From Actinoplanes octamycinicus (GTDB lineage Bacteria; Actinomycetota; Actinomycetes; Mycobacteriales; Micromonosporaceae), in assembly GCF_014205225.1 (NCBI RefSeq), contig NZ_JACHNB010000001.1, forward strand, positions 4,197,501 through 4,261,500: a stretch of DNA of 64,000 nucleotides. Reading direction: 5' to 3'. Of this stretch, positions 1 to 64,000 are shown piece by piece. The notes beneath the pieces were generated by a model that did not search any database, had not been told where the DNA came from, and saw only the letters and a program-made list of their open reading frames with translations. The position numbers and the translations under genes are program-made. Numbering within the stretch: the stretch's first letter is position 1; each line of letters begins with the position of its first letter.

Positions 1-125
1 ATCGCCACCGGCGCCTCGTCGGTGATCGCGGGCGCGACGCCGAGCCGCACCCCGAGCCAGGAGACGGTGACGGCGGCGACCGCCGCGGACAGCCACGCGA
101 TGACGAAACGCCAGCTACGGCCCAC
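1..125 (-). CDS. N-terminal fragment of a membrane or secreted protein (runs off the window)
   Basis: Only about 41 codons lie inside the window. The proposed start is the GTG read from 125 downwards, preceded on the minus strand by GAGGAGG at a good distance. The peptide opens with a short basic stretch (GRSWR) and then a hydrophobic helix of about 20 residues rich in Ala, Val and Trp, which looks like a membrane anchor or uncleaved signal. It is divergent from the response regulator at 163, with only 37 bases between the starts. The function cannot be told from this fragment. Confidence 0.5.
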   Translation of the reverse strand, partial: MGRSWRFVIAWLSAAVAAVTVSWLGVRLGVAPAITDEAPVA

Positions 126-162
126 GATGACGGCCCTCCTCGGTGATCGATAGATTGTCGCC

Positions 163-846
163 ATGGCGGACGTGCTGGTGATCGAGGACGATCGCGACAT
201 CCGGGAGGCGGTCGACCGGCTGCTCACCATGGCCGGGCACGACGTGCGGCTGTGCGGGACCGCGCTCGACGGGCTCCGCGAGCTGACCCGCCAGCGCCCC
301 GACGTGGTGGTCCTGGATCTGAACCTGCCCGACCTGGACGGCGCGGCGGTGCTGCGCGGCATCCGGTCGACGTCCGCGGTGCCGGTGGTGGTGGCCACCG
401 CCCGGGGCGCGGAGAGCGAGATGATCCGCCTGCTGCGGGCCGGCGCCGACGACTACGTGGTGAAGCCCTACTCCGCCGAGCAGCTGGAGGCGCGGATCGC
501 CGCGGTGCTGCGGCGCGGGCCCGGGCCGGCCGCCGCGACGCTGACCGTGGGCGGGCTGGAGCTCGACCCGGAGGCCCGGACCGCCTCGCTCGACGGCGTG
601 CCGCTGCAGCTCTCCCGGCTGGAGTTCGACCTGCTGGCGTACCTGATGCGGCGGGCCGGGAAGGTGGTCACCCGGCGTCAGGTGCTCGACGACGTCTGGG
701 GCCCGGAGGGCCGCTCGCCGGAGACCGTCGACGTCCACGTGACCTGGCTGCGCCGCAAGCTCGGCGAGCGGGCCGCCGCGCCGCGCTACCTGCACACCGT
801 GCGCGGCGTCGGCATCCGCCTCTCCGCCCCCGGCGAGACCAGCTGA
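163..846 (+). CDS. OmpR-family response regulator
   Basis: This is a two-domain DNA-binding response regulator of 227 aa, the normal length for the family. The receiver domain (about 1-115) has the acidic pocket D9-D10, phospho-acceptor D52 in the VVVLDLNLP strand, and the conserved Lys in the YVVKPY segment. Residues about 125-225 form a winged helix, including the ETVDVHVTWLRRKL recognition region and a VRGVG hairpin. It converges on the histidine kinase, with the two stop codons a base or so apart, which is unusual because partners are normally tandem. Pairing is inferred from adjacency. Direct TTAAGC repeats near the kinase promoter are plausible binding sites. Confidence 0.92.
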   Translation: MADVLVIEDDRDIREAVDRLLTMAGHDVRLCGTALDGLRELTRQRPDVVVLDLNLPDLDGAAVLRGIRSTSAVPVVVATARGAESEMIRLLRAGADDYVVKPYSAEQLEARIAAVLRRGPGPAAATLTVGGLELDPEARTASLDGVPLQLSRLEFDLLAYLMRRAGKVVTRRQVLDDVWGPEGRSPETVDVHVTWLRRKLGERAAAPRYLHTVRGVGIRLSAPGETS

Positions 847-847
847 C

Positions 848-2206
848 TCAGCGCCGGGCATGCGCACCGCCGCCGAGACGTTTCCACAGGCCGGCGCGGG
901 GTTCCGGGGCGGGCGCGTCGTCGTCGGCCACGCCGAGCGTGAGCACCACCTGGGCGCCGCCGAGATCGCTGCGGCCGACGGTGAGCCGGCCGCCGGTGTC
1001 GGCGGCGAGCCGCCGGGCGATGTCCAGCCCCAGCCCGGTGGAGTCGGCGCCGCTGGCGCCGCGGGCCAGGGCGCTCTCCGCGTCCCGGAAGCCGGGGCCG
1101 GCGTCGTCCACCACCACCGAGACCGTGGCGTCCGGGCCGCGCTGCACCGACACCCGGCAGGCGGCGGTCTCCGGGGTGTGGTGGAAGACGTTGCCGAGCA
1201 GCACGTCGAGAGCCTCGGCGACCATCGAGAAGGCGGCCGGCACGGTGATGCCGGCCGGCGGCGGCTGGGTCTGCCACGGCCGGCCCTGGTCCTCGGCGAG
1301 CGCGCCCCAGAACGCGGTCCGGTCGGTCACCACGGCGCCCAGGTCGCAGCGCAGCCGGGGCCGGGCCGCCAGCGGCCGGGCGGCCTCCACGATCACGGCG
1401 TTGATCTCCTGCTCCAGCCGGTCGACCATCCGCGCCTGGCGGTCCCGGTCCGGGCCGGCCGGCAGTGTCTCGGTGTTCAGCCGCAGCGCGGTCAACGGCA
1501 CCCGGAGCCGGTGCGACAGGTTCGCGGCGAGGGCCCGCTCGGTGGCCAGCAGCTCGGTGAACCGGTCGGCGAGCACGTTCAGCGCGCCCCCGACGTCCTC
1601 GATCTCCCGGGGGCCGCTCGGCCGGACCCGGGCGTGCAGGCTGCCCGCCCCCAGCGCGGTGGCGGTCCGGGCCAGATCCCGGCTGGCTCCGACCACCCGG
1701 GCGGCGAGCCGGTCGGCCAGCACCGTGGAGACCCCGACCAGCACGATCGCCTCCCCGATCAGCACCAGCCAGGCCAGGCCGACACCGTCGCGCAGCGAGG
1801 CGGCCGGCACGTAGACCTCGATCACCGCGATCAGCCCCTCGGGCAGCGCCACCGGCCGCAGGTAGACCTGGCCGCCGGCCGCCTCGACCGTGGCGGCGAC
1901 CTGCTGCTGGCGGACCCGCACGACCAGGTCGCCGCCGACCCGGGAGGTGCCCACCGTGCCGAGCGTGGGCAGGTGCGCCGCCAGCTGCCCGTGCTTGCCC
2001 GCCTCGGTACTCATGATCGAGTTCAGCACCAGGTCGCGGTCGGTCGCCACGACCAGCACCGCGGACAGCCCGAGGGCCTGCCGTTCCGCCTCGCGCAGCG
2101 CGCGGTCGCGGACCGCGGTGCGCACCAGCATCGCCAGCGGGATGACGAAGGCCAGCGCCACCAGCGTGGTCACCGCGAGGGCGACCCATACGTAACTGCG
2201 TCTCAT
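848..2206 (-). CDS. Membrane sensor histidine kinase
   Basis: This 452-aa kinase probably phosphorylates the neighbouring OmpR-type regulator. A transmembrane helix lies at about 8-30, an extracytoplasmic sensor at about 31-140 and a second helix at about 143-165. A HAMP-like linker runs to about 220. The dimerisation helix carries phospho-acceptor His232 in LSHRLRVPL, and a HATPase domain with an N-box-like NVFHHT and the DAGPGF and GLGLDIARRL glycine boxes follows. The sensor region has no recognisable ligand fold. The ATG at 2206 has only a weak ribosome site. The gene is convergent with the regulator and its promoter faces the metalloprotease gene. Confidence 0.92.
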   Translation of the reverse strand: MRRSYVWVALAVTTLVALAFVIPLAMLVRTAVRDRALREAERQALGLSAVLVVATDRDLVLNSIMSTEAGKHGQLAAHLPTLGTVGTSRVGGDLVVRVRQQQVAATVEAAGGQVYLRPVALPEGLIAVIEVYVPAASLRDGVGLAWLVLIGEAIVLVGVSTVLADRLAARVVGASRDLARTATALGAGSLHARVRPSGPREIEDVGGALNVLADRFTELLATERALAANLSHRLRVPLTALRLNTETLPAGPDRDRQARMVDRLEQEINAVIVEAARPLAARPRLRCDLGAVVTDRTAFWGALAEDQGRPWQTQPPPAGITVPAAFSMVAEALDVLLGNVFHHTPETAACRVSVQRGPDATVSVVVDDAGPGFRDAESALARGASGADSTGLGLDIARRLAADTGGRLTVGRSDLGGAQVVLTLGVADDDAPAPEPRAGLWKRLGGGAHARR

Positions 2207-2603
2207 TCCGTGACCACCGCTAATTGAAAGATCAGGAGCCGACCATAGCTGCCGGTGGTGATCCGCGCGATTCTCGCCCGCGTAACCTTAAGCGCACCGG
2301 AAGACCGGCTATCGGTGCGATCACGAACCGGTCCCGCGGTCTTGCCTGGTCGCCGGTGACGACACCGGTACCTCTCGTCGATGTCCGGCATCGGCTCGAT
2401 AAAGCTTGGCGAAAGCCCACCGTAAGACGCTGAACCCCAGCCTTATCGAGGGTTAAGCATTTCTTAAGCGCATTGACGCGGTCATTCCCGCCACCGAAAA
2501 CTGGCCCTCGCTCGGCACACGAGCCATTCCTCACTTCGCGACGGCGGGACGACCGGGCACAACCCGGACATCGGCGCCGCGACCATTCGCGCAAGGAGCA
2601 CCG
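2207..2603. other. 397-bp intergenic control region between the kinase and metalloprotease genes
   Basis: No gene is seen here. The stretch holds the promoters of the divergent kinase and metalloprotease. It is less G+C-rich than its flanks and contains three TTAAGC motifs (2288, 2453, 2464). It ends in an AAGGAG ribosome site (2593-2598) for the protease. A TTGACG hexamer at 2473-2478 could be a -35 element, but no convincing -10 lies 16-18 bases downstream. Confidence 0.6.
2453..2469 (+). promoter_or_regulatory. Candidate OmpR-family operator (TTAAGC direct repeat, 11-bp period)
   Basis: TTAAGC occurs at 2453-2458 and 2464-2469, exactly 11 bp apart, and once more at 2288-2293 followed by GC. 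Direct repeats of about 11 bp are the typical binding geometry of winged-helix OmpR/PhoB regulators, and such a regulator is encoded 2 kb away. That it controls the protease and/or the kinase is inference. Confidence 0.45.
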
Positions 2604-4595
2604 TTGAAGCACAAAGTCGCGCTGGCGAGCGGGATAGCGGCAGTCACCGTCGCCGGTTCCCTCGCCCTCACCATGCCGGACGGGAACGCGGCCACCTCCC
2701 CGGCGGCCGAGACCGCGCCCGCCACCGCCGCCGCGGTCCCGACGGCTGTCGCCACCTCCCGGGCGACGACGTCCGCCGCCGCGCTGGTGGCGAAGAAGCC
2801 GAAGCTGTTCTTCAAGAGCGGTCACGACCAGCTGGTGAAGCGTCAGGTGGTCAGCCAGTCGGGCCTGCAGTACGTCTCCTACACCCGGTCGTACCAGGGT
2901 CTGCCGGTCGAGGGCGGCGACGCGGTCGTGGTCACCGACGCGAACGGCGCGGTGCTCGGCAACTACGTGGCGCAGGACCAGGCGCTGTCGGTCGGCACCA
3001 AGGCGAAGATCTCCGCCGCGGCGGCCGTCAGGACCGCCCGCAAGCAGCTCGCCAAGGTGGACTCCGCGGACCGCGGCACGCTCAAGGTGGTCGCCCGCGA
3101 GGCCGGCGTCCTGGCGTACGAGGTGGTCCTCGACGGCCGGAAGCGGGTCGACGGCGCCCTGGTCCCCAGCCACCTGCACGTCTTCGTGGACGCCGGCACC
3201 GGCAAGGTGATCAGCGACCTGACCCGCGACGACGTCGTGGACGCCGCCGGGCACGGCGCCTACTACGGCGACGTCACGATCAACACCACCAACTCGGGCG
3301 GACGGTTCACCATGAGTGACCCGGCCCGCCCCGGGCTGCAGTGCGGCGGTCAGAACGGCGCCGCCTTCACCAGCACCACCGACACGTGGGGCACCGGCAA
3401 CGCCACCGACCTGGTGACCGGCTGCGTCGACGCGATGTACACGGTCACGCAGGAGTGGAACATGCTGCGCGACTGGCTGGGCCGCGACGGCATCGACGGC
3501 AACGGCCGCGCCTTCCCGATCCGGCTGGGCCTGGACGACGTCAACGCGTTCTGGAACGGCTCGCGGGTCGAGATCGGGCACTCCAGCGACAACCGGCGGC
3601 TGCTCACCGTGATGGACGTGCTGGGCCACGAGTTCGGGCACGCCATCAACCAGTTCACCCCGGGCGGCTCGAGCAGCGGCAACGAGGCCGGTGGCCTGAA
3701 CGAGTCGACCGGCGACATCTTCGGCGCGCTGACCGAGTTCTTCGCGAACGACGCCCGTGACCCGGGCGACTACACCGTGGGCGAGATGGCCAACCTGGCC
3801 GGCAGCGGGCCGATCCGGAACATGGCCGACCCGTCCAAGCTCGGCGACCCGAACTGCTTCTCCAGCGCCATCCCGAGCACCGAGGTGCACGCCGCGGCGG
3901 GTCCGCAGAACCACTGGTTCTACCTGCTCGCCGAGGGCAGCCGGCCGACCAACGGCCAGCCGGCCAGCCCGACCTGCAACAACAGCACGGTGACCGGGCT
4001 GGGCATCCAGAAGGCCGGCAAGATCTACATGGCCACGCTGATGCGCAAGACCAGCGGCTGGACGCACGCCAAGGCCCGGGCCGCCTCGGTGGCCGCGGCG
4101 GCACAGCTGTTCGGCAACGGCACCGAGTGCGCCACCGTCAAGGCGGCGTGGAACGCGGTCAGCGTCCCGGCCGCCGCGGGCGAGCCGTCCTGCACCGGCG
4201 GATCGACCACCAGCCCGAGCGCCACCGCGTCGCCGACGGCCACCGCCACGCCGACCGCCACCAGCTCGCCGACCGGCGCGCCGTCCGGTGACTGCCAGGC
4301 CGGCTTCTCCTCGCACGACAGCGGCGCCGTCGCCGCCGGCGCCACCGCGGTGACCGGCACCTTCACCGCGGGCAGCGGGCGGCACACCGCCTGCCTGGCC
4401 GGTCCGGCCGGCGCCGACTTCGACCTCTACCTGGACAAGAGTGTCAACGGGCGGTGGACCAACGTGGCCCGGTCCACCGGGGAGACGGCGCGGGAGAATC
4501 TCACCTACACCGGCACCGCCGGCAGCTACCGCTACCGGGTGGTCTCCTACGCCGGGTCCGGCAACGCCGTGCTCGGCTGGAACCTGCCCGGCTGA
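2604..4595 (+). CDS. Secreted M4 (thermolysin-like) neutral metalloprotease with C-terminal PPC domain
   Basis: This is an extracellular zinc endopeptidase precursor of 663 aa. The TTG start at 2604 is chosen because AAGGAG sits 5 bases upstream and a signal peptide follows directly (residues 1-30). Residues about 65-200 form an FTP/PepSY-type propeptide. The peptidase domain contains the zinc motif HEFGH at 342-346, the third ligand E367 in GLNESTGD, and the catalytic-His segment VHAAAGPQNHWFY. A Ser/Thr/Pro linker (about 532-558) leads to a C-terminal beta-sandwich of the bacterial pre-peptidase C-terminal type (about 560-663), which includes the DLYLD strand. The gene just downstream resembles an M4 inhibitor, suggesting an enzyme-inhibitor pair. 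Confidence 0.95.
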   Translation: MKHKVALASGIAAVTVAGSLALTMPDGNAATSPAAETAPATAAAVPTAVATSRATTSAAALVAKKPKLFFKSGHDQLVKRQVVSQSGLQYVSYTRSYQGLPVEGGDAVVVTDANGAVLGNYVAQDQALSVGTKAKISAAAAVRTARKQLAKVDSADRGTLKVVAREAGVLAYEVVLDGRKRVDGALVPSHLHVFVDAGTGKVISDLTRDDVVDAAGHGAYYGDVTINTTNSGGRFTMSDPARPGLQCGGQNGAAFTSTTDTWGTGNATDLVTGCVDAMYTVTQEWNMLRDWLGRDGIDGNGRAFPIRLGLDDVNAFWNGSRVEIGHSSDNRRLLTVMDVLGHEFGHAINQFTPGGSSSGNEAGGLNESTGDIFGALTEFFANDARDPGDYTVGEMANLAGSGPIRNMADPSKLGDPNCFSSAIPSTEVHAAAGPQNHWFYLLAEGSRPTNGQPASPTCNNSTVTGLGIQKAGKIYMATLMRKTSGWTHAKARAASVAAAAQLFGNGTECATVKAAWNAVSVPAAAGEPSCTGGSTTSPSATASPTATATPTATSSPTGAPSGDCQAGFSSHDSGAVAAGATAVTGTFTAGSGRHTACLAGPAGADFDLYLDKSVNGRWTNVARSTGETARENLTYTGTAGSYRYRVVSYAGSGNAVLGWNLPG

Positions 4596-4638
4596 TCGAC
4601 CGGGCCGGATCGGAACGATGACGATGGAGGTGACCGGG

Positions 4639-5196
4639 GTGCGAGCGTTGCGCCTCCCCGTGGTCCTGGCGACGCTGCTGATCGGCGGCGTGGCCGGGTG
4701 CGCGGACAACATTCAGGGCGCCGCGCCGGCGGCCTCGGTCAGCCCGGCGGCACCGTCCGCCGCCGGGCCGGCCTCCGTTCCGGCGGCCACCGGCGCGGCC
4801 ACCGCCACGGCGGCGGCCAGCGTCACGGCCACCGCCACGGCCGCGCCGGTGGGGAAGGCGTTCCCGCTGACCGTGACCCGCCGGGGTGGTTTCGCCGGGG
4901 TCGACGACCGGGTCGTCATCGCGGCCGACGGTTCGGCGGTGGTGACACATCGGGGGAAGGCGCCGGTGCGGACCTCGCTGTCCGCCGGCACCATGGCGGA
5001 ACTGCGCCAGCTGCTGACGGCGCCCGAGTTCACCGGCCGGCGGACCCCTTCGGCGTCCCCGGCGGTCTGCGCCGACGGCTTCGAGTACGAGATCGTCAGC
5101 GCGTCGGTCGCCACCGCGGTGCACGGCTGCGACGCCGCGCACGCCATCGCGCAGAACCCGGTGCTGACCCTGGTCGCGGGTCTGTTCCAGGCCTGA
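4639..5196 (+). CDS. Emfourin-like lipoprotein, putative inhibitor of the adjacent M4 protease
   Basis: This 185-aa protein starts at the GTG at 4639, placed 8 bases after GGAGG, with ATG codons at 4618 and 4624 as in-frame alternatives. A lipoprotein signal ends in the lipobox VAGC (Cys21), followed by a low-complexity Ala/Ser/Thr linker to about residue 72. The rest, opening with TVTRRGGFAG and continuing through an LRQLL helix to a GFEYEI strand, follows the pattern I know for emfourin, the proteinaceous M4-protease inhibitor found beside protealysin-type genes. It lies 43 bases after the protease and is probably co-transcribed. Two extra cysteines in the C-terminal half could form a disulfide. 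The assignment is from memory of the motif, not a search. Confidence 0.7.
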   Translation: MRALRLPVVLATLLIGGVAGCADNIQGAAPAASVSPAAPSAAGPASVPAATGAATATAAASVTATATAAPVGKAFPLTVTRRGGFAGVDDRVVIAADGSAVVTHRGKAPVRTSLSAGTMAELRQLLTAPEFTGRRTPSASPAVCADGFEYEIVSASVATAVHGCDAAHAIAQNPVLTLVAGLFQA

Positions 5197-5202
5197 GAAC
5201 GG

Positions 5203-5240
5203 AGCGGCGGGCCACCTGAGACCTCAGGTGGCCCGCCGCT
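5203..5240. terminator. Bidirectional hairpin terminator
   Basis: A perfect 18-bp inverted repeat (5203-5220 and 5223-5240) with a 2-base loop sits between the convergent inhibitor-like gene and carboxylase gene, immediately after the former's stop. It has no long T tract, as is usual for actinobacterial terminators. Confidence 0.85.
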
Positions 5241-5255
5241 CTGCTGTCCATCAGG

Positions 5256-8200
5256 TCAGGACTGACGTCCCCGGATCGCCTCGATGATCCGCGGCCGCAG
5301 CTCGGCCGCCTTGATCACCGCGTCGACCGAGCCGACCTCGACGGCCCGCTGGATGCTGTGCACCCGGTCGAACTCGGCCGCCACCTCACCCAGCTTCTCC
5401 GCCCGGACCGACGAGCGCAGCTCGTCCAGCTCGGCCGCGAGCGCGCTGCGGTCGGCCCCGCTGGCCGCGGAGACCCGGGCCTCCATGGCGGTGATCCGCG
5501 GGTCGGTCGCGGTGCGCTTGTTGACGTCGCCGGTGAACACCACGGCCGCGGCCGGTGCGCCACCGAGGACCGAGGCGAACGAGCCTTCCAGGGCGAGGAC
5601 GGTCATGTTCGGGTTGAGTGCCTTGGAGAAGACGACGAACGCGCCGCCGTGGTAGCGGGAGATCACGGTGAACACGATCGGGCCCTGGAAGTTGACGATG
5701 GCCCGGCCGATCTCGGCGCCGTATTCGAGCTGGAGTTTGCGCATCGATTCGGGGGAGCCGTCGAAGCCGGACAGGTTCGCCAGTACCACGAGGGGGCGGT
5801 TGCCGCTGGCGGCGTTGATCGCCCGGGCTGCTTTCTTCGAGGAGCGGGGGAACAGGGTGCCGGCGGTGTAGGTGTCCGGGCCGTCGGTGGGCGGGAACCC
5901 GCGGCGCGGGACCGAGCGGGACTCGATGCCGAGCAGGCAGACCGGCATGCCGCCGAGGTGGGCGTCCTGCACGACGGCGGTTTCCGCGTCGGCCATCCCG
6001 GCCCAGCGTTCCAGCACCGGGTGGTCCTGGTCGGCCAGGGCGCGCATGACCGTACGGATGTCGAACGGCTTCTTGCGGTCCGGGTTGGAGGTGGCCGAGA
6101 AGATCTCGCCGACCGTGGTGAAGTCGCTGCCGTCGACCACGTGCGGGAAGTCGGAGATGTCCCGGTCGACCGGGTCGGTGCTCTCGACCGGCCGCGGGCC
6201 GGCCTCGCCCGGCACCACGTAGGTGTGGTCGTAGTGCGACATGAGCACGTCGCGGGCGGCCATCAGGTTCGGCGCCCAGTACTGGGCCTGGCCGTTGGGT
6301 CCCATCACCCGGTCGTAGCCGCCGATGCCGAAGTTGTCCTCGGCCGACACGCCGCCGGAGAAGTCCAGGGACTGTTTGCCGGTCAGCACCATCGCCGAGT
6401 CCGGGGTCATCACCAGGATGCCCTTGGTGTGCATGAGCATGGTCGCTTCGGCGTTCCAGTACGGCTGGGCGCCCACGTTGATCCCCGCGACCACGATGTT
6501 GATCTCGCCGCCGGCCTGGGTGAACTCGACGATCCGCTTGAGCGCGGCGGCCACCCAGTCCATGTTCTCGGTACCGGAGCTCATCGAGATCCGCGCCCCG
6601 GAGGACAGCGCGTACCACTCCAGCGGCACCCGCAGCGACTCGGCCAGGTCGAGAGCCGCGATCACCCGGCGGCACTCCGGCTCGGACAACGCGCCCAGCG
6701 ACTTGGTCGGGTCACCCAGCAGCACCACCCGGGTGATGCCCTCCGGATGCCGCGACGTGACCGTCCGGACCACGCCGGCGACCAGCGCGGACGCGTTCTT
6801 GCCCTTGGGTCGGTCGACCGGCACGAGTTGGTGCTGCTCGTTCAGGTCGTGCTCCTCGAACGAGCCGAGGAACTCGACCAGCTCGTACGGATAGACGGTG
6901 TTGCGGCTGCTGGCCCGGAGCACCTTCTGCCGGTAGCCGTCGAGCGGCTCGACCGGGTCGGTGGTCGGCTTGCCGAGGATCAGCTCGGTCCCGCCGGTCG
7001 CGCTGAACGTGATCCGCACGTTCACCTTGACCAGCTCGCCGGTCCGCTCGTCGCGCCGCCGGGCGATGAACAGGATCTCCTCCAGGCCGGCGCCCGCCGT
7101 GGTCGGCGACACCCGCCGGGCGATCATCTCCATCTCGGCGTGGGTGAGGCCGAGCTCCGGCCACACGTAGATGACGATCCGGTTGGTGTTGAACCGCTTG
7201 TCCGACGCCCGCCGGGACTGCGCCCGCCGGATGCCGTCCAGGCAGGTGCTGATGGTGTCCTCGGTGGTCGGCAGGGCGACCAGCCGGCCGTCCTGCTCGC
7301 GCAGCTCGGTCAGGTCGCGGATCTGGGCGAACGCGACGAGCCGGTCGTCGGCCGGGTTCTCCCGGGCGACGCACTGGAAGAGGTAGATCTCCTCGTCCGC
7401 CGACGGCAGCCGGGTCAGGTCGAACTTGCGCAGGCGCTCCAGCTGCATCCGCTGCGCGATGTACGGGTGCAGCCCGCGGATCAGCCGCTCCTCCTCCATC
7501 CCGGTGGTGGACGGCCGGAAGGTGAAGTGGTGGTGCATCACCGCGCCGCTGCGCCCGGCGACCGTGGCGGTGACCCGGCGCACCTGCGGCGGCATGGCAA
7601 CCCCGCTGATCACCTCGTGCAGGGCGGTGGCCATCTCCTCGGTGTCGGCCGGCTGGCCCTCCCACGCGAGGTAGATGTCGGCGTCGATGGCGCCGTCCCC
7701 GCCGGCCAGCTCGGCCAGCCCGGCCAGGGTGCGGCCCAGGTTGTCGAAGCCCTCGGCGGCCGAGACGACCCGCGCACCCTCCTTCTCCGCGACGACGAAC
7801 GAGACGCCGCCGGAGACGGTGGAGCGGACCGCGTCCAGCCCCTTGTTGCCGTAGTAGCGCCGGGTCAGCACCTCGAGCAGGACCGAGTTGTCCAGGTTGT
7901 GGCGGACCAGGCGCTGGCCGAGCAGCCGGACCAGCGGCTCGGTGCTGCGGACCATCGTGGCGATCCGGTCGGCGCGGTCCGGCGACTGCGGGAACTCGTC
8001 GAGGTGCCGCAGGTGCTTGCGGATCTCGGCGTAGACCCGGGCCCGGTTGCGGCGCAGCAGCGGCTGGCCGAACCAGGTGAAGACCACACCGCGGGCCAGG
8101 TCGGCGACCGCCGGGAAGCGCACCTGGGTCGCGGCGACCAGGCGCTCCAGGGCGAGACCGGCCGGCTCGTGCAGGGTGGCGTCCGGCGGCGGCTCCTGCA

Positions 8201-10712
8201 GCCAGGCGCGCAGCAGGGCGGCGACCACCGCGGCGTCGACGCTGCCGCGCTGCTGGGCCAGGAAGATGCGGAAGACCGCGGCCTCCAGGTCCGGGGTCCG
8301 CTCGAACTCGGTCACGCCGTAGTGGCCGAGCGCCTTGGCCAGCTTGGTCCGGAACGACTGCGGCAGGCCGGCCCGCTCCACGTCCAGGCTCTGCAGGTAG
8401 GTGTGGAAGAACTCGCGGGCGCTGTGCACGTGGGTGTCGCCCGGCTCCTCGCCGGCCGGCCGGTTGCGGCTCAGCTCGGCCAGGTCGGCGAAGACCTCGA
8501 TCAGCGCGACCTCGCGGTCCAGCGGCCGCCGGCCCTCCTCGATCGCGACGGCCCGGGCGGCCAGGTAGTCGTCCAGCACCCGGCGCTCGTCGTGCGGGTC
8601 GACGTCGAAGCCGAGCAGCAGGCTGCGCAGGTCCTCCTGGCCGCGGGCGACGCGCTGCCGGGCCGGCTCCCCGTCCGGCGCGGCGGGCAGGTCGATCGGA
8701 GCGGCCGTGGTGGCCGCCGCCTCCTGGGCGTCGTCACCGCCGACCGGCTCCAGGCGCAGCAGCGCGGCGCCGGCGTCCACCTTGCTGCCGACCGCGACCA
8801 GCACCTCCTTGACCCGGGCCCGGAACGGCGCGCGCAGCACCGCCTCCATCTTCATGGCCTCCAGGACGAGCACCGGCGCGCCGGCCTCGACCTCGGCGCC
8901 GGCCTCCAGCGGGGTGGCCACCACCAGGGCGGGCATCGGGGAGCGCAGCACGCCGCCCTCGTCCCGGCTGATCCGGTGGGTGACGCCGTCCACCTCGACC
9001 AGGGTGATCGCGCCGTGCGTGCCGGTGAGCAGCTTGTGCCGCACGCCGTTGACCACGATCCGGCCGCTGTGCTCGTCGAACCGCTCCAGGATCACGTCGG
9101 CCAGCCGGACGTCGTCGCCGGCCTCCACGCCGACCCGGAACCGGTGCGCGCCGACCCGGGCCACCCGCACCCGGTACGTCGATCCGCGCAGCTTCAGGTC
9201 GAGCGGCGCCCCGCTCTCGTGCCGCACCTGCGGCCGCCCGCCGAACGCGGTGGAGAGCAGGCGCTGCTGCTCGACGTGCTCCTCGTCCTCGTAGGCCTCG
9301 ATCGCGGCGGCCGCGAGGGCCACCCCGGAGTGCCGGTCGGAGACCAGCCGGCCCTCGCCGCGGACCCGGTCGATCCAGCCGGTGTCGGCGCTGCCGTCGA
9401 TCACCTCGGGCTGGTCGAGCAGGTCGAGCACGAAGCTCTTGTTGGTGGCGCCGCCCTGGATCACGACGGTGGTCTCGGTCATCGCGCGGCGCAGCCGGCC
9501 GAGCGCCTCGTCCCGGTCCTTCCCGTACGCGATCACCTTGGCGATCATCGAGTCGAAGTCGCCCGGGATGCTGTCGCCCTCGCTGACCCCGGTGTCCACC
9601 CGGATGCCCGGGCCGGCCGGGAACTCCAGCCGGACGATCTTGCCGGGGGAGGGGGCGAAGTCGCGGTCCGGGTCCTCGGCGTTGAGCCGGGCCTCGATCG
9701 CGTGCCCGCGCTCGACCGGCCGCTCACCCTCCAGCCGGTTGCCGGAAGCCACGTGGATCTGCAGCTTGACCAGGTCGGTGCCGGTCACGTACTCGGTGAT
9801 CGGGTGCTCGACCTGCAGCCGGGTGTTCACCTCGAGGAAGGCCAGCAGGTCCTCCCCGGGGTGGTAGAGGAACTCGACGGTGGCCGCGCCGCGGTAGCCG
9901 ACCGCGACCGCGAGCCGCTCAGCGGACGCCTTGAGCTCGGCGGCCCGCTCGGCCGGCATCACCGGGGAGGCGGACTCCTCGATCACCTTCTGGTTGCGCC
10001 GCTGCACCGAGCAGTCGCGCACGCCGATCGCCCACGCGGTGCCCTGGCCGTCCGCGATGACCTGCACCTCGACGTGCCGGGCGCCGGTGACCAGGCGCTC
10101 CAGGAAGACGATGCCGCTGCCGAACGCGCGGGCCGCCTCCTGGCTGGTCCGCTCGTAGGCGTCGGCCAGCTCCTCGGCCGAGGCGACCTTGCGGATGCCG
10201 CGCCCGCCACCACCGGCGGTCGCCTTGAGCATCAGCGGGTAGCCGATCCGCTCGGCCGCCTCGAGCGCGGCCTCCAGCGTCTCGACCGGGCCGCGGCTCC
10301 ATGCCGCGACCGGCACGCCGACCTCCTCGGCGATCAGCTTCGAGCCGATCTTGTCACCGAGCTTGCGCATGGCCTCCGCGCTGGGCCCGATGAACGTGAT
10401 CCCGATCCGGTCGCACAGCTCGGCGAACGCCGGGTCCTCGGCGACGAAGCCCCAGCCGACCCAGGCGGCGTCCGCGCCGGTCTGCACCAGCGCGTGCTCC
10501 AGACCCTTGAGGTCCAGATAGGGCCGGGAGGCGGCGGGACCGAGATCGTAGGCGATGTCGGCCTCACGGACGAAGGTGGCGGTCCGGTCGACGTCGGTGT
10601 AAAGCGCGACGGTCTCGATCTGCGCGCCGGTCTCCGCGGCGAGCTCCCGGACGGCGTGGATGAGCCGCATCGCGGCCTCACCACGGTTGACGATGGCGAT
10701 TCGTTTGAACAC
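5256..10712 (-). CDS. Single-chain multidomain acyl-CoA (acetyl/propionyl-CoA) carboxylase
   Basis: This biotin-dependent carboxylase of 1818 aa would make malonyl-CoA or a longer alkylmalonyl-CoA in the cytosol. Domain order: biotin carboxylase with ATP-grasp fold (about 1-450, Gly-rich loop GGGGRGIRK); biotin carboxyl carrier domain with biotinyl Lys621 in EAMKM; a long helical central region (about 690-1250) like the central part of eukaryotic-type ACC; and N- and C-terminal carboxyltransferase lobes (about 1290-1780, with SSGARISM and SRYHGGAFVV). Most bacteria split these activities over separate subunits. The acyl substrate cannot be read from sequence. The gene is monocistronic, with palindromes about 100 bp upstream that could be operators. 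Confidence 0.93.
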   Translation of the reverse strand: MFKRIAIVNRGEAAMRLIHAVRELAAETGAQIETVALYTDVDRTATFVREADIAYDLGPAASRPYLDLKGLEHALVQTGADAAWVGWGFVAEDPAFAELCDRIGITFIGPSAEAMRKLGDKIGSKLIAEEVGVPVAAWSRGPVETLEAALEAAERIGYPLMLKATAGGGGRGIRKVASAEELADAYERTSQEAARAFGSGIVFLERLVTGARHVEVQVIADGQGTAWAIGVRDCSVQRRNQKVIEESASPVMPAERAAELKASAERLAVAVGYRGAATVEFLYHPGEDLLAFLEVNTRLQVEHPITEYVTGTDLVKLQIHVASGNRLEGERPVERGHAIEARLNAEDPDRDFAPSPGKIVRLEFPAGPGIRVDTGVSEGDSIPGDFDSMIAKVIAYGKDRDEALGRLRRAMTETTVVIQGGATNKSFVLDLLDQPEVIDGSADTGWIDRVRGEGRLVSDRHSGVALAAAAIEAYEDEEHVEQQRLLSTAFGGRPQVRHESGAPLDLKLRGSTYRVRVARVGAHRFRVGVEAGDDVRLADVILERFDEHSGRIVVNGVRHKLLTGTHGAITLVEVDGVTHRISRDEGGVLRSPMPALVVATPLEAGAEVEAGAPVLVLEAMKMEAVLRAPFRARVKEVLVAVGSKVDAGAALLRLEPVGGDDAQEAAATTAAPIDLPAAPDGEPARQRVARGQEDLRSLLLGFDVDPHDERRVLDDYLAARAVAIEEGRRPLDREVALIEVFADLAELSRNRPAGEEPGDTHVHSAREFFHTYLQSLDVERAGLPQSFRTKLAKALGHYGVTEFERTPDLEAAVFRIFLAQQRGSVDAAVVAALLRAWLQEPPPDATLHEPAGLALERLVAATQVRFPAVADLARGVVFTWFGQPLLRRNRARVYAEIRKHLRHLDEFPQSPDRADRIATMVRSTEPLVRLLGQRLVRHNLDNSVLLEVLTRRYYGNKGLDAVRSTVSGGVSFVVAEKEGARVVSAAEGFDNLGRTLAGLAELAGGDGAIDADIYLAWEGQPADTEEMATALHEVISGVAMPPQVRRVTATVAGRSGAVMHHHFTFRPSTTGMEEERLIRGLHPYIAQRMQLERLRKFDLTRLPSADEEIYLFQCVARENPADDRLVAFAQIRDLTELREQDGRLVALPTTEDTISTCLDGIRRAQSRRASDKRFNTNRIVIYVWPELGLTHAEMEMIARRVSPTTAGAGLEEILFIARRRDERTGELVKVNVRITFSATGGTELILGKPTTDPVEPLDGYRQKVLRASSRNTVYPYELVEFLGSFEEHDLNEQHQLVPVDRPKGKNASALVAGVVRTVTSRHPEGITRVVLLGDPTKSLGALSEPECRRVIAALDLAESLRVPLEWYALSSGARISMSSGTENMDWVAAALKRIVEFTQAGGEINIVVAGINVGAQPYWNAEATMLMHTKGILVMTPDSAMVLTGKQSLDFSGGVSAEDNFGIGGYDRVMGPNGQAQYWAPNLMAARDVLMSHYDHTYVVPGEAGPRPVESTDPVDRDISDFPHVVDGSDFTTVGEIFSATSNPDRKKPFDIRTVMRALADQDHPVLERWAGMADAETAVVQDAHLGGMPVCLLGIESRSVPRRGFPPTDGPDTYTAGTLFPRSSKKAARAINAASGNRPLVVLANLSGFDGSPESMRKLQLEYGAEIGRAIVNFQGPIVFTVISRYHGGAFVVFSKALNPNMTVLALEGSFASVLGGAPAAAVVFTGDVNKRTATDPRITAMEARVSAASGADRSALAAELDELRSSVRAEKLGEVAAEFDRVHSIQRAVEVGSVDAVIKAAELRPRIIEAIRGRQS

Positions 10713-10810
10713 CCGATCGAGCCCTTACCTCAGCGAAAACCTTCGCCAGGAGACTACAGGTGGTAAAGCCGGATGACGGGTAACCGCCCTGCTCCGAATG
10801 CGTCTCGGGG

Positions 10811-10838
10811 TTACTCGTGAGTATTACCGAGCGGTAAT
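10811..10838. promoter_or_regulatory. Two adjoining palindromes upstream of the carboxylase gene
   Basis: TACTC-GT-GAGTA (10812-10823) shares its last A with ATTACC-GAGC-GGTAAT (10823-10838). They lie about 100-125 bp upstream of the carboxylase start and beyond the end of the acylase gene. Paired short palindromes like these are typical of TetR-type operators. No regulator gene is adjacent, so the role is inferred. Confidence 0.4.
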
Positions 10839-10840
10839 TC

Positions 10841-10872
10841 AGCCTGGTCCGCCGAGGGTGGCGGACCAGGCT
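10841..10872 (-). terminator. Hairpin terminator of the acylase gene
   Basis: A 13-bp perfect inverted repeat (10841-10853 with 10860-10872) encloses the loop GAGGGT and lies seven bases beyond the acylase stop codon on the minus strand. Confidence 0.8.
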
Positions 10873-10878
10873 GTCACA

Positions 10879-13800
10879 TCAATGTGAATAAATCTCCAGC
10901 TCAAATAGTGAGATGCCGTAACTGGTCGCCCGGGTCTGCCCGGTGAGCCGCACGTAGCGCGCGTCGGTCGGGGTCAGCACGACGTTGTCGACGCCGCCGT
11001 TTCCTCCGGTCACCGCGGCCACCTCGGTCCAGGTGGTCCCATTCGCCGAGGTCTCGATCCGGTACGCGGTCGCGTACGCCGATTCCCACGAAGTGACCAC
11101 CCGGGCCACCCGCGTCGTGGCGCCCAGGTCCACCCGGATCGACTGGTTGTCCGACCAGGAACTGGCCCACCGGGTGCCCGGTCTGCCGTCGACCGCGTTG
11201 CTCGCCGGATAGCCGAGTTGCGTGCTCGACGCGCTGACGCTCTTCCCGCTCGCCAGATTGCTCACCGAGTCGCCCCGCTTCGCGGGGAAGGACACCACTT
11301 GCTGGTACGTCGGCCGGTTCTGCCACCCGATCAGGTCGTGGGTGATCCCGCCCAGCGGCGACTGCAGGATCGCGTCGGCGCACCACTGGTCACCCGCCGA
11401 GCAGTGCTCGTCGCCCGGGTAGGTGGTCCCGGCCGGCTCGGCCAGCGCGGCGCCGAGGCTGGTCAGCAGCGCGCTCCGGCAGGCGCTCACCGTCCCGCCG
11501 CCGCAGTACTTCGTCGACCAGTTCGGCACCGCGTCGCCGAGCACCGCGCGCAGGTCCTTGTCCACCCAGCCCCACCAGCCGTACTGGAACGCCGAGCCCT
11601 TGTGCGCCTGCGACTCGTTGGCCGAGGTGGGCAGGTCGGAGACCGGGCCGGTCTGTCCGCCGGACGGCGACTCGTTGATCTGCAGCGCGTCCACCAGGGC
11701 GTCGAACAGCCCGCTGCCCAGCCCGGCGGAGAACTGCGCCTGGACCAGCTTCGGCCACCACGCGTCGAAGAGCCGGATGGCGTCCGCGTCGGCGTACGCC
11801 TTGCTGCCCGCCGCGGTCTCCCGGCGCAGCGCGCCGTTGCTGAGCCAGGCGCGCAGCTTGGCGACCGCGGCCGCCTGCGCCGGGTCGGTGACCGCCGCGG
11901 TGTCGATCACCCGCAGGAGCACCGGCAGCACCTCCTTGCCGCGCAGGTCGGTCAGCCCGGCCTGCTCGACCAGCTTGAGCAGGGACGCCCGGTCGTACTT
12001 CGTGCCGGCCGCGATGCCCGCCTTGAGCGGCGCGTCGAGCAGGTCGCCGCGGTGCACCGAGCCGAAGCTGAAGTTGCCGTCCGCCGCCGAGAACCCGGCC
12101 GCCTGCTTGTTGTTCCAGCTGATGAAGTAGTCCTGGTTCACCGCCTGCGGGTGGGCGGTGCTGCCGTTCCAGCTCAGCCACTCGTTGGCGGGGTCGCCCC
12201 AGTTCGGCAGGTTCGGGTCGACGGTGCCCGGCCGGACCGGCTGAGCTCCCGAGGTGTACATCGCGTTCTGCGTGGAGTTGACGTAGAACCAGTTGAACGC
12301 GAACGGGATGTTCGACGCGGCGGTGGTGAAGCCGGCCGCGGTGCCCATCTGCTCCGGCTCGTTGAACATCTGGAACCCGATCGCCGAGTCCGCCTCGTGC
12401 CGGTACGTCGATCGTTGCCCGGTGAACGCCACCGGCGTCCCGCCCACCGTGCCCCGCCAGGTGACCAGGCCGTACCTGGTGCGCTGCACGGTCAGCCGGT
12501 AGGAGCCGGCCGCCGTGGAGTCGGCGACGGTCGGCTTCCACGAGTTGGTCCGGGTCAGGTTCTCCATCGCCGTGCACGTCCCGTGGTACAGGTACGACGT
12601 GGACGCCGTGGTCGGCGCGCTGCCGTCGGCGTTGCAGAGCCGCACCGCGTACGTGTCGGTGATGTCCTGAATGGAGGAAGTCGCGCTCCACGCGTAGTCC
12701 GGCCCGCGGCCGAGCAGCGTGTAGAGGTTCAGTCCGCTGAACGCGACGCCGCGGCTGCTGATCCCCGGACCCTGCAGCTCCTGGAGCATCAGCAGCTGCG
12801 GGGCGAAGTAGCCGGTCTGCGGGCCGAAGACGGCGACCGGGTGGCCGGTGGCCGAGTTCGCCGCGGACACCACGGCGGCGTTCGACATGCCGCGGCTGGC
12901 ACTGTCCATGGTCAGCGTGCTCAGCGACTTGGCGATCGCGCTGCTCCCGCTCGTGCCACTGGCCGCGGAACCCGTCCTGTCGAAGACGATCTCCTGCGGG
13001 ACCGCGCTGCCCGGGTCCGGCATGGCCACGCCGGCCGCGTTCGGGTTCCCCGCGCCGTACGGGAAACTCTGCCCGTCGTGCAGGGTCAGCACCGCCTCCG
13101 GGTCGTTCTGCGAGCGGAACTGCTGCCACACCCGGTCGCCGGCGGTCGCGCCGTACTTCGCCCGGGCGGCGATCCGGACCAGCGCGGACTGCATCTCGGT
13201 ACCGCCGCCCCCGCCGAACAGGCCGCCGATCACGCCGGCCACCGCGATCAGGTCGGTCGGCACGAAGTCCGCCGGGCCGCCCTCGTTGGTGATCGCGTCC
13301 AGGTGCCCGGTCAGCACGTACTCGCCGGGGCAGTCCCGGGCCGCCATGCAGTCGTCGATGTACTTGTTGACGCCGGCCAGGTACTGCACCACGTCGTCGT
13401 AGAGCTGCGCGCCCCGGGCGCCGGACGCCCGCAGCGTGTCGAGCTGCGCCTGCAGGTCCGCCTCGGTGTACGGCGAGTTGCGCCAGACGCTCTGCTCCAG
13501 CTCCCGGTTGCCCGCGGCGCCCCCGGCGAACGAGGTGAGCGAGCCCCGCGCCACGTGCCGCATCAGGTCCATCAGGAACAGCCGGTCCTGCCCGCCGGCG
13601 TACCCGGCGCCGAACATCGTCCCGGCCCGGGTGGTGCCGGTGACGTGCGGGACGCCGAGCGCCTTGTCCCGCACGATCGTCACGTCCGCGCGCGGGGAGA
13701 CCGTGCTGGCCACGTTGGTCGAGGCCACCCCGTACGACGAGTCGTTGAAGAAGGAGTTGATCTGGGAGGGGGTCAGCCCGGTGTAGCTGTACGCCAGGTT

Positions 13801-14046
13801 CGCGTACGGCCGGAGCTGATCGTCGGCGTGCGGCGGCTGGGTGCCGAGCACCTGGTGCGCCAGGATCTGCGCGAGATCGGCGTCCCCGTTCTGCCCGGGC
13901 GGCAGGATGTCGGAGCACTCGCCGAGGCAGTAGTCGTTGGTCGCGAACGCCGCGGTGGCCGGCTGTTCGCTCACCTGGACCAGGACTGCGGTGGTCAGGA
14001 GTGAGGCGGAGAGGGCAGCGGTGAGCTGCGAGAAGCGTCGGCGCAT
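10879..14046 (-). CDS. Secreted penicillin-acylase-family amidohydrolase with C-terminal discoidin (F5/8 type C) domain
   Basis: This is a 1055-aa Ntn-hydrolase precursor. The ATG at 14046 has GAAGGGA upstream and begins a clear signal peptide (to about residue 33). The alpha region contains the GAGYAGGQDRLF segment typical of the family. The beta subunit should start at Ser388 in MSNAAVV, the autocatalytic N-terminal nucleophile. The last 135 residues or so form a discoidin-like carbohydrate-binding domain that opens with NLASGKSVSAS and ends in a typical FELEIYSH strand. Substrates of the family include beta-lactam side chains, acyl-homoserine lactones and lipopeptide acyl groups; this one is undetermined. 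The frame stays open far upstream, but that extension is antisense to the sensor gene and is not credible. Confidence 0.9.
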   Translation of the reverse strand: MRRRFSQLTAALSASLLTTAVLVQVSEQPATAAFATNDYCLGECSDILPPGQNGDADLAQILAHQVLGTQPPHADDQLRPYANLAYSYTGLTPSQINSFFNDSSYGVASTNVASTVSPRADVTIVRDKALGVPHVTGTTRAGTMFGAGYAGGQDRLFLMDLMRHVARGSLTSFAGGAAGNRELEQSVWRNSPYTEADLQAQLDTLRASGARGAQLYDDVVQYLAGVNKYIDDCMAARDCPGEYVLTGHLDAITNEGGPADFVPTDLIAVAGVIGGLFGGGGGTEMQSALVRIAARAKYGATAGDRVWQQFRSQNDPEAVLTLHDGQSFPYGAGNPNAAGVAMPDPGSAVPQEIVFDRTGSAASGTSGSSAIAKSLSTLTMDSASRGMSNAAVVSAANSATGHPVAVFGPQTGYFAPQLLMLQELQGPGISSRGVAFSGLNLYTLLGRGPDYAWSATSSIQDITDTYAVRLCNADGSAPTTASTSYLYHGTCTAMENLTRTNSWKPTVADSTAAGSYRLTVQRTRYGLVTWRGTVGGTPVAFTGQRSTYRHEADSAIGFQMFNEPEQMGTAAGFTTAASNIPFAFNWFYVNSTQNAMYTSGAQPVRPGTVDPNLPNWGDPANEWLSWNGSTAHPQAVNQDYFISWNNKQAAGFSAADGNFSFGSVHRGDLLDAPLKAGIAAGTKYDRASLLKLVEQAGLTDLRGKEVLPVLLRVIDTAAVTDPAQAAAVAKLRAWLSNGALRRETAAGSKAYADADAIRLFDAWWPKLVQAQFSAGLGSGLFDALVDALQINESPSGGQTGPVSDLPTSANESQAHKGSAFQYGWWGWVDKDLRAVLGDAVPNWSTKYCGGGTVSACRSALLTSLGAALAEPAGTTYPGDEHCSAGDQWCADAILQSPLGGITHDLIGWQNRPTYQQVVSFPAKRGDSVSNLASGKSVSASSTQLGYPASNAVDGRPGTRWASSWSDNQSIRVDLGATTRVARVVTSWESAYATAYRIETSANGTTWTEVAAVTGGNGGVDNVVLTPTDARYVRLTGQTRATSYGISLFELEIYSH

Positions 14047-14250
14047 GGACGGTCCCTTCGGGGTCACGCTCGAACGCGAAAATCGTTCATAGATGTTAAA
14101 ACGTCGATGTAACGCGGCGCCAGAGCGAACAGCGCGCCGCCGTCCCCCGAATGGGGGCGTTCCCCGATCGGGGTGTTGACCGGGCGTTGACGGACGCCAA
14201 TCCTGGGCGGTCACGGAACGACTCCGAACCACCACTGGGGGGTACCGAGG

Positions 14251-16590
14251 ATGCGGCGCAGCACCCGGCGCGACCACACCATCCGCGGGCGCGTCGTACG
14301 GATGCTGGCGCTGCCGCTGGCGGCCATGCTGACGCTGCTCACCGTCATCTACGTCAACGAGATCTCCCGCTACCGCGACGCGTCCGCCGCGGAACGCCGG
14401 ATCACCCAGATCCTGGCCCTCCAGGGACTGATCCAGGAGCTGCAGAACGAACGCGGCCTGACCGTCGCGGTGCTCGGCGGCAACACCGCCTTCCGGGACC
14501 GGATCGCCCCGGCCCGGCAGCGGGTCGACGCCCAGCGCGCCGAGCTGGCCGCGGCGCTGGCCGGCGCCGACGACCAGCTGGACGGCCTGGCCCGGATCCG
14601 GGCGGCGGCCGACACCGGCGACGGGGAACGCGCCGAGACCTTCGACTTCTACACCGGCGTGATCGAGCACCTCGCCGACGACACCCGGCACCTGGAGATC
14701 GTCGACGACCTGGAGCTGCGCCGCGGCGCCGAGTCGCTGGAGATGCTCACCGAGGTCAAGGAGGCGACCGCGCAGGAGTGGGTGTTCCTGGACGGGGTGA
14801 TCACCGCCGGCGGCTTCCGCAGCGGCGAGTTCTCCGAGCTGCTGAACATCGTCGCCGCCCGGGACCTGTCGCTCGGCGAGTTCGACGAGTTCGCCGACCC
14901 GGCCGCAGCAGCCGCCAAGACCACCCTGATGAGCAGCGACGCGGCCACCCGGGCGCACGCCGTGGAACGCGCCGCGCTGCGCGCCGGCGACCGGCAGAGC
15001 CTGCTCGCCGACTCGGCCGCCTGGTGGACCGCGGTGGCCACGATGCTCGACGACATGACCGGGCTGGCCCAGCAGATCGGCGCGCGCACCCTGGCCCGGG
15101 CCGAGGAACTGCGCGACCGGGCCACCCTGCGGCTGGCGCTGCTCTCCGCGGTGGTGCTGCTCTGCCTGGCCGGCTCGGCCTACCTGGCGATCGGCGCCAC
15201 CCGCTCGCTGGCCGAGCCGCTCGCCGAGCTGGCCGGCGAGGCCGACCGGCTGGCCGGTGACCGGCTGCCGGAGGCGGTGCGCCGGGCCGCGGCCGGCGAG
15301 GACACCGGGCCACCCGGTGAGGTGCCGGTGGCCGGCGGCGCCAGCGCCGAGGTGCGCCGGGTCGCCGACGCCTTCGACCGGGTGCAGAAGACCGCGTACG
15401 AGCTGGCCACCGAGCAGGCCCGGCTGCGCCGCAGCACCGCCGAGTCGCTGGCCGACCTGGGCCGCCGCAACCAGAACCTGCTCCGCCGCCAGCTCGGCTT
15501 CATCACCCGGCTGGAACGCGAGGAGACCAGCCCGGGCGGCCTGGCCAACCTGTTCGAGCTGGATCACCTGGCCACCCGGATGCGGCGCAACGCGGAGAGC
15601 CTGCTGGTCCTGGTCGGCGCGGCCAGCCCGCGGCAGTGGCCGGAACCGCTGCCGCTGGCCGACGTGATCCGGGCCGCCGTCTCCGAGGTGGAGGAGTACC
15701 GGCGAGTGGTGCTGCGCCGCCTGGACGACGCGATGGTGCAGGGCGCGGTGGCCAGCGGACTGGCCCACATGCTCGCCGAACTGATCGAGAACGGACTCAC
15801 CTTCTCCCCGCCGGACCTGGAGGTGGAGATCCACGGGCGGCGGGTCGGCGACGGCTACCTGATCGCCGTCTGCGACCAGGGCGTCGGGATGAGCGACGCC
15901 GACCTGGACCGGGCCAACCAGCGGCTGCGCGGCGAGGGCGACTTCATGGTCGGGCCGGCCAAGTTCCTCGGGCACTACGTGGTCGGCCGGCTGGCCGCCG
16001 AGATGCGTGCCGAGGTGCGGCTCACCCCGTCCGCGGTGACCGGGGTGACCGCCCGGATCAGCCTGCCCGCCGAGCTGCTCGCCGAGCCGCCGGAGATCGG
16101 CCCGGCGGCCCCGGCGCCGGAGCCGGTCCGGCTGGAGCAGCCGCGCACCGCGGACCCGATGCGGATCCGGCCACGAGCTCTGGAAGTCGACTACGTGGTG
16201 GTCACGGAGCGCCCGGCGATCGCCGGGCTGGACTCCGATCGTACGGCGAATGGTCTGCGAAAACGCATCCCTCGTGCGCGCCGGGCGGATCGTGACCCGG
16301 TGCCTGCCCCGCGCGGCTCGCATTCCTCGCGTGGCTCGCATGCCTCGCACGTCTCGCACGGCTCGCATGCCTCGCACGACGAGCCCACCGTCGCGGTCAG
16401 CGACGCCCCCGGCGCGGTGCGGGACCGTCTCACCGCCCTGCGCGCCGGCCTCGAACGGGGCGCCCGGCCCTTCGCCGAGACCGCCACCTCCTTCGGCGAT
16501 ACCGCCACCTCGTTGGGCGGCACCGCCACCTCCTTCGGCGATACCGCCACCTCGTTCGCTGAAGCCGCCACCTCCGAGGAGAACCGATGA
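14251..16590 (+). CDS. cvnA: Conservon sensor kinase-like protein with nitrate/nitrite-sensing (NIT) domain
   Basis: This is the first gene of a four-gene conservon, 779 aa. An N-terminal helix (about 17-35) and a second one (about 291-313) flank an all-helical extracytoplasmic NIT-type sensor with the motif LQNERGLT. A HAMP-like linker and a coiled region precede a HATPase domain with N-box ELIENGLTFS and G-box CDQGVGMS. No canonical phospho-acceptor HisKA box is obvious, in line with CvnA proteins. The cytoplasmic tail (about 640-779) is low complexity, including a His/Ser-rich stretch and a four-fold TATSFGD-like heptad repeat. The stop overlaps the start of the roadblock gene (ATGA), indicating translational coupling. 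Confidence 0.9.
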   Translation: MRRSTRRDHTIRGRVVRMLALPLAAMLTLLTVIYVNEISRYRDASAAERRITQILALQGLIQELQNERGLTVAVLGGNTAFRDRIAPARQRVDAQRAELAAALAGADDQLDGLARIRAAADTGDGERAETFDFYTGVIEHLADDTRHLEIVDDLELRRGAESLEMLTEVKEATAQEWVFLDGVITAGGFRSGEFSELLNIVAARDLSLGEFDEFADPAAAAAKTTLMSSDAATRAHAVERAALRAGDRQSLLADSAAWWTAVATMLDDMTGLAQQIGARTLARAEELRDRATLRLALLSAVVLLCLAGSAYLAIGATRSLAEPLAELAGEADRLAGDRLPEAVRRAAAGEDTGPPGEVPVAGGASAEVRRVADAFDRVQKTAYELATEQARLRRSTAESLADLGRRNQNLLRRQLGFITRLEREETSPGGLANLFELDHLATRMRRNAESLLVLVGAASPRQWPEPLPLADVIRAAVSEVEEYRRVVLRRLDDAMVQGAVASGLAHMLAELIENGLTFSPPDLEVEIHGRRVGDGYLIAVCDQGVGMSDADLDRANQRLRGEGDFMVGPAKFLGHYVVGRLAAEMRAEVRLTPSAVTGVTARISLPAELLAEPPEIGPAAPAPEPVRLEQPRTADPMRIRPRALEVDYVVVTERPAIAGLDSDRTANGLRKRIPRARRADRDPVPAPRGSHSSRGSHASHVSHGSHASHDEPTVAVSDAPGAVRDRLTALRAGLERGARPFAETATSFGDTATSLGGTATSFGDTATSFAEAATSEENR
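16315..16379 (+). repeat. Short His/Ser-coding imperfect repeat in cvnA
   Basis: Imperfect 12-15-base units built around GGCTCGCATGCCTCGCAC encode a GSH/ASH/VSH string in the cytoplasmic tail of the sensor. The histidines could bind metal, but the composition may simply reflect repeat slippage. Confidence 0.6.
16480..16575 (+). repeat. 21-bp in-frame tandem repeat at the 3' end of cvnA
   Basis: Four 21-bp units start at 16480, 16501, 16522 and 16543, each beginning ACCGCCACCTC, with a partial fifth from 16564. Units 1 and 3 are identical. They encode the heptad TATSFGD and variants at the C terminus of the sensor. Confidence 0.85.
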
Positions 16591-17012
16591 CCGTGGAAGC
16601 GCCCGCCGACCGGCACCAGTTCAACTGGATGCTCGGCAACTTCGTCCATCAGACCGACGGCGTGCGGGACGCCGTCGCGGTCTCCTCGGACGGGCTGCTG
16701 ATCGCCGGCTCGGACGGGCTGAGCCGGGCCGAGGCGGACCAGTTGGCCGCGATCGTCTCCAGCATGGCCAGCCTGGCCCGGACCGCGTCGCGCCGCTACG
16801 ACTTCGACGGGCTCAAGCTCGTCATGATCGAGATGCGGCGCGGCTTCCTGGTGATCTCGGTGATCCCGGGCGGCAGCTGCCTCGGCGTGGTGGCCGGCGG
16901 GGACAGCGACCTGGGCCTGGTCGGCTACGAGATCGCCCGGCTCGCCGAGCGCTTCGGCGACCTGCTCACCCCCGCGCTGATCGCCGAGTCGCGGCAGAGC
17001 CTACCGAGATGA
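16587..17012 (+). CDS. cvnB: Roadblock/LC7-domain protein of the conservon
   Basis: This 141-aa cytoplasmic protein consists of a single roadblock/LC7 fold. It has the FNWMLGNFV opening, a DGLLIAGSDGLS strand-turn and a VISVIPGGSCLGVV strand. Such proteins act as GTPase-activating or scaffold partners for the CvnD GTPase. The ATG overlaps the cvnA stop. The length is standard for CvnB. Confidence 0.92.
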   Translation: MTVEAPADRHQFNWMLGNFVHQTDGVRDAVAVSSDGLLIAGSDGLSRAEADQLAAIVSSMASLARTASRRYDFDGLKLVMIEMRRGFLVISVIPGGSCLGVVAGGDSDLGLVGYEIARLAERFGDLLTPALIAESRQSLPR

Positions 17013-17061
17013 GCGGGCTTGCGAGCGCCGGCCGCCGCCGGGGTGCGGCGGAGGTGGCGCG

Positions 17062-17397
17062 ATGAACTCGGAAGACGGGCCGATGGTCCGGCCCTTCATG
17101 ATCACCGGCGGGCGCACCGAGCCGATGCACGACGGGCTGCGGATCGAGACCCAGCTGTACGCCGCCCCGGCCGCGCTCTCCGCGCCGCTGCGGTTCGAGG
17201 CCCGGCGGATCGTCGAACTCTGCCAGTCGCCGCGATCGATCGCGGACCTGGCCTCGGCGCTGAGCGTGCCGCTCGGCGTCGTCCGGGTGATCGTCGCCGA
17301 CCTGATCACCGAAGGCTTCGTGCTCGTGGACCAGAGGCCGGGGGAGCTGTCCACCACACTGATCGAGAGGATCCGGGATCGTGTTCGGGCGCTCTGA
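17062..17397 (+). CDS. cvnC: DUF742 protein of the conservon
   Basis: This 111-aa DUF742 protein has a short N-terminal stretch with MITGGRT and a winged-helix-like C-terminal half (RRIVELCQSPRSIADLASALSVP, LGVVRVIVADLI) ending in a family-typical tail. Its role in the conservon complex is unclear; the HTH-like half could serve protein contacts. It begins 49 bases after cvnB, and its end overlaps the GTPase start by 17 bases. Confidence 0.92.
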   Translation: MNSEDGPMVRPFMITGGRTEPMHDGLRIETQLYAAPAALSAPLRFEARRIVELCQSPRSIADLASALSVPLGVVRVIVADLITEGFVLVDQRPGELSTTLIERIRDRVRAL

Positions 17398-17974
17398 AAC
17401 GGTCACCGCGTCACCACTGGTGGCCGTCAAAATCGTCATCAGCGGCGGTTTCGGGGTCGGCAAGACCACCTTCGTCGGCGCGGTCTCCGAGATCGAGCCG
17501 CTGGTCACCGAGGCGGAGTTGACCGAGAAGTCGATCGGCGTGGACGACACCTCGGCGGTCGCCCAGAAGACCACCACCACGGTCGCCCTCGACTTCGGCC
17601 GGATCACCCTGGACGAGGCGCTGCTGCTCTACCTGTTCGGCACGCCCGGCCAGGACCGCTTCGCCTTCCTCTGGGACGACCTGGTGGACGGGGCGCTGGG
17701 CGCGATCGTGCTGGTCGACACCCGGCGGATCGAGGACTGCTTCCCGGCCATCGACTACTTCGAGGACCACGACATCCCGTTCATCGTGGGCGTCAACACC
17801 TTCGACGGGGCGCGCCGCTTCGAGCACACCGAGATCCGCGAGGCGCTCGGCCTCACCGACGAGCTGCCGATGGTCGAGTGCGACGCCCGCCGCCGCGAAT
17901 CGGTCAAGACCGTCCTGGTCACCCTCACCGAGCGCGTCCTGGCCCGCCGCCTGGAACGTGCCGCGTCGCTCTAG
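17381..17974 (+). CDS. cvnD: Ras/MglA-like small GTPase of the conservon
   Basis: This 197-aa GTP-binding switch protein is the output of the conservon complex. The P-loop is GGFGVGKTT (about residues 18-26). The switch region contains TTTTVALDFGR, and the G3-like motif reads FGTPGQDRF where DTAGQ would be canonical. GVNTFDG takes the place of NKxD. These deviations are usual for CvnD proteins. The GTG at 17381 is chosen because of its overlap with cvnC. There is no cytochrome P450 directly downstream, unlike some conservons. Confidence 0.92.
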   Translation: MFGRSETVTASPLVAVKIVISGGFGVGKTTFVGAVSEIEPLVTEAELTEKSIGVDDTSAVAQKTTTTVALDFGRITLDEALLLYLFGTPGQDRFAFLWDDLVDGALGAIVLVDTRRIEDCFPAIDYFEDHDIPFIVGVNTFDGARRFEHTEIREALGLTDELPMVECDARRRESVKTVLVTLTERVLARRLERAASL

Positions 17975-18036
17975 GCATTGAACTGCCGCATCGAAATCGG
18001 TGTACCTCCTGTCGAAGCGCACGAGGGGAGGGACCG

Positions 18037-18315
18037 ATGCTCGGGGTGGACATTGAGGCCCTGCGCGGAATCGGCGCGGAGGTCGGCGCAGCCGCCACCA
18101 CATTGCGGAAGCTGCCAGCTCAAGGTCTCGCGCCGGCCCCGCGCCCCGGTTCGTCCGCGGCCGTCGCCGCCCAGGCCGCCGCGAAGGCCTGGCTGGCGGA
18201 CCTGCGGCGGCTCACCGCGGACGTCACCGGCTTCGGCGCCCGGCTGACCGACGCGGCCCGCGACCTGGAGACCACCGATCGGGAGAACGCGGGCGACCTC
18301 CGGGGGCCGCGATGA
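18037..18315 (+). CDS. WXG100/ESX-like small helical protein
   Basis: This is a 92-aa protein rich in Ala and helical throughout. The start at 18037 follows a strong GGGGAGGG site. The pattern (VDIEALRGIGAEV, then a second helix ending in a KAWLADLRR segment) resembles the short type VII secretion-associated proteins that precede DUF1023 hydrolases in actinobacteria. No exact WxG motif is present. Its stop overlaps the next gene's start (ATGA), so the two are translationally coupled and may form a complex. Confidence 0.65.
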   Translation: MLGVDIEALRGIGAEVGAAATTLRKLPAQGLAPAPRPGSSAAVAAQAAAKAWLADLRRLTADVTGFGARLTDAARDLETTDRENAGDLRGPR

Positions 18316-19967
18316 GCGAGATGACCCTGGCCGACCTGCTGGTCCTCGACGTGGCGCCCTGGCACACCGCCGCCGACCAGTGGCAGCGGTTGGCGCGGGG
18401 CGTCGACGACGCCGCGGAACAGCTGATCCGCGGCACCCGGGACCTGCCGCACGCCTGGCCGGAGGGCGCCGGGTCGGCCGCGGCGGCCGAGCGGGCGGCC
18501 GCCCTGCGGGCCGAGGTGAGCAACACCTGCAACCCGGCGAAGCGCATCTTCGACGCGATGGACCAGCATGCCTACGGGATGAGCGCGCTGCGCCAGCAGG
18601 CGGAGGGGATCGTGGCCGAGGCCCGGCGGGCCGGGTACTCGGTGGACCCGGCGACCGGCGGCATCACCGCGCCAGCCGCGGCCTACTCGGCGGGCCATCT
18701 CGAGCACACCGCGCGGCAGACCGGGTTGCTCCTCAACGACCTGCGGTCGGTCGTCGAGCGGGCGCGCGCCCTGGACGACTCCACCGCCAACGCCATCACG
18801 ATCAACATTCCCACCCCGAGGACCGGTTTCGGTACGACCCAGCTGCAACCTGTTTCGCGTACCGACCTGGAGGCGCAAGCCCAGCGCACCCCGGCCCAGG
18901 TCCGGGCATGGTGGGAGTCGCTGACCCCGCAGCAGCAGGAGCAAGCGATCCTCGACTTCCCCGACCTGGTCGGCGCGTTGGACGGCATCCCGATCACCGA
19001 CCGAGACCTGGCGAACCGGTCGGTCCTGCTGCGGGAGGACGGCGTGCTCAAGCAGGAACTGGCCACGTCCCAGGCGCGGAGCGACTATCTGCGGAGCATG
19101 TACCCGAGCCGGCTCGCGGAGGTGTATCCGCACGTCCTCGACCCGAAGGCGGCCTGGGAGACGGAGCTCATCAAGCTGCAGCGGCAGCAGGGCGAGCTGT
19201 CGGGCAAACTGCGCGGACTGAACGCGATCAGCTCCCGCCTCGCCGACCCGAACAAGCCGGACGCGTTCTTGGTCGGTCTCTCGACGGCGGATGACGGAAA
19301 GACGATCGTCGCGGTCGGCAACCCCGACACCGCGGACAATGTCGTCACCTATGTACCGGGGACCGGCGAGCAACTCTCGAAGGTCAGGGGCGGCATAGAC
19401 CGAGCCGATGTCATGGCCGGGGATGCCAATGACCTCGATCCGAAGGCGAAGACTGCGGCGGTGTACTGGTTCGGCTACGACGCTCCGGACGACATCTTCA
19501 AGAATGCCGGCTCCAAATCGTATGCCGAGGCCGGCGGCCCCATCCTCGACAAGTTCCAGACCGGCCTGCGAGCCACCCATGAGGGCGAGGTCCCGTCGCA
19601 CAACACTGTCCTGGGGCACAGCTATGGTGCGACCACCGTCGGTCATGCTGCGATGAGTTCCAGCATCAGTGCCGACAAGGTGGTCTTCGTCGGATCGCCG
19701 GGTGTGGACGTCAACCACGCCTCGGAGCTGACCGGCGTCCGGCCGGAACAGGTGTATGCGACGCGCGCGGCTCACGACATGATCCGGGCCGTCCCCGACT
19801 GGGGTGTGATCCACGGGAACGATCCGAGCGATCTGGACTTCGGTGCCCGGAACTTCGCCAGTAACCCGGGTAACCCGAACAACGAGGGCGCTACCCACTC
19901 GGCCTACTGGGACCCCGGCAATATCGCCCGGAAGAACATAGCAATGATCGTCACCGGCCAGCTGTAG
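18312..19967 (+). CDS. DUF1023 alpha/beta-hydrolase, probably type VII-secretion associated
   Basis: This 551-aa protein has a helical N-terminal half (about 1-290) of WXG100-like character and a C-terminal DUF1023 alpha/beta-hydrolase domain. The nucleophile elbow is GHSYG with Ser437. A following FVGSPGVDV strand and a C-terminal His-bearing segment complete the likely triad. No signal peptide is present. The function is unknown; family members are often encoded beside ESX-like small proteins, as here, which suggests a secreted or wall-acting lipase or esterase. Codon use after about 19250 is somewhat less G+C-rich than in the flanking genes. Confidence 0.82.
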   Translation: MSEMTLADLLVLDVAPWHTAADQWQRLARGVDDAAEQLIRGTRDLPHAWPEGAGSAAAAERAAALRAEVSNTCNPAKRIFDAMDQHAYGMSALRQQAEGIVAEARRAGYSVDPATGGITAPAAAYSAGHLEHTARQTGLLLNDLRSVVERARALDDSTANAITINIPTPRTGFGTTQLQPVSRTDLEAQAQRTPAQVRAWWESLTPQQQEQAILDFPDLVGALDGIPITDRDLANRSVLLREDGVLKQELATSQARSDYLRSMYPSRLAEVYPHVLDPKAAWETELIKLQRQQGELSGKLRGLNAISSRLADPNKPDAFLVGLSTADDGKTIVAVGNPDTADNVVTYVPGTGEQLSKVRGGIDRADVMAGDANDLDPKAKTAAVYWFGYDAPDDIFKNAGSKSYAEAGGPILDKFQTGLRATHEGEVPSHNTVLGHSYGATTVGHAAMSSSISADKVVFVGSPGVDVNHASELTGVRPEQVYATRAAHDMIRAVPDWGVIHGNDPSDLDFGARNFASNPGNPNNEGATHSAYWDPGNIARKNIAMIVTGQL

Positions 19968-19981
19968 CGAAGGAACGGACC

Positions 19982-20497
19982 GTGAAACTGGGAAGGCTCA
20001 TCGGCGCAAGTCTGGTGGCGTGCATCGTTGCTGTGGTCGCCGCATGCGGAGAGGACAAAGCATTGCAGCCCACCGAGACGAACACGCAGGCATCTGAACG
20101 TGTGGAGAAGTTGATCCAGGAAGCGTTTGCGCAGTTGCCCCCGGGCAGCAGCCTCAAGCCTGGCATCGATGTGAAGTCTCTGCCGTGTGACGATCCCACC
20201 GATGGCGGCCCCGCAGGTCGCGTCATCGTCGAGAAGCGCTATTCGATTCTCCCGCCGGCTGATGGCGCCTGGCAGGCTGATCAGGTCATCCCCGTGCTGG
20301 CGGCGTTCTGGCAGCAGCAAGGCTACAAGGCCTACTCGGACCAGCGGTCCGACAAGCGCTACCCCGTCTACTCAGTCGAGACACCGGACGGATATCTGGT
20401 GACCGTCCAGGGCTGGGACCGAGAGGATCACCTCGACTACACGCTCGGTGGCGACTCGCCGTGCATCTGGGAGAACGGGACGCCGGACCCGCAGTAG
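19982..20497 (+). CDS. Putative lipoprotein of unknown function
   Basis: This 171-aa protein begins at the GTG at 19982, 14 bases after the hydrolase stop. The signal peptide ends in the lipobox VAAC (about residue 22). The mature part has paired cysteines (SLPCDD and SPCIW) that may form a disulfide, and reads as a compact alpha/beta domain. It has a noticeably lower G+C than its neighbours, matching the end of the preceding gene, so the two may have moved together. No family is recognised. It is probably part of the same operon as the two upstream genes. Confidence 0.75.
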   Translation: MKLGRLIGASLVACIVAVVAACGEDKALQPTETNTQASERVEKLIQEAFAQLPPGSSLKPGIDVKSLPCDDPTDGGPAGRVIVEKRYSILPPADGAWQADQVIPVLAAFWQQQGYKAYSDQRSDKRYPVYSVETPDGYLVTVQGWDREDHLDYTLGGDSPCIWENGTPDPQ

Positions 20498-20528
20498 CGC
20501 GAGCGGGTGCGCGGTAATCTCGCACGCG

Positions 20529-23420
20529 ATGTTGCCGCCGACTGTGCTTGCCGTGCTGGCCGAGCTGGCGCCGGCCGCGGCTGAGCGGACCCTGGACGTG
20601 ACCCGCGGGGCGCAGCCGCTGGTCTGGCTGGAGGTCGCGGAGAAAGCGCCGCGGCAGGCCGCCGTCGAGCGGCTCGCCGCGCTGGACGCGCTGCACCGCG
20701 AGGAGCGGATCCTGTACCGGGGCTGGGGGTTCCTGGCCGGCCAGGCCGAGATCGAGGGCAAGCCGCGGAAGGTCCGGGTGCCGCTGCTCAGCCAGCCGGT
20801 GCACCTGGAGCGGACGCTGCTCGGTTACCGGGTCGTCCCGGCCGGGGACGTCGAGGTGACGCCGCTGGTCGAGGACCGTGAGCTGGCCGCCGCGCTGGAG
20901 GCCGCGCCGGGGCTGGCCGCGCCGGGCTGGCTGGAGGCGCTGGGCAGCCGGGCATGGTTGCAATCGGTCGCGGACGCCACCGGCTTCACGGTCGGCGCGA
21001 TCGTCGGCACGCACCGGGAGATCCCGGCCAGCGGCCTGGTGCTGGTCGCCGCCCCGGCGCTCTTCGTGGTCCGCGACGTCTTCGGCGTCGGTCTCGCGGA
21101 CAGCCTGCGCAGCTGGGCCGGCCGCGACCTGTCCGGCACCGCGCTGGCCGCCGTCTACAGCAGCCCCGAGCCCACCGCCCGGGACCGCGATCAGCCCGGT
21201 GCCGATGCCCGCGGCAGGGCCCTCGATGAGAACCGCGACCAGGGCCGCGACGGCGCGGCGGACGAGGGCGGGGACGACCCGGTGATCTCGCCGCTGCCGC
21301 TGACCGGATCGCAGGCCAGGGTGGTGCGGCGGGCCAGGGCGGCGCCGATCACGGTGGTCTCCGGGCCGCCCGGCAGCGGCAAGAGCCACACGGTCGTGGC
21401 GGCCGCCCTGGAGGTGGTCGACCGCGGCGGGTCGGTGCTGGTGGCGACCCAGTCGCCGCACGCCGCCGAGGTGCTGGCCGGTCTGCTGGCCCGCTATCCG
21501 GGCCCGCCGCCGGTGCTGTTCGGCGACGCGACCGGCCGGGCCGGCCTGGAGGCCGAGCTGACCGCGGGCGCCGATCGAGGGGTCGAGGCATCGCTGATCC
21601 GTTCCGGTCAGGCGCGGGTGCAGGCCGCGGCGTCTTCGGTACGCGAGAAGCGCACCGCCGTGTGCCGCGCGCTGGAGCTGGAGCAGTGCGCCGCGACGCT
21701 CCCGGACTACCAGCCGCTCCTGCCGCGCCTCGCCGCCGAGGTCCCGGGCGCCTTCGACGACACCGTGGATCTCGACGAGGTGCGGGCGCTGCTGGCCGCC
21801 GGCCCGGGCGACGGCTGGTGGTCCCGGTGGCGGGCCCGAGCCGCCCGGCGCAAGGCGTTCCGGCTGCTCGGCGTGAGTGACGCCGCGAGAAGGGACGCCG
21901 CCGTGAGCGAGGCGCTCGCCGCGGCCACCGCGCAGCGTGCCGCTTCCCACCTCGCCGCGACCGGGGGCACCGACCTGGCCGCCGCCTGGTCCGCCCTGCA
22001 CGACGCCGAGCACGACCTGCGCGAGGCGGCCGGCCGGGCGATGCGGGACGCCGCCCGGGGCGCGGACCGCTGGACCCGGGAGGCCCGGCGGGCGGCCGGC
22101 GCGCTGGCCACCGCCCTGCGCGCGGGCCGCAACCGGCGCCGCGAGCTGCTCGCCCGGATGGCCGCCGCCCCGTTGGTCCGCGCGCTGCCGCTGTGGATCG
22201 GCACGGTCGCCGACGTGGAGGACCTGCTGCCGCCCGAGCCCGGCCTGTTCGACCTGGTGGTGATCGACGAGGCGTCGCACGTGGACCAGATCCGGGCCGC
22301 CCCGGTGCTGGCCCGGGCCCGGCGCGCGCTGATCGTCGGCGATCCGCGGCAGTTGCGGTTCGTGTCGTTCGTCAGCGACGTCGACGTCACCCAGGTGCTG
22401 GACCGGCACGGCGCCGACGAGCGGCTCGACGTGCGCCGGGTGAGCAGCTACGATCTGGCCGCGGCGGCCGCCCCGGTGACCTGGCTGGCCGAGCATCACC
22501 GCAGCGTGCCGCATCTGATCGACTTCCCGGCGCGGCGGTTCTACGGCGGCCGGGTGTCGGTGCTGACCCGCACCCCGGCGGCCGACGCGATCGACGCCGT
22601 CGACGTGCGGCACGTGTCCGCCGCCGAGGTGGTCAAGGGCGTGAACCGGGCCGAGGTGACGGCCGCGCTGGCGGCGGTCGAGGAGCTGGCCGCGGCCGGG
22701 CACCGCGGGATCGGCGTGATCAGCCCGTTCCGCGCGCAGGCCGAGGCGCTGGAGGCGGCCCTGGTCGCGGCGGTGCCCGCGGAGCGGATCGAGGAGCTGC
22801 GGCTGCGGGTCGGCACGGTGCACGCGTTCCAGGGCAGCGAGGCCGACGCGGTGGTGGTCTCGCTGGGCCTGGTGGACGGCGACTCGGCGGGCCGGCGGCG
22901 GTTCGTCACCGATCCGCAGCTGTTCACCGTGATGGTCACCCGGGCCCGGCGCCGCTTGGTCGTGCTGACCTCGCTGACCGCGCCGACCGGCCTGCTCCGG
23001 GACTACCTGGCGCACGCCGAGGGCCCGCGCGCCGCCGAGCCGGGCCCGGCGCCGGCCGGCTGGGCCGCCGAGCTGGCCGCCGAACTGGACCGGCTGGACC
23101 TGCCGGTGCAGCCGGGCTACCAGGTCGGGCCGTGGACCGTCGACCTGTGTGTGGGCCCGGTCGGCGTGTTCACCGGGGTGCACCCGGACGGGCCGGCCGC
23201 GCACCTGGAGCGGCAGGGCGCGTTGCACCGGGCCGGCTGGCAGTTGATCGAGGCGTTCCCGAGCCGCTGGCAGGGCGATCCGCGCCGGGCCGCCCTGGAG
23301 ATCGCCGAGGTGGCGGCCGGTCGGATCTGGGACATGGGGTTCAGCGAGACGCCGGGCAGCGGCACGATGTCGGTGAAGGCGCCGCGAGCCGATCGCGCCC
23401 GGCGCTCACCCCGCACCTGA
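20529..23420 (+). CDS. SF1 (DNA2/NAM7-type) helicase with a C-terminal nuclease-like domain
   Basis: This is a 963-aa ATP-dependent helicase. An unfamiliar N-terminal domain (about 1-250) is followed by motif I GPPGSGKSHT (Lys285), motif II VIDEASH (Asp580-Glu581), motif III GDPRQLRF, motif V TVHAFQGSEADAV and motif VI VMVTRARRRLV. Between motifs I and II lies a helical insertion of about 200 residues with many Arg/Ala. The final 110 residues resemble a Vsr/DUF559-type nuclease fold (GPWTVDLCVG, then RAGWQLIEAFPSRW), but the expected acidic/Lys catalytic set is not complete. No defence partner genes are adjacent, so a role in DNA repair or in defence remains open. Confidence 0.85.
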   Translation: MLPPTVLAVLAELAPAAAERTLDVTRGAQPLVWLEVAEKAPRQAAVERLAALDALHREERILYRGWGFLAGQAEIEGKPRKVRVPLLSQPVHLERTLLGYRVVPAGDVEVTPLVEDRELAAALEAAPGLAAPGWLEALGSRAWLQSVADATGFTVGAIVGTHREIPASGLVLVAAPALFVVRDVFGVGLADSLRSWAGRDLSGTALAAVYSSPEPTARDRDQPGADARGRALDENRDQGRDGAADEGGDDPVISPLPLTGSQARVVRRARAAPITVVSGPPGSGKSHTVVAAALEVVDRGGSVLVATQSPHAAEVLAGLLARYPGPPPVLFGDATGRAGLEAELTAGADRGVEASLIRSGQARVQAAASSVREKRTAVCRALELEQCAATLPDYQPLLPRLAAEVPGAFDDTVDLDEVRALLAAGPGDGWWSRWRARAARRKAFRLLGVSDAARRDAAVSEALAAATAQRAASHLAATGGTDLAAAWSALHDAEHDLREAAGRAMRDAARGADRWTREARRAAGALATALRAGRNRRRELLARMAAAPLVRALPLWIGTVADVEDLLPPEPGLFDLVVIDEASHVDQIRAAPVLARARRALIVGDPRQLRFVSFVSDVDVTQVLDRHGADERLDVRRVSSYDLAAAAAPVTWLAEHHRSVPHLIDFPARRFYGGRVSVLTRTPAADAIDAVDVRHVSAAEVVKGVNRAEVTAALAAVEELAAAGHRGIGVISPFRAQAEALEAALVAAVPAERIEELRLRVGTVHAFQGSEADAVVVSLGLVDGDSAGRRRFVTDPQLFTVMVTRARRRLVVLTSLTAPTGLLRDYLAHAEGPRAAEPGPAPAGWAAELAAELDRLDLPVQPGYQVGPWTVDLCVGPVGVFTGVHPDGPAAHLERQGALHRAGWQLIEAFPSRWQGDPRRAALEIAEVAAGRIWDMGFSETPGSGTMSVKAPRADRARRSPRT

Positions 23421-23487
23421 CGCCCGGCTCGGGCACACCATTCGTCGCGCCCATCGGCGCTCCGCACATCTGTCCGGGGAGGACCAG

Positions 23488-24267
23488 ATGGCGAACATCT
23501 TCACGCAGAACACCAGTTCGTTGTCCAGCTTCATCCGTACCGAGGTCGAGTTCGGCGGCCCGGTCGCCAACGGCTCCCGCGGCACCGCGGTGCGCCGCGT
23601 CCAGGAGTGGCTCACCCTGCACGACCACGGCGTGGTGGTGGACGGGATCTTCGGCCCGGCCACCGGCCGCGCGGTCGCCGCCTTCCAGTCCGATCACGGC
23701 CTGGCCACCACCAGCACCGTCGACCAGCAGACCTTCGACCGGCTGGTGGCGCCGATGGTCGGCGTGCTCAAGCAGCGGGTCACCCGGTCGGTCCCGCTCG
23801 CCGAGGCGGTCGTCGAGTACGCCAAGGCCCACCTCGAACCGCACCCGCGCGAGGTCGGTGGCCCGAACAGCGGCCCGTGGGTGCGGCTCTACATGAGCGG
23901 CCGGGAGGGCGAGGCGTTCGCCTGGTGCGCCGGCTTCGTCACCTTCCTGCTCGACCAGGCCGCCCAGTCGCTGAAGGCCGGCAAGCCGATCACCGGCTCG
24001 GTCTCCTGCGACACCCTGGCCGCGCAGGCCACCCAGGCCGGTGTCTTCCTGGCCGGCAGCGAGGCGGCCGGCAAGCTCACCCCGGGCAGCATCTTCCTGG
24101 TCCGCCGGGTGCCCGGCGACTGGACGCACACGGGCGTCGTGACCGAGGTGCACGACAGCACCTTCGACACCATCGAGGGCAACACCAACGACGCCGGGCA
24201 GCGCGAGGGCTACGAGGTCTGCGCCCGGACCCGGTCGTACGACGACAAGGACTTCATCCTCATCTAG
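23488..24267 (+). CDS. Peptidoglycan-binding domain plus CHAP-like amidase, no signal peptide
   Basis: This 259-aa protein has two domains. Residues about 25-90 form a PG_binding_1 repeat (GTAVRRVQEWL, VDGIFGPATGRAVAAFQ). Residues about 105-259 look like a CHAP/NlpC-type cysteine peptidase with Cys147 in AWCAGF, His214 in DWTHTGVV and a polar third residue at EGNTN (about 232). Such enzymes cut peptidoglycan stem peptides or cross-bridges. The ATG at 23488 follows GGGGAGGA, and no signal peptide is visible, which is odd for a wall hydrolase. It starts a tight run of four genes that ends at 27594. Confidence 0.85.
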   Translation: MANIFTQNTSSLSSFIRTEVEFGGPVANGSRGTAVRRVQEWLTLHDHGVVVDGIFGPATGRAVAAFQSDHGLATTSTVDQQTFDRLVAPMVGVLKQRVTRSVPLAEAVVEYAKAHLEPHPREVGGPNSGPWVRLYMSGREGEAFAWCAGFVTFLLDQAAQSLKAGKPITGSVSCDTLAAQATQAGVFLAGSEAAGKLTPGSIFLVRRVPGDWTHTGVVTEVHDSTFDTIEGNTNDAGQREGYEVCARTRSYDDKDFILI

Positions 24268-24276
24268 GGGGACACC

Positions 24277-25746
24277 ATGCCGGATGCCTTCAAGATCCTC
24301 AGAGATCTCGAGATGAAAGCCGTCGGGGTGGATCCGCAGACCCAGAAGATGCAGGAGGGCTACTTCGTGTCCTTCCGCAACGTCGGCCTGCCGATCCGGA
24401 CCGAGGACTACGCCAACCCGTTCAGCCCGGTCGGGGTGAACCTGAACAAGCCGCGACCGGAGACCGCGCCGGCCTCCCCGGCGGACGCCGAGAAGACCGG
24501 CAGCGAGCAGGCGAACATCGACGCCGAGCTGGAGGGGATCACCCGGGCGCAGCGCAGCTACCTGAACACCTTCCTGCTCACCGACGCCAAGCTGCGGATG
24601 AGCAACACCTATCAGGTGATGCCGACCAACCGGTCGATCGCCGACTCCTGGTGGGCGATCATGACGGGCGCCAACGGCATCCCGCCGAAGACCGACATCA
24701 AACCCGAGCTCAAGGCGGCGTACGACAAGGCGCGCGCGTTCCTGATGGACGCCGACGACAACCCGACCGCGAAGTACCAGAAGTACCTGGACTACCGGGA
24801 GAAGTACCGGACGGCGGTGAAGGCGTACAACCGGGCGTACAGCGCCGCGCTGACCGACCCGAAGAAGCTCGGCCGGTTCCCCCAGGAGGGCAAGCTCTAC
24901 CAGGACGACGTGGACTCGGCGTTCGACGAGTGGCAGGGCTTCGGCGCCAAGAGCGAGGTGGAGAAGGCGCTGGCCACGCTGGCCGCGCAGGGCACCGACC
25001 CGGCCATCGCGCTGATCGCCCGGGCCAAGCGTCGCTGGGAGAACAGCCTGCTCAACTTCCCGAGCGTCGGCAACATCCCGTACGTGATCCTGAGCCCGGA
25101 GTCCTGGTGCGTCGCCGACGACGACACCGGCTGGTACGACTACACCAAGACCGACCTGCACAACGAGAGCCACAGCTCGTCGTCGAGCACCGCGATCAAG
25201 GCGGGCGGTGGCCTGAACCTGGGCTTCTGGAGTGTCGGCGGCTCGTTCTCCAACGAGAAGACCCAGAGCAACCTGAACATCCAGGGCGACTCCCTGGACA
25301 TCCGGTTCAAGTACACGGTGGTCGACATCAACCGGGTCGGTGTCGACACCTCGCTGCTCTCGCTGAAGAACTGGTTCCTGTTCGGTGACTACCCGAAGCA
25401 CACCATCTCCCGGGGCACCATGTCCCAGGAGCTGCCGGCGACCGGCCAGGAGGTGTTCCTGCCGTCGATCGTGACCAGCCTGATCCTGGTCAAGGACTTC
25501 GAGATCGGCTGGACGAACTGGAAGAAGGAGTGGGCCGACAAGACGTCGTCGACCTCGGCCAGCGCGTCGGTCGGCTACGCCTGCTTCGCCCTCAACGGCT
25601 CGTACGAGCACCGCAGCCAGAAGCACGACTTCGAGGCCGACTCCAGCGGCGAGCGGCTGAAGAGCCCCGGCATCCAGCTGGTCGGCTACGTGTCGGAGAT
25701 CCTGCCGGCCTCGCCGGCGCACGACTCCTCGGAGTTCATGCAGTAA
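24277..25746 (+). CDS. Conserved protein of unknown function with Ser-rich beta-hairpin and shared C-terminal domain
   Basis: This 489-aa protein starts nine bases after the amidase gene. The N-terminal half is helical and charged, including a long helix with YQKYLDYREKYRTAVKAY. Then come a Ser-rich run and a Gly-rich amphipathic beta segment (about 300-325, GGGLNLGFWSVGG) that could be a membrane-inserting hairpin. The C-terminal domain (about 335-480) has the order: a VVDINR strand, LKNWFL, an LPSIVTSLILVKDFEI strand, and a final PGIQLVGYVSEILP strand. The same order recurs in the next gene, so the two look paralogous there. I recall similar uncharacterised proteins in other bacteria and fungi, but name no function. 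No signal peptide is seen. Confidence 0.75.
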   Translation: MPDAFKILRDLEMKAVGVDPQTQKMQEGYFVSFRNVGLPIRTEDYANPFSPVGVNLNKPRPETAPASPADAEKTGSEQANIDAELEGITRAQRSYLNTFLLTDAKLRMSNTYQVMPTNRSIADSWWAIMTGANGIPPKTDIKPELKAAYDKARAFLMDADDNPTAKYQKYLDYREKYRTAVKAYNRAYSAALTDPKKLGRFPQEGKLYQDDVDSAFDEWQGFGAKSEVEKALATLAAQGTDPAIALIARAKRRWENSLLNFPSVGNIPYVILSPESWCVADDDTGWYDYTKTDLHNESHSSSSSTAIKAGGGLNLGFWSVGGSFSNEKTQSNLNIQGDSLDIRFKYTVVDINRVGVDTSLLSLKNWFLFGDYPKHTISRGTMSQELPATGQEVFLPSIVTSLILVKDFEIGWTNWKKEWADKTSSTSASASVGYACFALNGSYEHRSQKHDFEADSSGERLKSPGIQLVGYVSEILPASPAHDSSEFMQ

Positions 25747-25823
25747 TCGACCACCGGGCCGCGGGGCGACCTCCCTCCGCGGCCCGGTCCCTCTGTCTGG
25801 CCGATCTCCGGAAGGACATCGCC

Positions 25824-27209
25824 GTGGGTCTGCTCACCCAATCACTGCTCAAGCCCGTCCAGGACTGGGCCAAAGCCGAGTTCGGCACCCCGCCCGGCGC
25901 GCAGGTGGCGTTCCGCTTCGACCGGTTCGGCGTCACCCTGACCGAGGCGGACTTCATGGTGCCCGGCCACCCGGAGCTGGGCATCTCGCCGGAGATGGCG
26001 ATCGAGCGGTTCTCCGATCTGGTCAACCGGGTGCCGATCGGGGTGGAGGACGGGGACGACGACGTCACGTTCTCCGAGATCGACATCGACACCACGTACT
26101 TCCACCGGCTGGTCGACGCGGCCGAGCCGTACCTGCCGGCGAGTCTGCCCGGTCCCGCCCGGGAACACCGGATCACCGCTGTCAGCGTGCTCAAGGCGGA
26201 GGCGACTGCGGTCTGGGAGAAGCACTCGGTCGCCTCGGTGACCGGACAGGGCGATTCGGTCCGGCTCTCCACCCCGGCTCCGATCAACTGGTACGACTTG
26301 GGCAACTCCGCCGGGTGGCAGTCGCGCTCGTTCCCCATCGCCGGCTCCGACCAGGCCCCGGCGGTGAAGACGTTCCAATGGCGGCTGGCGCCGGACGACG
26401 CGCAGATCGGCAAGGCGGTCCAGCTGCCCGCGGCGGAGGTGCGCAAGCTGCCCACCGCTGACGTGCTGCGCCGCGCCGCCCAGCTGCAACGTGGCGATCC
26501 GGTCGAGCCGGTGCAGTTCACCGCGGTTCCCGGCGCCGTGGCGAAACCCGTCCTGCGTCCGCTCCCGGCGGACCTGATCAAGGTGTCGATCGCCGACCGG
26601 ATGCTGGCGAAACGGCGGCTGCTGGAGAACGCGCCGGTGAAGGCGGCCACCACCAGTGCGCAGACGACGGTCGCGTTCGACGCGTGCCTGGTCCGTATCG
26701 ACCGGCCCTGGCTGTTCTGGCCCTTCCTGACCGATGTCACCTGGGAAGCCGTCGGGCTCAGCCGGGGCGGTCTCAGCGCGGCGAATGCGATCGGTTCGCT
26801 GGGCTGGCTGCCGACCGGCCTGCTCGCGATCCGCAACTTCACGATCACCAGCAACTGGTCGGCGCAGGACGTGGAGGCGTCGGCCACCGCGACCAGCTTC
26901 GGGCCGTTCGCGGTCGCCGGCAAGATCGCCAACGGGGTGCTCTCCGGGCCGCCGGGCAGCATCCAGGTGATCGGCTGGCTGCTCCAGCAGCTGCCGACCC
27001 TGCCGCCCAACGACGAGGTGCCCGCGGCGCCGGCGCCCACCCCGGCGCCCGTCCCGAAGCGGCAGTACACGGTGGCCAAAGGGGACACCCTGTGGAAGAT
27101 CGCCCGGATGATGTACGGCGACGGGAAGCGGTGGAAGAAGATCGCCGACGCCAACCACATCACCGACCCGAACAAGATCAAGGTCGGGCAGCGACTGGTC
27201 ATCCCGTGA
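25824..27209 (+). CDS. Protein of unknown function with shared C-terminal-type domain and a LysM module
   Basis: This is a 461-aa protein. The GTG at 25824 is chosen because GGAAGGA lies 7 bases upstream. No signal peptide is seen. The first 270 residues are unfamiliar. Residues about 285-395 repeat the strand order of the preceding protein: VRIDRPWLFW, an LPTGLLAIRNFTI strand, a SATATSFGPF strand and PGSIQVIGWLLQQLP. An Ala/Pro linker (about 396-411) leads to a complete LysM domain (about 413-461: YTVAKGDTLWKIARMMYGD, DPNKIKVGQRLVIP). LysM binds N-acetylglucosamine polymers, so this gene product can tie the module to cell wall or chitin. Confidence 0.78.
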   Translation: MGLLTQSLLKPVQDWAKAEFGTPPGAQVAFRFDRFGVTLTEADFMVPGHPELGISPEMAIERFSDLVNRVPIGVEDGDDDVTFSEIDIDTTYFHRLVDAAEPYLPASLPGPAREHRITAVSVLKAEATAVWEKHSVASVTGQGDSVRLSTPAPINWYDLGNSAGWQSRSFPIAGSDQAPAVKTFQWRLAPDDAQIGKAVQLPAAEVRKLPTADVLRRAAQLQRGDPVEPVQFTAVPGAVAKPVLRPLPADLIKVSIADRMLAKRRLLENAPVKAATTSAQTTVAFDACLVRIDRPWLFWPFLTDVTWEAVGLSRGGLSAANAIGSLGWLPTGLLAIRNFTITSNWSAQDVEASATATSFGPFAVAGKIANGVLSGPPGSIQVIGWLLQQLPTLPPNDEVPAAPAPTPAPVPKRQYTVAKGDTLWKIARMMYGDGKRWKKIADANHITDPNKIKVGQRLVIP

Positions 27210-27219
27210 AGGGGCGAAC

Positions 27220-27594
27220 GTGGACGACATGGACAAGCTCCTCGACTTCGACCGGCGGCTGAGCGGGCTGGTGGCGAAGCCGGCCGGCTGGGACGACGAG
27301 TTCCGGCAACTGGTGAGCTCCGGGTTCACCCGCCGGTCGTGGGACCCGGAGACGCCGGTCCGGGGTGTCGACGAGGTGGTCGAGGAGATCGAGGCGGGTC
27401 CCGGCCGCCCGGTGCGGGTCTCCGCCGAGCACGGCTGGCTGCACAGCAAGCTCGGCGTGGTCACCACCACCTGCACCTGGGACGGGATCAGCGACGACGA
27501 CGACGTGCAGGTGGTCCGGGTCTACACCCGGTACACCGAGACGTGGCGCTGCGAGTACTGGCAGGAGACCCGCGCCCACCGCCCGGCGGTCTGA
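27220..27594 (+). CDS. Small NTF2/SnoaL-like protein
   Basis: This 124-aa protein begins at the GTG ten bases after the LysM gene. An N-terminal helix (LLDFDRRLSGL), a central helix (VDEVVEEIEAG), and C-terminal strands ending in TRYTETWRCEYWQET suggest an NTF2-like cone fold. Such folds can be enzymes or simple ligand-binding domains. It is the last gene before a strong hairpin and probably belongs to the same transcript as the upstream cassette. The fold call is tentative. Confidence 0.6.
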   Translation: MDDMDKLLDFDRRLSGLVAKPAGWDDEFRQLVSSGFTRRSWDPETPVRGVDEVVEEIEAGPGRPVRVSAEHGWLHSKLGVVTTTCTWDGISDDDDVQVVRVYTRYTETWRCEYWQETRAHRPAV

Positions 27595-27612
27595 CCGCGA
27601 CGGACAGCCGGA

Positions 27613-27642
27613 CCCGCACGACGCGCGTAGCGGTCGTGCGGG
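27613..27642. terminator. Hairpin terminator of the four-gene cassette
   Basis: A perfect 10-bp stem (27613-27622 with 27633-27642) with a 10-base loop lies 19 bases after the last stop of the cassette. A G-run follows it instead of a T tract. Confidence 0.75.
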
Positions 27643-27746
27643 GGCCGGGCCTCGCGGGCCGACTGGCACGGTGCGCCGAGTCGTACCGTGAAAATCGCAC
27701 CACGGTCCGCATCGAAAAGCGAGCCGGACCGCATCGCGGCCTGGCG

Positions 27747-27840
27747 GGATGCGCTGACCGGTCGAGGCATCCGGTTCAGGCGCGGTCCGGGTCGGATGCG
27801 CTGACCGGTCGAGGCATCCGGATCAGGGGCGGTGCGGGCC
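27747..27840. repeat. Two tandem 47-bp units, each an imperfect hairpin, at the kinase 3' end
   Basis: Two units at 27747-27793 and 27794-27840 differ at only a handful of positions. Each starts with GGATGC and contains GCATCC 14 bases later, with the palindrome GACCGGTC between, so each can fold into a stem-loop. The second unit overlaps the last codons and stop of the FGGY kinase (minus strand). It probably acts as a tandem terminator for that operon and may have arisen by duplication of the gene's end. Confidence 0.75.
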
Positions 27841-29430
27841 GCCGGTCGCGCGGTGCAGCCGCTTGTAGACCGGCGCCAGCCGCTTGTGCAGCTGCGTGTA
27901 GACCTCGTAGATGTCGCTGTAGACCGCGCGGTCCGGGCCCGGCTCGAAGACCTCGTCGTTGCGGGCCAGGTCCGGGATGTCGGAGAAGGCGATCATGCCG
28001 GTGCCGACCGCGCCGATCCAGCCGGCGCCCCGCGCGTTCACCTGCACCGGGTTCGCGTCGCGGCGGATCTCGATGTCCAGCACGTCGGCGAAGATCTGGC
28101 ACCACGAGCGGGACCGGGCCGCGCCGCCGGTGATCACCATCGACGACACCGGCGCGCCGAGGAAGCGGTCCACCGCCTTGGCCATCCACCGGGTGTTCAG
28201 CGCGACCCCCTCGAACACCGCCCGCAGCAGGTCGGACCGGGTCGTCTCCAGGGAGATGTTCAGGAAGCCGGCGCGCAGATGCGGGTCGTCGACCGGCGCC
28301 CGCTCGCCGTAGAGCCACGGCATGTAGAGCACGCCGTCCGCGCCGGCCGGCACGCTCGGGATGATCTTGTCGAAGGCGTCGAAGATGGTGCCCTCGTCCC
28401 GGCTGATGTGCCCGGCGGCGAGCAGCGGGTCGTCGTACTCCACGATCTTGTCGCGCAGCCAGGTGAGGTTCGCGCCGGCGGTGGCCTGCAGCGCGGTCAT
28501 CAGGTAGCGGTCCGGCAGCGCGCACGGGATGGACGCGATCCCGCTGCCCACGTCGGTCTTCTTGGCCGGCACGTGCGCCGCGATCCACGACGAGGTGCCC
28601 AGGTAGAGGTGCGGCTCGTGGTCCCGCACAGTGCCGGCGCCGATCGCCGCCGCGGTGTTGTCGATCGCCCCGGCCACCACCCGGATCGAGGCGGGGAGGC
28701 CGAGGTGATCGGCAGCGCTGGGGGCGAGCGTGCCGATCACCTCGGTGCATGTCACGATCGGCGGGAACTTGTCCCGGTCGATCCCGCTGGCCGCGACCAG
28801 CGACGGCGCGTACCGGATGGCGGTCGCCTTGCGGTTGTCGGTGACCCACGAGGTGAGGATCGAGTCGACGGTGGCCACCGTCCGCCCGGTCAGCTTCAGG
28901 TTGATCCAGTCCAGGACGTTCAGGAAGGTCTTCGTCCGCGCGTACACGTCCGGCATCTCGTCGCGCACCAGCAGCATGTGCGCGGCCGGATCCTTGCCGG
29001 TGATCGACGGCATCCCCCCGGTCAGCCGCAGCCACCGGGCGATTCTCACGATCGAGATGCCGTCGTACGACGGGAAGCCGCCGAACTGGCGACGCAGGTG
29101 CGGCGCTCCGCGCATGTCCAGCCAGCTGATGCACGGGGTGAGCGGCTCACCCGCGGCGTCGACGGCGATCGTCCCCTCGCCCTGGGTCGACGAGCAGATC
29201 GTGGTGACCGCGCGCAGGTGCGCCGGGTGGTCCCGGCCGAGGTCGGCGACCACCTCGGCGAGGGCATCCCACCAGGCGAGCGGGTCCTGCTCGGCGCCGC
29301 CGCCGGGCAGCACCCGCAGCGGCACCGGGCGCTCGGCCCAGCCGGTCACCGTGCCGTCCGCGGCGACCAGGGCCGCCTTCATCCCGGAGGTGCCCAGGTC
29401 GATCGCCAGCACCTGCGGCGCGATCGCCAT
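27823..29430 (-). CDS. FGGY-family carbohydrate kinase (xylulokinase-like)
   Basis: This 535-aa ATP-dependent sugar or polyol kinase has the N-terminal phosphate loop DLGTSGMKAAL and a second domain with catalytic-base Asp257 in GAIDNTAAAIG. The nucleotide-binding TGGAARS and a C-terminal NARGAGWIGAV segment are also present. The closest family feel is xylulokinase, but the true substrate is unknown. The start codon abuts the stop of the aldolase-aminotransferase fusion, so the two are co-transcribed. The kinase may make the phosphorylated ketose that the aldolase cleaves. Confidence 0.9.
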   Translation of the reverse strand: MAIAPQVLAIDLGTSGMKAALVAADGTVTGWAERPVPLRVLPGGGAEQDPLAWWDALAEVVADLGRDHPAHLRAVTTICSSTQGEGTIAVDAAGEPLTPCISWLDMRGAPHLRRQFGGFPSYDGISIVRIARWLRLTGGMPSITGKDPAAHMLLVRDEMPDVYARTKTFLNVLDWINLKLTGRTVATVDSILTSWVTDNRKATAIRYAPSLVAASGIDRDKFPPIVTCTEVIGTLAPSAADHLGLPASIRVVAGAIDNTAAAIGAGTVRDHEPHLYLGTSSWIAAHVPAKKTDVGSGIASIPCALPDRYLMTALQATAGANLTWLRDKIVEYDDPLLAAGHISRDEGTIFDAFDKIIPSVPAGADGVLYMPWLYGERAPVDDPHLRAGFLNISLETTRSDLLRAVFEGVALNTRWMAKAVDRFLGAPVSSMVITGGAARSRSWCQIFADVLDIEIRRDANPVQVNARGAGWIGAVGTGMIAFSDIPDLARNDEVFEPGPDRAVYSDIYEVYTQLHKRLAPVYKRLHRATGGPHRP

Positions 29431-31644
29431 CTAGACCCCCTCGACCAGGGCGAAGACCTGGTCGAACCGGGCGAGCGCGTCGTCGATGACCTCGTCGGTG
29501 TCGGCCAGCGAGGTGTACATCCGGGAGCCGGCCAGGGTGATGATGCCGTGCGCCGCGTACGCCGCGCCCATCTGTTCCATCAGCGTCTTGCGCGCCTTGT
29601 TCTCCTTGAGCAGCTTGATCGGGCTGCGCATGTCGAGCAGCATCACGCCGCTGCACTCCAGGTGCACGATCGACCCCTGGTTGTACGCCACGTAGGGCAG
29701 CCCGTACTTGTCGATCAGCCGCTGCAGGCCCCGGGTGAGCCGGTCCCCGGCGCGGCCGGCGATCACCGGCGCGTTGGTCCGGGCCATCTCCTGGATCGCG
29801 AAGTACCCGGCCGCGCAGGACAGCGGGTTCGCCGACAGGGTGCCGCCGACCTGGATGTGCGCGCCGCTCTTGCCGTCCAGGCCGGAGCCGAACACGCTCA
29901 TGATGTCGGCCCGCCCGCCGACCCCGCCGGCCATCGGGTAGCCGCCGGAGACGGCCTTGCCGAAGACGGTCAGGTCCGGGGTGACCCCGAAGTAGCCGGC
30001 CGCGCCGCCCATCCCGGTGCGGAACCCGGTGACCACCTCGTCGAAGATCAGCATCGCGCCGAACTCGGTGCACAGCTTGCGCACCGCCGCGTTGTAGTCG
30101 TGCGGGACCGGCCGGGTGCCGGACTCCGGCCCGAACGGCTCGACGATCACCGCGGCGGTGCCGCCGCGCAGCCGGTTCTCGATCAGCTTGCGCTTGAGCG
30201 TGCCCAGGTCGTGCGGGAACGCCTCGCGGGTGCGGCCGGTGGCGCCCCACGGGATGCCCTTGGCGTTCATCCGGAAGCTGCCCGGCACCCGCAGCCCGTA
30301 GACCACGGTGTCGGACCAGCCGTGGTACGCGCCGCCGACCTTGATCACCATCTTCTTGCCGGTCTTCGCCCGGGCCGCCCGGACCGCCGCCATCACGGCC
30401 TCGGTGCCGGAGCCCAGCGACCGGTACATCTCGATGTGCGGCATGTACTTGTTGATGATCTCGGCGAGCTTCAGCTCGTATTCGTGGAACAGGCCGGTGA
30501 CCGGGCCGCTCTCCTTGATCACCGCGGCCACCCGCTCGTTCACCGGGCCGTAGTTGCTGCCCAGGATGGTCGGGCCGCCGGCCTGCAGGAAGTCGATGTA
30601 GACGTTGCCGTCCCGGTCGGTCAGGTGCGCGCCCTCGGCCTTGTCGATGGCGAGCGGGAACGGGTAGTTGAAGGCCAGGTTGTGCTGGACGCCGCCGGGG
30701 ATCCGCTTCCTGGCCCGCTCGGTGATCTCCTTGCTGGCCCGGCACTTGGTCTCGAAGTAGTTCAGCGTGTCCAGCAGGGCGTCGTGCCGCAGCCCGCGCA
30801 CCGGCTGGGCGACCAGGGCCTTGAGCCGGCGCATGGTGTCCGGGACGTCGAGGTACTCGCTGATCATGTAGCCGTGGTCTTCTTCCGGCGCCGTGTCCGG
30901 GACTTCGGACACGCTGGGAAGCGGCTCGTCGGAAGGGACCCGGATCGGTTCGACCGCGTCCACGATCTGCGAGGCGATCCGCTTCTCGTCCTTGCGAAGC
31001 TTGCCGAAAGCGATCTCCCGGATCGCCGCCGGAATCGTGTAGACCTTCCCGGCCTCCGAGGTCAGCGCCATCAGATAGGCGATCGACACCTTCTCCAGCA
31101 GCGCCATGGTGAACACCGCCCGCGACGGGTCGGTGCCCAGCGCCACCACGCCGTGGTTCGCGATGATGAACGCGTTGTCCCCGCTCGCCACCTTCTTCTG
31201 CACGTTCTTGGCGAGGAAGCCGGTGCCGGACGGCGCGTAGTCGATGATCGCCACCTCCTTGCCGAGGAAGCGCACCTGCTCGTCGGTGAGCGCCGGGATC
31301 GGCTTGCGGAGGAAGGCGAGTGCGGAGGCGTACGGCTGGTGGGTGTGCACGATCGCGTTGACGTCGTGCCGCTCGCGGTAGATGTTCGCGTGCATCCCGC
31401 ACTCGATCGACGGCACCAGGCCGCCGGCGCCGTCCTCGTCCGGGACGTGCTTGCCCCGGAAGTCGACGATGCAGACGTCCTCGACGCGCATCTTGTCGTA
31501 GTCGTAGTTGCTCGGCGTGACGGCGTACAGCTCGTGGCCGGGGATCCGGACCGAGACGTTGCCCTCGGTCGCCTTCAGGTATCCACGGTCGAGCATCGTC
31601 CGGCACATGTCGACCACGTGCTGGCGGGACAGTCGGTGTTTCAC
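29431..31644 (-). CDS. Class II aldolase fused to class III (GSA-type) aminotransferase
   Basis: This is one 737-aa chain joining two enzymes. Residues about 1-225 are a class II aldolase/adducin domain with zinc/catalytic residues Glu81, His100, His102 and His164, whose spacing mirrors L-fuculose-1-phosphate aldolase. After a linker (about 226-315) comes a PLP-dependent class III aminotransferase resembling glutamate-1-semialdehyde aminomutase, with IFDEVVTGFR and Schiff-base Lys563 in FGKAVSGG. Both active sites look intact. The GTG at 31644 is preferred; the upstream open frame lies antisense to the PucR gene. A likely scheme is cleavage of a sugar phosphate to an aldehyde or ketone that is then transaminated. 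The substrate is unknown. Confidence 0.88.
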   Translation of the reverse strand: MKHRLSRQHVVDMCRTMLDRGYLKATEGNVSVRIPGHELYAVTPSNYDYDKMRVEDVCIVDFRGKHVPDEDGAGGLVPSIECGMHANIYRERHDVNAIVHTHQPYASALAFLRKPIPALTDEQVRFLGKEVAIIDYAPSGTGFLAKNVQKKVASGDNAFIIANHGVVALGTDPSRAVFTMALLEKVSIAYLMALTSEAGKVYTIPAAIREIAFGKLRKDEKRIASQIVDAVEPIRVPSDEPLPSVSEVPDTAPEEDHGYMISEYLDVPDTMRRLKALVAQPVRGLRHDALLDTLNYFETKCRASKEITERARKRIPGGVQHNLAFNYPFPLAIDKAEGAHLTDRDGNVYIDFLQAGGPTILGSNYGPVNERVAAVIKESGPVTGLFHEYELKLAEIINKYMPHIEMYRSLGSGTEAVMAAVRAARAKTGKKMVIKVGGAYHGWSDTVVYGLRVPGSFRMNAKGIPWGATGRTREAFPHDLGTLKRKLIENRLRGGTAAVIVEPFGPESGTRPVPHDYNAAVRKLCTEFGAMLIFDEVVTGFRTGMGGAAGYFGVTPDLTVFGKAVSGGYPMAGGVGGRADIMSVFGSGLDGKSGAHIQVGGTLSANPLSCAAGYFAIQEMARTNAPVIAGRAGDRLTRGLQRLIDKYGLPYVAYNQGSIVHLECSGVMLLDMRSPIKLLKENKARKTLMEQMGAAYAAHGIITLAGSRMYTSLADTDEVIDDALARFDQVFALVEGV

Positions 31645-31770
31645 GGCGGGTCCGATCCTGGTGCGTCGGGTGTGACCGACACCATCGTCGCCCCGGCCCG
31701 GGGAGGAGGCACCGTGTCCCGGCCAGCAATCTGCACCCCGGTTGTTATCACCGGGTGACAAAATTCGGCG

Positions 31771-32937
31771 ATGACGACCCCGTGGCGGCGCGTGCCGGCT
31801 GACCTGGCGACCGCCATGCGGCCCCGCCTGCCGGACGCCGTCCCGGCCATCGCCGACGCGGTCACCGCGGCGAACCCGGCGCTCGCGGATACCTCGAAAG
31901 CCAAATTCGACCGCGATCTGCGTACGGCCGTGCAGGTCGCCATCGAGGGTTTTCTCGACCTGGCCGGCACCGACGAGCCGGCCCTGCCCCCACGGATCCG
32001 GGAGGTGTTCGTCGCCCTGGGCGCCGCCGAGGCCCGCGAGAACCGGGGCCCGGAGCTGCTCCTCGGCGCCCTGCGCACGGCCGCGCGGGTGCTGCTGCGG
32101 ACCGCCTCCCAGTCCCTCGCCGAGTCCCGCCCGGTCACCGTCGACGAGATCATCGACCTGTCCGACGCGACCAGCGCGTTCGTCGACGAGCTCGCCGCGG
32201 CCTGTACCGACGGGCTGGCCCGGCAGCTGCGCGAGCAGGCCGGCGAGGGCGACCGGCGCCGCCGCCGGGCCGCCGACCTGCTGCTGCGCGGGGGCGTGCC
32301 GGCCGACGTGGTCCGCGAGGCGGTCACCGCGATCGGCTGGCCGGCCCCGGACCGGATCGTCCCGGTGCTGCTGCCGCCGGACCAGGCCCGGGACGCCCGG
32401 TTCCGGTTCGCCGCGGACGGCGTGGTCGCCGAGCGCGCCGGGGACGCCGTGCTGCTGCTCCGCTCCGGCCCGCGCGCCGAACGGTCCGCGCTGGCCGAGG
32501 CCCTGGCCGGCCGCGACGCCGTGGTCGGCCCGGTGCTCTCCTGGACCGAGGTGCCCGAGGCGGTCCGGCTCGCCGAGCGGGCCGCCGAGCTGATCGGCAC
32601 CGGGCCGGCGCCGGTCTTCGTCGAGGACCACTTCGCCGCGCTGGCGCTGCGTGGCGAGCCGGGCGCGCTGGCCGCGCTCGCCGCCCGCCGGCTGGCCCCG
32701 CTCGGCGGGCTGCGCCCCGGCCAGCGCGACCAGCTGCTCGACACGCTGGCCTGCTGGCTGCGGCACTGGGGTTCGCGCGGCGCGGTCGCCGCCGAGCTCT
32801 ACGTCCACCCGCAGACGGTCAGCTACCGGCTGAACCGGCTGCGCGACCTGCTCGGCCCGGACCTGGACGACCCGGCCGCCCGGTTCGAGCTGCTGCTGGT
32901 GCTCAGTCAGCGGTCGTACGCCACCAGGGCGCTGTAG
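31771..32937 (+). CDS. PucR-family transcriptional regulator
   Basis: This 388-aa activator-type protein has a helical N-terminal sensory region (about 1-165), a GGDEF-like degenerate middle domain and a C-terminal PucR HTH (about 325-380: LDTLACWLRHWGSRGAVAAEL, VHPQTVSYRLNRLRDLL). It is divergent from the aldolase fusion gene, with 126 bases between starts, so it is the likely regulator of that operon. Its 3' end overlaps the next, convergent gene by 31 bases. Confidence 0.9.
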   Translation: MTTPWRRVPADLATAMRPRLPDAVPAIADAVTAANPALADTSKAKFDRDLRTAVQVAIEGFLDLAGTDEPALPPRIREVFVALGAAEARENRGPELLLGALRTAARVLLRTASQSLAESRPVTVDEIIDLSDATSAFVDELAAACTDGLARQLREQAGEGDRRRRRAADLLLRGGVPADVVREAVTAIGWPAPDRIVPVLLPPDQARDARFRFAADGVVAERAGDAVLLLRSGPRAERSALAEALAGRDAVVGPVLSWTEVPEAVRLAERAAELIGTGPAPVFVEDHFAALALRGEPGALAALAARRLAPLGGLRPGQRDQLLDTLACWLRHWGSRGAVAAELYVHPQTVSYRLNRLRDLLGPDLDDPAARFELLLVLSQRSYATRAL

Positions 32938-33377
32938 AGCAGGGCGGAGACGGCCGCCAGCCCGAGCCCGCAGATCCACGGCCCGGCGGCCAGCAGCCGG
33001 GCCGTCTCCGGCTGCCCGGTCGCGTAGCAGATCCAGGCGGCGATCATCGACACCGTGCTCAGCACCGGCAACAGCGGCACCAGCCAGGCCAGGTAGAGCC
33101 GCCACGGCGCGGGCGACGGCACCTGGTCGCTGAGGACCATCCAGGCCACCAGCCCGGCGCCGGCGACCAGCACGGTCAGCCCGGCCAGGGTGCTCAGCAC
33201 CAGCCAGCCGGCCCCGCCGGGCGGCCCGTCCAGCACCCCGCTCAGACTCGGCACCCCGGCCCCGGCCCAGCGCAGGATCACCCAGACCAGGGCGAGCGGC
33301 GCCGCGGTCAGCACCAGGATGACCACCCCGCACCCCAGCCCGGTCGCACACCCGAGCGCCTGCCGGCGCGCGCTCAC
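32907..33377 (-). CDS. Small integral membrane protein
   Basis: This 156-aa protein has four predicted transmembrane helices (about 12-38, 56-82, 92-115, 122-150) and almost no soluble part. The GTG at 33377 begins MSARRQALG. It is convergent with and overlaps the PucR gene by 31 bases, and it is divergent from the P450. No family is recognised. Confidence 0.7.
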   Translation of the reverse strand: MSARRQALGCATGLGCGVVILVLTAAPLALVWVILRWAGAGVPSLSGVLDGPPGGAGWLVLSTLAGLTVLVAGAGLVAWMVLSDQVPSPAPWRLYLAWLVPLLPVLSTVSMIAAWICYATGQPETARLLAAGPWICGLGLAAVSALLYSALVAYDR

Positions 33378-33502
33378 CGGTGGCTTCCGTCCCGCATGCC
33401 GCCGACGCTACCAAGCCACCCGGCCCCGCAGCGGCATCCCGCTCGGGTGACGGCCGGTGGCCGGCCCGGGCGCTGGCCGGGTACGGCCATGATGACGGGG
33501 TG

Positions 33503-34672
33503 ATGGACACCGCCTCGCGTCATGAGTTCCGGGTGCTTGCCGCCGCGCACCCGAGGTTGCCGATGCTGCTGACCGCCGGCCGGCTGGCCCGGCGGCTGCG
33601 GAAGGTGCCGCGGATCGGCTGGGTGACCGCCGACCCGCTGACCGCGCGGCGGATCCTCAACGATCCGGAGCACTTCACGCTGCTCGGCGAGGGCGGCGTC
33701 GGGCACCTGTGGGCGCAGGTGCTCGGCGACTGGGTCTACGAGATCTTCGACGGGCCCGGGCACCACCAGCTGCGGTCCCGGACCCGCGACCTGTTCACCG
33801 ACGAGAGCGCCCGGCGGCTCACCGACCGGGTGATCGGCCCGCGGCTGGCGCGGGCCGGGGCGGAGCTGCGCGCCGGGCGCAGCGTCGACGTCGCCGACCT
33901 GGCCCGGGTCCTGGTCGGCCGGATCGTCGCCGACCTGCTGCTGTTGCCGGTGGCCGACCGCGACGAGTCGTACCGGGAGATCTTCGCCACCGGCGAGGAA
34001 CTCGCCGCCCTGGCCCTCGGGACCACCGCGAGCACCCACCTCCCGCCGGAGACGATCGGGCGGGCCAAGGAGATCGTCGGGCGGCTGACCGCCAACGTGG
34101 CCGGCTCCTGGCGGACCGCGCCCGCGGAGACCGTCCTCGGCCGCTGCCGTGACCTGGGGCTGACCCAGCAGCAGGCGGAGGGGCTGGCCACCCTGCTGAT
34201 GGTGGCCGGGACCGAGACCGCGGCCAGCGCGATGGCCCGGACCGTGGCGATCCTGCACGACACCGGCGCGCAGCACCGGCTCCGCGCCGAGCCGGACCTG
34301 CTGGCCGACGCGGTCCGCGAGGGCCTGCGGGTGACCACGCCGGCCCCGCTGATCGGCCGGGCGGTCGCCGCCGACGTCACCATCGACGGCCGCCGGCTGC
34401 GTGCCGGCGAGCGGGTGCTGATGCTGACCTGGACCGCGAACAACGCGGCCGGCGGCTTCGACCTGGACCGCGGCTACCTCCCGGAGCAGCGGCAGCTCTG
34501 GTTCGGCGCGGGCCGCCACCTCTGCCTGGGCGCGCCGGTCGCCCGCGCCGAGATCACCGGTCTGCTCCGCACCCTGCTCGACACCGGCCGCCCGTGGGCG
34601 ATCCGCGGCCGCCGCTACCGCCGCGAGGTGCTGATCCCGTCCTACGACGCGCTGCCGGTCACCCTGGTCTAG
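33503..34672 (+). CDS. Cytochrome P450
   Basis: This 389-aa soluble bacterial P450 has I-helix AGTETAAS, K-helix ExxR in EGLRVTTPAP, and the heme loop FGAGRHLCLG with ligand Cys341. The start at 33503 is ATG; an in-frame GTG sits one codon upstream. The C-terminal region is slightly short but complete. No ferredoxin or ferredoxin reductase gene lies next to it, so redox partners must come from elsewhere. The substrate is unknown. It ends at a strong hairpin shared with the cellulase gene. Confidence 0.92.
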   Translation: MDTASRHEFRVLAAAHPRLPMLLTAGRLARRLRKVPRIGWVTADPLTARRILNDPEHFTLLGEGGVGHLWAQVLGDWVYEIFDGPGHHQLRSRTRDLFTDESARRLTDRVIGPRLARAGAELRAGRSVDVADLARVLVGRIVADLLLLPVADRDESYREIFATGEELAALALGTTASTHLPPETIGRAKEIVGRLTANVAGSWRTAPAETVLGRCRDLGLTQQQAEGLATLLMVAGTETAASAMARTVAILHDTGAQHRLRAEPDLLADAVREGLRVTTPAPLIGRAVAADVTIDGRRLRAGERVLMLTWTANNAAGGFDLDRGYLPEQRQLWFGAGRHLCLGAPVARAEITGLLRTLLDTGRPWAIRGRRYRREVLIPSYDALPVTLV

Positions 34673-34680
34673 GAATGGGG

Positions 34681-34716
34681 AAGGCCCGCCCCGCACCTCG
34701 CAGCGGGACGGGCCTT
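34681..34716. terminator. Bidirectional hairpin terminator between P450 and cellulase
   Basis: A 14-bp stem (34681-34694 with 34703-34716; one pair is a G-U wobble in RNA) with an 8-base loop sits between the convergent P450 and GH6 genes. AAGG opens and CCTT closes the stem. Confidence 0.85.
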
Positions 34717-34728
34717 CGCGTCGGAGGG

Positions 34729-36108
34729 TCAAGCGGCGGTGCAGGTCACCGCCGGGGTGGTGACGGCGCCGCTGCCGATCAGGCCGAACTCGGCGGTGGC
34801 GCCGGCGCCCAGGGTGCCGTTCCACGACACGTTGCGGACCGAGACCGCGGAGCCGCTGGTGGTCAGCGTCCCGTTCCACACCTGGCTGATCGCCTGGCCG
34901 GTGCCCAGCGTCCAGGAGACGGTCCAGCCGCTGATCGCCTTGCCGGCGGTCACCGTGACGTTCGCCTGGTAGCCGCCGGACCACGAGCTGGTCACCTTGA
35001 ACGCCGCCGTGCACCCGGCCCCGGACGGTACCGACGGCGACGAGGAGGACGGGGGCGGGTCGGACGGCATCGACGACGAGGCCGACGGCGACGGCGACGA
35101 GGGGGTCGGCGAGCTGGTCACCGGCGGGTTCGGCGCCCCGTTGGCCAGGCTGTAGGCCAGGTCGGGCTGGAACGAGCCGGCCGCGTACCGGCAGCCGTCC
35201 GCCTCGCCCGGCGGTTTCACCCAGAGGAAGGCGTCCACGTTGCCGTCGTTGGTGGTGGTGGTCGGGTAGTTCCCGATCCGCCGGTCGGTGTTGTCGTCGC
35301 CGCACCAGTCACCGGCCGCTCCGCCGTTCCGGCTGGTGTCCACCACCTGGCGCTTGCCGGTGATGCCGCGCCCGTTCAGCGCGTTGATGACCGCCCGGCC
35401 GAACGCCGTCTCGCTCGACGTCGGGTTGAAGTTGGAGACGTTGGTGTAGAACCCGTCGGCGTCCGCCACGCCCGCCGCGGCCAGCCGGTTGGCCTGCTCG
35501 GTGGCGCTGTTCCAGGTGGAGTGCCCGCCGTCCAGGTAGACCTTGGCGTTCGGGTTGCCCGCCTTCAGGGTGCGGGTGGCGGTGGCCAGCGTGTTGTCCC
35601 GGGCGGTGATCTCACTCGCGCTCAGGCAGGTCTGCAGCGCGATCGAGTCCGGTTCCAGGATCACGATCACGGTCCGGTTGCCCAGCGAGCGGGCGATCGA
35701 GGAGATCCAGGTCTGGTACTGGGTGAGGTCCGGCGCGCCGCCGGCGCTGGCGCCGCCGCAGTCGCGGTTGGGGATGCCGTACGCGGTCAGCACCGGGATC
35801 TGCCCGGCCGCGTTGGCCGCCCCGACGTAGCCGGACACCTCGGAGCCGATGGTGTTCAGGTTGAAGTTGCTGAGCCAGCGCGAGGCCGGCTGACTGGCGA
35901 TCTTGTCGCGGATCGCCGCGGTCCGGTAGTCGTTGGGGTTGGCGGCCACCCACCGGGCGACGGCGGTGCCGTCCGCTTCCCGGTAGAGGGTGCCGCTGAT
36001 CGTGCCGGCTTCGGCGGTACCGGCCGCGAGGAGCACGGCGCCGGTCGCCACGGTGGCGCCGGCGGCGGCCGCCGCCAGCCATCTGCGGTGCGGGGAAACG
36101 GGGGACAT
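34729..36108 (-). CDS. Secreted GH6 cellulase with CBM2
   Basis: This 459-aa secreted beta-1,4-glucanase (endoglucanase or cellobiohydrolase) has a signal peptide to about residue 34 (TAEAG) and a GH6 domain at about 35-325. The domain carries both family signatures: TAYGIPNRDCGG with proton donor Asp116, and VIVILEPDS with Asp154. A Ser/Pro linker (about 330-363) joins a CBM2 cellulose-binding domain (about 365-459) with flanking Cys366 and a near-terminal Cys and conserved Trp in SSWSGGYQANVTV. A perfect CebR-type palindrome lies 30 bases upstream of the start, so induction by cello-oligosaccharides is expected. Confidence 0.95.
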   Translation of the reverse strand: MSPVSPHRRWLAAAAAGATVATGAVLLAAGTAEAGTISGTLYREADGTAVARWVAANPNDYRTAAIRDKIASQPASRWLSNFNLNTIGSEVSGYVGAANAAGQIPVLTAYGIPNRDCGGASAGGAPDLTQYQTWISSIARSLGNRTVIVILEPDSIALQTCLSASEITARDNTLATATRTLKAGNPNAKVYLDGGHSTWNSATEQANRLAAAGVADADGFYTNVSNFNPTSSETAFGRAVINALNGRGITGKRQVVDTSRNGGAAGDWCGDDNTDRRIGNYPTTTTNDGNVDAFLWVKPPGEADGCRYAAGSFQPDLAYSLANGAPNPPVTSSPTPSSPSPSASSSMPSDPPPSSSSPSVPSGAGCTAAFKVTSSWSGGYQANVTVTAGKAISGWTVSWTLGTGQAISQVWNGTLTTSGSAVSVRNVSWNGTLGAGATAEFGLIGSGAVTTPAVTCTAA

Positions 36109-36137
36109 GGCTTCCTTCCGAAGGGGAGAAGGCCTAC

Positions 36138-36151
36138 TGGGAGCGCTCCCA
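36138..36151. promoter_or_regulatory. CebR/CelR-type operator
   Basis: The perfect 14-bp palindrome TGGGAGCGCTCCCA lies 30 bases upstream of the cellulase start. This is the known binding sequence of CebR/CelR LacI-family repressors that control cellulase genes in Streptomyces and Thermobifida. The repressor gene is not in this window. Confidence 0.88.
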
Positions 36152-36330
36152 ACGTAACGGCATCGACATCGGTTAGCAATCCGTACGACTCGATGTCCCG
36201 GCTTCCGTCAGTGGGACGGTGTGCTCCCGGCGCCTGGGAAGCGCCCCTCGGGTGCCGCCCGGTGACCGCTCGTGTGGCGGTCGCGACTAGATCGGCAATT
36301 GCGTGACCAGCACTTTTAGGGCACCCTAAG

Positions 36331-36349
36331 CTAGGTAAGCCTAACCATC
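36331..36349 (+). promoter_or_regulatory. Iron box (IdeR/DmdR-type)
   Basis: The 19-mer at 36331-36349 matches the DtxR/IdeR consensus at about 13 of 19 positions (core TAGGTAAGCCTAACC). A second half-site-like TTAGG-N4-CCTAA at 36316-36329 adjoins it. It sits 12 bases before the Bfd-like gene, where a repressor would block transcription under iron-replete conditions. Confidence 0.7.
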
Positions 36350-36361
36350 AGAGGTCGCCCC

Positions 36362-36553
36362 GTGTACGTCTGTATCTGTTACCACGTCCGTGAGCGTGAA
36401 GTCCGTTCCGCGATCCAGTGCGGCGCCCGGACGGAGGAGTCGGTCGGCGACGCCTGTGGGGCCGGCACCGGTTGCGGCAGCTGCCTGGACCGGATCGGTG
36501 AGCTGATCGAGGAGGAGGCGACCGCCGACACGCTGCTACCCTCCGCTGCCTAG
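36362..36553 (+). CDS. bfd: Bacterioferritin-associated ferredoxin (Bfd-like, 2Fe-2S)
   Basis: This 63-aa protein starts with VYVCICYHV and has four cysteines arranged CxC (residues 4 and 6) and CxxC (GCGSC). This is the BFD-type [2Fe-2S] pattern. In other bacteria it reduces the bacterioferritin core to release stored iron. Here it lies 55 bases upstream of a bacterioferritin gene and downstream of an iron box, so it would be made under iron starvation. The start codon is GTG. Confidence 0.9.
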   Translation: MYVCICYHVREREVRSAIQCGARTEESVGDACGAGTGCGSCLDRIGELIEEEATADTLLPSAA

Positions 36554-36607
36554 TCGTTACGGGAAGTAGGCTTACTCCCCAGATCGCCATATTTGGGGGT
36601 ATTTGGC

Positions 36608-37090
36608 ATGCAAGGTGACGCCCGTGTCATCGAGTTCCTCAACGAGCAGCTCACCGCGGAACTGACCGCGATCAACCAGTACTTCCTGCACGCCAAGATG
36701 CAGGACAACTGGGGTTACACCGTGCTGGCGAAACACACCAGGGCCGAGTCGATCGACGAGATGCGGCACGCCGAGGTGCTCACCGACCGGATCCTCTTCC
36801 TCGACGGCCTGCCGAACTATCAGAAGCTGTTCGCGCTGCGGATCGGCGAGACGGTCAAGGAGCAGTTCGAGTGCGACATGAAGATCGAGGTGGAGGCGGT
36901 CGACCGGCTGCGCCGCGGCCTGGAGTACATGCGCTCGGTCGGTGACATCACGTCCGCCCGGATCTTCGAGGACATCCTGGCCGACGAGGAGCACCATGTC
37001 GACTACCTGGAGACGCAGCTCAGCCTGATCGAGAAGCTCGGCGAGCCGCTCTACCTGCAGAACGTCACGGAGCACCCGGAAGCCGGCTGA
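36608..37090 (+). CDS. bfr: Bacterioferritin
   Basis: This heme-containing iron-storage 24-mer subunit has 160 aa from the ATG at 36608. That start is chosen because a GGGGG run lies 8 bases upstream and because numbering then fits the family exactly: ferroxidase ligands Glu18, Glu51, His54, Glu94, Glu127 and His130, and heme ligand Met52. All are present, so both centres should work. The gene follows the Bfd-like ferredoxin. Store and release genes in tandem suggest shared control, although bacterioferritin often has its own promoter. Confidence 0.96.
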   Translation: MQGDARVIEFLNEQLTAELTAINQYFLHAKMQDNWGYTVLAKHTRAESIDEMRHAEVLTDRILFLDGLPNYQKLFALRIGETVKEQFECDMKIEVEAVDRLRRGLEYMRSVGDITSARIFEDILADEEHHVDYLETQLSLIEKLGEPLYLQNVTEHPEAG

Positions 37091-37180
37091 TCCGCCCGGC
37101 GGCGGCCTTCTCATGGCGGCTTCCTCATCAGCCGCGCGAAGGCGGTGTGGTGGGCCGTGGGGAGGCGGCCCGCCCGGAGA

Positions 37181-37852
37181 TCAGCGGAAACCGGCGACGC
37201 TGAGCAGCGCGAACCCGGCGGCGGTCAGCGGCAGCGCGTAGATCAGGACCAGACCGCGGCGGCGCCAGGTGGGCGCCACCCAGGCGGTCACCCCGAGACC
37301 CAGAGTTACCAGTACGGCCATCGCCGCCGCCTGGCCACCGGTCGAGTAGTCGGGGTTGCCGATCCGGGTGGCCTGCAACCCGGCCTCGGCGAACAGCACC
37401 GCGCCGGGCAGCGCCAGCGCCACGTCCCGGAACGACTCGGGCAGCCGGCCCCGGCCGCGGGCCAGCGCGCCGCCGGCGCCGAAGACCAGCCCGGCCACCA
37501 CCCCGAAGCCGGCCCAGAGCACCGCGTTCGCATCGTGCAGATTCGACCAGTCGTCGTGCTGGATCAGCGCCGCGGCCAGGTAGTAGCTCGGCACCGCGGT
37601 GACCAGCAGGACCACCGCGGCGAGCAGGCTGACCGGCAGAGTCCAGCGGGCCCGGAGGGTGAACAGGAAGGCGGCCACCGCCCAGACCGCGATCGAATTC
37701 CCCAGATCGCCGAGCGGGGCCGGGACCACCTTGATCCAGACGAAGTCCAGCGCGCCCAGCAGCACCCCGGCAGCCAGGGCCAGCAGGGTGGCGGAGGTGG
37801 CCCGGCGGGTCGGGGTGCCGGGCCGGGAGGCGGTGCGCTGGTCGATCGTCAT
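37181..37852 (-). CDS. Multi-pass membrane protein (DUF6518-like)
   Basis: This is a 223-aa integral membrane protein with about six or seven hydrophobic helices, starting at the ATG at 37852. The LLGALDFVWIK and GNSIAVWAVAAF segments fit what I recall of DUF6518 proteins; the function is unknown. It is isolated, between bacterioferritin (convergent) and the OmpA-like gene (same strand, 177 bases upstream). Confidence 0.7.
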   Translation of the reverse strand: MTIDQRTASRPGTPTRRATSATLLALAAGVLLGALDFVWIKVVPAPLGDLGNSIAVWAVAAFLFTLRARWTLPVSLLAAVVLLVTAVPSYYLAAALIQHDDWSNLHDANAVLWAGFGVVAGLVFGAGGALARGRGRLPESFRDVALALPGAVLFAEAGLQATRIGNPDYSTGGQAAAMAVLVTLGLGVTAWVAPTWRRRGLVLIYALPLTAAGFALLSVAGFR

Positions 37853-38029
37853 GGCATCGAGCCTAGGAGCCGGACCGGCCCGGCACATCGCACCACGGTC
37901 GGACCCGCGCCGCCGGCGCCTCTGCCGAACGGCCGACCTTCCCCCTGGTCACGGCCGGCCCCGGCGGTTCCGGCCGCGGCTGGGCATCGGCCCGTCCCGC
38001 GGTTGGTTCCACCGGACGCGGCCGACCGG

Positions 38030-38812
38030 TCAGCCGGTGGCGATCGGCTCCACGCGGCGGTTCCGGGCACGGTGCGCCGGAGTGTCATCGGGGACCAGGG
38101 GGCGGGTCTCGCCGTAGGCGGCGACGGTCAGGCGGTGCGCGGCCACGCCGTCGGCGAGCAGGACGGCGCGTACCGCTTCGGCGCGTTGCCGGCTCAGCCG
38201 CAGGTTGGTCCGGCGGGAGCCGCGGGAGTCGGTGTGGCCCTCGAGCCGGAGACGGACGCTCGGGTTGGCGGCGAGCAGCGCGGCGATCCGGTGCAGCGAC
38301 GCCCGCGAGGCGGCGGTCAGCTCGGCGCCGTCGGTGGGGAAGGTCAGCGGCGGCAGCGCGGACAGCTGAGCCCGGAAGTCGGCGGTCGACGGGGTGGGCG
38401 CCGACGCGGTGGGCGGGGTGCCCGCCGTCGGGGCGGGTGGGGTGCCGACCGGTTCGGTGGGCTCGACCTCGGTGCGGACCGGTGGGGTCGAGGCGACCTC
38501 GGCGCGGACCGTGCGGACGCCGTCGACCGCCGCGACGATCCGCTGGGCCCGGTCGGCGTCCGCTGCGGAGCCGACCACCACCACGCCGTCGCGGCCGGTG
38601 AAGGTCACCTCGGCGGCCGGCTGACCGGCAGCGGTCAGGGCCTGCGCGCAGCGGCGTTCGAGGTCGTTCTCGATGCGGTGCCGGTTCGGGCCGAGCTGGG
38701 CGGCGAGCAGGGCGGCCAGGCCGGCGACCGGGAGCAGGACGGCGAGGCGGCGGCGGGCCTTCCCGGACAGTCGCGGCCGGCGGCTGGGGCCCGGGCGGAC
38801 CACCGCGATCAT
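38030..38812 (-). CDS. BON-OmpA protein, resembling mycobacterial ArfA/OmpATb
   Basis: This is a 260-aa protein. A basic N terminus and one transmembrane helix (about 23-42) are followed by a BON-like domain (about 48-110: AEVTFTGRDGVVVVGS), a Pro/Thr linker and an OmpA-C peptidoglycan-binding domain (about 145-258: LEGHTDSRGS, NLRLSRQRAEAVRAVL). This is the architecture of Mycobacterium tuberculosis Rv0899. The OmpA domain should bind diaminopimelate in peptidoglycan. It overlaps the upstream small membrane protein gene by 4 bases (ATGA), so the two are made together. Confidence 0.85.
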   Translation of the reverse strand: MIAVVRPGPSRRPRLSGKARRRLAVLLPVAGLAALLAAQLGPNRHRIENDLERRCAQALTAAGQPAAEVTFTGRDGVVVVGSAADADRAQRIVAAVDGVRTVRAEVASTPPVRTEVEPTEPVGTPPAPTAGTPPTASAPTPSTADFRAQLSALPPLTFPTDGAELTAASRASLHRIAALLAANPSVRLRLEGHTDSRGSRRTNLRLSRQRAEAVRAVLLADGVAAHRLTVAAYGETRPLVPDDTPAHRARNRRVEPIATG

Positions 38813-39069
38813 CGGGTCGTCTCCGGCCCGGTGTCGGCGGGAGTGGGGCGCGGTGACGGGCGGCGGCGCGGAACGGGAGCCGGATGCGCGACGGGTTCCG
38901 ATCGGTCGTTTCCCGTGGTCGCATTCCCTGCTGGAATCGGCGATTCCGGCGGTTTGCCGGGAAGGAAACGCTTGTCGTCACGACTCGCGGTCAACCGCCC
39001 GGTGACCAGGCCGAGAAGGAACGCGAGCGCCAGGAAAACGAGCGACTGGCCGACGAACCAGGTCACCAT
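38809..39069 (-). CDS. Small single-pass membrane protein coupled to the BON-OmpA gene
   Basis: This 86-aa protein has one N-terminal transmembrane helix (VTWFVGQSLVFLALAFLLGL) and a Pro/Arg-rich soluble tail. The ATG at 39069 or the GTG right after it is the likely start, since GGGAGG lies just upstream; longer in-frame starts exist but lack a good ribosome site. Position and translational coupling suggest it partners the BON-OmpA protein, as small membrane proteins do in the arf operon of mycobacteria. No sequence similarity is claimed. Confidence 0.7.
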   Translation of the reverse strand: MVTWFVGQSLVFLALAFLLGLVTGRLTASRDDKRFLPGKPPESPIPAGNATTGNDRSEPVAHPAPVPRRRPSPRPTPADTGPETTR

Positions 39070-39199
39070 GACCTCCCGGAACGGCCCTGTGATGATCATC
39101 GTATCGGCTCGTTTTGCCGCGCGCAAAATGCGCGGAGAAAATGCGGTGCGTGCCCCATCCACTACGGAATGGCGGCCATTTGTTTCCGCAATTTTGCGG

Positions 39200-39841
39200 T
39201 CACACGCTGCGCAGGACCGAGACCACCTTGCCGAGGATCACCGCGTGGTCGCCGTCGATGTCGGCGTAGGCCGGATTACGCGGTTCCAGGATCACGTGAC
39301 CGCCCCGGCGGCGGAACACCTTGACGGTGGCCTCGTCGTCGATCATCGCGGCCACGATGTCGCCGTTGTACGCCTCCGGCTGCTGCTTCACCACCACCAG
39401 GTCGCCGTCGCAGATCGCCGCGTCGATCATCGAGTCGCCGCGGACCCGGAGCGCGAACAGGGTGCCCCGGCCGACCAGGTCCCGGGGCAGCGACAGCACC
39501 TCGTCGGCGGTCTCCTGGGCCGGGATCGGCGTGCCGGCGGCGATCTCGCCGAGCACCGGGACGCCGATCGTGGCCGGCCGGTCGCCGGTCCGCTCGGCGC
39601 GCGGCAGGAACATCCGGATGTCCACCGGCCGGGTGGCCCGGCCGCGGCGCAGCAGGCCGTACTCCTCCAGCACCCGCAGGTGCCGCGCCACCGTCGAGGT
39701 GGAGGCGAGCCCGAGCGCGTCGGCGATCTCCCGGGTGGACGGCGAGTAGCCGTGCCGCTGGGCGTGGTCCCGGATGACGGTGAGGATCCGGCGCTGCCGC
39801 TCGGTCAGGATCGAGTCGTCGAAGTCGTCATCCGCAAGCAC
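39200..39841 (-). CDS. lexA: LexA SOS repressor
   Basis: This 213-aa autocleaving repressor of the DNA-damage response has an N-terminal winged helix (about 10-75, with [15 protein letters not shown]) and a C-terminal S24-type peptidase domain. The cleavage site is Ala102-Gly103, with catalytic Ser137 (RGDSM) and Lys174 (TVKVF). Everything needed for RecA-stimulated self-cleavage is present. A convincing SOS box was not found just upstream. Confidence 0.95.
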
Positions 39842-40186
39842 CCGACGATCTTGCCTGATCGCCCCGGCGCCCGGCGAACGGGCTCGCCGGGCGCGCCTCT
39901 TTCGTGGTTCCGCCTCGTCCGCGGCAACGCCGGTTGCGTGGCTCAGCCGGGGTCATCCACATCAGCGCGTTGTCCACAGGGCCGCCTCGGACGAATCCGC
40001 TTCCGCGCCACACTGTCTTCGGGGCGGCCCCCTGGGTGGGCGGGGGCTGTCGAGTTGGCGGATCGAGCCGCCACCGGAGCGACCAGTTCGAGCGCGCGTG
40101 GCGGGCCGTGCCCCGAGCGGCCCGGCGGAGGGGTGGACGCGGGACTGCGCGCGGGGCGGGCGCTGCGGGCGTACCGGACAGGGGGT
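39842..40186. other. 345-bp intergenic region holding dispersed repeat copy A
   Basis: No credible gene is seen. The region contains the upstream sequence of lexA and the first copy of a repeated element (39953-40046). The remaining 140 bases toward the GGDEF-EAL stop are G+C-rich and without evident hairpins. Confidence 0.6.
39953..40046. repeat. Dispersed intergenic repeat, copy A, with paired DnaA-box-like 9-mers
   Basis: About 94 bp closely match 48891-48985. The 5' end carries TCATCCACA (39953-39961) and TTGTCCACA (39970-39978), starting 17 bp apart. The second is a perfect actinobacterial DnaA-box sequence. The 3' part shares CCGCG-CACACT-GGGGCGG-CCCCCTGGG blocks with copy B. Confidence 0.8.
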
Positions 40187-42412
40187 TCAGGCGGCGGCCG
40201 GGTGCGGCTGGGCGAGCAGTGCGTCGATCGCGGCCGGCGGCAGCGGGCGGGCGAACAGGAAGCCCTGCGCGTGGCGGTAGCCGAGTTCGAAGAGGCGGCG
40301 CGCCTGGTCGGCGGTCTCCACCCCCTCGGCGACGGTGCGCAGACCCATGGTCTCGGCGATCCCGGTCAGCGCGGTGACGATCGCCTCCTGCTGCGGGGTG
40401 CCGCCGAGCCCGTCGACGAACGACTTGTCCACCTTGATGGCGTTCACCGGGCAGGTGCGCAGCAGGCCGAGCGAGGAGTGCCCGGTGCCGAAGTCGTCCA
40501 GCGCGATGCTGACGCCGAGCTGGGCGAGGGCGGTCACGGTGGCCAGTGCCCGGCCGCCGCCGAAGACCGCGGTCTCGGTGATCTCGATGGTCAGCCGGTG
40601 GGCGGGGACCCGGTGCCGGGCGAGCGCGGCCGCGACGATGTCCGGCAGGGCCGGGTCGACCAGCTGCCGGGCGGAGACGTTGACCGCGATCGAGGTGAGC
40701 GCGTCCGGGCCGTGCCGCCGCTGCCACGCGGCGGCCTGGGCGCAGACCGCGTCGATGATCCAGGCGCCGAGTTCGACGATCAGGCCGGTGTCCTCGGCGA
40801 CCGGGATGAACTCGGTCGGCGGGACGGTCCGGCCGTCCGGGCGGGTCCAGCGGATCAGCGATTCGACGCCGGTCATCCGGCCGTGCGGGAGTTCCACGAT
40901 CGGCTGGTAGAGCAGGTGGAACTCGCCGTTCGCCAGGGCGCGGCGCAGCTCGGCGGCGACGGTGGCGCGCTGGGTGAGCCGGCGTTCCAGCGAGGCGTCG
41001 TACCGGACCAGGCGGATGCCGCCGGCGGCGGCCTCGCGCAGGGCGATCTCGGCCTGCCGGTAGAGGCCGGTGTCGCCCTCGGCGACGCCGATCGACAGGT
41101 CGACCAGGACGTCGTGGCCGGCCGCGTGCAGCGGCTCGGTGTTCACGGCGAGCAGCGGGCCGGACCGGTCGGTGCCGGGCAGCAGCACGCCGAACTCGTC
41201 GCCGCCGAGCCGGGCCACCACGGCGTCCTGGCCGGCGAGCGCGGTGAGCCGGTCGCCGAACGCGATCAGCAGGGCGTCCCCGGCCGCCGGGCCGAGGCTG
41301 TCGTTGATCTCGCGGAACTCCTTGAGGTCGAGCAGCACCACGGTGTGCGGCCCCTCGGCGGCGGCCACCGCCGCGGTGAACCAGCGGCGGCTGACCAGGC
41401 CGGTGAGTTCGTCGTGCATGGCCTGGCGGGCGACCGTGCGCAGCAGGGTGCCGTTCTCCGCCAGGGCGATCGCCTGCCGGGCCACCACCAGCAGGAGCAG
41501 CAGCGCGGTGCCGGTCACCTGGACGGTGCTGAGATGGCCGGTACGCAGCCGGACGACGACGAGCAGCACGGTCACCAGCACGGTGGCGACCAGCGGGACC
41601 GCGGTGCCGCGACGGTGACCGGCGAGGCCGACCACCCGGCGGGGGCGGGCGGTCGCCGCGTGCCGGTGCTGCGCGTGCGCGGCCAGCGCGCCGCAGAGGC
41701 CGACGAAGGGCAGCACCGCGGCGCTGCCGTTCAGGTGCGGCCACGGCTTGAGCAGCGTCATCAGGACGGTGGAGAGCGGTCCGGCCAGGCCGATCGGGGC
41801 CAGCCACCACAGCGCGGCCCGGGGGACCGGGCTCTGCCGGGCCGACATGATCTTCACGACCACCACCACGCCGGCGACCGCGATCGCCATCATCGCGATG
41901 TTCAGCCACCAGGCCTGGGCGGAGACGCCGAACCGGTCCACGAACCAGTCGACGTACTGGGAGGCGGCGATGCCACCGGTGACCGCGACCACCGCCACGT
42001 CCAGGACCGCGGTGGTCAGCTGGCGCCAGCTGCGGCCGCCGCCGGGCAGCCGGAGCAGCGCGGCGATGGCCAGGACCGTGCCGATCAGGTAGAGCAGCAG
42101 GGTGCGGGCGCCGAGCGGGGGCATCCCGGTGTTCGGCACGGTCAGCACGTCGACGGTCTGGCTGACCCCGGCGGCGAGCACCCCGCCCATCGCGAGCGCG
42201 ACCCGGCGCCAGAAGGCGCGCAGCGGGCCGTCGGTGCCGGCCGCCGCGGCGCGGAACCCGGTGACCGCCATCGCCAGCCCGGTGACGGCCGGCAGCCAGA
42301 CCAGCACCAGCGGCAGGCCGGTGTGGGTGCCGAGCAGCACCAGCAGCACCTCGGCCACCGCCATGACAACGGCGACCGGGGCGTACCAGGCTCGCCAACG
42401 CGCCGCCGTCAC
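40187..42412 (-). CDS. Membrane GGDEF-EAL protein (cyclic-di-GMP turnover)
   Basis: This 741-aa protein starts at the GTG at 42412 with GGGAGG upstream. About eight N-terminal transmembrane helices (to about residue 310) form a putative sensor. The GGDEF domain (about 335-470) has the intact RLGGDEFG motif. The EAL domain (about 490-735) reads ESL at the signature and keeps VNVSARQL, EITET, LDDFGTG and KVDKSF. Both synthesis and hydrolysis of cyclic-di-GMP are therefore possible. It is followed by repeat copy A. Confidence 0.92.
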   Translation of the reverse strand: MTAARWRAWYAPVAVVMAVAEVLLVLLGTHTGLPLVLVWLPAVTGLAMAVTGFRAAAAGTDGPLRAFWRRVALAMGGVLAAGVSQTVDVLTVPNTGMPPLGARTLLLYLIGTVLAIAALLRLPGGGRSWRQLTTAVLDVAVVAVTGGIAASQYVDWFVDRFGVSAQAWWLNIAMMAIAVAGVVVVVKIMSARQSPVPRAALWWLAPIGLAGPLSTVLMTLLKPWPHLNGSAAVLPFVGLCGALAAHAQHRHAATARPRRVVGLAGHRRGTAVPLVATVLVTVLLVVVRLRTGHLSTVQVTGTALLLLLVVARQAIALAENGTLLRTVARQAMHDELTGLVSRRWFTAAVAAAEGPHTVVLLDLKEFREINDSLGPAAGDALLIAFGDRLTALAGQDAVVARLGGDEFGVLLPGTDRSGPLLAVNTEPLHAAGHDVLVDLSIGVAEGDTGLYRQAEIALREAAAGGIRLVRYDASLERRLTQRATVAAELRRALANGEFHLLYQPIVELPHGRMTGVESLIRWTRPDGRTVPPTEFIPVAEDTGLIVELGAWIIDAVCAQAAAWQRRHGPDALTSIAVNVSARQLVDPALPDIVAAALARHRVPAHRLTIEITETAVFGGGRALATVTALAQLGVSIALDDFGTGHSSLGLLRTCPVNAIKVDKSFVDGLGGTPQQEAIVTALTGIAETMGLRTVAEGVETADQARRLFELGYRHAQGFLFARPLPPAAIDALLAQPHPAAA

Positions 42413-42642
42413 ACTCGCCTCCCGTCCGTGCGTCCTACCGCATGTCGGGAGATCGGCCGGGACGCCGCCTAGTTGAGGACCGGGGCGAAATCCGCTCCAG
42501 GACGAGCGCCACGCCAGCCCGGTGTCGCCGAGGTCGTCGAGCACCCGCCCGGTCCGGAGCGCAGACGAGCGGGCCGCCGGCACCTCCGTGGAGGAGCTGA
42601 CCGAGCTGGTGGTCGCCGAGCACCGGACCTCGCGGCGGCGTC

Positions 42643-43431
42643 CTACTTGATCGCGACGCCGCCGTACATGTAGACGTCGGCGTCGTCGACCTTGCGGTCC
42701 TCGGCGACCGGGTGCCAGTGGTGCACCGGGACCACGCCCGGCTCGATCAGGTCGAAGCCGGTGAACAGCGCCTCCACGCCGGCCCGGGTGCGGGCCACCA
42801 CCGGGACGCCGTTCTGGTTGTAGGTGCGGACGGTGCCGACGCCGGCCGGGTCATTTTCCACGGTGACCGCGGAGATCGCCAGCGCGCTGCCGGCCGCCAG
42901 CGGGGCCATCAGCCGGGCGATGATGTCCCGGGCCTGGTCGTCGTCGACCACGTGCTGCAGCACCGCGATCAGGCTGACCGCGACCGGCCTGGTCAGGTCG
43001 AAGCCGTCGGTGACCGCGTCCGCGCCGAGGATGGTGTCCGGCTCGCGCAGGTCGGCGTCGAGGTAGGCGACCGTCCCGGTGCCGACCGGGGTGAGCAGCG
43101 CCCGGGCGTGCGCCAGCACCAGCGGATCGTTGTCCACGTAGATCACCGTGGCGTCCGGGGCGGTGCCCTGCGCCACCTCGTGCAGGTTCGGATGCGTCGG
43201 CAGGCCGGTGCCCACGTCGAGGAACTGCCGGAAGCCCCGCTCGGCCAGGTGCCGCACCGCCTTGACCATGAAGCGCCGGTTCGCGTTCATCGAGACCGGC
43301 AGTTTCGGGGTGTGTTTCAGCATCTCCTCGGCGGCCCGCCGGTCCGCCTCGAAATTGTCCTTGCCGCCCAGCAGGTAGTCGTAGATCCGGGCCGAGTGCG
43401 GACGATCCGTCTGCAGGTCGCGCGGTGGCAT
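42643..43431 (-). CDS. SAM-dependent methyltransferase, DUF574/PF04672 type
   Basis: This 262-aa protein has a start at 43431 set 5 bases after AGGAG. It opens with the family-typical RPHSARIYDYLLGGKDNFEAD. The SAM site is FLDVGTGLPT, with the acidic VIYVDNDPLV strand and a DADLREP loop. This family is abundant in actinobacteria, and its substrates are unknown. It lies 29 bases downstream of the sigma factor gene and probably shares its operon. Confidence 0.88.
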   Translation of the reverse strand: MPPRDLQTDRPHSARIYDYLLGGKDNFEADRRAAEEMLKHTPKLPVSMNANRRFMVKAVRHLAERGFRQFLDVGTGLPTHPNLHEVAQGTAPDATVIYVDNDPLVLAHARALLTPVGTGTVAYLDADLREPDTILGADAVTDGFDLTRPVAVSLIAVLQHVVDDDQARDIIARLMAPLAAGSALAISAVTVENDPAGVGTVRTYNQNGVPVVARTRAGVEALFTGFDLIEPGVVPVHHWHPVAEDRKVDDADVYMYGGVAIK

Positions 43432-43460
43432 GCGAACTCCTAGAAACGTTCGTCGGGGCT

Positions 43461-44737
<1,277 letters not shown>

Positions 44738-44741
<4 letters not shown>

Positions 44742-45109
44742 CCGGCCAGGTCCGCGCACATGATCGGGCGGATCTCGATCGGCTCACCCAGGATCGCGAC
44801 GATCCGGCCGGCGATCTCGACGGCGCGTTCCTGACTGACGCAGTCGATCACCGCGTAGCTGGCGAGCACCTCCTTGAGCTCGGCGAACGGCCCGTCGGTG
44901 GCGATCACCCCGTCGTCGGTACGCCGCACCGTGGTGCTCACCACCGGATGGCCGAGCCCCTCGCTGCCGACGAACTCGCCTGTCTCGGTCAGCTCCTGCT
45001 GGAACTTCTGGTAGACGGCGAACGCCGCCATCGCGTCCTCGGAGCCGGCGCCGGCGTCCGCGGCGTCCCAGGCGTCGGCCGGGGTGTAGGCGAGCAGCAG
45101 GAACTTCAT
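44738..45109 (-). CDS. YCII-related DGPF-domain protein
   Basis: This 123-aa protein has the family core, MKFLLLAYTP at the start and a DGPFAELKEVLASYAVIDC segment. DGPF proteins are the constant partners of ECF42 sigma factors. They may sense a ligand, but no mechanism is established. It is coupled by 4-base overlaps to genes on both sides. Confidence 0.9.
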
Positions 45110-45753
45110 CGGACGGTCCTTCCGGTCAGCGCCGACAGGGCCAGCGCGGTGGTCCAGGCGAACGAGATCAGGCCGGTCACCGCGAGCTGCACGCTCGCGT
45201 GCGCGGCCGGCGTGGGCAGCAGCAGCACCAGCGCCACCAGGCCACTGAGGACCGCCGGCGCGACCGCCCGCCGCCGGATCGACCGGACGACGTGGACGAC
45301 GCAGGCGCCGGCCAGGGCGGTGAAGGCGAGCACCGCCGCGGTGGCGTGCGCGACGGCGTGCCCGGACATCTGCTCGGCCCGGCCGGCCGGGGCGCCGGCC
45401 GGGAAGCCGTATTCCGGGTCCGGGGCGACCAGCCCGGCGACGACCAGCCCGGCGCCGAAGAGGCCGAGGAAGACGGCGAGCGTCCGCCGGCCCGGGGCGG
45501 CCAGGGCCACGGACAGCGCGACGATGCCCAGCCCGGTCAGCACGAAGGTGAGCGTCTGCAGCCAGCCGAGGTGGCCCAGCTGGAGCATGCTGAGCGGGTG
45601 CCGGCGCAGGTCGAAGCCGTCGCGGGTGAGCAGCTGCGCCAGCGACGAGGTGACGAAGAGCGGCCCGGCCCAGGCACCGGCGAGCAGCAGGGCACGGGTC
45701 CCGGGCCGGGTCCGGGTGATCGGTTCGGCGGTCGTTGCGGCGATGGCGGTCAT
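45106..45753 (-). CDS. DUF998 membrane protein
   Basis: This 215-aa protein has six transmembrane helices. It starts at the ATG at 45753 after GGGAGG. It has a DUF998-like LAGAWAGPLFVTSS first helix and a FDLRRHPLSMLQLG loop. It is the first gene of the sigma operon (DUF998, DGPF, sigma, methyltransferase) and is translationally coupled to the DGPF gene. The role is unknown. Confidence 0.82.
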   Translation of the reverse strand: MTAIAATTAEPITRTRPGTRALLLAGAWAGPLFVTSSLAQLLTRDGFDLRRHPLSMLQLGHLGWLQTLTFVLTGLGIVALSVALAAPGRRTLAVFLGLFGAGLVVAGLVAPDPEYGFPAGAPAGRAEQMSGHAVAHATAAVLAFTALAGACVVHVVRSIRRRAVAPAVLSGLVALVLLLPTPAAHASVQLAVTGLISFAWTTALALSALTGRTVR

Positions 45754-45868
45754 GAGGTCCTCCCGGTGGGTTGTCTGCCGGTACCTCGAAGCCACTGCGG
45801 ACATCATGACAACGCTGGCAAGTGACCTGGGTCACATACGTGGAGGGCTACAGTGGCCGGAGGTGGAG

Positions 45869-46459
45869 GTGAGCGCCGTGCTGGAGAAGCGTGCCACCGA
45901 CGCGGCCGAGGACGACGCGCGGCTGCGTGACCGCCTCGTGTTCGGCGACCAGACCGCCCTCGCCGACCTGCACGACCGGTTCAGCGCCCTGGTCTACACG
46001 ATCGCCGCCCGGGTGACCCGGGACGGCCCGGCCGCCGAGGACGTCACCCAGGAGGTGTTCCTGGCGGTCTGGCAGCACCCGCACGCCTTCGAGCCGGCCA
46101 AGGGCAGCCTGCGCGCCTGGCTGGCGATGCTCGCCCACCGCCGGGCGGTCGACCTGGTCCGCCGCGAGGAGGCGCAGCGCCGGACCGCGCGGGACGGCCG
46201 GCTGCACGCCGGGGCGGTCAGCGGCGGCGACCCGGTCGGCGACCAGGTGTCGGCGGCCGACACCAAGGCCCGGCTGGCCGCCGCGCTGCGAGAGCTGCCC
46301 GAGCACCTGGACCGCGCGGTCACCCTGGCCTACCTGGAGGGCCGCACCTACCGGGAGGTGGCCGCCGAGCTGGGCCTGCCCGAGGGCACCGCGAAATCCC
46401 GGCTGCGCGAGGCCCTGCGCCGGCTGGCCGAGGCGCTGCACGACGGGGAGGCGAGATGA
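45869..46459 (+). CDS. ECF RNA polymerase sigma factor (SigK/SigM-like)
   Basis: This 196-aa factor has region 2 (VFGDQTALADLHDRFSALV, PAAEDVTQEVFLAVWQHP) and region 4 (ALRELPEHLDRAVTLAYLEGRTYREVAAEL). The GTG at 45869 lies 5 bases after GGAGG; an in-frame GTG two codons upstream is an alternative. It is coupled to an anti-sigma gene by an ATGA overlap and is divergent from the ECF42-type operon. It would be held inactive until the anti-sigma protein is triggered. Confidence 0.88.
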   Translation: MSAVLEKRATDAAEDDARLRDRLVFGDQTALADLHDRFSALVYTIAARVTRDGPAAEDVTQEVFLAVWQHPHAFEPAKGSLRAWLAMLAHRRAVDLVRREEAQRRTARDGRLHAGAVSGGDPVGDQVSAADTKARLAAALRELPEHLDRAVTLAYLEGRTYREVAAELGLPEGTAKSRLREALRRLAEALHDGEAR

Positions 46460-47439
46460 ACCGCCACGAGGAGGTCGCCGAGCTGCTCGGCGCGTGGGCG
46501 CTGGACGCCTGCCCACCCGACGAGGAGTTGCTCGTCGAGGCACACCTGGACAGCTGCCCGGTGTGCGCCCGGGAGGCCCGGGAGCTGCGCGAGGCGGCCG
46601 CCGCGATCGGGGGCGCCGAGTTCCGGCCGCCGCCCGGGTCGCTGGACCGGCTGCTGGCCACCGCCCGGGACCGCCGGCCGCCGGCGACCGCGACGGTCTC
46701 CGCCGCCGGGCCGTACGCCGCCCAGGTCGCCGCGCTGGACCTGCTGCTGTCCGGGCTGACCCCGGCGGAGTGGCGGCGGACGGCCTACGGCGAGCTCACC
46801 GTGCACGACCTGCTCGCCCACCTGGCCGCCGTGGACGGGCTGGTGGCCGCCGCGCTCGGGCTGCCGGTCGAGCCGCCGGCCCGGCCCGGCGAGACCTTGA
46901 CCGTCCGCACCGAGACAGTGCTGCGCCGGGAACGGGACCGCCCGGCCGAGCAGACCCGCCGCTCCTGGCGCGCCCAGGCGGACGCGGTGTGCCGGTCCCT
47001 GGTGACCGGTCCCGAGGTGGCGGCGGTCTTCCTGGGCCAGCCGTTGCCGCTGGCCGACGCGATGACCGCCCGGGCGTACGAGACCTGGATCCACGGCGAG
47101 GACATCGCCGCGGCGACCGGCCGGCCGGTCGTCCCGCCGCTGCCGGAGCACGTGCACCCGATGGCCGACCTGGCCGCCCGGTTGCTGCCCCGGGTGGTCC
47201 GCCGGCGACCGGCCGCGGTCCGGCTGCACCTCACCGGCCCCGGCGGCGGCACGTGGACCGTCCCGCTGAGCCCGGTGGCGGTCCGGCCGGCCGCGGAGCT
47301 GACCCTGGACGTGGTGGAGTTCTGCCGGCTGGCCGGCGCCCGCCGCGACCCGGCCCGGCTCGACGTGCGGATCGACGGGGACGGCGCGCTCGCCCGCGAG
47401 TTCCTCGCCGCCGTGCCCGCCCTGGCCCCGGTGCCCTGA
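46456..47439 (+). CDS. Zinc-finger anti-sigma factor fused to a mycothiol-dependent maleylpyruvate isomerase-like domain
   Basis: This is a 327-aa soluble protein. Residues 1-55 form a ZAS-type anti-sigma domain with the HxxxCxxC set in AHLDSCPVC. Residues about 85-230 resemble the MDMPI/DinB-like helical bundle (AALDLLLSGLTPAEWRR, VHDLLAHLAAVDGL, a WIHGEDIA His), and a C-terminal beta domain follows. No transmembrane helix is seen, so signals would be sensed in the cytoplasm. The MDMPI fold depends on mycothiol in known enzymes, so a thiol-redox signal is a reasonable guess. Confidence 0.82.
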   Translation: MNRHEEVAELLGAWALDACPPDEELLVEAHLDSCPVCAREARELREAAAAIGGAEFRPPPGSLDRLLATARDRRPPATATVSAAGPYAAQVAALDLLLSGLTPAEWRRTAYGELTVHDLLAHLAAVDGLVAAALGLPVEPPARPGETLTVRTETVLRRERDRPAEQTRRSWRAQADAVCRSLVTGPEVAAVFLGQPLPLADAMTARAYETWIHGEDIAAATGRPVVPPLPEHVHPMADLAARLLPRVVRRRPAAVRLHLTGPGGGTWTVPLSPVAVRPAAELTLDVVEFCRLAGARRDPARLDVRIDGDGALAREFLAAVPALAPVP

Positions 47440-47605
47440 GGCCACGACATCGCCGGGTTCCCGGTCCGGCCGCCGCAGCCGGGTGCTCAGGGCGTACCGA
47501 AATCATCGCCTGGCGATCCGGACCGGACGGCGGACCGTGACCCGGCCGCGGTCCTCACCCGTCCGGGATGACGGCGACCCGCGGCGTCCGGCATAGCGTG
47601 ACCGC

Positions 47606-48868
47606 ATGGACGCGGCGGCGGTGGCTTCGGTCGCGCTGATCGTGTTCGTCTGGGGGCTGTTCTCGGTCCGGCTGGGCCGCGCCGACCTGAGCGCGCCGAT
47701 CGTCTTCGTCGCCGCCGGGCTGGTGCTCGCCGAAGGGCTGCACGTCGTCGAGGTGGACGTCCCGCCGGAGGCGGTCAAGCTGCTGGCCGAGGTCACCCTG
47801 GTGTGGGTGCTGTTCGCCGACGCCTCCCGGGTCGGGCTCCGCGAGCTGCGCGCCGACCTCGGCGTCTACGTGCGCCTGCTCGGGGTCGGGCTGCCGCTCA
47901 CCATGGTGGCCGGGACGCTGCTGGCGCTCGGGCTGTTCGGCGACACCGGGTTCTGGCTCGCGCTGCTGGTCGGGGCGGCACTGGCGCCGACCGACGCGGC
48001 GCTGGGCGCCTCGGTGATGACCAACCCCGAGGTGCCGGACCGAGTCCGCCGGCTGATCAATGTGGAGAGCGGGCTGAACGACGGCATCGCGACGCCGGTG
48101 GTGATGCTCGCGATCGCCGCCGAAGGCATCCACCAGCACGGCCTGAGCGCCGCGCTGATCGAGCTGGCGATCGGCGCCGGGGCCGGGATCCTGGTCGGCA
48201 CGGTGGGCGGGCGCGGGCTGCGGCTGGCCCGGCGCCGCGGCTGGGCGTCCGAGGACTTCGCCGGGCCGGCCGTGCTGGCGCTGACGCTGGTCGCCTACGC
48301 GGGCACGCTGTGGCTGGCCGGCAACGGCTTCGTCGCCGCGTTCGTGGCCGGGCTGGCGTTCGGGCACGTGGCCCGGCGCGGCGAGGAACGGGAGATCTAC
48401 TACGTGGAGCAGACCGCCGGGCTGATGTCGCTGCTGACCTGGCTGGTCTTCGGGGCGGTCGCGGTGCCGATCGTGCTCCGCGGCGCCGGCTGGGCGGACC
48501 TGCTCTACGCGGCGCTGAGCCTGACCGTGGTCCGGATGCTGCCGGTGGCGCTCGCGCTGATCGGCAGCCGGCTCCCGGCGCTGACCGTGGCCTTCCTCGG
48601 CTGGTTCGGGCCGCGCGGGCTGGCCTCGGTGATCTTCGCGGTGATCGCCCTGGAGGAACTGCCCGGCGAGGCCGGCCGGGCGGTCACCGTCATCGGGGTG
48701 ACCGTGCTGCTCAGCGTGCTGGCGCACGGCTTGACCGGGAAACCCCTCGCCGATCGGTACGCGGCACGGATCGCCGGGGTGGAACATCCGCCGCCGGAGC
48801 GGCAGCAATCCGGGCCGTTGCCGGTGCGCGGGTTGCTGCCGCATCGCGTCGCGGAGAAGCGTCCCTGA
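47606..48868 (+). CDS. Cation:proton antiporter (CPA1 type)
   Basis: This 420-aa protein has about 12 transmembrane helices. The ion-binding region reads LAPTDAALGASV and NVESGLNDGIATPVV, matching the ND/D pair of Na+/H+ exchangers (Asp in APTDA and in GLNDG). A cytoplasmic tail of about 30 residues follows. It is monocistronic, with a plausible TATA-like TAGCGT shortly before the ATG. Confidence 0.9.
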   Translation: MDAAAVASVALIVFVWGLFSVRLGRADLSAPIVFVAAGLVLAEGLHVVEVDVPPEAVKLLAEVTLVWVLFADASRVGLRELRADLGVYVRLLGVGLPLTMVAGTLLALGLFGDTGFWLALLVGAALAPTDAALGASVMTNPEVPDRVRRLINVESGLNDGIATPVVMLAIAAEGIHQHGLSAALIELAIGAGAGILVGTVGGRGLRLARRRGWASEDFAGPAVLALTLVAYAGTLWLAGNGFVAAFVAGLAFGHVARRGEEREIYYVEQTAGLMSLLTWLVFGAVAVPIVLRGAGWADLLYAALSLTVVRMLPVALALIGSRLPALTVAFLGWFGPRGLASVIFAVIALEELPGEAGRAVTVIGVTVLLSVLAHGLTGKPLADRYAARIAGVEHPPPERQQSGPLPVRGLLPHRVAEKRP

Positions 48869-48890
48869 CCTGAGGGTGGTCGCTGCTGAC

Positions 48891-48985
48891 TTATCCACAT
48901 CAGCGCGCTGTCCACAGGCTGGCCTCGCTCGGCCGCCCCTCCGCGTCACACTGGTCTGGGGCGGCTCCCCCTGGGCGGGTGGGGG
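48891..48985. repeat. Dispersed intergenic repeat, copy B, with paired DnaA-box-like 9-mers
   Basis: This is the second copy of the element at 39953-40046. TTATCCACA (48891-48899) is the consensus bacterial DnaA box, and CTGTCCACA (48908-48916) is a one-mismatch form; starts are 17 bp apart, as in copy A. In the first 28 bases, 26 match copy A. It lies between the antiporter end and the convergent deacetylase end. Confidence 0.8.
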
Positions 48986-49093
48986 ATCGGGAAGCAGCCG
49001 GATCGGTCCGCGAGCAGCGGCCGACGCCCTCCGCCGGCCACCCCTCATCGCGACCCCGCCGCCGGACAGCGGCCGGCGTCGGGCGCGGCGGTT

Positions 49094-50587
49094 CTACAAG
49101 GCGACGAACTGAAGCCCTCGGGCCTTCAGGGCCGGCAGGACCACGCTGAGCGCCTGGTAGGTCTGCGAGCGGTCGCCGCCGCCGTCGTGGCAGAGCAGGA
49201 TCTGGCCCGGGCCGGCGGCCAGCATCCGGTGCTCGATCTTGGCGGCGCCCGGGCGGGTCCAGTCGCGCGGGTCGTTGCTCCAGTCCAGTGGGAGCAGACC
49301 GGCCTGCGCGACGCCGCGCAGCAACTGCGGGGACCAGTCGCCGCCGGGCGAGCGGAACAGTTTCGGGACGTACCCGGTGGTCTTATTGATCTTGTGCTGG
49401 GCCCGGTGGATCTCCTTCTCGACCAGCGCCGGCGGCTTCTTGCCCAGCTTGGTGGGGTGGCTCCAGGTGTGGTTGGCGAGCTGGTGGCCGTCGCCGATGA
49501 CCAGCTTGGCGACCGTCTCGTGGCCGAGCACCTGGTTGCCGATCATGCAGAACAGCGCCGGGACGTGGTAGCGCTCCAGCAGCTTCAGGATCTTCGGCGT
49601 CCAGACCGGGTGCGGGCCGTCGTCGATGGTCAGCGCGATCGCGTCGGAGGGGAAGGCCGGCTTGCCGGTGGCCTTGGCGTACTCGGCCAGGGTCTTGATC
49701 GGTTTCCGCTGCACCGGCAGCGGGGGAGCGGTGACCGTGGTGCTCTCCGGGACCCGGGACCGGACGACCGTGGGCTGGCTCGGGATCGGCTTGGCGGTCC
49801 CGTCGGCCGAGGGGGACGACGAGGAGTGGACGGCCGCCGCGGTCGCCGCGGCCGCCACCCCGGCCACGCCGGACAGGCCGAGGAGCAGCCGGCGCCGGGT
49901 CAGCACGGGCCGGCCGGGAGAGGCCGGACGCGGCGGGGTGGCCTGCCCGGGGACCGCTGCGGGCGGTGCCGGTGGCTTCGTCGCGGCCGGGGGAGTGGGT
50001 AGCGCGATGGTGGCGTCGGCGGTCCGCTGAGCGGTGAGTGCGACGGTGGCGTCGGCGGGCGGCTGGGCGGTGAGTGCGATGGTGGCGTCGGCGGGCGGCT
50101 GAGCGGTGAGTGCGATGGTCGGGTCGGCGGGCGGCTGAGCGATGGTCGGGTCGGCGGTCAGGGCGACGGTGGCCTCATCGACGATCGGTTGCGCGGTCAG
50201 GGCGATCGTGGCCTCGTCCGCGGCCGGTTGACCGGTCAGCGCGATCGTCGCGTCGTCCGGAGCGGGCTGGGCGGTCATCGCGACCGTCGCCTCGTCCGCC
50301 GCACCGTCAGCGGGAAATGCCTCGGTCGCCTCGTCCGCTGAGATGCCGGCGGGAATCGCCTCGGTCTCCTCGTCGGCCGCCGGCTCGGCCGCTGTCGGCT
50401 CGGGCGCTGCCGGCTCGGTCGCCTCGTCGCCTGCTGCGATCAGTGCGGTGGTCTCGTCGCCCGGTGTCATCGGCACGGTGGGCTCGTCCGCCGCGGGTGT
50501 CACCGCGGTGGCTTCCTCGGCCGGCGCCGCGTCGGTCTGGTCGGATGTGGCGGCGCCAGGTGGTGTCACCCTGGGCTCGTCGGACAT
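49094..50587 (-). CDS. Membrane-anchored polysaccharide deacetylase with N-terminal repeats
   Basis: This is a 497-aa CE4-type deacetylase, acting on peptidoglycan or another GlcNAc polymer. Residues 1-230 are low complexity, dominated by DEATIALTAQP-like repeats. An Arg-Arg-Arg flanked transmembrane helix at about 233-252 would leave the repeats in the cytoplasm and the catalytic domain outside. The NodB domain (about 310-495) has metal and base Asp322-Asp323 in TIDDGPH, HTWSHP metal histidines, an RSPGGDWSP loop and an LLCHDGGGD strand. The start follows GGAGG by 8 bases. The length of the cytoplasmic repeat tract is unusual for the family. Confidence 0.9.
   Translation of the reverse strand: MSDEPRVTPPGAATSDQTDAAPAEEATAVTPAADEPTVPMTPGDETTALIAAGDEATEPAAPEPTAAEPAADEETEAIPAGISADEATEAFPADGAADEATVAMTAQPAPDDATIALTGQPAADEATIALTAQPIVDEATVALTADPTIAQPPADPTIALTAQPPADATIALTAQPPADATVALTAQRTADATIALPTPPAATKPPAPPAAVPGQATPPRPASPGRPVLTRRRLLLGLSGVAGVAAAATAAAVHSSSSPSADGTAKPIPSQPTVVRSRVPESTTVTAPPLPVQRKPIKTLAEYAKATGKPAFPSDAIALTIDDGPHPVWTPKILKLLERYHVPALFCMIGNQVLGHETVAKLVIGDGHQLANHTWSHPTKLGKKPPALVEKEIHRAQHKINKTTGYVPKLFRSPGGDWSPQLLRGVAQAGLLPLDWSNDPRDWTRPGAAKIEHRMLAAGPGQILLCHDGGGDRSQTYQALSVVLPALKARGLQFVAL
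50031..50138 (-). repeat. 36-bp tandem repeat within the deacetylase gene
   Basis: Three 36-bp units (50031-50066, 50067-50102, 50103-50138) each open with GCGGTGAGTGCGA and differ at one or a few positions. They encode 12-residue units of the ALTAQPPADATI kind. More diverged units continue to about 50290. Confidence 0.9.
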
Positions 50588-50759
50588 CGGGTTTCCTCCG
50601 CTTCGACGCTACCTGCCGACACGTCCGCAGGGCCCGTCGTTGAATTGATCGGCTTGCCAGCGCGCGAGGCTAGCACTCGCCGTCAATTTCGACCGAGATG
50701 GCGGACATCTGCTGGTAAATGACGTGCCGGAATCGGTCACCGATGCCACAGTCACTCCG

Positions 50760-51650
50760 GTGAAGATGCACCCCGATCAGGTCGACATCAGCGCCGGGAC
50801 GGTCGCGGCCCTGGTCGCGAGCCAGTTCCCCGAGTGGCGGGCGCTGCCGATCGTGCCGGTCCCCTCCGACGGCACGGTGAACGCGCTGTTCCGGCTCGGT
50901 GACGACATCGTGCTGCGGTTCCCGCTGCGGCCGGCCGCCGGCGAGGAGCGCCGGCAGGAGCTGGCCGACGAGCAGGAGAACGCGCGCCGGGTCCGCCGGC
51001 ATGTCCCGCTGCCGGTTCCCGAGCCGCTCGGGCTGGGCCGGCCCGGTCCCGGCTATCCCGGTTTCTGGTCGCTGTCCCGGTGGATTCCGGGACGGACGGT
51101 CACCCCGCGGGAGATGGGTGATCCGGACGTCTTCGCCGCCGATCTGGCCGGGTTCGTGACCGCCGTGCACGCGATCGACACCGAGGGCCGGGTCTGGAAC
51201 GGGCGCAGCCGCGGTGGCCCGCTGCACCTCGCGGACGCCGAGGTGCGGCAGGCGCTGCGGGCGAGCGGCCGGCTCACCGACACCGGCCGGCTCGCCCGGA
51301 TCTGGGACGAGTGCCGGGACGCGCCGGCCGGCGCCGGTCCCGGTGTCTGGCTGCACGGCGACCTGATGCCGGGCAACCTGCTGGTCCGCGACGGTCGGCT
51401 GGCCGCGGTCATCGATCTGGGCGCGATGGCGGTCGGCGATCCCGCCGTCGACCTGATGCCGGCCTGGAACCTGCTGCCGGCGAGCGCCCGGGAGACCTAC
51501 CGGCGGGCGCTCGCCGTGGACGACGCGACCTGGCAGCGCGGCCGCGGCTGGGCGCTGGTCCAGGCGATCATGGCGCTGCCGTACTACGTCGACACCAACC
51601 CGGCGATGGCCGCGACTGCCCGGCACACCCTCGACGCCCTGCTCGCCTGA
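50760..51650 (+). CDS. Aminoglycoside phosphotransferase-family kinase
   Basis: This 296-aa protein starts at the GTG at 50760 (VKMHPDQVD, the usual family opening); an earlier in-frame start at 50724 is possible. Kinase-fold features are an N lobe with NALFRLGDDIVLRFP, the catalytic loop LHGDLMPGNLL (Asp as base, Asn for metal) and a DLG segment in VIDLGAMAVGDPAVD. Members phosphorylate aminoglycosides, macrolides or metabolites. Without closer evidence the substrate is open, and resistance should not be assumed. Confidence 0.85.
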   Translation: MKMHPDQVDISAGTVAALVASQFPEWRALPIVPVPSDGTVNALFRLGDDIVLRFPLRPAAGEERRQELADEQENARRVRRHVPLPVPEPLGLGRPGPGYPGFWSLSRWIPGRTVTPREMGDPDVFAADLAGFVTAVHAIDTEGRVWNGRSRGGPLHLADAEVRQALRASGRLTDTGRLARIWDECRDAPAGAGPGVWLHGDLMPGNLLVRDGRLAAVIDLGAMAVGDPAVDLMPAWNLLPASARETYRRALAVDDATWQRGRGWALVQAIMALPYYVDTNPAMAATARHTLDALLA

Positions 51651-51676
51651 CGCCCCGGGGAGACGACAAGGCCGGC

Positions 51677-52642
51677 TCAGGTGCGGGCGTCCAGCTCCAC
51701 CCGGGTCGGCGGCGCGGCACCGGCCCGCGCCACGGTGAGTCCCGCGACCAGGGCGGCGTGGGAGAGCACCTCCCGGACCTCCGCCGCACCGATCGCCCGC
51801 AGCCGCTCCCGCGCCGCGACCCCGAGCAGCTTCCGCCCCTCCAGCGCGTCGAGCAGCCCGGACATGAAGGCGTCCCCGGCCCCGACGGTGTCGACCACGG
51901 TCACGGTCACCCGGGGCACCGACACCTCGGCGCCGGCTGTCACCGCGACCGCGCCCTCCGCCCCCAGCGTCACGCAGACCAGTGCCGGGCCCCGCTCCAG
52001 CAGAGCGCGGGCCGCGTCCCGCGCCGGCGTCCCGGGGTAGAGCCATGCGAGGTCCTCGTCGCTGGCCTTGACCACGTCACTGACCGCGGCGATCGCCTCC
52101 ACCCGGGCCCGGCAGTGCTCCCGGTCGCCGACCAGCGAGGGCCGGATGTTCGGGTCGTAACTGATGGTCGTGGTGGCCCGCCGGGCGTGCACCAGCGACT
52201 CGACGTCGGTGCCGCCCGGCGCCATCAGCGCCGCGATCGACCCGGTGTGCAGGTGCGCGGCCGGCTCGTCCGGGGCCGGGCCGCCCGGCCAGCGCGGCCA
52301 GTCGACGGCGAAGTCGTACCGGGCGGAGCCGTCCGGCTGCAGCTCGGCGAGCGCCCGGGAGGTGACCCCGGTGATCGGCGCGAGCAGGTTCACGCCGGCG
52401 CCGGTGAGGTGCTCGCGCAGCAGGTCACCGGCCGGGTCGGCGCCGAGGTGGGTCCACAGGCCGACGTCGTTGCCGAGCCGGGCCAGGCCGACCGCCACGT
52501 TCGCCGGGCTGCCGCCGGGCAGTTCCCGGCGGGCGGTGCCGGGCAGTTCCCGGCGGGCGGTGCCGGGCAGTTCGGGGTCGGCCGTGCCGGGCACGGTGAG
52601 GACGTCCAGGATGGACTCGCCGACGACCAGGAAGCGCCTCAT
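51677..52642 (-). CDS. PfkB-family sugar kinase, probable fructokinase of the mannan locus
   Basis: This 321-aa kinase has the N-terminal GESILDV, the substrate motif GGSPANVAVGLARLG and the C-terminal signature VDTVGAGDAFMSG with the catalytic Asp. Between the first strand and GGSPANVA sits a repeated ELPGTARR insertion made by a 24-bp tandem repeat, where normal relatives have a short loop. The ATG overlaps the stop of the AGE-family gene (ATGA). In context it would phosphorylate fructose made from mannose to fructose 6-phosphate. Specificity is inferred. Confidence 0.85.
   Translation of the reverse strand: MRRFLVVGESILDVLTVPGTADPELPGTARRELPGTARRELPGGSPANVAVGLARLGNDVGLWTHLGADPAGDLLREHLTGAGVNLLAPITGVTSRALAELQPDGSARYDFAVDWPRWPGGPAPDEPAAHLHTGSIAALMAPGGTDVESLVHARRATTTISYDPNIRPSLVGDREHCRARVEAIAAVSDVVKASDEDLAWLYPGTPARDAARALLERGPALVCVTLGAEGAVAVTAGAEVSVPRVTVTVVDTVGAGDAFMSGLLDALEGRKLLGVAARERLRAIGAAEVREVLSHAALVAGLTVARAGAAPPTRVELDART
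52514..52585 (-). repeat. 24-bp tandem repeat inside the PfkB kinase gene
   Basis: Three consecutive 24-bp units start at 52514, 52538 and 52562. The first two are identical and the third is diverged. Being in frame, they add or remove the octapeptide ELPGTARR without breaking the gene. A further GCCGGG start of a fourth unit follows. Confidence 0.9.
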
Positions 52643-53859
52643 CGCACGGCTCCCATCGCGCAGGCCGCGGCCAGGCCGGGAGTGAGCGGGGCCCGCGGGA
52701 TCAGGGTGGCCTGCACCGCGTGGTAGAGGTCCGGCTTGCCCGGCCAGGTCGACGCGGCCGGCCGGTTGGCGGTGTCCAGCTCGTGCCACCAGGAGCCCTG
52801 CTCGCGGTCCAGGAAGTGCTCGCGCACGTAGGCCGACCAGGTGTCGAACCACTCGGCGCAGTCCCGCTCGCCGGTGCGCCGGTGCAGGGCGGCGGCCGCG
52901 GCGAGCGCTTCGGCGGCGACCCAGTGCATCCGTTCCCGGACCACCGGGGTGCCGTCCCAGTCGGTGGTGTAGACGAAGCCGGGCGCGCCGTCGACCGCCC
53001 AGCCGTCCGCGACGGCCTGGTGGAACAGGGCTTCCGCGGCGGGCGACAGCCAGTCCGGAGCGGCCGTGCCGAGGGTCGCCTCCAGGTGCAGGATCAGCCG
53101 CGACCACTCCAGGGCGTGGCCGACCGTCGCGCCGAACGGCTTGAACGGGTCCCGCGGCCGGTCCCGGTGGTAGTCCAGCAGGGGCCGCCATCCGGCGTCG
53201 TAGTGTTCCGGCAGCCGCCAGCCGTGCGCGCGGCCCCAGCCGGTGGTCCGCTCGGTGATCGCCAGGGCGCGGTCCAGGCACTCCCGCTGCCCGGTCGCGT
53301 CGTAGGCGGCGAGCATCGCCTCGACCGCGTGCATGTTGGCGTTCAGCCCGCGGTAGTCGTCGAGCCGCTGCCACCGGGTGTCCCACTCGTCGGCGAACAT
53401 CCGGTGCTCCGGTTCCCAGAACCGCCCGGTGAGCGTGCCGAGCGCCTCGGTCAGCAGCCGGCGGGCGCCCGGCCGGTGGGCCAGCGTGCCGGAGGCCGCG
53501 GCGAGCACCACGAAGGCGTGGTCGTAGCAGGATTTCCCGGTGGCCGGCACGCCGTCCGCGGCGACCGAGGGGTGCCAGCCGCCGTGCCGGTCGTCGTGCA
53601 GCACCCCGGTCAGGCCGGCCAGCGCGGTGTCCGCGAGGGTGTCGGCGCCGGGCACGCCGAGCAGGTGGGCCAGGCTGTAGACGTGCGCCATCCGGGCGGT
53701 GATCCAGGTCTGGACCGGGGCGTGCAGGTCCGGCGTGCCGTCGGTGCGCAGCCAGGCCGCGCCGCCCAGCGGGTGCGGGAACGCGCGCCCGAAGCCGAGC
53801 AGCCGCCCGGTCTCCTCGGGAAGCCAGCCGGTGTCCGGCGGGGGTGTGACCGAAGACAT
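52639..53859 (-). CDS. AGE-family epimerase/isomerase, probable mannose isomerase
   Basis: This 406-aa (alpha/alpha)6-barrel enzyme has AGE-family markers: WITARMAHVYSL, LNANMHAVEAMLAAY, the GHALEWSRLILHLE helix with its catalytic His, and a late HWVAAEAL His. The family includes GlcNAc 2-epimerase, cellobiose/mannobiose 2-epimerase and mannose isomerase (YihS type). Flanked by a PfkB kinase and a mannan locus, conversion of mannose to fructose is the best fit; mannobiose 2-epimerisation is the alternative. It is coupled to the kinase gene by a 4-base overlap. Confidence 0.85.
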   Translation of the reverse strand: MSSVTPPPDTGWLPEETGRLLGFGRAFPHPLGGAAWLRTDGTPDLHAPVQTWITARMAHVYSLAHLLGVPGADTLADTALAGLTGVLHDDRHGGWHPSVAADGVPATGKSCYDHAFVVLAAASGTLAHRPGARRLLTEALGTLTGRFWEPEHRMFADEWDTRWQRLDDYRGLNANMHAVEAMLAAYDATGQRECLDRALAITERTTGWGRAHGWRLPEHYDAGWRPLLDYHRDRPRDPFKPFGATVGHALEWSRLILHLEATLGTAAPDWLSPAAEALFHQAVADGWAVDGAPGFVYTTDWDGTPVVRERMHWVAAEALAAAAALHRRTGERDCAEWFDTWSAYVREHFLDREQGSWWHELDTANRPAASTWPGKPDLYHAVQATLIPRAPLTPGLAAACAMGAVR

Positions 53860-53904
53860 CAGTAGATCTCTTTCTCTCAGATCAACAACACGATTCGCGT
53901 ACGG

Positions 53905-54744
53905 TCAGCCCGTGCTGTCCCGTTCCACGATGTGCGCCTGCGGGGCCTCGTACACCTCGTGCACGGAGTGTTCGCGCATCGCGTCGAGCACCGCGCCCGC
54001 GGCGATCTCGCCGATCCGGCCGACGTCGTGGCTCATCGCGGAGAGCGCCGGCAGCGCGAGCTGGCACTGCGCGGAGTCGTCCCAGGCCACCACCGAGAGG
54101 TCGCCGGGCACGCTGAGGCCGTGCTTGCGGATCGTCTCCATGCCGCTGAGCGCCATCACGTCGTTGTCGTAGACGATCGCGGTCGGCCGGACCGGGTGGC
54201 CGGCCAGCAGCTGGGCGGTGGTCACCCGGCCGGACTCCTGCGAGTAGTCGCCCTCGGCGCTGATCAGGGTGACCCCGCGGTCGGCCGCCTCGGCCCGGAA
54301 GCCGCCCAGCCGCAGCTGGGTGTGCGCCAGTGAGCGCGGCCCGCTGACGTGCCCGACCACGGTGTGCCCGCGGCCGGCCAGGAACCGGACCGCCTCCCGG
54401 GCCGAGCCGGCGTCGTCGGTCCAGACCGTGGGCAGCCCGTCCGCGGTGGACGGGTCGCCGACCACCACGGCCGGCAGGCCGAGCCGGCGGACCAGGTCGA
54501 CGCGCTCGTCGCCGGGGCTGAGGTCGACCATGATCACCGCGCCGACCCGCTGCTCGGCCGACCACTGCTGGTAGGTGGCGCTCTCCGCCGTGTGGTCGGT
54601 GACCACCTTGACCAGCACCGAGATCCCGGCCGGGATGAGCAGCCGTTCCAGCCCCTCGATGAACTCGTGGTAGTACGGCTCCTCGCCGAGCACCTGGGAC
54701 GCCCGGGCCAGCACGAGGCCGACCCGCCGTGGTCGTTGTGTCAC
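53905..54744 (-). CDS. LacI-like sugar-sensor domain protein without a DNA-binding domain
   Basis: This is a 279-aa protein. The GTG at 54744 follows GGGAGG by 5 bases and leads straight into the first beta-strand RRVGLVLARA of a periplasmic-binding-protein-like sensor domain. That domain is complete up to the ALSAMSHDVGRIGEIAAG helix typical of LacI repressors. The LacI helix-turn-helix and hinge (about 60 residues) are absent, and there is no room for them, because the ROK gene ends 26 bases upstream. It may act as a ligand-binding partner or may be a reduced repressor. Confidence 0.8.
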   Translation of the reverse strand: MTQRPRRVGLVLARASQVLGEEPYYHEFIEGLERLLIPAGISVLVKVVTDHTAESATYQQWSAEQRVGAVIMVDLSPGDERVDLVRRLGLPAVVVGDPSTADGLPTVWTDDAGSAREAVRFLAGRGHTVVGHVSGPRSLAHTQLRLGGFRAEAADRGVTLISAEGDYSQESGRVTTAQLLAGHPVRPTAIVYDNDVMALSGMETIRKHGLSVPGDLSVVAWDDSAQCQLALPALSAMSHDVGRIGEIAAGAVLDAMREHSVHEVYEAPQAHIVERDSTG

Positions 54745-54770
54745 CGGTTCCTCCCCTTCGGGTGGCTTTC

Positions 54771-55928
54771 TCACGAGGTCCGTCCCGGGGTGTGGCCGGG
54801 CGCCACGGCCGCCTGGACGACCAGCACCGCGGCGCCGATCCCGGCCGCGTCGCGGGGCTGGGCGGAGATCTCCACGGACACGCTGTGCCGGTGCCGGGAG
54901 TACGCCGCGCCGTCCAGCTGGGCGCGCAGCCGGCGGGCGAAGATCGACCCGGCGAGCGCGACGCCCGGGCCGGTGAGCACCAGCCGGCCCAGGTCGAGCA
55001 GGTTCACCACCGAGGTCGCCGCCACCGCCAGACAGGTGGCCGCCTGGTCCAGCACCGCGTAGGCGGCCGCGTCGCCGTTGACCGCGGCCCGGGCGATCGC
55101 CTCGTACGCGTGCGACTCGCCACCGTCCAGCGGCAGCCGGGACCGCAGCTCGGGGATCTTCCGGGCGGCCTGCACGGTGGCCCCGGTGGACGCGTACTGC
55201 TGCACGCAGCCCCGGTTGCCGCACGGGCACGACCGGCCCCGGTGGTCGATGGACATGTGCCCGAACTCGCCGGCGCCGAAGCCGGCCCCGCGGAACAGCG
55301 CGCCACCGAAGACCAGCCCGGCGCCGATCCCGGTGCCCAGGTAGAGGCACCCGAACGCCTGCTCGCGGGAGACCCGGCGGCTCCAGAACTCGCCCAGCGC
55401 CGCCGCGGCCGCGTCGTTCTCCAGCAGGACCGGCACCCCGATCCGGGCGGACAGCTCGGGGCGCAGGCCGGACGGCAGCGTGCCGGGGGCCACCACGGCC
55501 AGCCCCTCGATCCGCTCGCGGGGCAGGTCCAGGCCCGCGGTGAAGTGCTCGAACCGGTCGGCCAGCCGGTCCGCCCGGCCGTCGTCGCCGGGCAGCCGGG
55601 GGACCGCCTCGCGGCCGACCACGCCGCCGGTGAGGTCGACCGCGACGCAGGTGACGGTCTCCGGGCCGAGGTGGAACCCGATGCCGAAGCGGCTGGCCGG
55701 GTTGATCGCGATGAGCTTGCGCGGCCGGCCGTGCGCCGAGTCGAGCGAGCCGATCTCGTGGATGATGCCGTCCGCGATCAGCTCCCGGACGATGTTCGAG
55801 ATCGACGGCTGGGTGAGGCCGGTCAGGTCGACGAGCTCACCGCGGCTGATCGCCACCGCGGACCGGATGACGTCGACGATGAGGGCGCGGCTGCCCGGCC
55901 CCGCCGCCGGCGCTTCTCGACGTGCCAT
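54771..55928 (-). CDS. ROK-family transcriptional repressor, likely regulator of the mannan locus
   Basis: This 385-aa protein has an N-terminal winged HTH (about 15-75: ISRGELVDLTGLTQPSISNIVRELI) and a ROK sugar-kinase-like domain with LENDAAAAALGE, GTGIGAGLV and the zinc-binding GHMSIDHRGRSCPCGNRGCV. ROK regulators bind a sugar or sugar phosphate that releases DNA. It is the first gene of the operon ROK, LacI-like, AGE, PfkB, and is divergent from the transporter operon, across a 149-bp control region. Confidence 0.9.
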   Translation of the reverse strand: MARREAPAAGPGSRALIVDVIRSAVAISRGELVDLTGLTQPSISNIVRELIADGIIHEIGSLDSAHGRPRKLIAINPASRFGIGFHLGPETVTCVAVDLTGGVVGREAVPRLPGDDGRADRLADRFEHFTAGLDLPRERIEGLAVVAPGTLPSGLRPELSARIGVPVLLENDAAAAALGEFWSRRVSREQAFGCLYLGTGIGAGLVFGGALFRGAGFGAGEFGHMSIDHRGRSCPCGNRGCVQQYASTGATVQAARKIPELRSRLPLDGGESHAYEAIARAAVNGDAAAYAVLDQAATCLAVAATSVVNLLDLGRLVLTGPGVALAGSIFARRLRAQLDGAAYSRHRHSVSVEISAQPRDAAGIGAAVLVVQAAVAPGHTPGRTS

Positions 55929-55969
55929 GCGGTGCCACCTCCCTTTTCTGGCCTGTTCCGGATGGAGCC

Positions 55970-56040
55970 GCTGAGATTACAGCACCGGATAAATTAATAA
56001 TCTAATCTTGACACCGTCGTAACGGCCGTCTCATGCTGGG
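55970..56040. promoter_or_regulatory. AT-rich divergent promoter/operator of the mannan locus
   Basis: This region has an unusually AT-rich core (about 55988-56010). It contains AGATTA at 55974-55979 and its reverse complement TAATCT twice (55998-56003 and 56003-56008), suggesting operator half-sites for the ROK protein. TTGACA at 56008-56013 is a perfect -35 element on the plus strand; CATGCT at 56032-56037, 18 bases later, is a weak -10. The solute-binding protein starts at 56078. Confidence 0.5.
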
Positions 56041-56077
56041 CGCTCCACAGGGCTGAACAAGCAGGACGGATACCGGC

Positions 56078-57391
56078 ATGATCAATAGAAGGACCTTCCT
56101 CGGCCTCGGCACGGCCGCGGCGCTGGCGCTCACCGCCGGCTGCACCGGCGGCGCGAGCGACGACACCGCCGACCAGGGCGACTTCTCCGGCGACATCAAG
56201 GGCACCATCACGGTGCTGACCAACCGCACCGACCTGGTCAGCACGACGCTGCCGGAGTACGCGAAGAAGTTCGAGGCCAAGTACCCGGGCACCAAGGTCA
56301 CGTTCCAGGGCGTCACGAACTACGACGACGACGTGACCACCCAGCTCAGCGGCGGCGACTACGGCGACGTGCTGATGGTCCCGAACCCGGTCGCCATCGA
56401 CCAGTACAGCCAGTTCTTCGAGCCGCTCGGCACCCAGGACGAGCTCAAGGCGAAGTACCGGTTCCTCAGCCCGGCGACCTACCAGGGCAAGGTCTACGCG
56501 CTGTCAGTGGGCGGCGTGGCCAAGGGCTTCGTGATCAACAAGCGGATCTGGGCGCAGGCCGGGATCACCGCGCCGCCGAAGACGCCGGAGGAGTTCCTGG
56601 CCGGCCTCAAGGCGATCGACGCCAAGACCGACGCCGTGCCGTACTACACCAACTACAAGGACGGCTGGCCGCTCGCCGAGTGGAACACCCACCGGGCGAT
56701 CCTGGGCGACCCGGCGATCAACGACAAGTTCCCCGCCGACGCCAACCCCTGGCAGGCCGGGAAGATCCAGTACATCGAGGACGGCCTGCTCTTCGACATC
56801 GTGCACAACAAGCTCAGCGAGAAGGACCCGCTGACCACGAACTGGGAGAGCTCCAAGCCGATGATCGCCTCCGGCAAGGTGGCGACCATGCTGCTCGGCT
56901 CCTGGGCCGTCCCGCAGATGCAGGCCGCCGCGAAGGACTCCGGCGCCAACCCGGCGGACATCGGCTTCTGGCCGTTCCCCTACCAGACCGGCGGCAAGTT
57001 CCACGCCAACATCGACGGTGACAAGCTCGCCGCGGTCAGCAAGAACTCGAAGAACAAGGCGACCGCCAAGGCCTGGCTGGACTTCTTCGTCAACGAGTCC
57101 GGCTTCTCGACCGACCAGCAGGCCATCCCGCCGGCCATCGACCAGCCGCTGCCCAAGGGCCTGCAGGAGTTCACCGCCACCGGCGTCGAGCTGGTCGAGA
57201 CCCCGGCCGCGGCCACGAACGCCGGCAAGGAGGACGAGATCATCAAGCAGTCGGAGATCGACCTGAAGGGCCCGATCTACCGGCAGAAGATGGTCGACGT
57301 CGCGCGCGGCGCGGCCAAGGGCGACAAGGACTCCTTCTTCGCGGACCTCAACAAGAGGTGGAGCGCCGCTCAGAGCTCGGTCATGAAGTGA
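56078..57391 (+). CDS. ABC-transporter sugar-binding lipoprotein
   Basis: This 437-aa extracellular family 1 solute-binding protein, tethered outside the membrane, delivers a (manno)oligosaccharide to the permeases. The N terminus has a Tat-like NRRTFLGLG and the lipobox TAGC (about residue 23). The mature domain has the usual two-lobe pattern, including VLTNRTDLVSTTLPEYAKKFE and a MLLGSWAVPQM strand. The stop overlaps the first permease start by 3 bases (GTGA). Ligand specificity is inferred from the neighbouring mannosidase and mannanase. Confidence 0.92.
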   Translation: MINRRTFLGLGTAAALALTAGCTGGASDDTADQGDFSGDIKGTITVLTNRTDLVSTTLPEYAKKFEAKYPGTKVTFQGVTNYDDDVTTQLSGGDYGDVLMVPNPVAIDQYSQFFEPLGTQDELKAKYRFLSPATYQGKVYALSVGGVAKGFVINKRIWAQAGITAPPKTPEEFLAGLKAIDAKTDAVPYYTNYKDGWPLAEWNTHRAILGDPAINDKFPADANPWQAGKIQYIEDGLLFDIVHNKLSEKDPLTTNWESSKPMIASGKVATMLLGSWAVPQMQAAAKDSGANPADIGFWPFPYQTGGKFHANIDGDKLAAVSKNSKNKATAKAWLDFFVNESGFSTDQQAIPPAIDQPLPKGLQEFTATGVELVETPAAATNAGKEDEIIKQSEIDLKGPIYRQKMVDVARGAAKGDKDSFFADLNKRWSAAQSSVMK

Positions 57392-58305
57392 CGAGCCAGT
57401 CCACCGCCGTCCGGCCCGCCGTCGAGGCGGGCCGGGCCCGGCGGAAGATCCTGCACAGCCCCTGGTTCTACGTCGCGCCGGCCCTGATCCTGCTGATCAC
57501 GTTCACCTACGTGCCGGTCGGCAACATGATCTGGTACAGCTTCCACAAGTGGGACGGCCTGGACGTCACCATGGACCCGGTCGGCCTGGACAACTACGTC
57601 CGGGTCTTCACCGACGAGCAGTACTGGCGGGTCTTCCTGATCAGCCTCTACTACTTCGTCGCGTCGTTCGCGCAGATCGCCATCGCCCTGTACTTCGCGG
57701 TCGTGCTCTCGTTCAGCGTCCGGTTCAAGAACCTGTTCAAGGGCATCCTGTTCTTCCCGTACCTGCTCAACGGCGTCGCGGTCGGCTTCGTCTTCCTCTA
57801 CCTGTTCCAGCCGGACGGCACCCTGGACTCGCTGCTGTCGGCGGTCGGGCTGGGCGAGCACACCAAGCTCTGGCTGGGTGACCCGGACATCGCCAACATC
57901 TCGCTGGCCGGCACCTCGGTGTGGCGGTTCACCGGGCTCAACTTCGTGCTGTTCCTCGGCGCGATCCAGTCCATCCCGGGCGAGATCTACGAGGCCGCGG
58001 AGATCGACGGCGCGAACCGGTGGCACCAGTTCCGGCACATCATCGTGCCCGGCATCCGGCGGATCATCAGCCTCAGCTTCATCCTGGCGATCTCCGGCAG
58101 CCTCAGCGTCTTCGAGATCCCGTTCATCATGACCGGCGGCGCGAACGGCACCCGCACCTTCGTCGTGCAGGCCTACCAGACCGCCTTCCAGTTCCGGCAG
58201 ATCGGCCTGGCCTCGGCCATGGCGGTGGTGCTGCTGCTGATCGTCCTGCTGATCACCTGGATCCAGCGCCGGGTCCTGCCCGACGAGGAGGTGACCCTCT
58301 CGTGA
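57388..58305 (+). CDS. ABC-transporter permease (MalF type)
   Basis: This 305-aa inner-membrane permease has six transmembrane helices. The cytoplasmic EAA loop is IYEAAEIDGANRWHQFRHIIVPGI-like (about residues 205-228) and contacts the ATPase. The start is the GTG overlapping the binding-protein stop. No ATPase gene is present in the cluster, so a shared MsiK-type ATPase encoded elsewhere is expected, as is common for actinobacterial sugar importers. Confidence 0.93.
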   Translation: MTSQSTAVRPAVEAGRARRKILHSPWFYVAPALILLITFTYVPVGNMIWYSFHKWDGLDVTMDPVGLDNYVRVFTDEQYWRVFLISLYYFVASFAQIAIALYFAVVLSFSVRFKNLFKGILFFPYLLNGVAVGFVFLYLFQPDGTLDSLLSAVGLGEHTKLWLGDPDIANISLAGTSVWRFTGLNFVLFLGAIQSIPGEIYEAAEIDGANRWHQFRHIIVPGIRRIISLSFILAISGSLSVFEIPFIMTGGANGTRTFVVQAYQTAFQFRQIGLASAMAVVLLLIVLLITWIQRRVLPDEEVTLS

Positions 58306-59201
58306 CCACGATGACCCGTCCACCCCGGCACGCCGTCCGCCCCCCGGCCCCGCCGCACGGCGCCGGCCGCGTCCGCGCCCTGGCGGCCACCGCGAGCACC
58401 GCCAAGTACCTCTCGCTGGTGCTGGCCTCGCTGGTGGTGCTCATCCCGCTGGTGGTCGTGCTGTTCGCCTCGCTCAAGACGCACAGCGAGTACAACTCCA
58501 CTGGCCCGCTCACGCCGCCGGAGAACTGGTTCAACTTCCACAACTTCGCGACCGCGTGGACCGCCGGCGACATGCTGCGCGGCTTCGGGAACACCACGGT
58601 CATCCTGGTGATCTCGCTGACCGGCACGGTCTTCATCGGGACGCTCGCGGCGTACGCGATCAGCCGTTTCGTCTTCCCCTTCAAGCGCGTGATCCTCGGC
58701 CTCTTCCTGGTCGCCGCGCTGGTCCCGGGCGTCACCACGCAGGTCGCGACCTATCAGATCGTCAAGTCGATGGGCCTGGTCAACACCTCGTGGTCGGCCA
58801 TCGTGCTGTTCATGGGCACCGACATCGTGTCCATCTACATCTTCATCCAGTTCATGCAGTCGATCCCGCAGAGCCTCGACCAGGCCGCGATGATCGACGG
58901 CGCCGGCCGGTTCACCATCTATCGCAAGGTGATCCTGCCGCTGATGAAGCCCGCGATCGCCACCGTGGTGATCATCAAGGGCATCGCGATCTACAACGAG
59001 TTCTACATTCCGTTCCTCTACCTGCGCTCGCCGGACCTCAGCGTCATCTCCACCGCGCTGTTCCGGTTCAAGGGCCCCTACGGCGCGCAGTGGGAGACGA
59101 TCGCCGCCTGCACGATGATCGTCATCGTTCCGACCGTGGTCATCTTCCTGCTGCTGCAGCGCTTCATCTACAACGGCATCACCGCGGGAGCGACCAAGTG
59201 A
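58302..59201 (+). CDS. ABC-transporter permease (MalG type)
   Basis: This 299-aa second permease has six transmembrane helices and an EAA-like loop with SLDQAAMIDGAGRFTIYRKVILPL. The basic Pro-rich N terminus precedes the first helix at about 35-58. Its GTG start overlaps the first permease's stop, and its own stop overlaps the beta-mannosidase start, so all five genes from 56078 on are translationally coupled. Confidence 0.93.
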   Translation: MTTMTRPPRHAVRPPAPPHGAGRVRALAATASTAKYLSLVLASLVVLIPLVVVLFASLKTHSEYNSTGPLTPPENWFNFHNFATAWTAGDMLRGFGNTTVILVISLTGTVFIGTLAAYAISRFVFPFKRVILGLFLVAALVPGVTTQVATYQIVKSMGLVNTSWSAIVLFMGTDIVSIYIFIQFMQSIPQSLDQAAMIDGAGRFTIYRKVILPLMKPAIATVVIIKGIAIYNEFYIPFLYLRSPDLSVISTALFRFKGPYGAQWETIAACTMIVIVPTVVIFLLLQRFIYNGITAGATK

Positions 59202-61552
59202 CCTCTGTACAAGATCTGGCCGGCTCCTGGGAGCTGCGGGGTGCCGACCTCACCGTCCCGGCGACCGTGCCCGGCTGCGTGCACACCGACCTGCTGGCCG
59301 CCGGCCGGATCCCGGACCCGTTCCTGGACGACAACGAGAAGGCGGTCGCCTGGGTCGGTCGCGCCGACTGGTCCTACCGGCGCGAGGTGGCCTGGACCGG
59401 CCCGGCGCACGAGCGGATCGACCTGGTCTTCGAGGGCCTGGACACGGTGGCGACCGTGGAGCTGGCCGGCGCCACGCTCGGCAGCAGCCGCAACATGCAC
59501 CGCGGTTTCCGGTACGACGTGACCGCCCTGCTCGGCGACGGCACCCCGCAGCCGCTGACCGTGCGTTTCGAGTCGGCGTACGCCGAGGCGGAGCGGGTCC
59601 GTGAGCTGCTCGGCGCGCGGGACAACGCGTACCCCGAGCCGTTCAACTTCATCCGCAAGATGGCCTGCAGCTTCGGCTGGGACTGGGGCCCCACCCTGGT
59701 CACCGCGGGCATCTGGCGGCCGGTGCGGCTGGAGGGCTGGAGCACCGCCCGGCTCGCCGAGGTCCGCCCACTGGCCACCTTCGACGACGGCACGGGACCC
59801 CTGGACCTCACCATCGGTGTGGAACGCACCCGCGAGCGGGACCTGCGCGCGCGGATTCTGCTCGACGGCCGTGAGCTGGGCGTACTGAAAATAGACGGTC
59901 GTGGGTCGGTCGCGTCAGCGACCTTGGACGCCGGCGGCGTGACGCCGTGGAATCCGCGCGGCTACGGGGAACCGGCGCTCTACGCACTGACCGTCGAGCT
60001 GCTCGACGGGGACATCGTGCTGGACCGCTGGGAGCGGCGCACCGGCTTCCGCAGCGTGGCGATCGACCAGACGGACGGCGGGTTCATCTTCCAGATCAAC
60101 GGCGAGCCGGTCTTCGTCAAGGGCGTCAACTGGATCCCGGACGACATCTTCCCGTCCCGGATGACCCGCGAGCGGTACGAGCTGCGGCTGCGCGAGGCCG
60201 CCGACGCCGGGGTCAACCTGGTCCGGGTCTGGGGCGGCGGCATCTACGAGGACCGCGCCTTCTACGAGGTCTGCGACGAGCTCGGCCTGATGGTCTGGCA
60301 GGACTTCCTGTTCGCCTGCGCCGACTACCCGGAGGAGGAGCCGCTCTTCTCCGAGGTGGTCGCCGAGGCCCGGGAGAACGTCGCCCGGCTCGCCCCGCAC
60401 CCCAGCCTGATCACCTGGAACGGCAACAACGAGAACCTGTGGCTGCACCTGGCCATGCCGTGGAACGCCGACGGCGCCTATGAGACCTGGGGTTCCCGCT
60501 ATTACCTCGAGACGCTGCCCGCGATCGTGGCCGAGCTCGACCCGACCCGCCCCTACCAGGCCGGCAGCCCCTGGTCCGGCTCGTGGGAGCACGCGCCGAA
60601 CTCCACCGAGCACGGCACCTTCCACTCCTGGGAGGTGTGGAACCGCGAGGACTACCTGAACTACCGGAACTCGACGCCCCGGTTCGTCGCCGAGTTCGGC
60701 TGGCAGGCGCCGCCCGCGTGGACCACACTGCGCGACGCCGTCTCCGACGAGCCGATGCTGCCGGACTCGCCGGGCGTGCTGCACCACCAGAAGGCCGAGG
60801 ACGGCAACGGCAAGCTGGCCCGCGGCCTGGCCCCGCACTTCGGCTCCGCGGAGCGCAGCACCGAGGCCTGGCACTACCTGACCCAGCTCAACCAGGTCCG
60901 GGCCGTGCGCACCGGCGTCGAGCACTGGCGGTCGCACTGGCCGCACACCGCCGGCACCATCCTCTGGCAGCTCAACGACCTGTGGCCGGTCACCTCGTGG
61001 GCGGCGATCGACGGCGCTGGGCGGTACAAGCCGCTCTACTTCGCCCTGCGCGAGATGTACGCCTCCCGGATGCTCACCATCCAGCCCCGCGACGGCGGCC
61101 TGGTCGTCGCGATCGTCAACGACGACCCGGCCGAGTGGGCCGGGACGCTGGTCATCGCCGGCGAGTCCCAGCAGGTCTCCGTGGCGCCGCGCTCGGTGGC
61201 CCTGGTGCCGGCGCCCACTGCCGACTTCCTCTGCGCCCAGCTCGATGCGGCGCGGGCCATTCATTTCACCACCGATTTCTCGTACGACGATCCGGCGCTC
61301 ACCATCGACGTCGAGTCCGTCCCGGGTGGACTGGACGTGCGGGTGCACGCCCTCGGGCTGGCCCGCGACGTGCTGCTGCAGCCCGACCGGATCCATCCGT
61401 CCGCGACCGTCGACCGGGGCTTCGTCACGCTGCTGCCCGGCGAGTCCGCGCTGTTCCGGGTCCGCGCCCCGCACGACCTAGACCCCGCGCTGGTCAAGGC
61501 GCCGTGGGTGCTCACCGACCTCTCCTCCGTCATGAACGGGACCACGAGATGA
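59198..61552 (+). CDS. GH2 beta-mannosidase, cytoplasmic
   Basis: This 784-aa exo-enzyme releases mannose from beta-mannosides. No signal peptide is present, fitting intracellular action on imported oligosaccharides. A GH2 N-terminal jelly-roll (about 1-170) and an immunoglobulin-like domain precede the catalytic barrel. The beta-mannosidase motif NGNNENLW holds acid/base Glu412, and VAEFGWQ holds nucleophile Glu499. Further beta-sandwich domains follow. The GTG start is inside a 4-base overlap with the permease. Confidence 0.93.
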   Translation: MTSVQDLAGSWELRGADLTVPATVPGCVHTDLLAAGRIPDPFLDDNEKAVAWVGRADWSYRREVAWTGPAHERIDLVFEGLDTVATVELAGATLGSSRNMHRGFRYDVTALLGDGTPQPLTVRFESAYAEAERVRELLGARDNAYPEPFNFIRKMACSFGWDWGPTLVTAGIWRPVRLEGWSTARLAEVRPLATFDDGTGPLDLTIGVERTRERDLRARILLDGRELGVLKIDGRGSVASATLDAGGVTPWNPRGYGEPALYALTVELLDGDIVLDRWERRTGFRSVAIDQTDGGFIFQINGEPVFVKGVNWIPDDIFPSRMTRERYELRLREAADAGVNLVRVWGGGIYEDRAFYEVCDELGLMVWQDFLFACADYPEEEPLFSEVVAEARENVARLAPHPSLITWNGNNENLWLHLAMPWNADGAYETWGSRYYLETLPAIVAELDPTRPYQAGSPWSGSWEHAPNSTEHGTFHSWEVWNREDYLNYRNSTPRFVAEFGWQAPPAWTTLRDAVSDEPMLPDSPGVLHHQKAEDGNGKLARGLAPHFGSAERSTEAWHYLTQLNQVRAVRTGVEHWRSHWPHTAGTILWQLNDLWPVTSWAAIDGAGRYKPLYFALREMYASRMLTIQPRDGGLVVAIVNDDPAEWAGTLVIAGESQQVSVAPRSVALVPAPTADFLCAQLDAARAIHFTTDFSYDDPALTIDVESVPGGLDVRVHALGLARDVLLQPDRIHPSATVDRGFVTLLPGESALFRVRAPHDLDPALVKAPWVLTDLSSVMNGTTR

Positions 61553-64000
61553 GACTGTTCCGTGCCGCTGCCATCGTCCTCACCCTCATGACCTCGATCG
61601 CCGTACCCTCCGCGGCGCACGCCACGACCACCACCAAGGGCTTCGTCACCCGGGCCGGCGCCGAGCTGCGGCTGAACGGGAAACCGTTCCGGTTCGCCGG
61701 CACCAACATCTACTGGCTCGGGCTGGACGAGAACGTCGGCGGGATCGACTACCCGACCGGCTTCCGGATCCGGGACGCCATCGACACCGCGAAGAGCATG
61801 GGGATGACCGTGGTCCGGTCGCACATGCTGGTGTCGTCCGGGCACCCGAAGACGCTGCTGCCGTCGAAGGAGGCCGGGTACCACGACGCGGCGTTCGCGA
61901 CCATCGACTACGCGATCGCCTACGCCGGGCAGGCCGGGATCCGGCTGATCCTGCCGCTGACCGACAACTGGGCGTACTACCACGGCGGGCACGCCGACTT
62001 CACCGAGCCGTACGGGCTGCCGGACTCGGCGTTCTACACCGACCCGCGGGTGATCGCCGACTACCAGGCCTACGTCTGGCACGTGATGCGGCACGTCAAT
62101 CCGTACACCGGCAAGCGTTACATCGACGACCCGACGATCATGGCCTGGGAGCTCGGCAACGAGCTGGAGGGCATGACGCCGGAGTGGATCGACACGAACG
62201 CGGCCACCTTCTCCGGGTGGGCGCCGCGGCAGCTGATCGCGGCCGGCCGCCGGTTCGACATCGACCCGGACACCCTGGCCGCCGCCGACGTGGACATCGT
62301 CGACGTGCACTACTACCCGCCGACCGCGGCGAAGGTGAAGGCCGACGCGGCCACCGTCGCGGCCGCCGGCAAGGTCTACGTCGCGGGGGAGTACGCCTCG
62401 AACGCCGCCTCCGGCGCGCTGCTCGACCCGCTGGTCGCCGACCGGAACGTCACCGGGATGCTGTCCTGGTCGCTCTTCGGCCACCACGACCGGTCCGGGT
62501 TCGTGCAGCACGACGACGGGTTCACCATTCACTACCCGGGGGACGACGCCCGGATGACGGCGGCGGGTCAGGCGCAGATCGCGTACGCGAAAGCCCTGGG
62601 CGGCTCGGTGCCCGCGCGACCGGCCGGCACCCCGCTGATCACCGCGATCGACAAGCGGGGCGGGCTCACCGTCCTGCGGTGGCGCGGCGCCGCCGGCGCC
62701 ACCGGGTACCGGGTGGAACGCGCGCCCACCGCGCACGGGCCGTGGAAGCCGGCGCACACCGGCCTGCTCTCCGACAACGACACCCCGTGGACCGACCTGA
62801 GCGCGCCCGGCAACGCCTGGTACCGGGTGGTCGCCGGCACCACGAAGTCGGAGCCGCAGTTCGCCGGCGCCGCCGAGACGGTGCTGGTCGACCCGCTGGA
62901 GAGCTTCGGGCTGACCGCCGGCCAGGCCGGCGTCGCGATCCGGCCGGACGGCGACCACGCCGTGGTGCGGCCCACCGGCGCCGGACCCGCCTCGGTGAGC
63001 TGGGCGGTGCCCGGCGCGCGCCGGGTGCGGTTCGAGGTGACCGGTGGCCACCACAGCGACCTCGCCGTGCAGGTCTCGGCGGACGGCGTCACCTGGCGGA
63101 CCGTCCCGTCGCACCGGGAGAAGGACGCGATCACAGCCGGCACGCCGGGCGCCGGGCACGTGCGCCTGGCCTGGACCGGGCGGTCGCACACCGGGGTCAC
63201 CCGGGCCACCTTCTGGGCCGCCGACCCGGCGCCGGTGACCGGCCGGCCGGGGGCGTTCCCGGTGGTCGCACCGGCGGCCGGGGCGACCGGCGTGATCGGC
63301 CCGCAGTCGTTCAGCTGGGGGCCGGCCACCGGCGCGGGCTACTACACGCTCACCGTGTCGCGCCGTCCGGACCTCAGCGACCCGGTGCTCAGCGTGACCG
63401 GGCTGGACGCCACCACCTACACCCCGGCATCGGGCCTCGACCCGGCCACCACCTGGTACTGGGGCGTGCGCGCCAGCAACGCGGCGGGCAGCACGGCCAC
63501 CCCGGTCGCCTCGTTCACCACCCGGTCGCTGCCGTCCGCGCCGACCACGATCGACGACTTCGACGGGTACCCGGACAGCGCCGCGCTGGCGGCCGCCTAT
63601 CCGCGCAACACCGGCGGCGACGTCGTGGTCCCCACGCTGACCGGTGATCACGCCATGCAGCTCGACGTGACCGCGGGCAGCGCCGGATACGCCGGGGTGA
63701 CCCGTACCTTCACCCCGCTCGACCTGTGGGGACAGCAGGGCCTGCAGCTCGGCCTGGACCGCTCGGCCACCCAGGCGAGCATCACCATCCAGTTCGTCGC
63801 GAACGGGGTGTACTGGGAGCACACGCTGCCGGCCGGGACCCCGTCCGGGACGGTCCGGGTGCCGTTCAGCTCGTTCGCCCAGCCGCCGTGGGCGCCGTCC
63901 GGCGCCCTCGACCTGACGAAGTTCACCCAGCTGTCGTTCTACCTGGGCGGCAGCGACTCCGGCCGGCTGATCGTCGACGACGTGGTGGCCTACCCGGCTC
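61549..64000 (+). CDS. Secreted GH5 endo-beta-mannanase-like enzyme with FN3-like and CBM11-like modules (partial at 3' end)
   Basis: At least 817 codons are in frame without a stop before the window ends. The ATG overlaps the mannosidase stop (ATGA). A signal peptide (to about 26, SAAHA) precedes a GH5 catalytic domain (about 30-355) with the mannanase-typical TNIYWLGLDEN, acid/base Glu205 in ELGNELEG and nucleophile Glu281 in VAGEYAS. Then come an FN3-like module (about 362-445), a beta-sandwich (about 450-560), a second FN3-like module (about 565-660) and a CBM11-like domain opening with TIDDFDGYPD. The C terminus lies outside the window. Mannan as substrate is inferred from family and neighbours. 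Confidence 0.88.
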   Translation, partial: MRLFRAAAIVLTLMTSIAVPSAAHATTTTKGFVTRAGAELRLNGKPFRFAGTNIYWLGLDENVGGIDYPTGFRIRDAIDTAKSMGMTVVRSHMLVSSGHPKTLLPSKEAGYHDAAFATIDYAIAYAGQAGIRLILPLTDNWAYYHGGHADFTEPYGLPDSAFYTDPRVIADYQAYVWHVMRHVNPYTGKRYIDDPTIMAWELGNELEGMTPEWIDTNAATFSGWAPRQLIAAGRRFDIDPDTLAAADVDIVDVHYYPPTAAKVKADAATVAAAGKVYVAGEYASNAASGALLDPLVADRNVTGMLSWSLFGHHDRSGFVQHDDGFTIHYPGDDARMTAAGQAQIAYAKALGGSVPARPAGTPLITAIDKRGGLTVLRWRGAAGATGYRVERAPTAHGPWKPAHTGLLSDNDTPWTDLSAPGNAWYRVVAGTTKSEPQFAGAAETVLVDPLESFGLTAGQAGVAIRPDGDHAVVRPTGAGPASVSWAVPGARRVRFEVTGGHHSDLAVQVSADGVTWRTVPSHREKDAITAGTPGAGHVRLAWTGRSHTGVTRATFWAADPAPVTGRPGAFPVVAPAAGATGVIGPQSFSWGPATGAGYYTLTVSRRPDLSDPVLSVTGLDATTYTPASGLDPATTWYWGVRASNAAGSTATPVASFTTRSLPSAPTTIDDFDGYPDSAALAAAYPRNTGGDVVVPTLTGDHAMQLDVTAGSAGYAGVTRTFTPLDLWGQQGLQLGLDRSATQASITIQFVANGVYWEHTLPAGTPSGTVRVPFSSFAQPPWAPSGALDLTKFTQLSFYLGGSDSGRLIVDDVVAYPA

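Follow-up and report, generated by a model that had tools for sequence, protein, structure and literature searches.

A tandem paralogue pair beside an exchangeable wall hydrolase in Actinoplanes octamycinicus, a possible mobile membrane-and-wall-breaching module

The stretch of DNA analysed here, called the window, comes from the soil bacterium Actinoplanes octamycinicus, is 64,000 nucleotides long and holds a four-gene unit (23488..27594), with all genes on the + strand and gaps of 9, 77 and 10 nt between them. We refer to the genes as G1 to G4. The features of the unit and its flanks are as follows.

20448..23420, + strand: helicase-like AAA gene, the left flank, outside the cassette
23488..24267, + strand: G1, a 259-aa amidase with PG_binding_1 and CHAP domains (Pfam, hydropathy, alignment)
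24277..25746, + strand: G2, 489 aa, first member of a tandem paralogous pair
25288..25728, + strand: C-terminal beta domain of G2, residues 338-484, common to G3 (profile-profile comparison)
25824..27209, + strand: G3, 461 aa, second member of the pair, with a GTG start and a C-terminal LysM at residues 415-461
26658..27041, + strand: the shared beta domain in G3, residues 279-406 (profile-profile comparison)
27220..27594, + strand: G4, a 124-aa protein of unknown family
about 27608..27648, + strand: strong hairpin 3' of G4 (folding)
27823..29430, - strand: FGGY carbohydrate kinase, the right flank, outside the cassette

The tight run of four genes ends at the strong hairpin, as a sequence-only reading of this DNA had described. 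The 129-nt stretch that holds the hairpin after G4 has a folding z of -1.85, and the T-tailed terminator call for it was negative. There was no Rfam match in 22500-28500, and a sigma-70 promoter scan of 23300-27900 returned none.

G1 had been read as an amidase of the PG-binding/CHAP type, and Pfam agrees (PG_binding_1, E 2.4e-11; CHAP, E 5.5e-6). C147, H214 and E230/N232 are invariant in four aligned sequences and, from their roles in CHAP enzymes, are presumably the catalytic residues. G3 ends in a LysM (Pfam, E 4.3e-15). In PHROGs, G1 and this LysM match endolysin or tail LysM families. The two wall-binding modules expected in the cassette are present, PG_binding_1 on G1 and LysM on G3.

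G2 and G3 are paralogues, judging from their alignments, as had been suspected from three strands seen in both. G2 338-484 aligns with G3 279-406 at a probability of 99.3% and E 4.2e-20 (hhalign, profile-profile), and the V-x-I-x-R, LP...F-x-I and PG-x-IQ-x-x-G(Y/W) strands all fall within this shared domain. The window G3 matches the G2 profile at E 2.2e-12, and none of 1000 shuffled G3 sequences reached E 10. In two distant loci the paralogy extends beyond the C-terminal regions and is clear over the full length of the partner. Pair proteins look soluble and are mostly 400-600 aa. One member sometimes has a wall-binding tail, and some G3-like partners elsewhere carry LysM or PG_binding_1.

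The four genes are inherited as one unit within the genus, as G1, G2, G3 and G4 each have orthologues in three of 67 congeneric genomes, the same three every time, and the helicase-like AAA and FGGY kinase flanks abut in two cassette-free genomes (L069 and L080, in a comparison of helicase loci L063-L085). The cassette is mobile, and its distribution is sparse and patchy. Among 20 loci holding a gene of the G2 family, 17 have G2 and a G3-like gene in tandem, in Actinomycetota, Chloroflexota, Bacteroidota and Pseudomonadota. This contradicts the possibility, raised with the sequence-only reading, that the homologues never co-occur, and the neighbourhood survey finds wall-binding or wall-cutting modules accompanying the pair across phyla. 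Among the papers listed by a literature search, none describes such a cassette. The other loci are L013, L052 and L053. In L013, G2 lies beside a signal-peptide-bearing OmpA protein, where G3 would be expected and was not detected, an arrangement that speaks against the reading we favour below. L052 and L053 have single relatives of 959 and 900 aa. A short G2-like ORF is present in L003 and L005.

A hydrolase or peptidase gene adjoins the pair in 12 of the 17 pair loci. The adjoining enzymes belong to at least seven Pfam classes, among them CHAP, M15, GH25, lysozyme/SLT types, subtilase and trypsin-like, and many have a phage-endolysin layout (PG_binding_1 with CHAP or lysozyme; GH25; M15). 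Pfam identifies the enzyme as a murein hydrolase in 8 of the 12 loci and leaves those of L004 and L005 unclassified. Proteases are the neighbours in L018 and L047 and one of two in L006; they would be needless for pure wall lysis and to that extent count against the favoured reading. The enzyme is a separate gene in 12/12 loci having one, with no C-terminal fusion. Within one clade of four loci, whose G2 proteins are 47-67% identical, the neighbour is subtilase+PG_binding_1, GH25, PG_binding_1+Phage_lysozyme2, or none seen.

Matches to PG_binding and LysM are confined to cassettes; the remaining sequence scanned in the 18 loci (~288 kb) gave none. Because the scan profiles were built from cassette copies, the cassette rows match by construction, and the informative parts of the scan are the absence of matches outside cassettes and one blind match in L046. 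That match lay 35 nt outside the preset cassette boundary and belongs to the locus's enzyme. Gene calling had overlooked this enzyme, so small genes may also be hidden at L012, L017, L019 and L051, where the enzyme was noted as none. No hydrolase and no wall module was seen at L012, L019 and L051, which also sits poorly with the favoured reading.

No cassette protein was thought to carry a signal peptide, and none of G1-G4 has one by hydropathy. The measure, which reads hydropathy only, was the most hydrophobic 11-residue stretch of the first 40 residues (Kyte-Doolittle); maxima were 0.39-1.05 for G1-G4, as against 2.95 and 3.16 for two evidently signal-peptided proteins of a related locus. 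On the same scale, 15 neighbouring enzymes have no evident signal peptide (-0.40 to 1.85). The window cassette proteins also have no transmembrane helix (best 19-residue mean 1.47, Kyte-Doolittle), so the cassette contains no holin in the usual sense.

G2 consists of an N-terminal part, a long helical hairpin (165-222) and a C-terminal beta domain, in which two regions are rich in Ser/Gly. The window G2 had two sub-threshold matches only in Pfam, a weak match only in PHROGs, and none in NCBIfam, PADLOC or PDB sequences; searching the PDB with family profiles gave chance-level matches only. No CDC or MACPF profile matched the window G2 or G3 (Pfam, E <= 1), and for 73 relatives none appears among the first 25 families of the list. 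Porin_4 matches were obtained with 10 of the 73 family members (E <= 0.1, best 5.6e-4). A structure model of G2 from 137 sequences reached a pLDDT of 74.7, falling below 50 at residues 293-312, inside the first Ser/Gly region; an earlier model from 28 close relatives (pLDDT 47.5) was discarded. Foldseek gave 0 matches to the PDB at E <= 0.001. The weak matches (E 0.26-1.4) included two bacterial gasdermins (E 0.26-0.31, non-significant), one animal gasdermin and one CDC-like protein. Against viral models there were also 0 matches at E <= 0.001, the best being an ssRNA-phage maturation protein (E 1.6e-3, TM-score 0.09), and the matches listed by a VIA search were generic helical hairpins that cover the G2 helical hairpin only.

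G2 had also been credited with a Ser-rich, then Gly-rich, amphipathic segment. The composition is as described, with S+T+G at 44% in residues 294-335 and 39% in 421-452 vs 23% overall (family alignment). The amphipathic character was not borne out, as the alternating amphipathic beta pattern of the Ser/Gly-rich hairpins is not above that of shuffled profiles. This score, the low pLDDT at residues 293-312 and the lack of a significant fold match weigh against the favoured reading. A T7SS signal was also considered, since W-x-G-F-G follows the long helix in many G2 proteins. We dropped it because the motif is W-x-S-F-G in others and because it occurs in phyla that are not known to have a T7SS.

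G4 is the least conserved of the four, with about 60% identity to two congeners vs 92-96% for G1. It was found in three genomes of this genus only, and phmmer found none in the other loci searched. The suggestion that G4 is NTF2-like gained no support, as it had no match in Pfam, PHROGs or NCBIfam and a chance-level match only in the PDB. G4 may possibly be an immunity or accessory protein.

Very different bacteria carry this pair, often next to further enzymes that cut walls or proteins, suggesting a membrane-and-wall-breaching module that has not been described. Our best reading, held tentatively and at somewhat less than even confidence, is that the two proteins act on membranes, probably as a pore-forming device, and work with an exchangeable signal-less hydrolase, the whole forming a mobile, self-contained module comparable to a holin with its endolysin or to two-component pore formers. 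G2 and G3, the constant two-component part, would assemble together, and the Ser/Gly-rich beta-hairpins of their C-terminal domains would insert into the membrane. The adjacent hydrolase, exchangeable between lineages, would cross or act with this assembly and cut the wall, and the wall-binding modules on G1 and G3 would hold the parts on peptidoglycan. The membrane attacked could belong to the producer itself, for programmed lysis or export, or to a competitor that the proteins reach once lysis has set them free. The sequence-only reading had proposed an effector set, for example a pore former plus wall hydrolase, aimed at competitors or used in development. The inheritance as a unit in the genus, the paralogy, the wall modules and, by hydropathy, the lack of signal peptides have direct support, as do the tandem pair and the enzyme exchange. 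The pore former has non-significant gasdermin and CDC-like matches and weak porin profiles on its side and the amphipathicity test against it; nothing found points to development.

It is tempting to go further, to a superfamily, so far undescribed, of two-component pore formers that are encoded in tandem, use beta-hairpins and have spread on mobile cassettes through at least four phyla. Such a pair would carry the signal-less enzyme encoded beside it, murein hydrolase or protease, across a membrane, in a pore-plus-cargo design that is modular and independent of phage holins. We regard this larger proposal as doubtful. If true, bacteria would possess a non-phage route by which wall hydrolases and proteases that are folded and signal-less cross a membrane, and the two-part family that forms it is unnamed in the libraries searched here. 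The exit of signal-less proteins from cells and competition between soil bacteria would then be seen in a new light. With three or four genes, the system lends itself to direct tests.

There are several other ways to read the cassette. First, it could be an outside-in weapon, an account we think unlikely: the parts would be freed by producer lysis and attach to a competitor through their wall modules, its envelope would be opened by the hydrolase or protease and its membrane permeabilised by the pair, and G4 would give immunity. Enzyme exchange within one clade and a patchy, mobile distribution resemble antagonistic effectors, and G4 diverges fastest of the four genes, as immunity proteins often do. 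Its confinement to three genomes of this genus and the unsupported NTF2 fold argue against this account. The two-component CDCL toxins of Bacteroidota are a known precedent, being adjacent, paralogous antibacterial pore formers (PMC11169675). The cassette pair is likewise adjacent, paralogous and mobile, with partners that differ in size or extension, and an antibacterial role is proposed for it by analogy only. It departs from them in that the window G2 has no CDC/MACPF profile match and no signal peptide, adjoins a wall hydrolase and has only a putative fold relation to them. The CDCL pairs of that study were selected for signal peptides, whereas the cassette has neither these nor a release gene.

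Second, the pair could serve the cell's own lysis or export, as a holin-like step bringing a signal-less endolysin-like enzyme to the wall, so that the cell lyses in a programmed way or releases cytosolic cargo. We hold this to be unlikely as well. The phage-endolysin layouts of many enzymes, with no evident signal peptide, are in line with it, as is the parallel with Type 10 secretion systems, where a holin is required by a murein hydrolase that is signal-less (PMC9527704). As there and in holin-endolysin cassettes, a murein hydrolase, here signal-less by hydropathy and of varying class, lies beside a putative membrane-permeabilising component. Unlike those systems, the cassette has two soluble-looking paralogues instead of a holin and, in the window, no transmembrane helix in any of its proteins; protease neighbours and a LysM on the pair itself are also untypical.

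Third, G2 and G3 could form a non-toxic wall-associated or intracellular assembly, a scaffold, particle or polymer-binding complex that organises wall-remodelling enzymes. The negative beta-moment favours this, as does the fact that no known pore former was matched significantly in fold, and LysM, PG_binding_1 and the neighbouring OmpA protein suit anchoring. We consider it likewise unlikely, as a sparse mobile distribution and enzyme exchange that includes proteases fit a housekeeping scaffold poorly. Finally, a phage-derived or contractile-injection remnant (a tail or baseplate lysin with a LysM protein) is very improbable: G1 and the G3 LysM match endolysin or tail LysM families and some neighbours at other loci are lysozyme-like, but none of 50,697 phage records matches G2, no relative came from one pattern scan of viral contigs, and G1-G4 include no recognised tail gene.

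Other known systems were compared with the cassette. In anti-phage defence, no PADLOC model was matched by G1-G4 or four relatives (0 at E <= 0.1). Bacterial gasdermins are signal-less and have peptidases as operon neighbours, as the pair proteins do at some loci, and two of their structures are among the weak fold matches; the cassette differs in its usual neighbour, a murein hydrolase, and those fold matches are non-significant. As in polymorphic toxin systems, a constant part is combined with exchangeable enzymes and, in the window clade only, a small fast-evolving end gene. Unlike in those systems, the cassette enzyme is a separate gene rather than a C-terminal domain, and the immunity role of G4 is putative.

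The cassette of the window consists of four genes on the + strand, separated by gaps of 9, 77 and 10 nt:

23488-24267, + strand: G1, PG_binding_1 and CHAP domains (Pfam)
24277-25746, + strand: G2, 489 aa
25824-27209, + strand: G3, 461 aa, with a LysM tail (Pfam)
27220-27594, + strand: G4, 124 aa

C147, H214 and E230/N232 of G1, which we take to be the likely CHAP residues, are invariant across 4 aligned orthologues. G2 gave weak matches to Pfam and PHROGs, no match in NCBIfam or PADLOC, and none to PDB sequences at E <= 10 (phmmer).

The comparison covered 20 loci that carry a member of the G2 family (the window, L003-L006, L012, L013, L017-L021 and L046-L053). Seventeen of them have a G3-like gene after G2 in the same orientation, the exceptions being L013, L052 and L053. 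A hydrolase or peptidase adjoins this tandem pair in 12 of the 17, a count built on our own ORF picks except for annotated plasmid records, with at least three relevant ORFs initially overlooked (L046, L003, L005).

Enzymes beside the G2-G3 pair, by locus
Window, L020, L021, L003: CHAP and PG_binding_1
L004: PG_binding_1, the N-terminal part giving no Pfam match
L005: PG_binding_1 and an M15-like motif, read by eye only
L006: VanY/M15 enzyme and a C70 papain-like protease
L018: Trypsin_2
L046: SLT/lysozyme-like and PG_binding_1
L047: subtilase and PG_binding_1
L048: GH25
L049: PG_binding_1 and Phage_lysozyme2

A LysM or PG_binding_1 domain is also part of the G3-like partner in the window, L020, L021, L005, L049 and L050, and in L017 a LysM lies on a separate ORF directly after the partner. 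Neither a hydrolase nor these two domains were seen in L012, L019 and L051. In a tree of 18 G2 proteins (L013 and L018 sit on long branches, their placement uncertain), those of L047, L048, L049 and L017 form one clade (100/100) at 47-67% identity. Beside them lie, in the same order, a subtilase with PG_binding_1, a GH25 enzyme, a PG_binding_1 lysozyme and, for L017, no enzyme that we saw. L003, with its CHAP enzyme, is sister to L005, whose enzyme is M15-like by eye. Close G2 proteins with differing neighbours indicate that the pair is constant and the enzyme is swapped.

Wall-binding modules are concentrated in the cassettes. Across 18 loci (the 17 pair loci and L013, including the whole 64-kb window), module profiles found 10 PG-binding and 6 LysM domains. 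Fifteen lay within cassettes; the other, 35 nt beyond the boundary set for L046, belongs to the previously overlooked enzyme of that locus. No such module occurred elsewhere in the 289 kb outside cassette boundaries. As these profiles derive from cassette copies, only this absence and the L046 match are informative. Signal peptides were assessed through hydropathy alone, and by this measure no export signal was seen in any protein of the window cassette. N-terminal maxima ranged from -0.40 to 1.85 for 15 enzymes beside G2 genes (13 in the 17 pair loci, 2 beside L052 and L053) and reached 1.99 for the scanned G2 and G3 proteins; two L013 proteins whose signal peptides are evident gave 2.95 and 3.16. 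At L013, G2 lies beside an OmpA protein bearing a signal peptide.

In the window, the enzyme is a wall hydrolase that shows no export signal, and one pair member has a wall-binding module. Together with the swapping of the enzyme beside a conserved pair, these features lead to the simplest account from gene context, which we hold tentatively, at somewhat less than even odds: a constant two-part device serving an exchangeable hydrolase. The device might render a membrane passable for the hydrolase or, alternatively, be released together with it. Holin-endolysin and T10SS modules offer a known analogy (PMC9527704), but the window cassette has no holin and does not belong with them. Two-component CDC-like toxins offer another (PMC11169675), but membership fails here as well, with no CDC/MACPF profile match.

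The sequence-only reading had taken G2 and G3 for paralogues, and profile comparison bears this out. A G2 profile (137 sequences) aligned with a G3 profile (19 sequences) over 118 columns in hhalign (probability 99.3%, E 4.2e-20); the window G3 matched the G2 profile at E 2.2e-12, and none of 1000 shuffled G3 sequences reached E 10. The N-terminal part of window-like G3 proteins matches the G2 profile weakly, with order kept. In the distant loci L018 and L049 this part matches at E 1.4e-35 and 5e-31, and the partner there is plainly paralogous over its full length. Short ORFs between the enzyme and G2 match the G2 profile over its helical hairpin only:

L003:9119-10330 (about 10025-10252), E 1e-18
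L005:9396-9902, E 1e-13

A G2-type hairpin can therefore exist free-standing, perhaps as an inhibitor or assembly partner.

In the G2 model from 137 sequences (pLDDT 74.7, pTM 0.68), the N-terminal part is followed by a long helical hairpin (165-222). The C-terminal domain is of beta type, its predicted strands spanning 341-353, 397-411 and 461-475, with short ones near 317-333 and 431-452; residues 293-312 fall below pLDDT 50. Foldseek returned no match at E <= 0.001. The weak matches include two bacterial gasdermins (E 0.26, 0.31), one animal gasdermin (0.77) and, at E 1.4, a CDC-like long protein, alongside clearly unrelated structures. Of 73 family members, 10 matched Porin_4 at E <= 0.1, the lowest value being 5.6e-4. 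The hairpin regions are 44% and 39% S+T+G, against 23%, and their residue alternation is not above that of shuffled profiles. With no significant fold match and alternation no higher than in shuffled profiles, membrane insertion, which the earlier reading had raised for G2, is something we infer and not a result.

Several features of the other loci deserve mention:

L005:12925-15585: KAP-family P-loop NTPase immediately after the pair, in Leifsonia
L006:5635-6444: AvrRpt2-like C70 papain-fold protease of a Bacteroidota MAG, its gene placed between those of the M15 peptidase and the pair
L050:3013-3408: directly after the pair, a 131-aa protein containing a hydrophobic stretch rich in Gly/Ala; it could be a small membrane-active partner
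L052:6397-9276: 959-aa single protein with a C-terminal domain of the same kind; the smaller ORF beside it is CHAP-like by eye (no Pfam match)
L053:9085-11787: 900-aa single protein, again with a C-terminal domain of this kind; the smaller ORF beside it is HExxH metallopeptidase-like by eye (no Pfam match)

The G2 family is rare among the genomes sampled: 3 of 396 have it at the level of the phylum, 10 of 394 at that of the class and 5 of 300 at that of the family, each count including the genome G000. One search returned 280 homologues; the best 120, the window's own aside, are 53-80% identical and include the names Actinoplanes, Streptomyces, Ktedonobacter and Arthrobacter. A search seeded with distant members gave 66. 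The loci come from limited samples, some from one search each: one genome-contig scan yielded four, in Actinomycetota, Chloroflexota and Bacteroidota, plasmids gave two alphaproteobacterial matches, and phages gave none to G2. The G2 proteins of L012 (a Neorhizobium plasmid) and L051 (a 6-kb contig of a 78% complete actinobacterial assembly) are 67% identical, which hints at recent cross-phylum transfer or misbinning.

Finally, the cassette behaves as one unit in the genus. Each gene is present in 3 of 67 genomes (G1 and G3 at E <= 1e-15, G3 with 24 candidates scored per genome; G2 at E <= 1e-5; G4 at E <= 1e-3), always G000, G169 and G177. A wider profile added no more than one distant relative of 900 aa, in G194. 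For both G2 and G3 the closest named relative is Actinoplanes ianthinogenes (G2 80%, G3 72%). A helicase-like gene and an FGGY kinase gene flank the cassette in all three genomes. The helicase was found in 19 other genomes; in two of these, G179 and G137, the ends of the helicase match and the kinase match are about 70 and 60 nt from each other with no cassette in the gap, and the remaining 17 had no kinase match inside the flank fetched. The shared distribution and the adjoining flanks in G179 and G137 argue that the four genes were gained or lost together.

The window's genome is a single contig of 10.28 Mb. Three further features lie to the right of the cassette:

27740-27830: 44-nt direct repeat, two copies 47 nt apart and 89% identical, between cassette and kinase; it could mark an insertion edge
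29431-33510, - strand: one ORF adjoining the FGGY kinase, encoding a class II aldolase domain and, after it in the same chain, a class III aminotransferase domain; this is an unusual fusion, and translation probably begins well within the ORF
34729-36108, - strand: GH6 cellulase with a CBM2 domain
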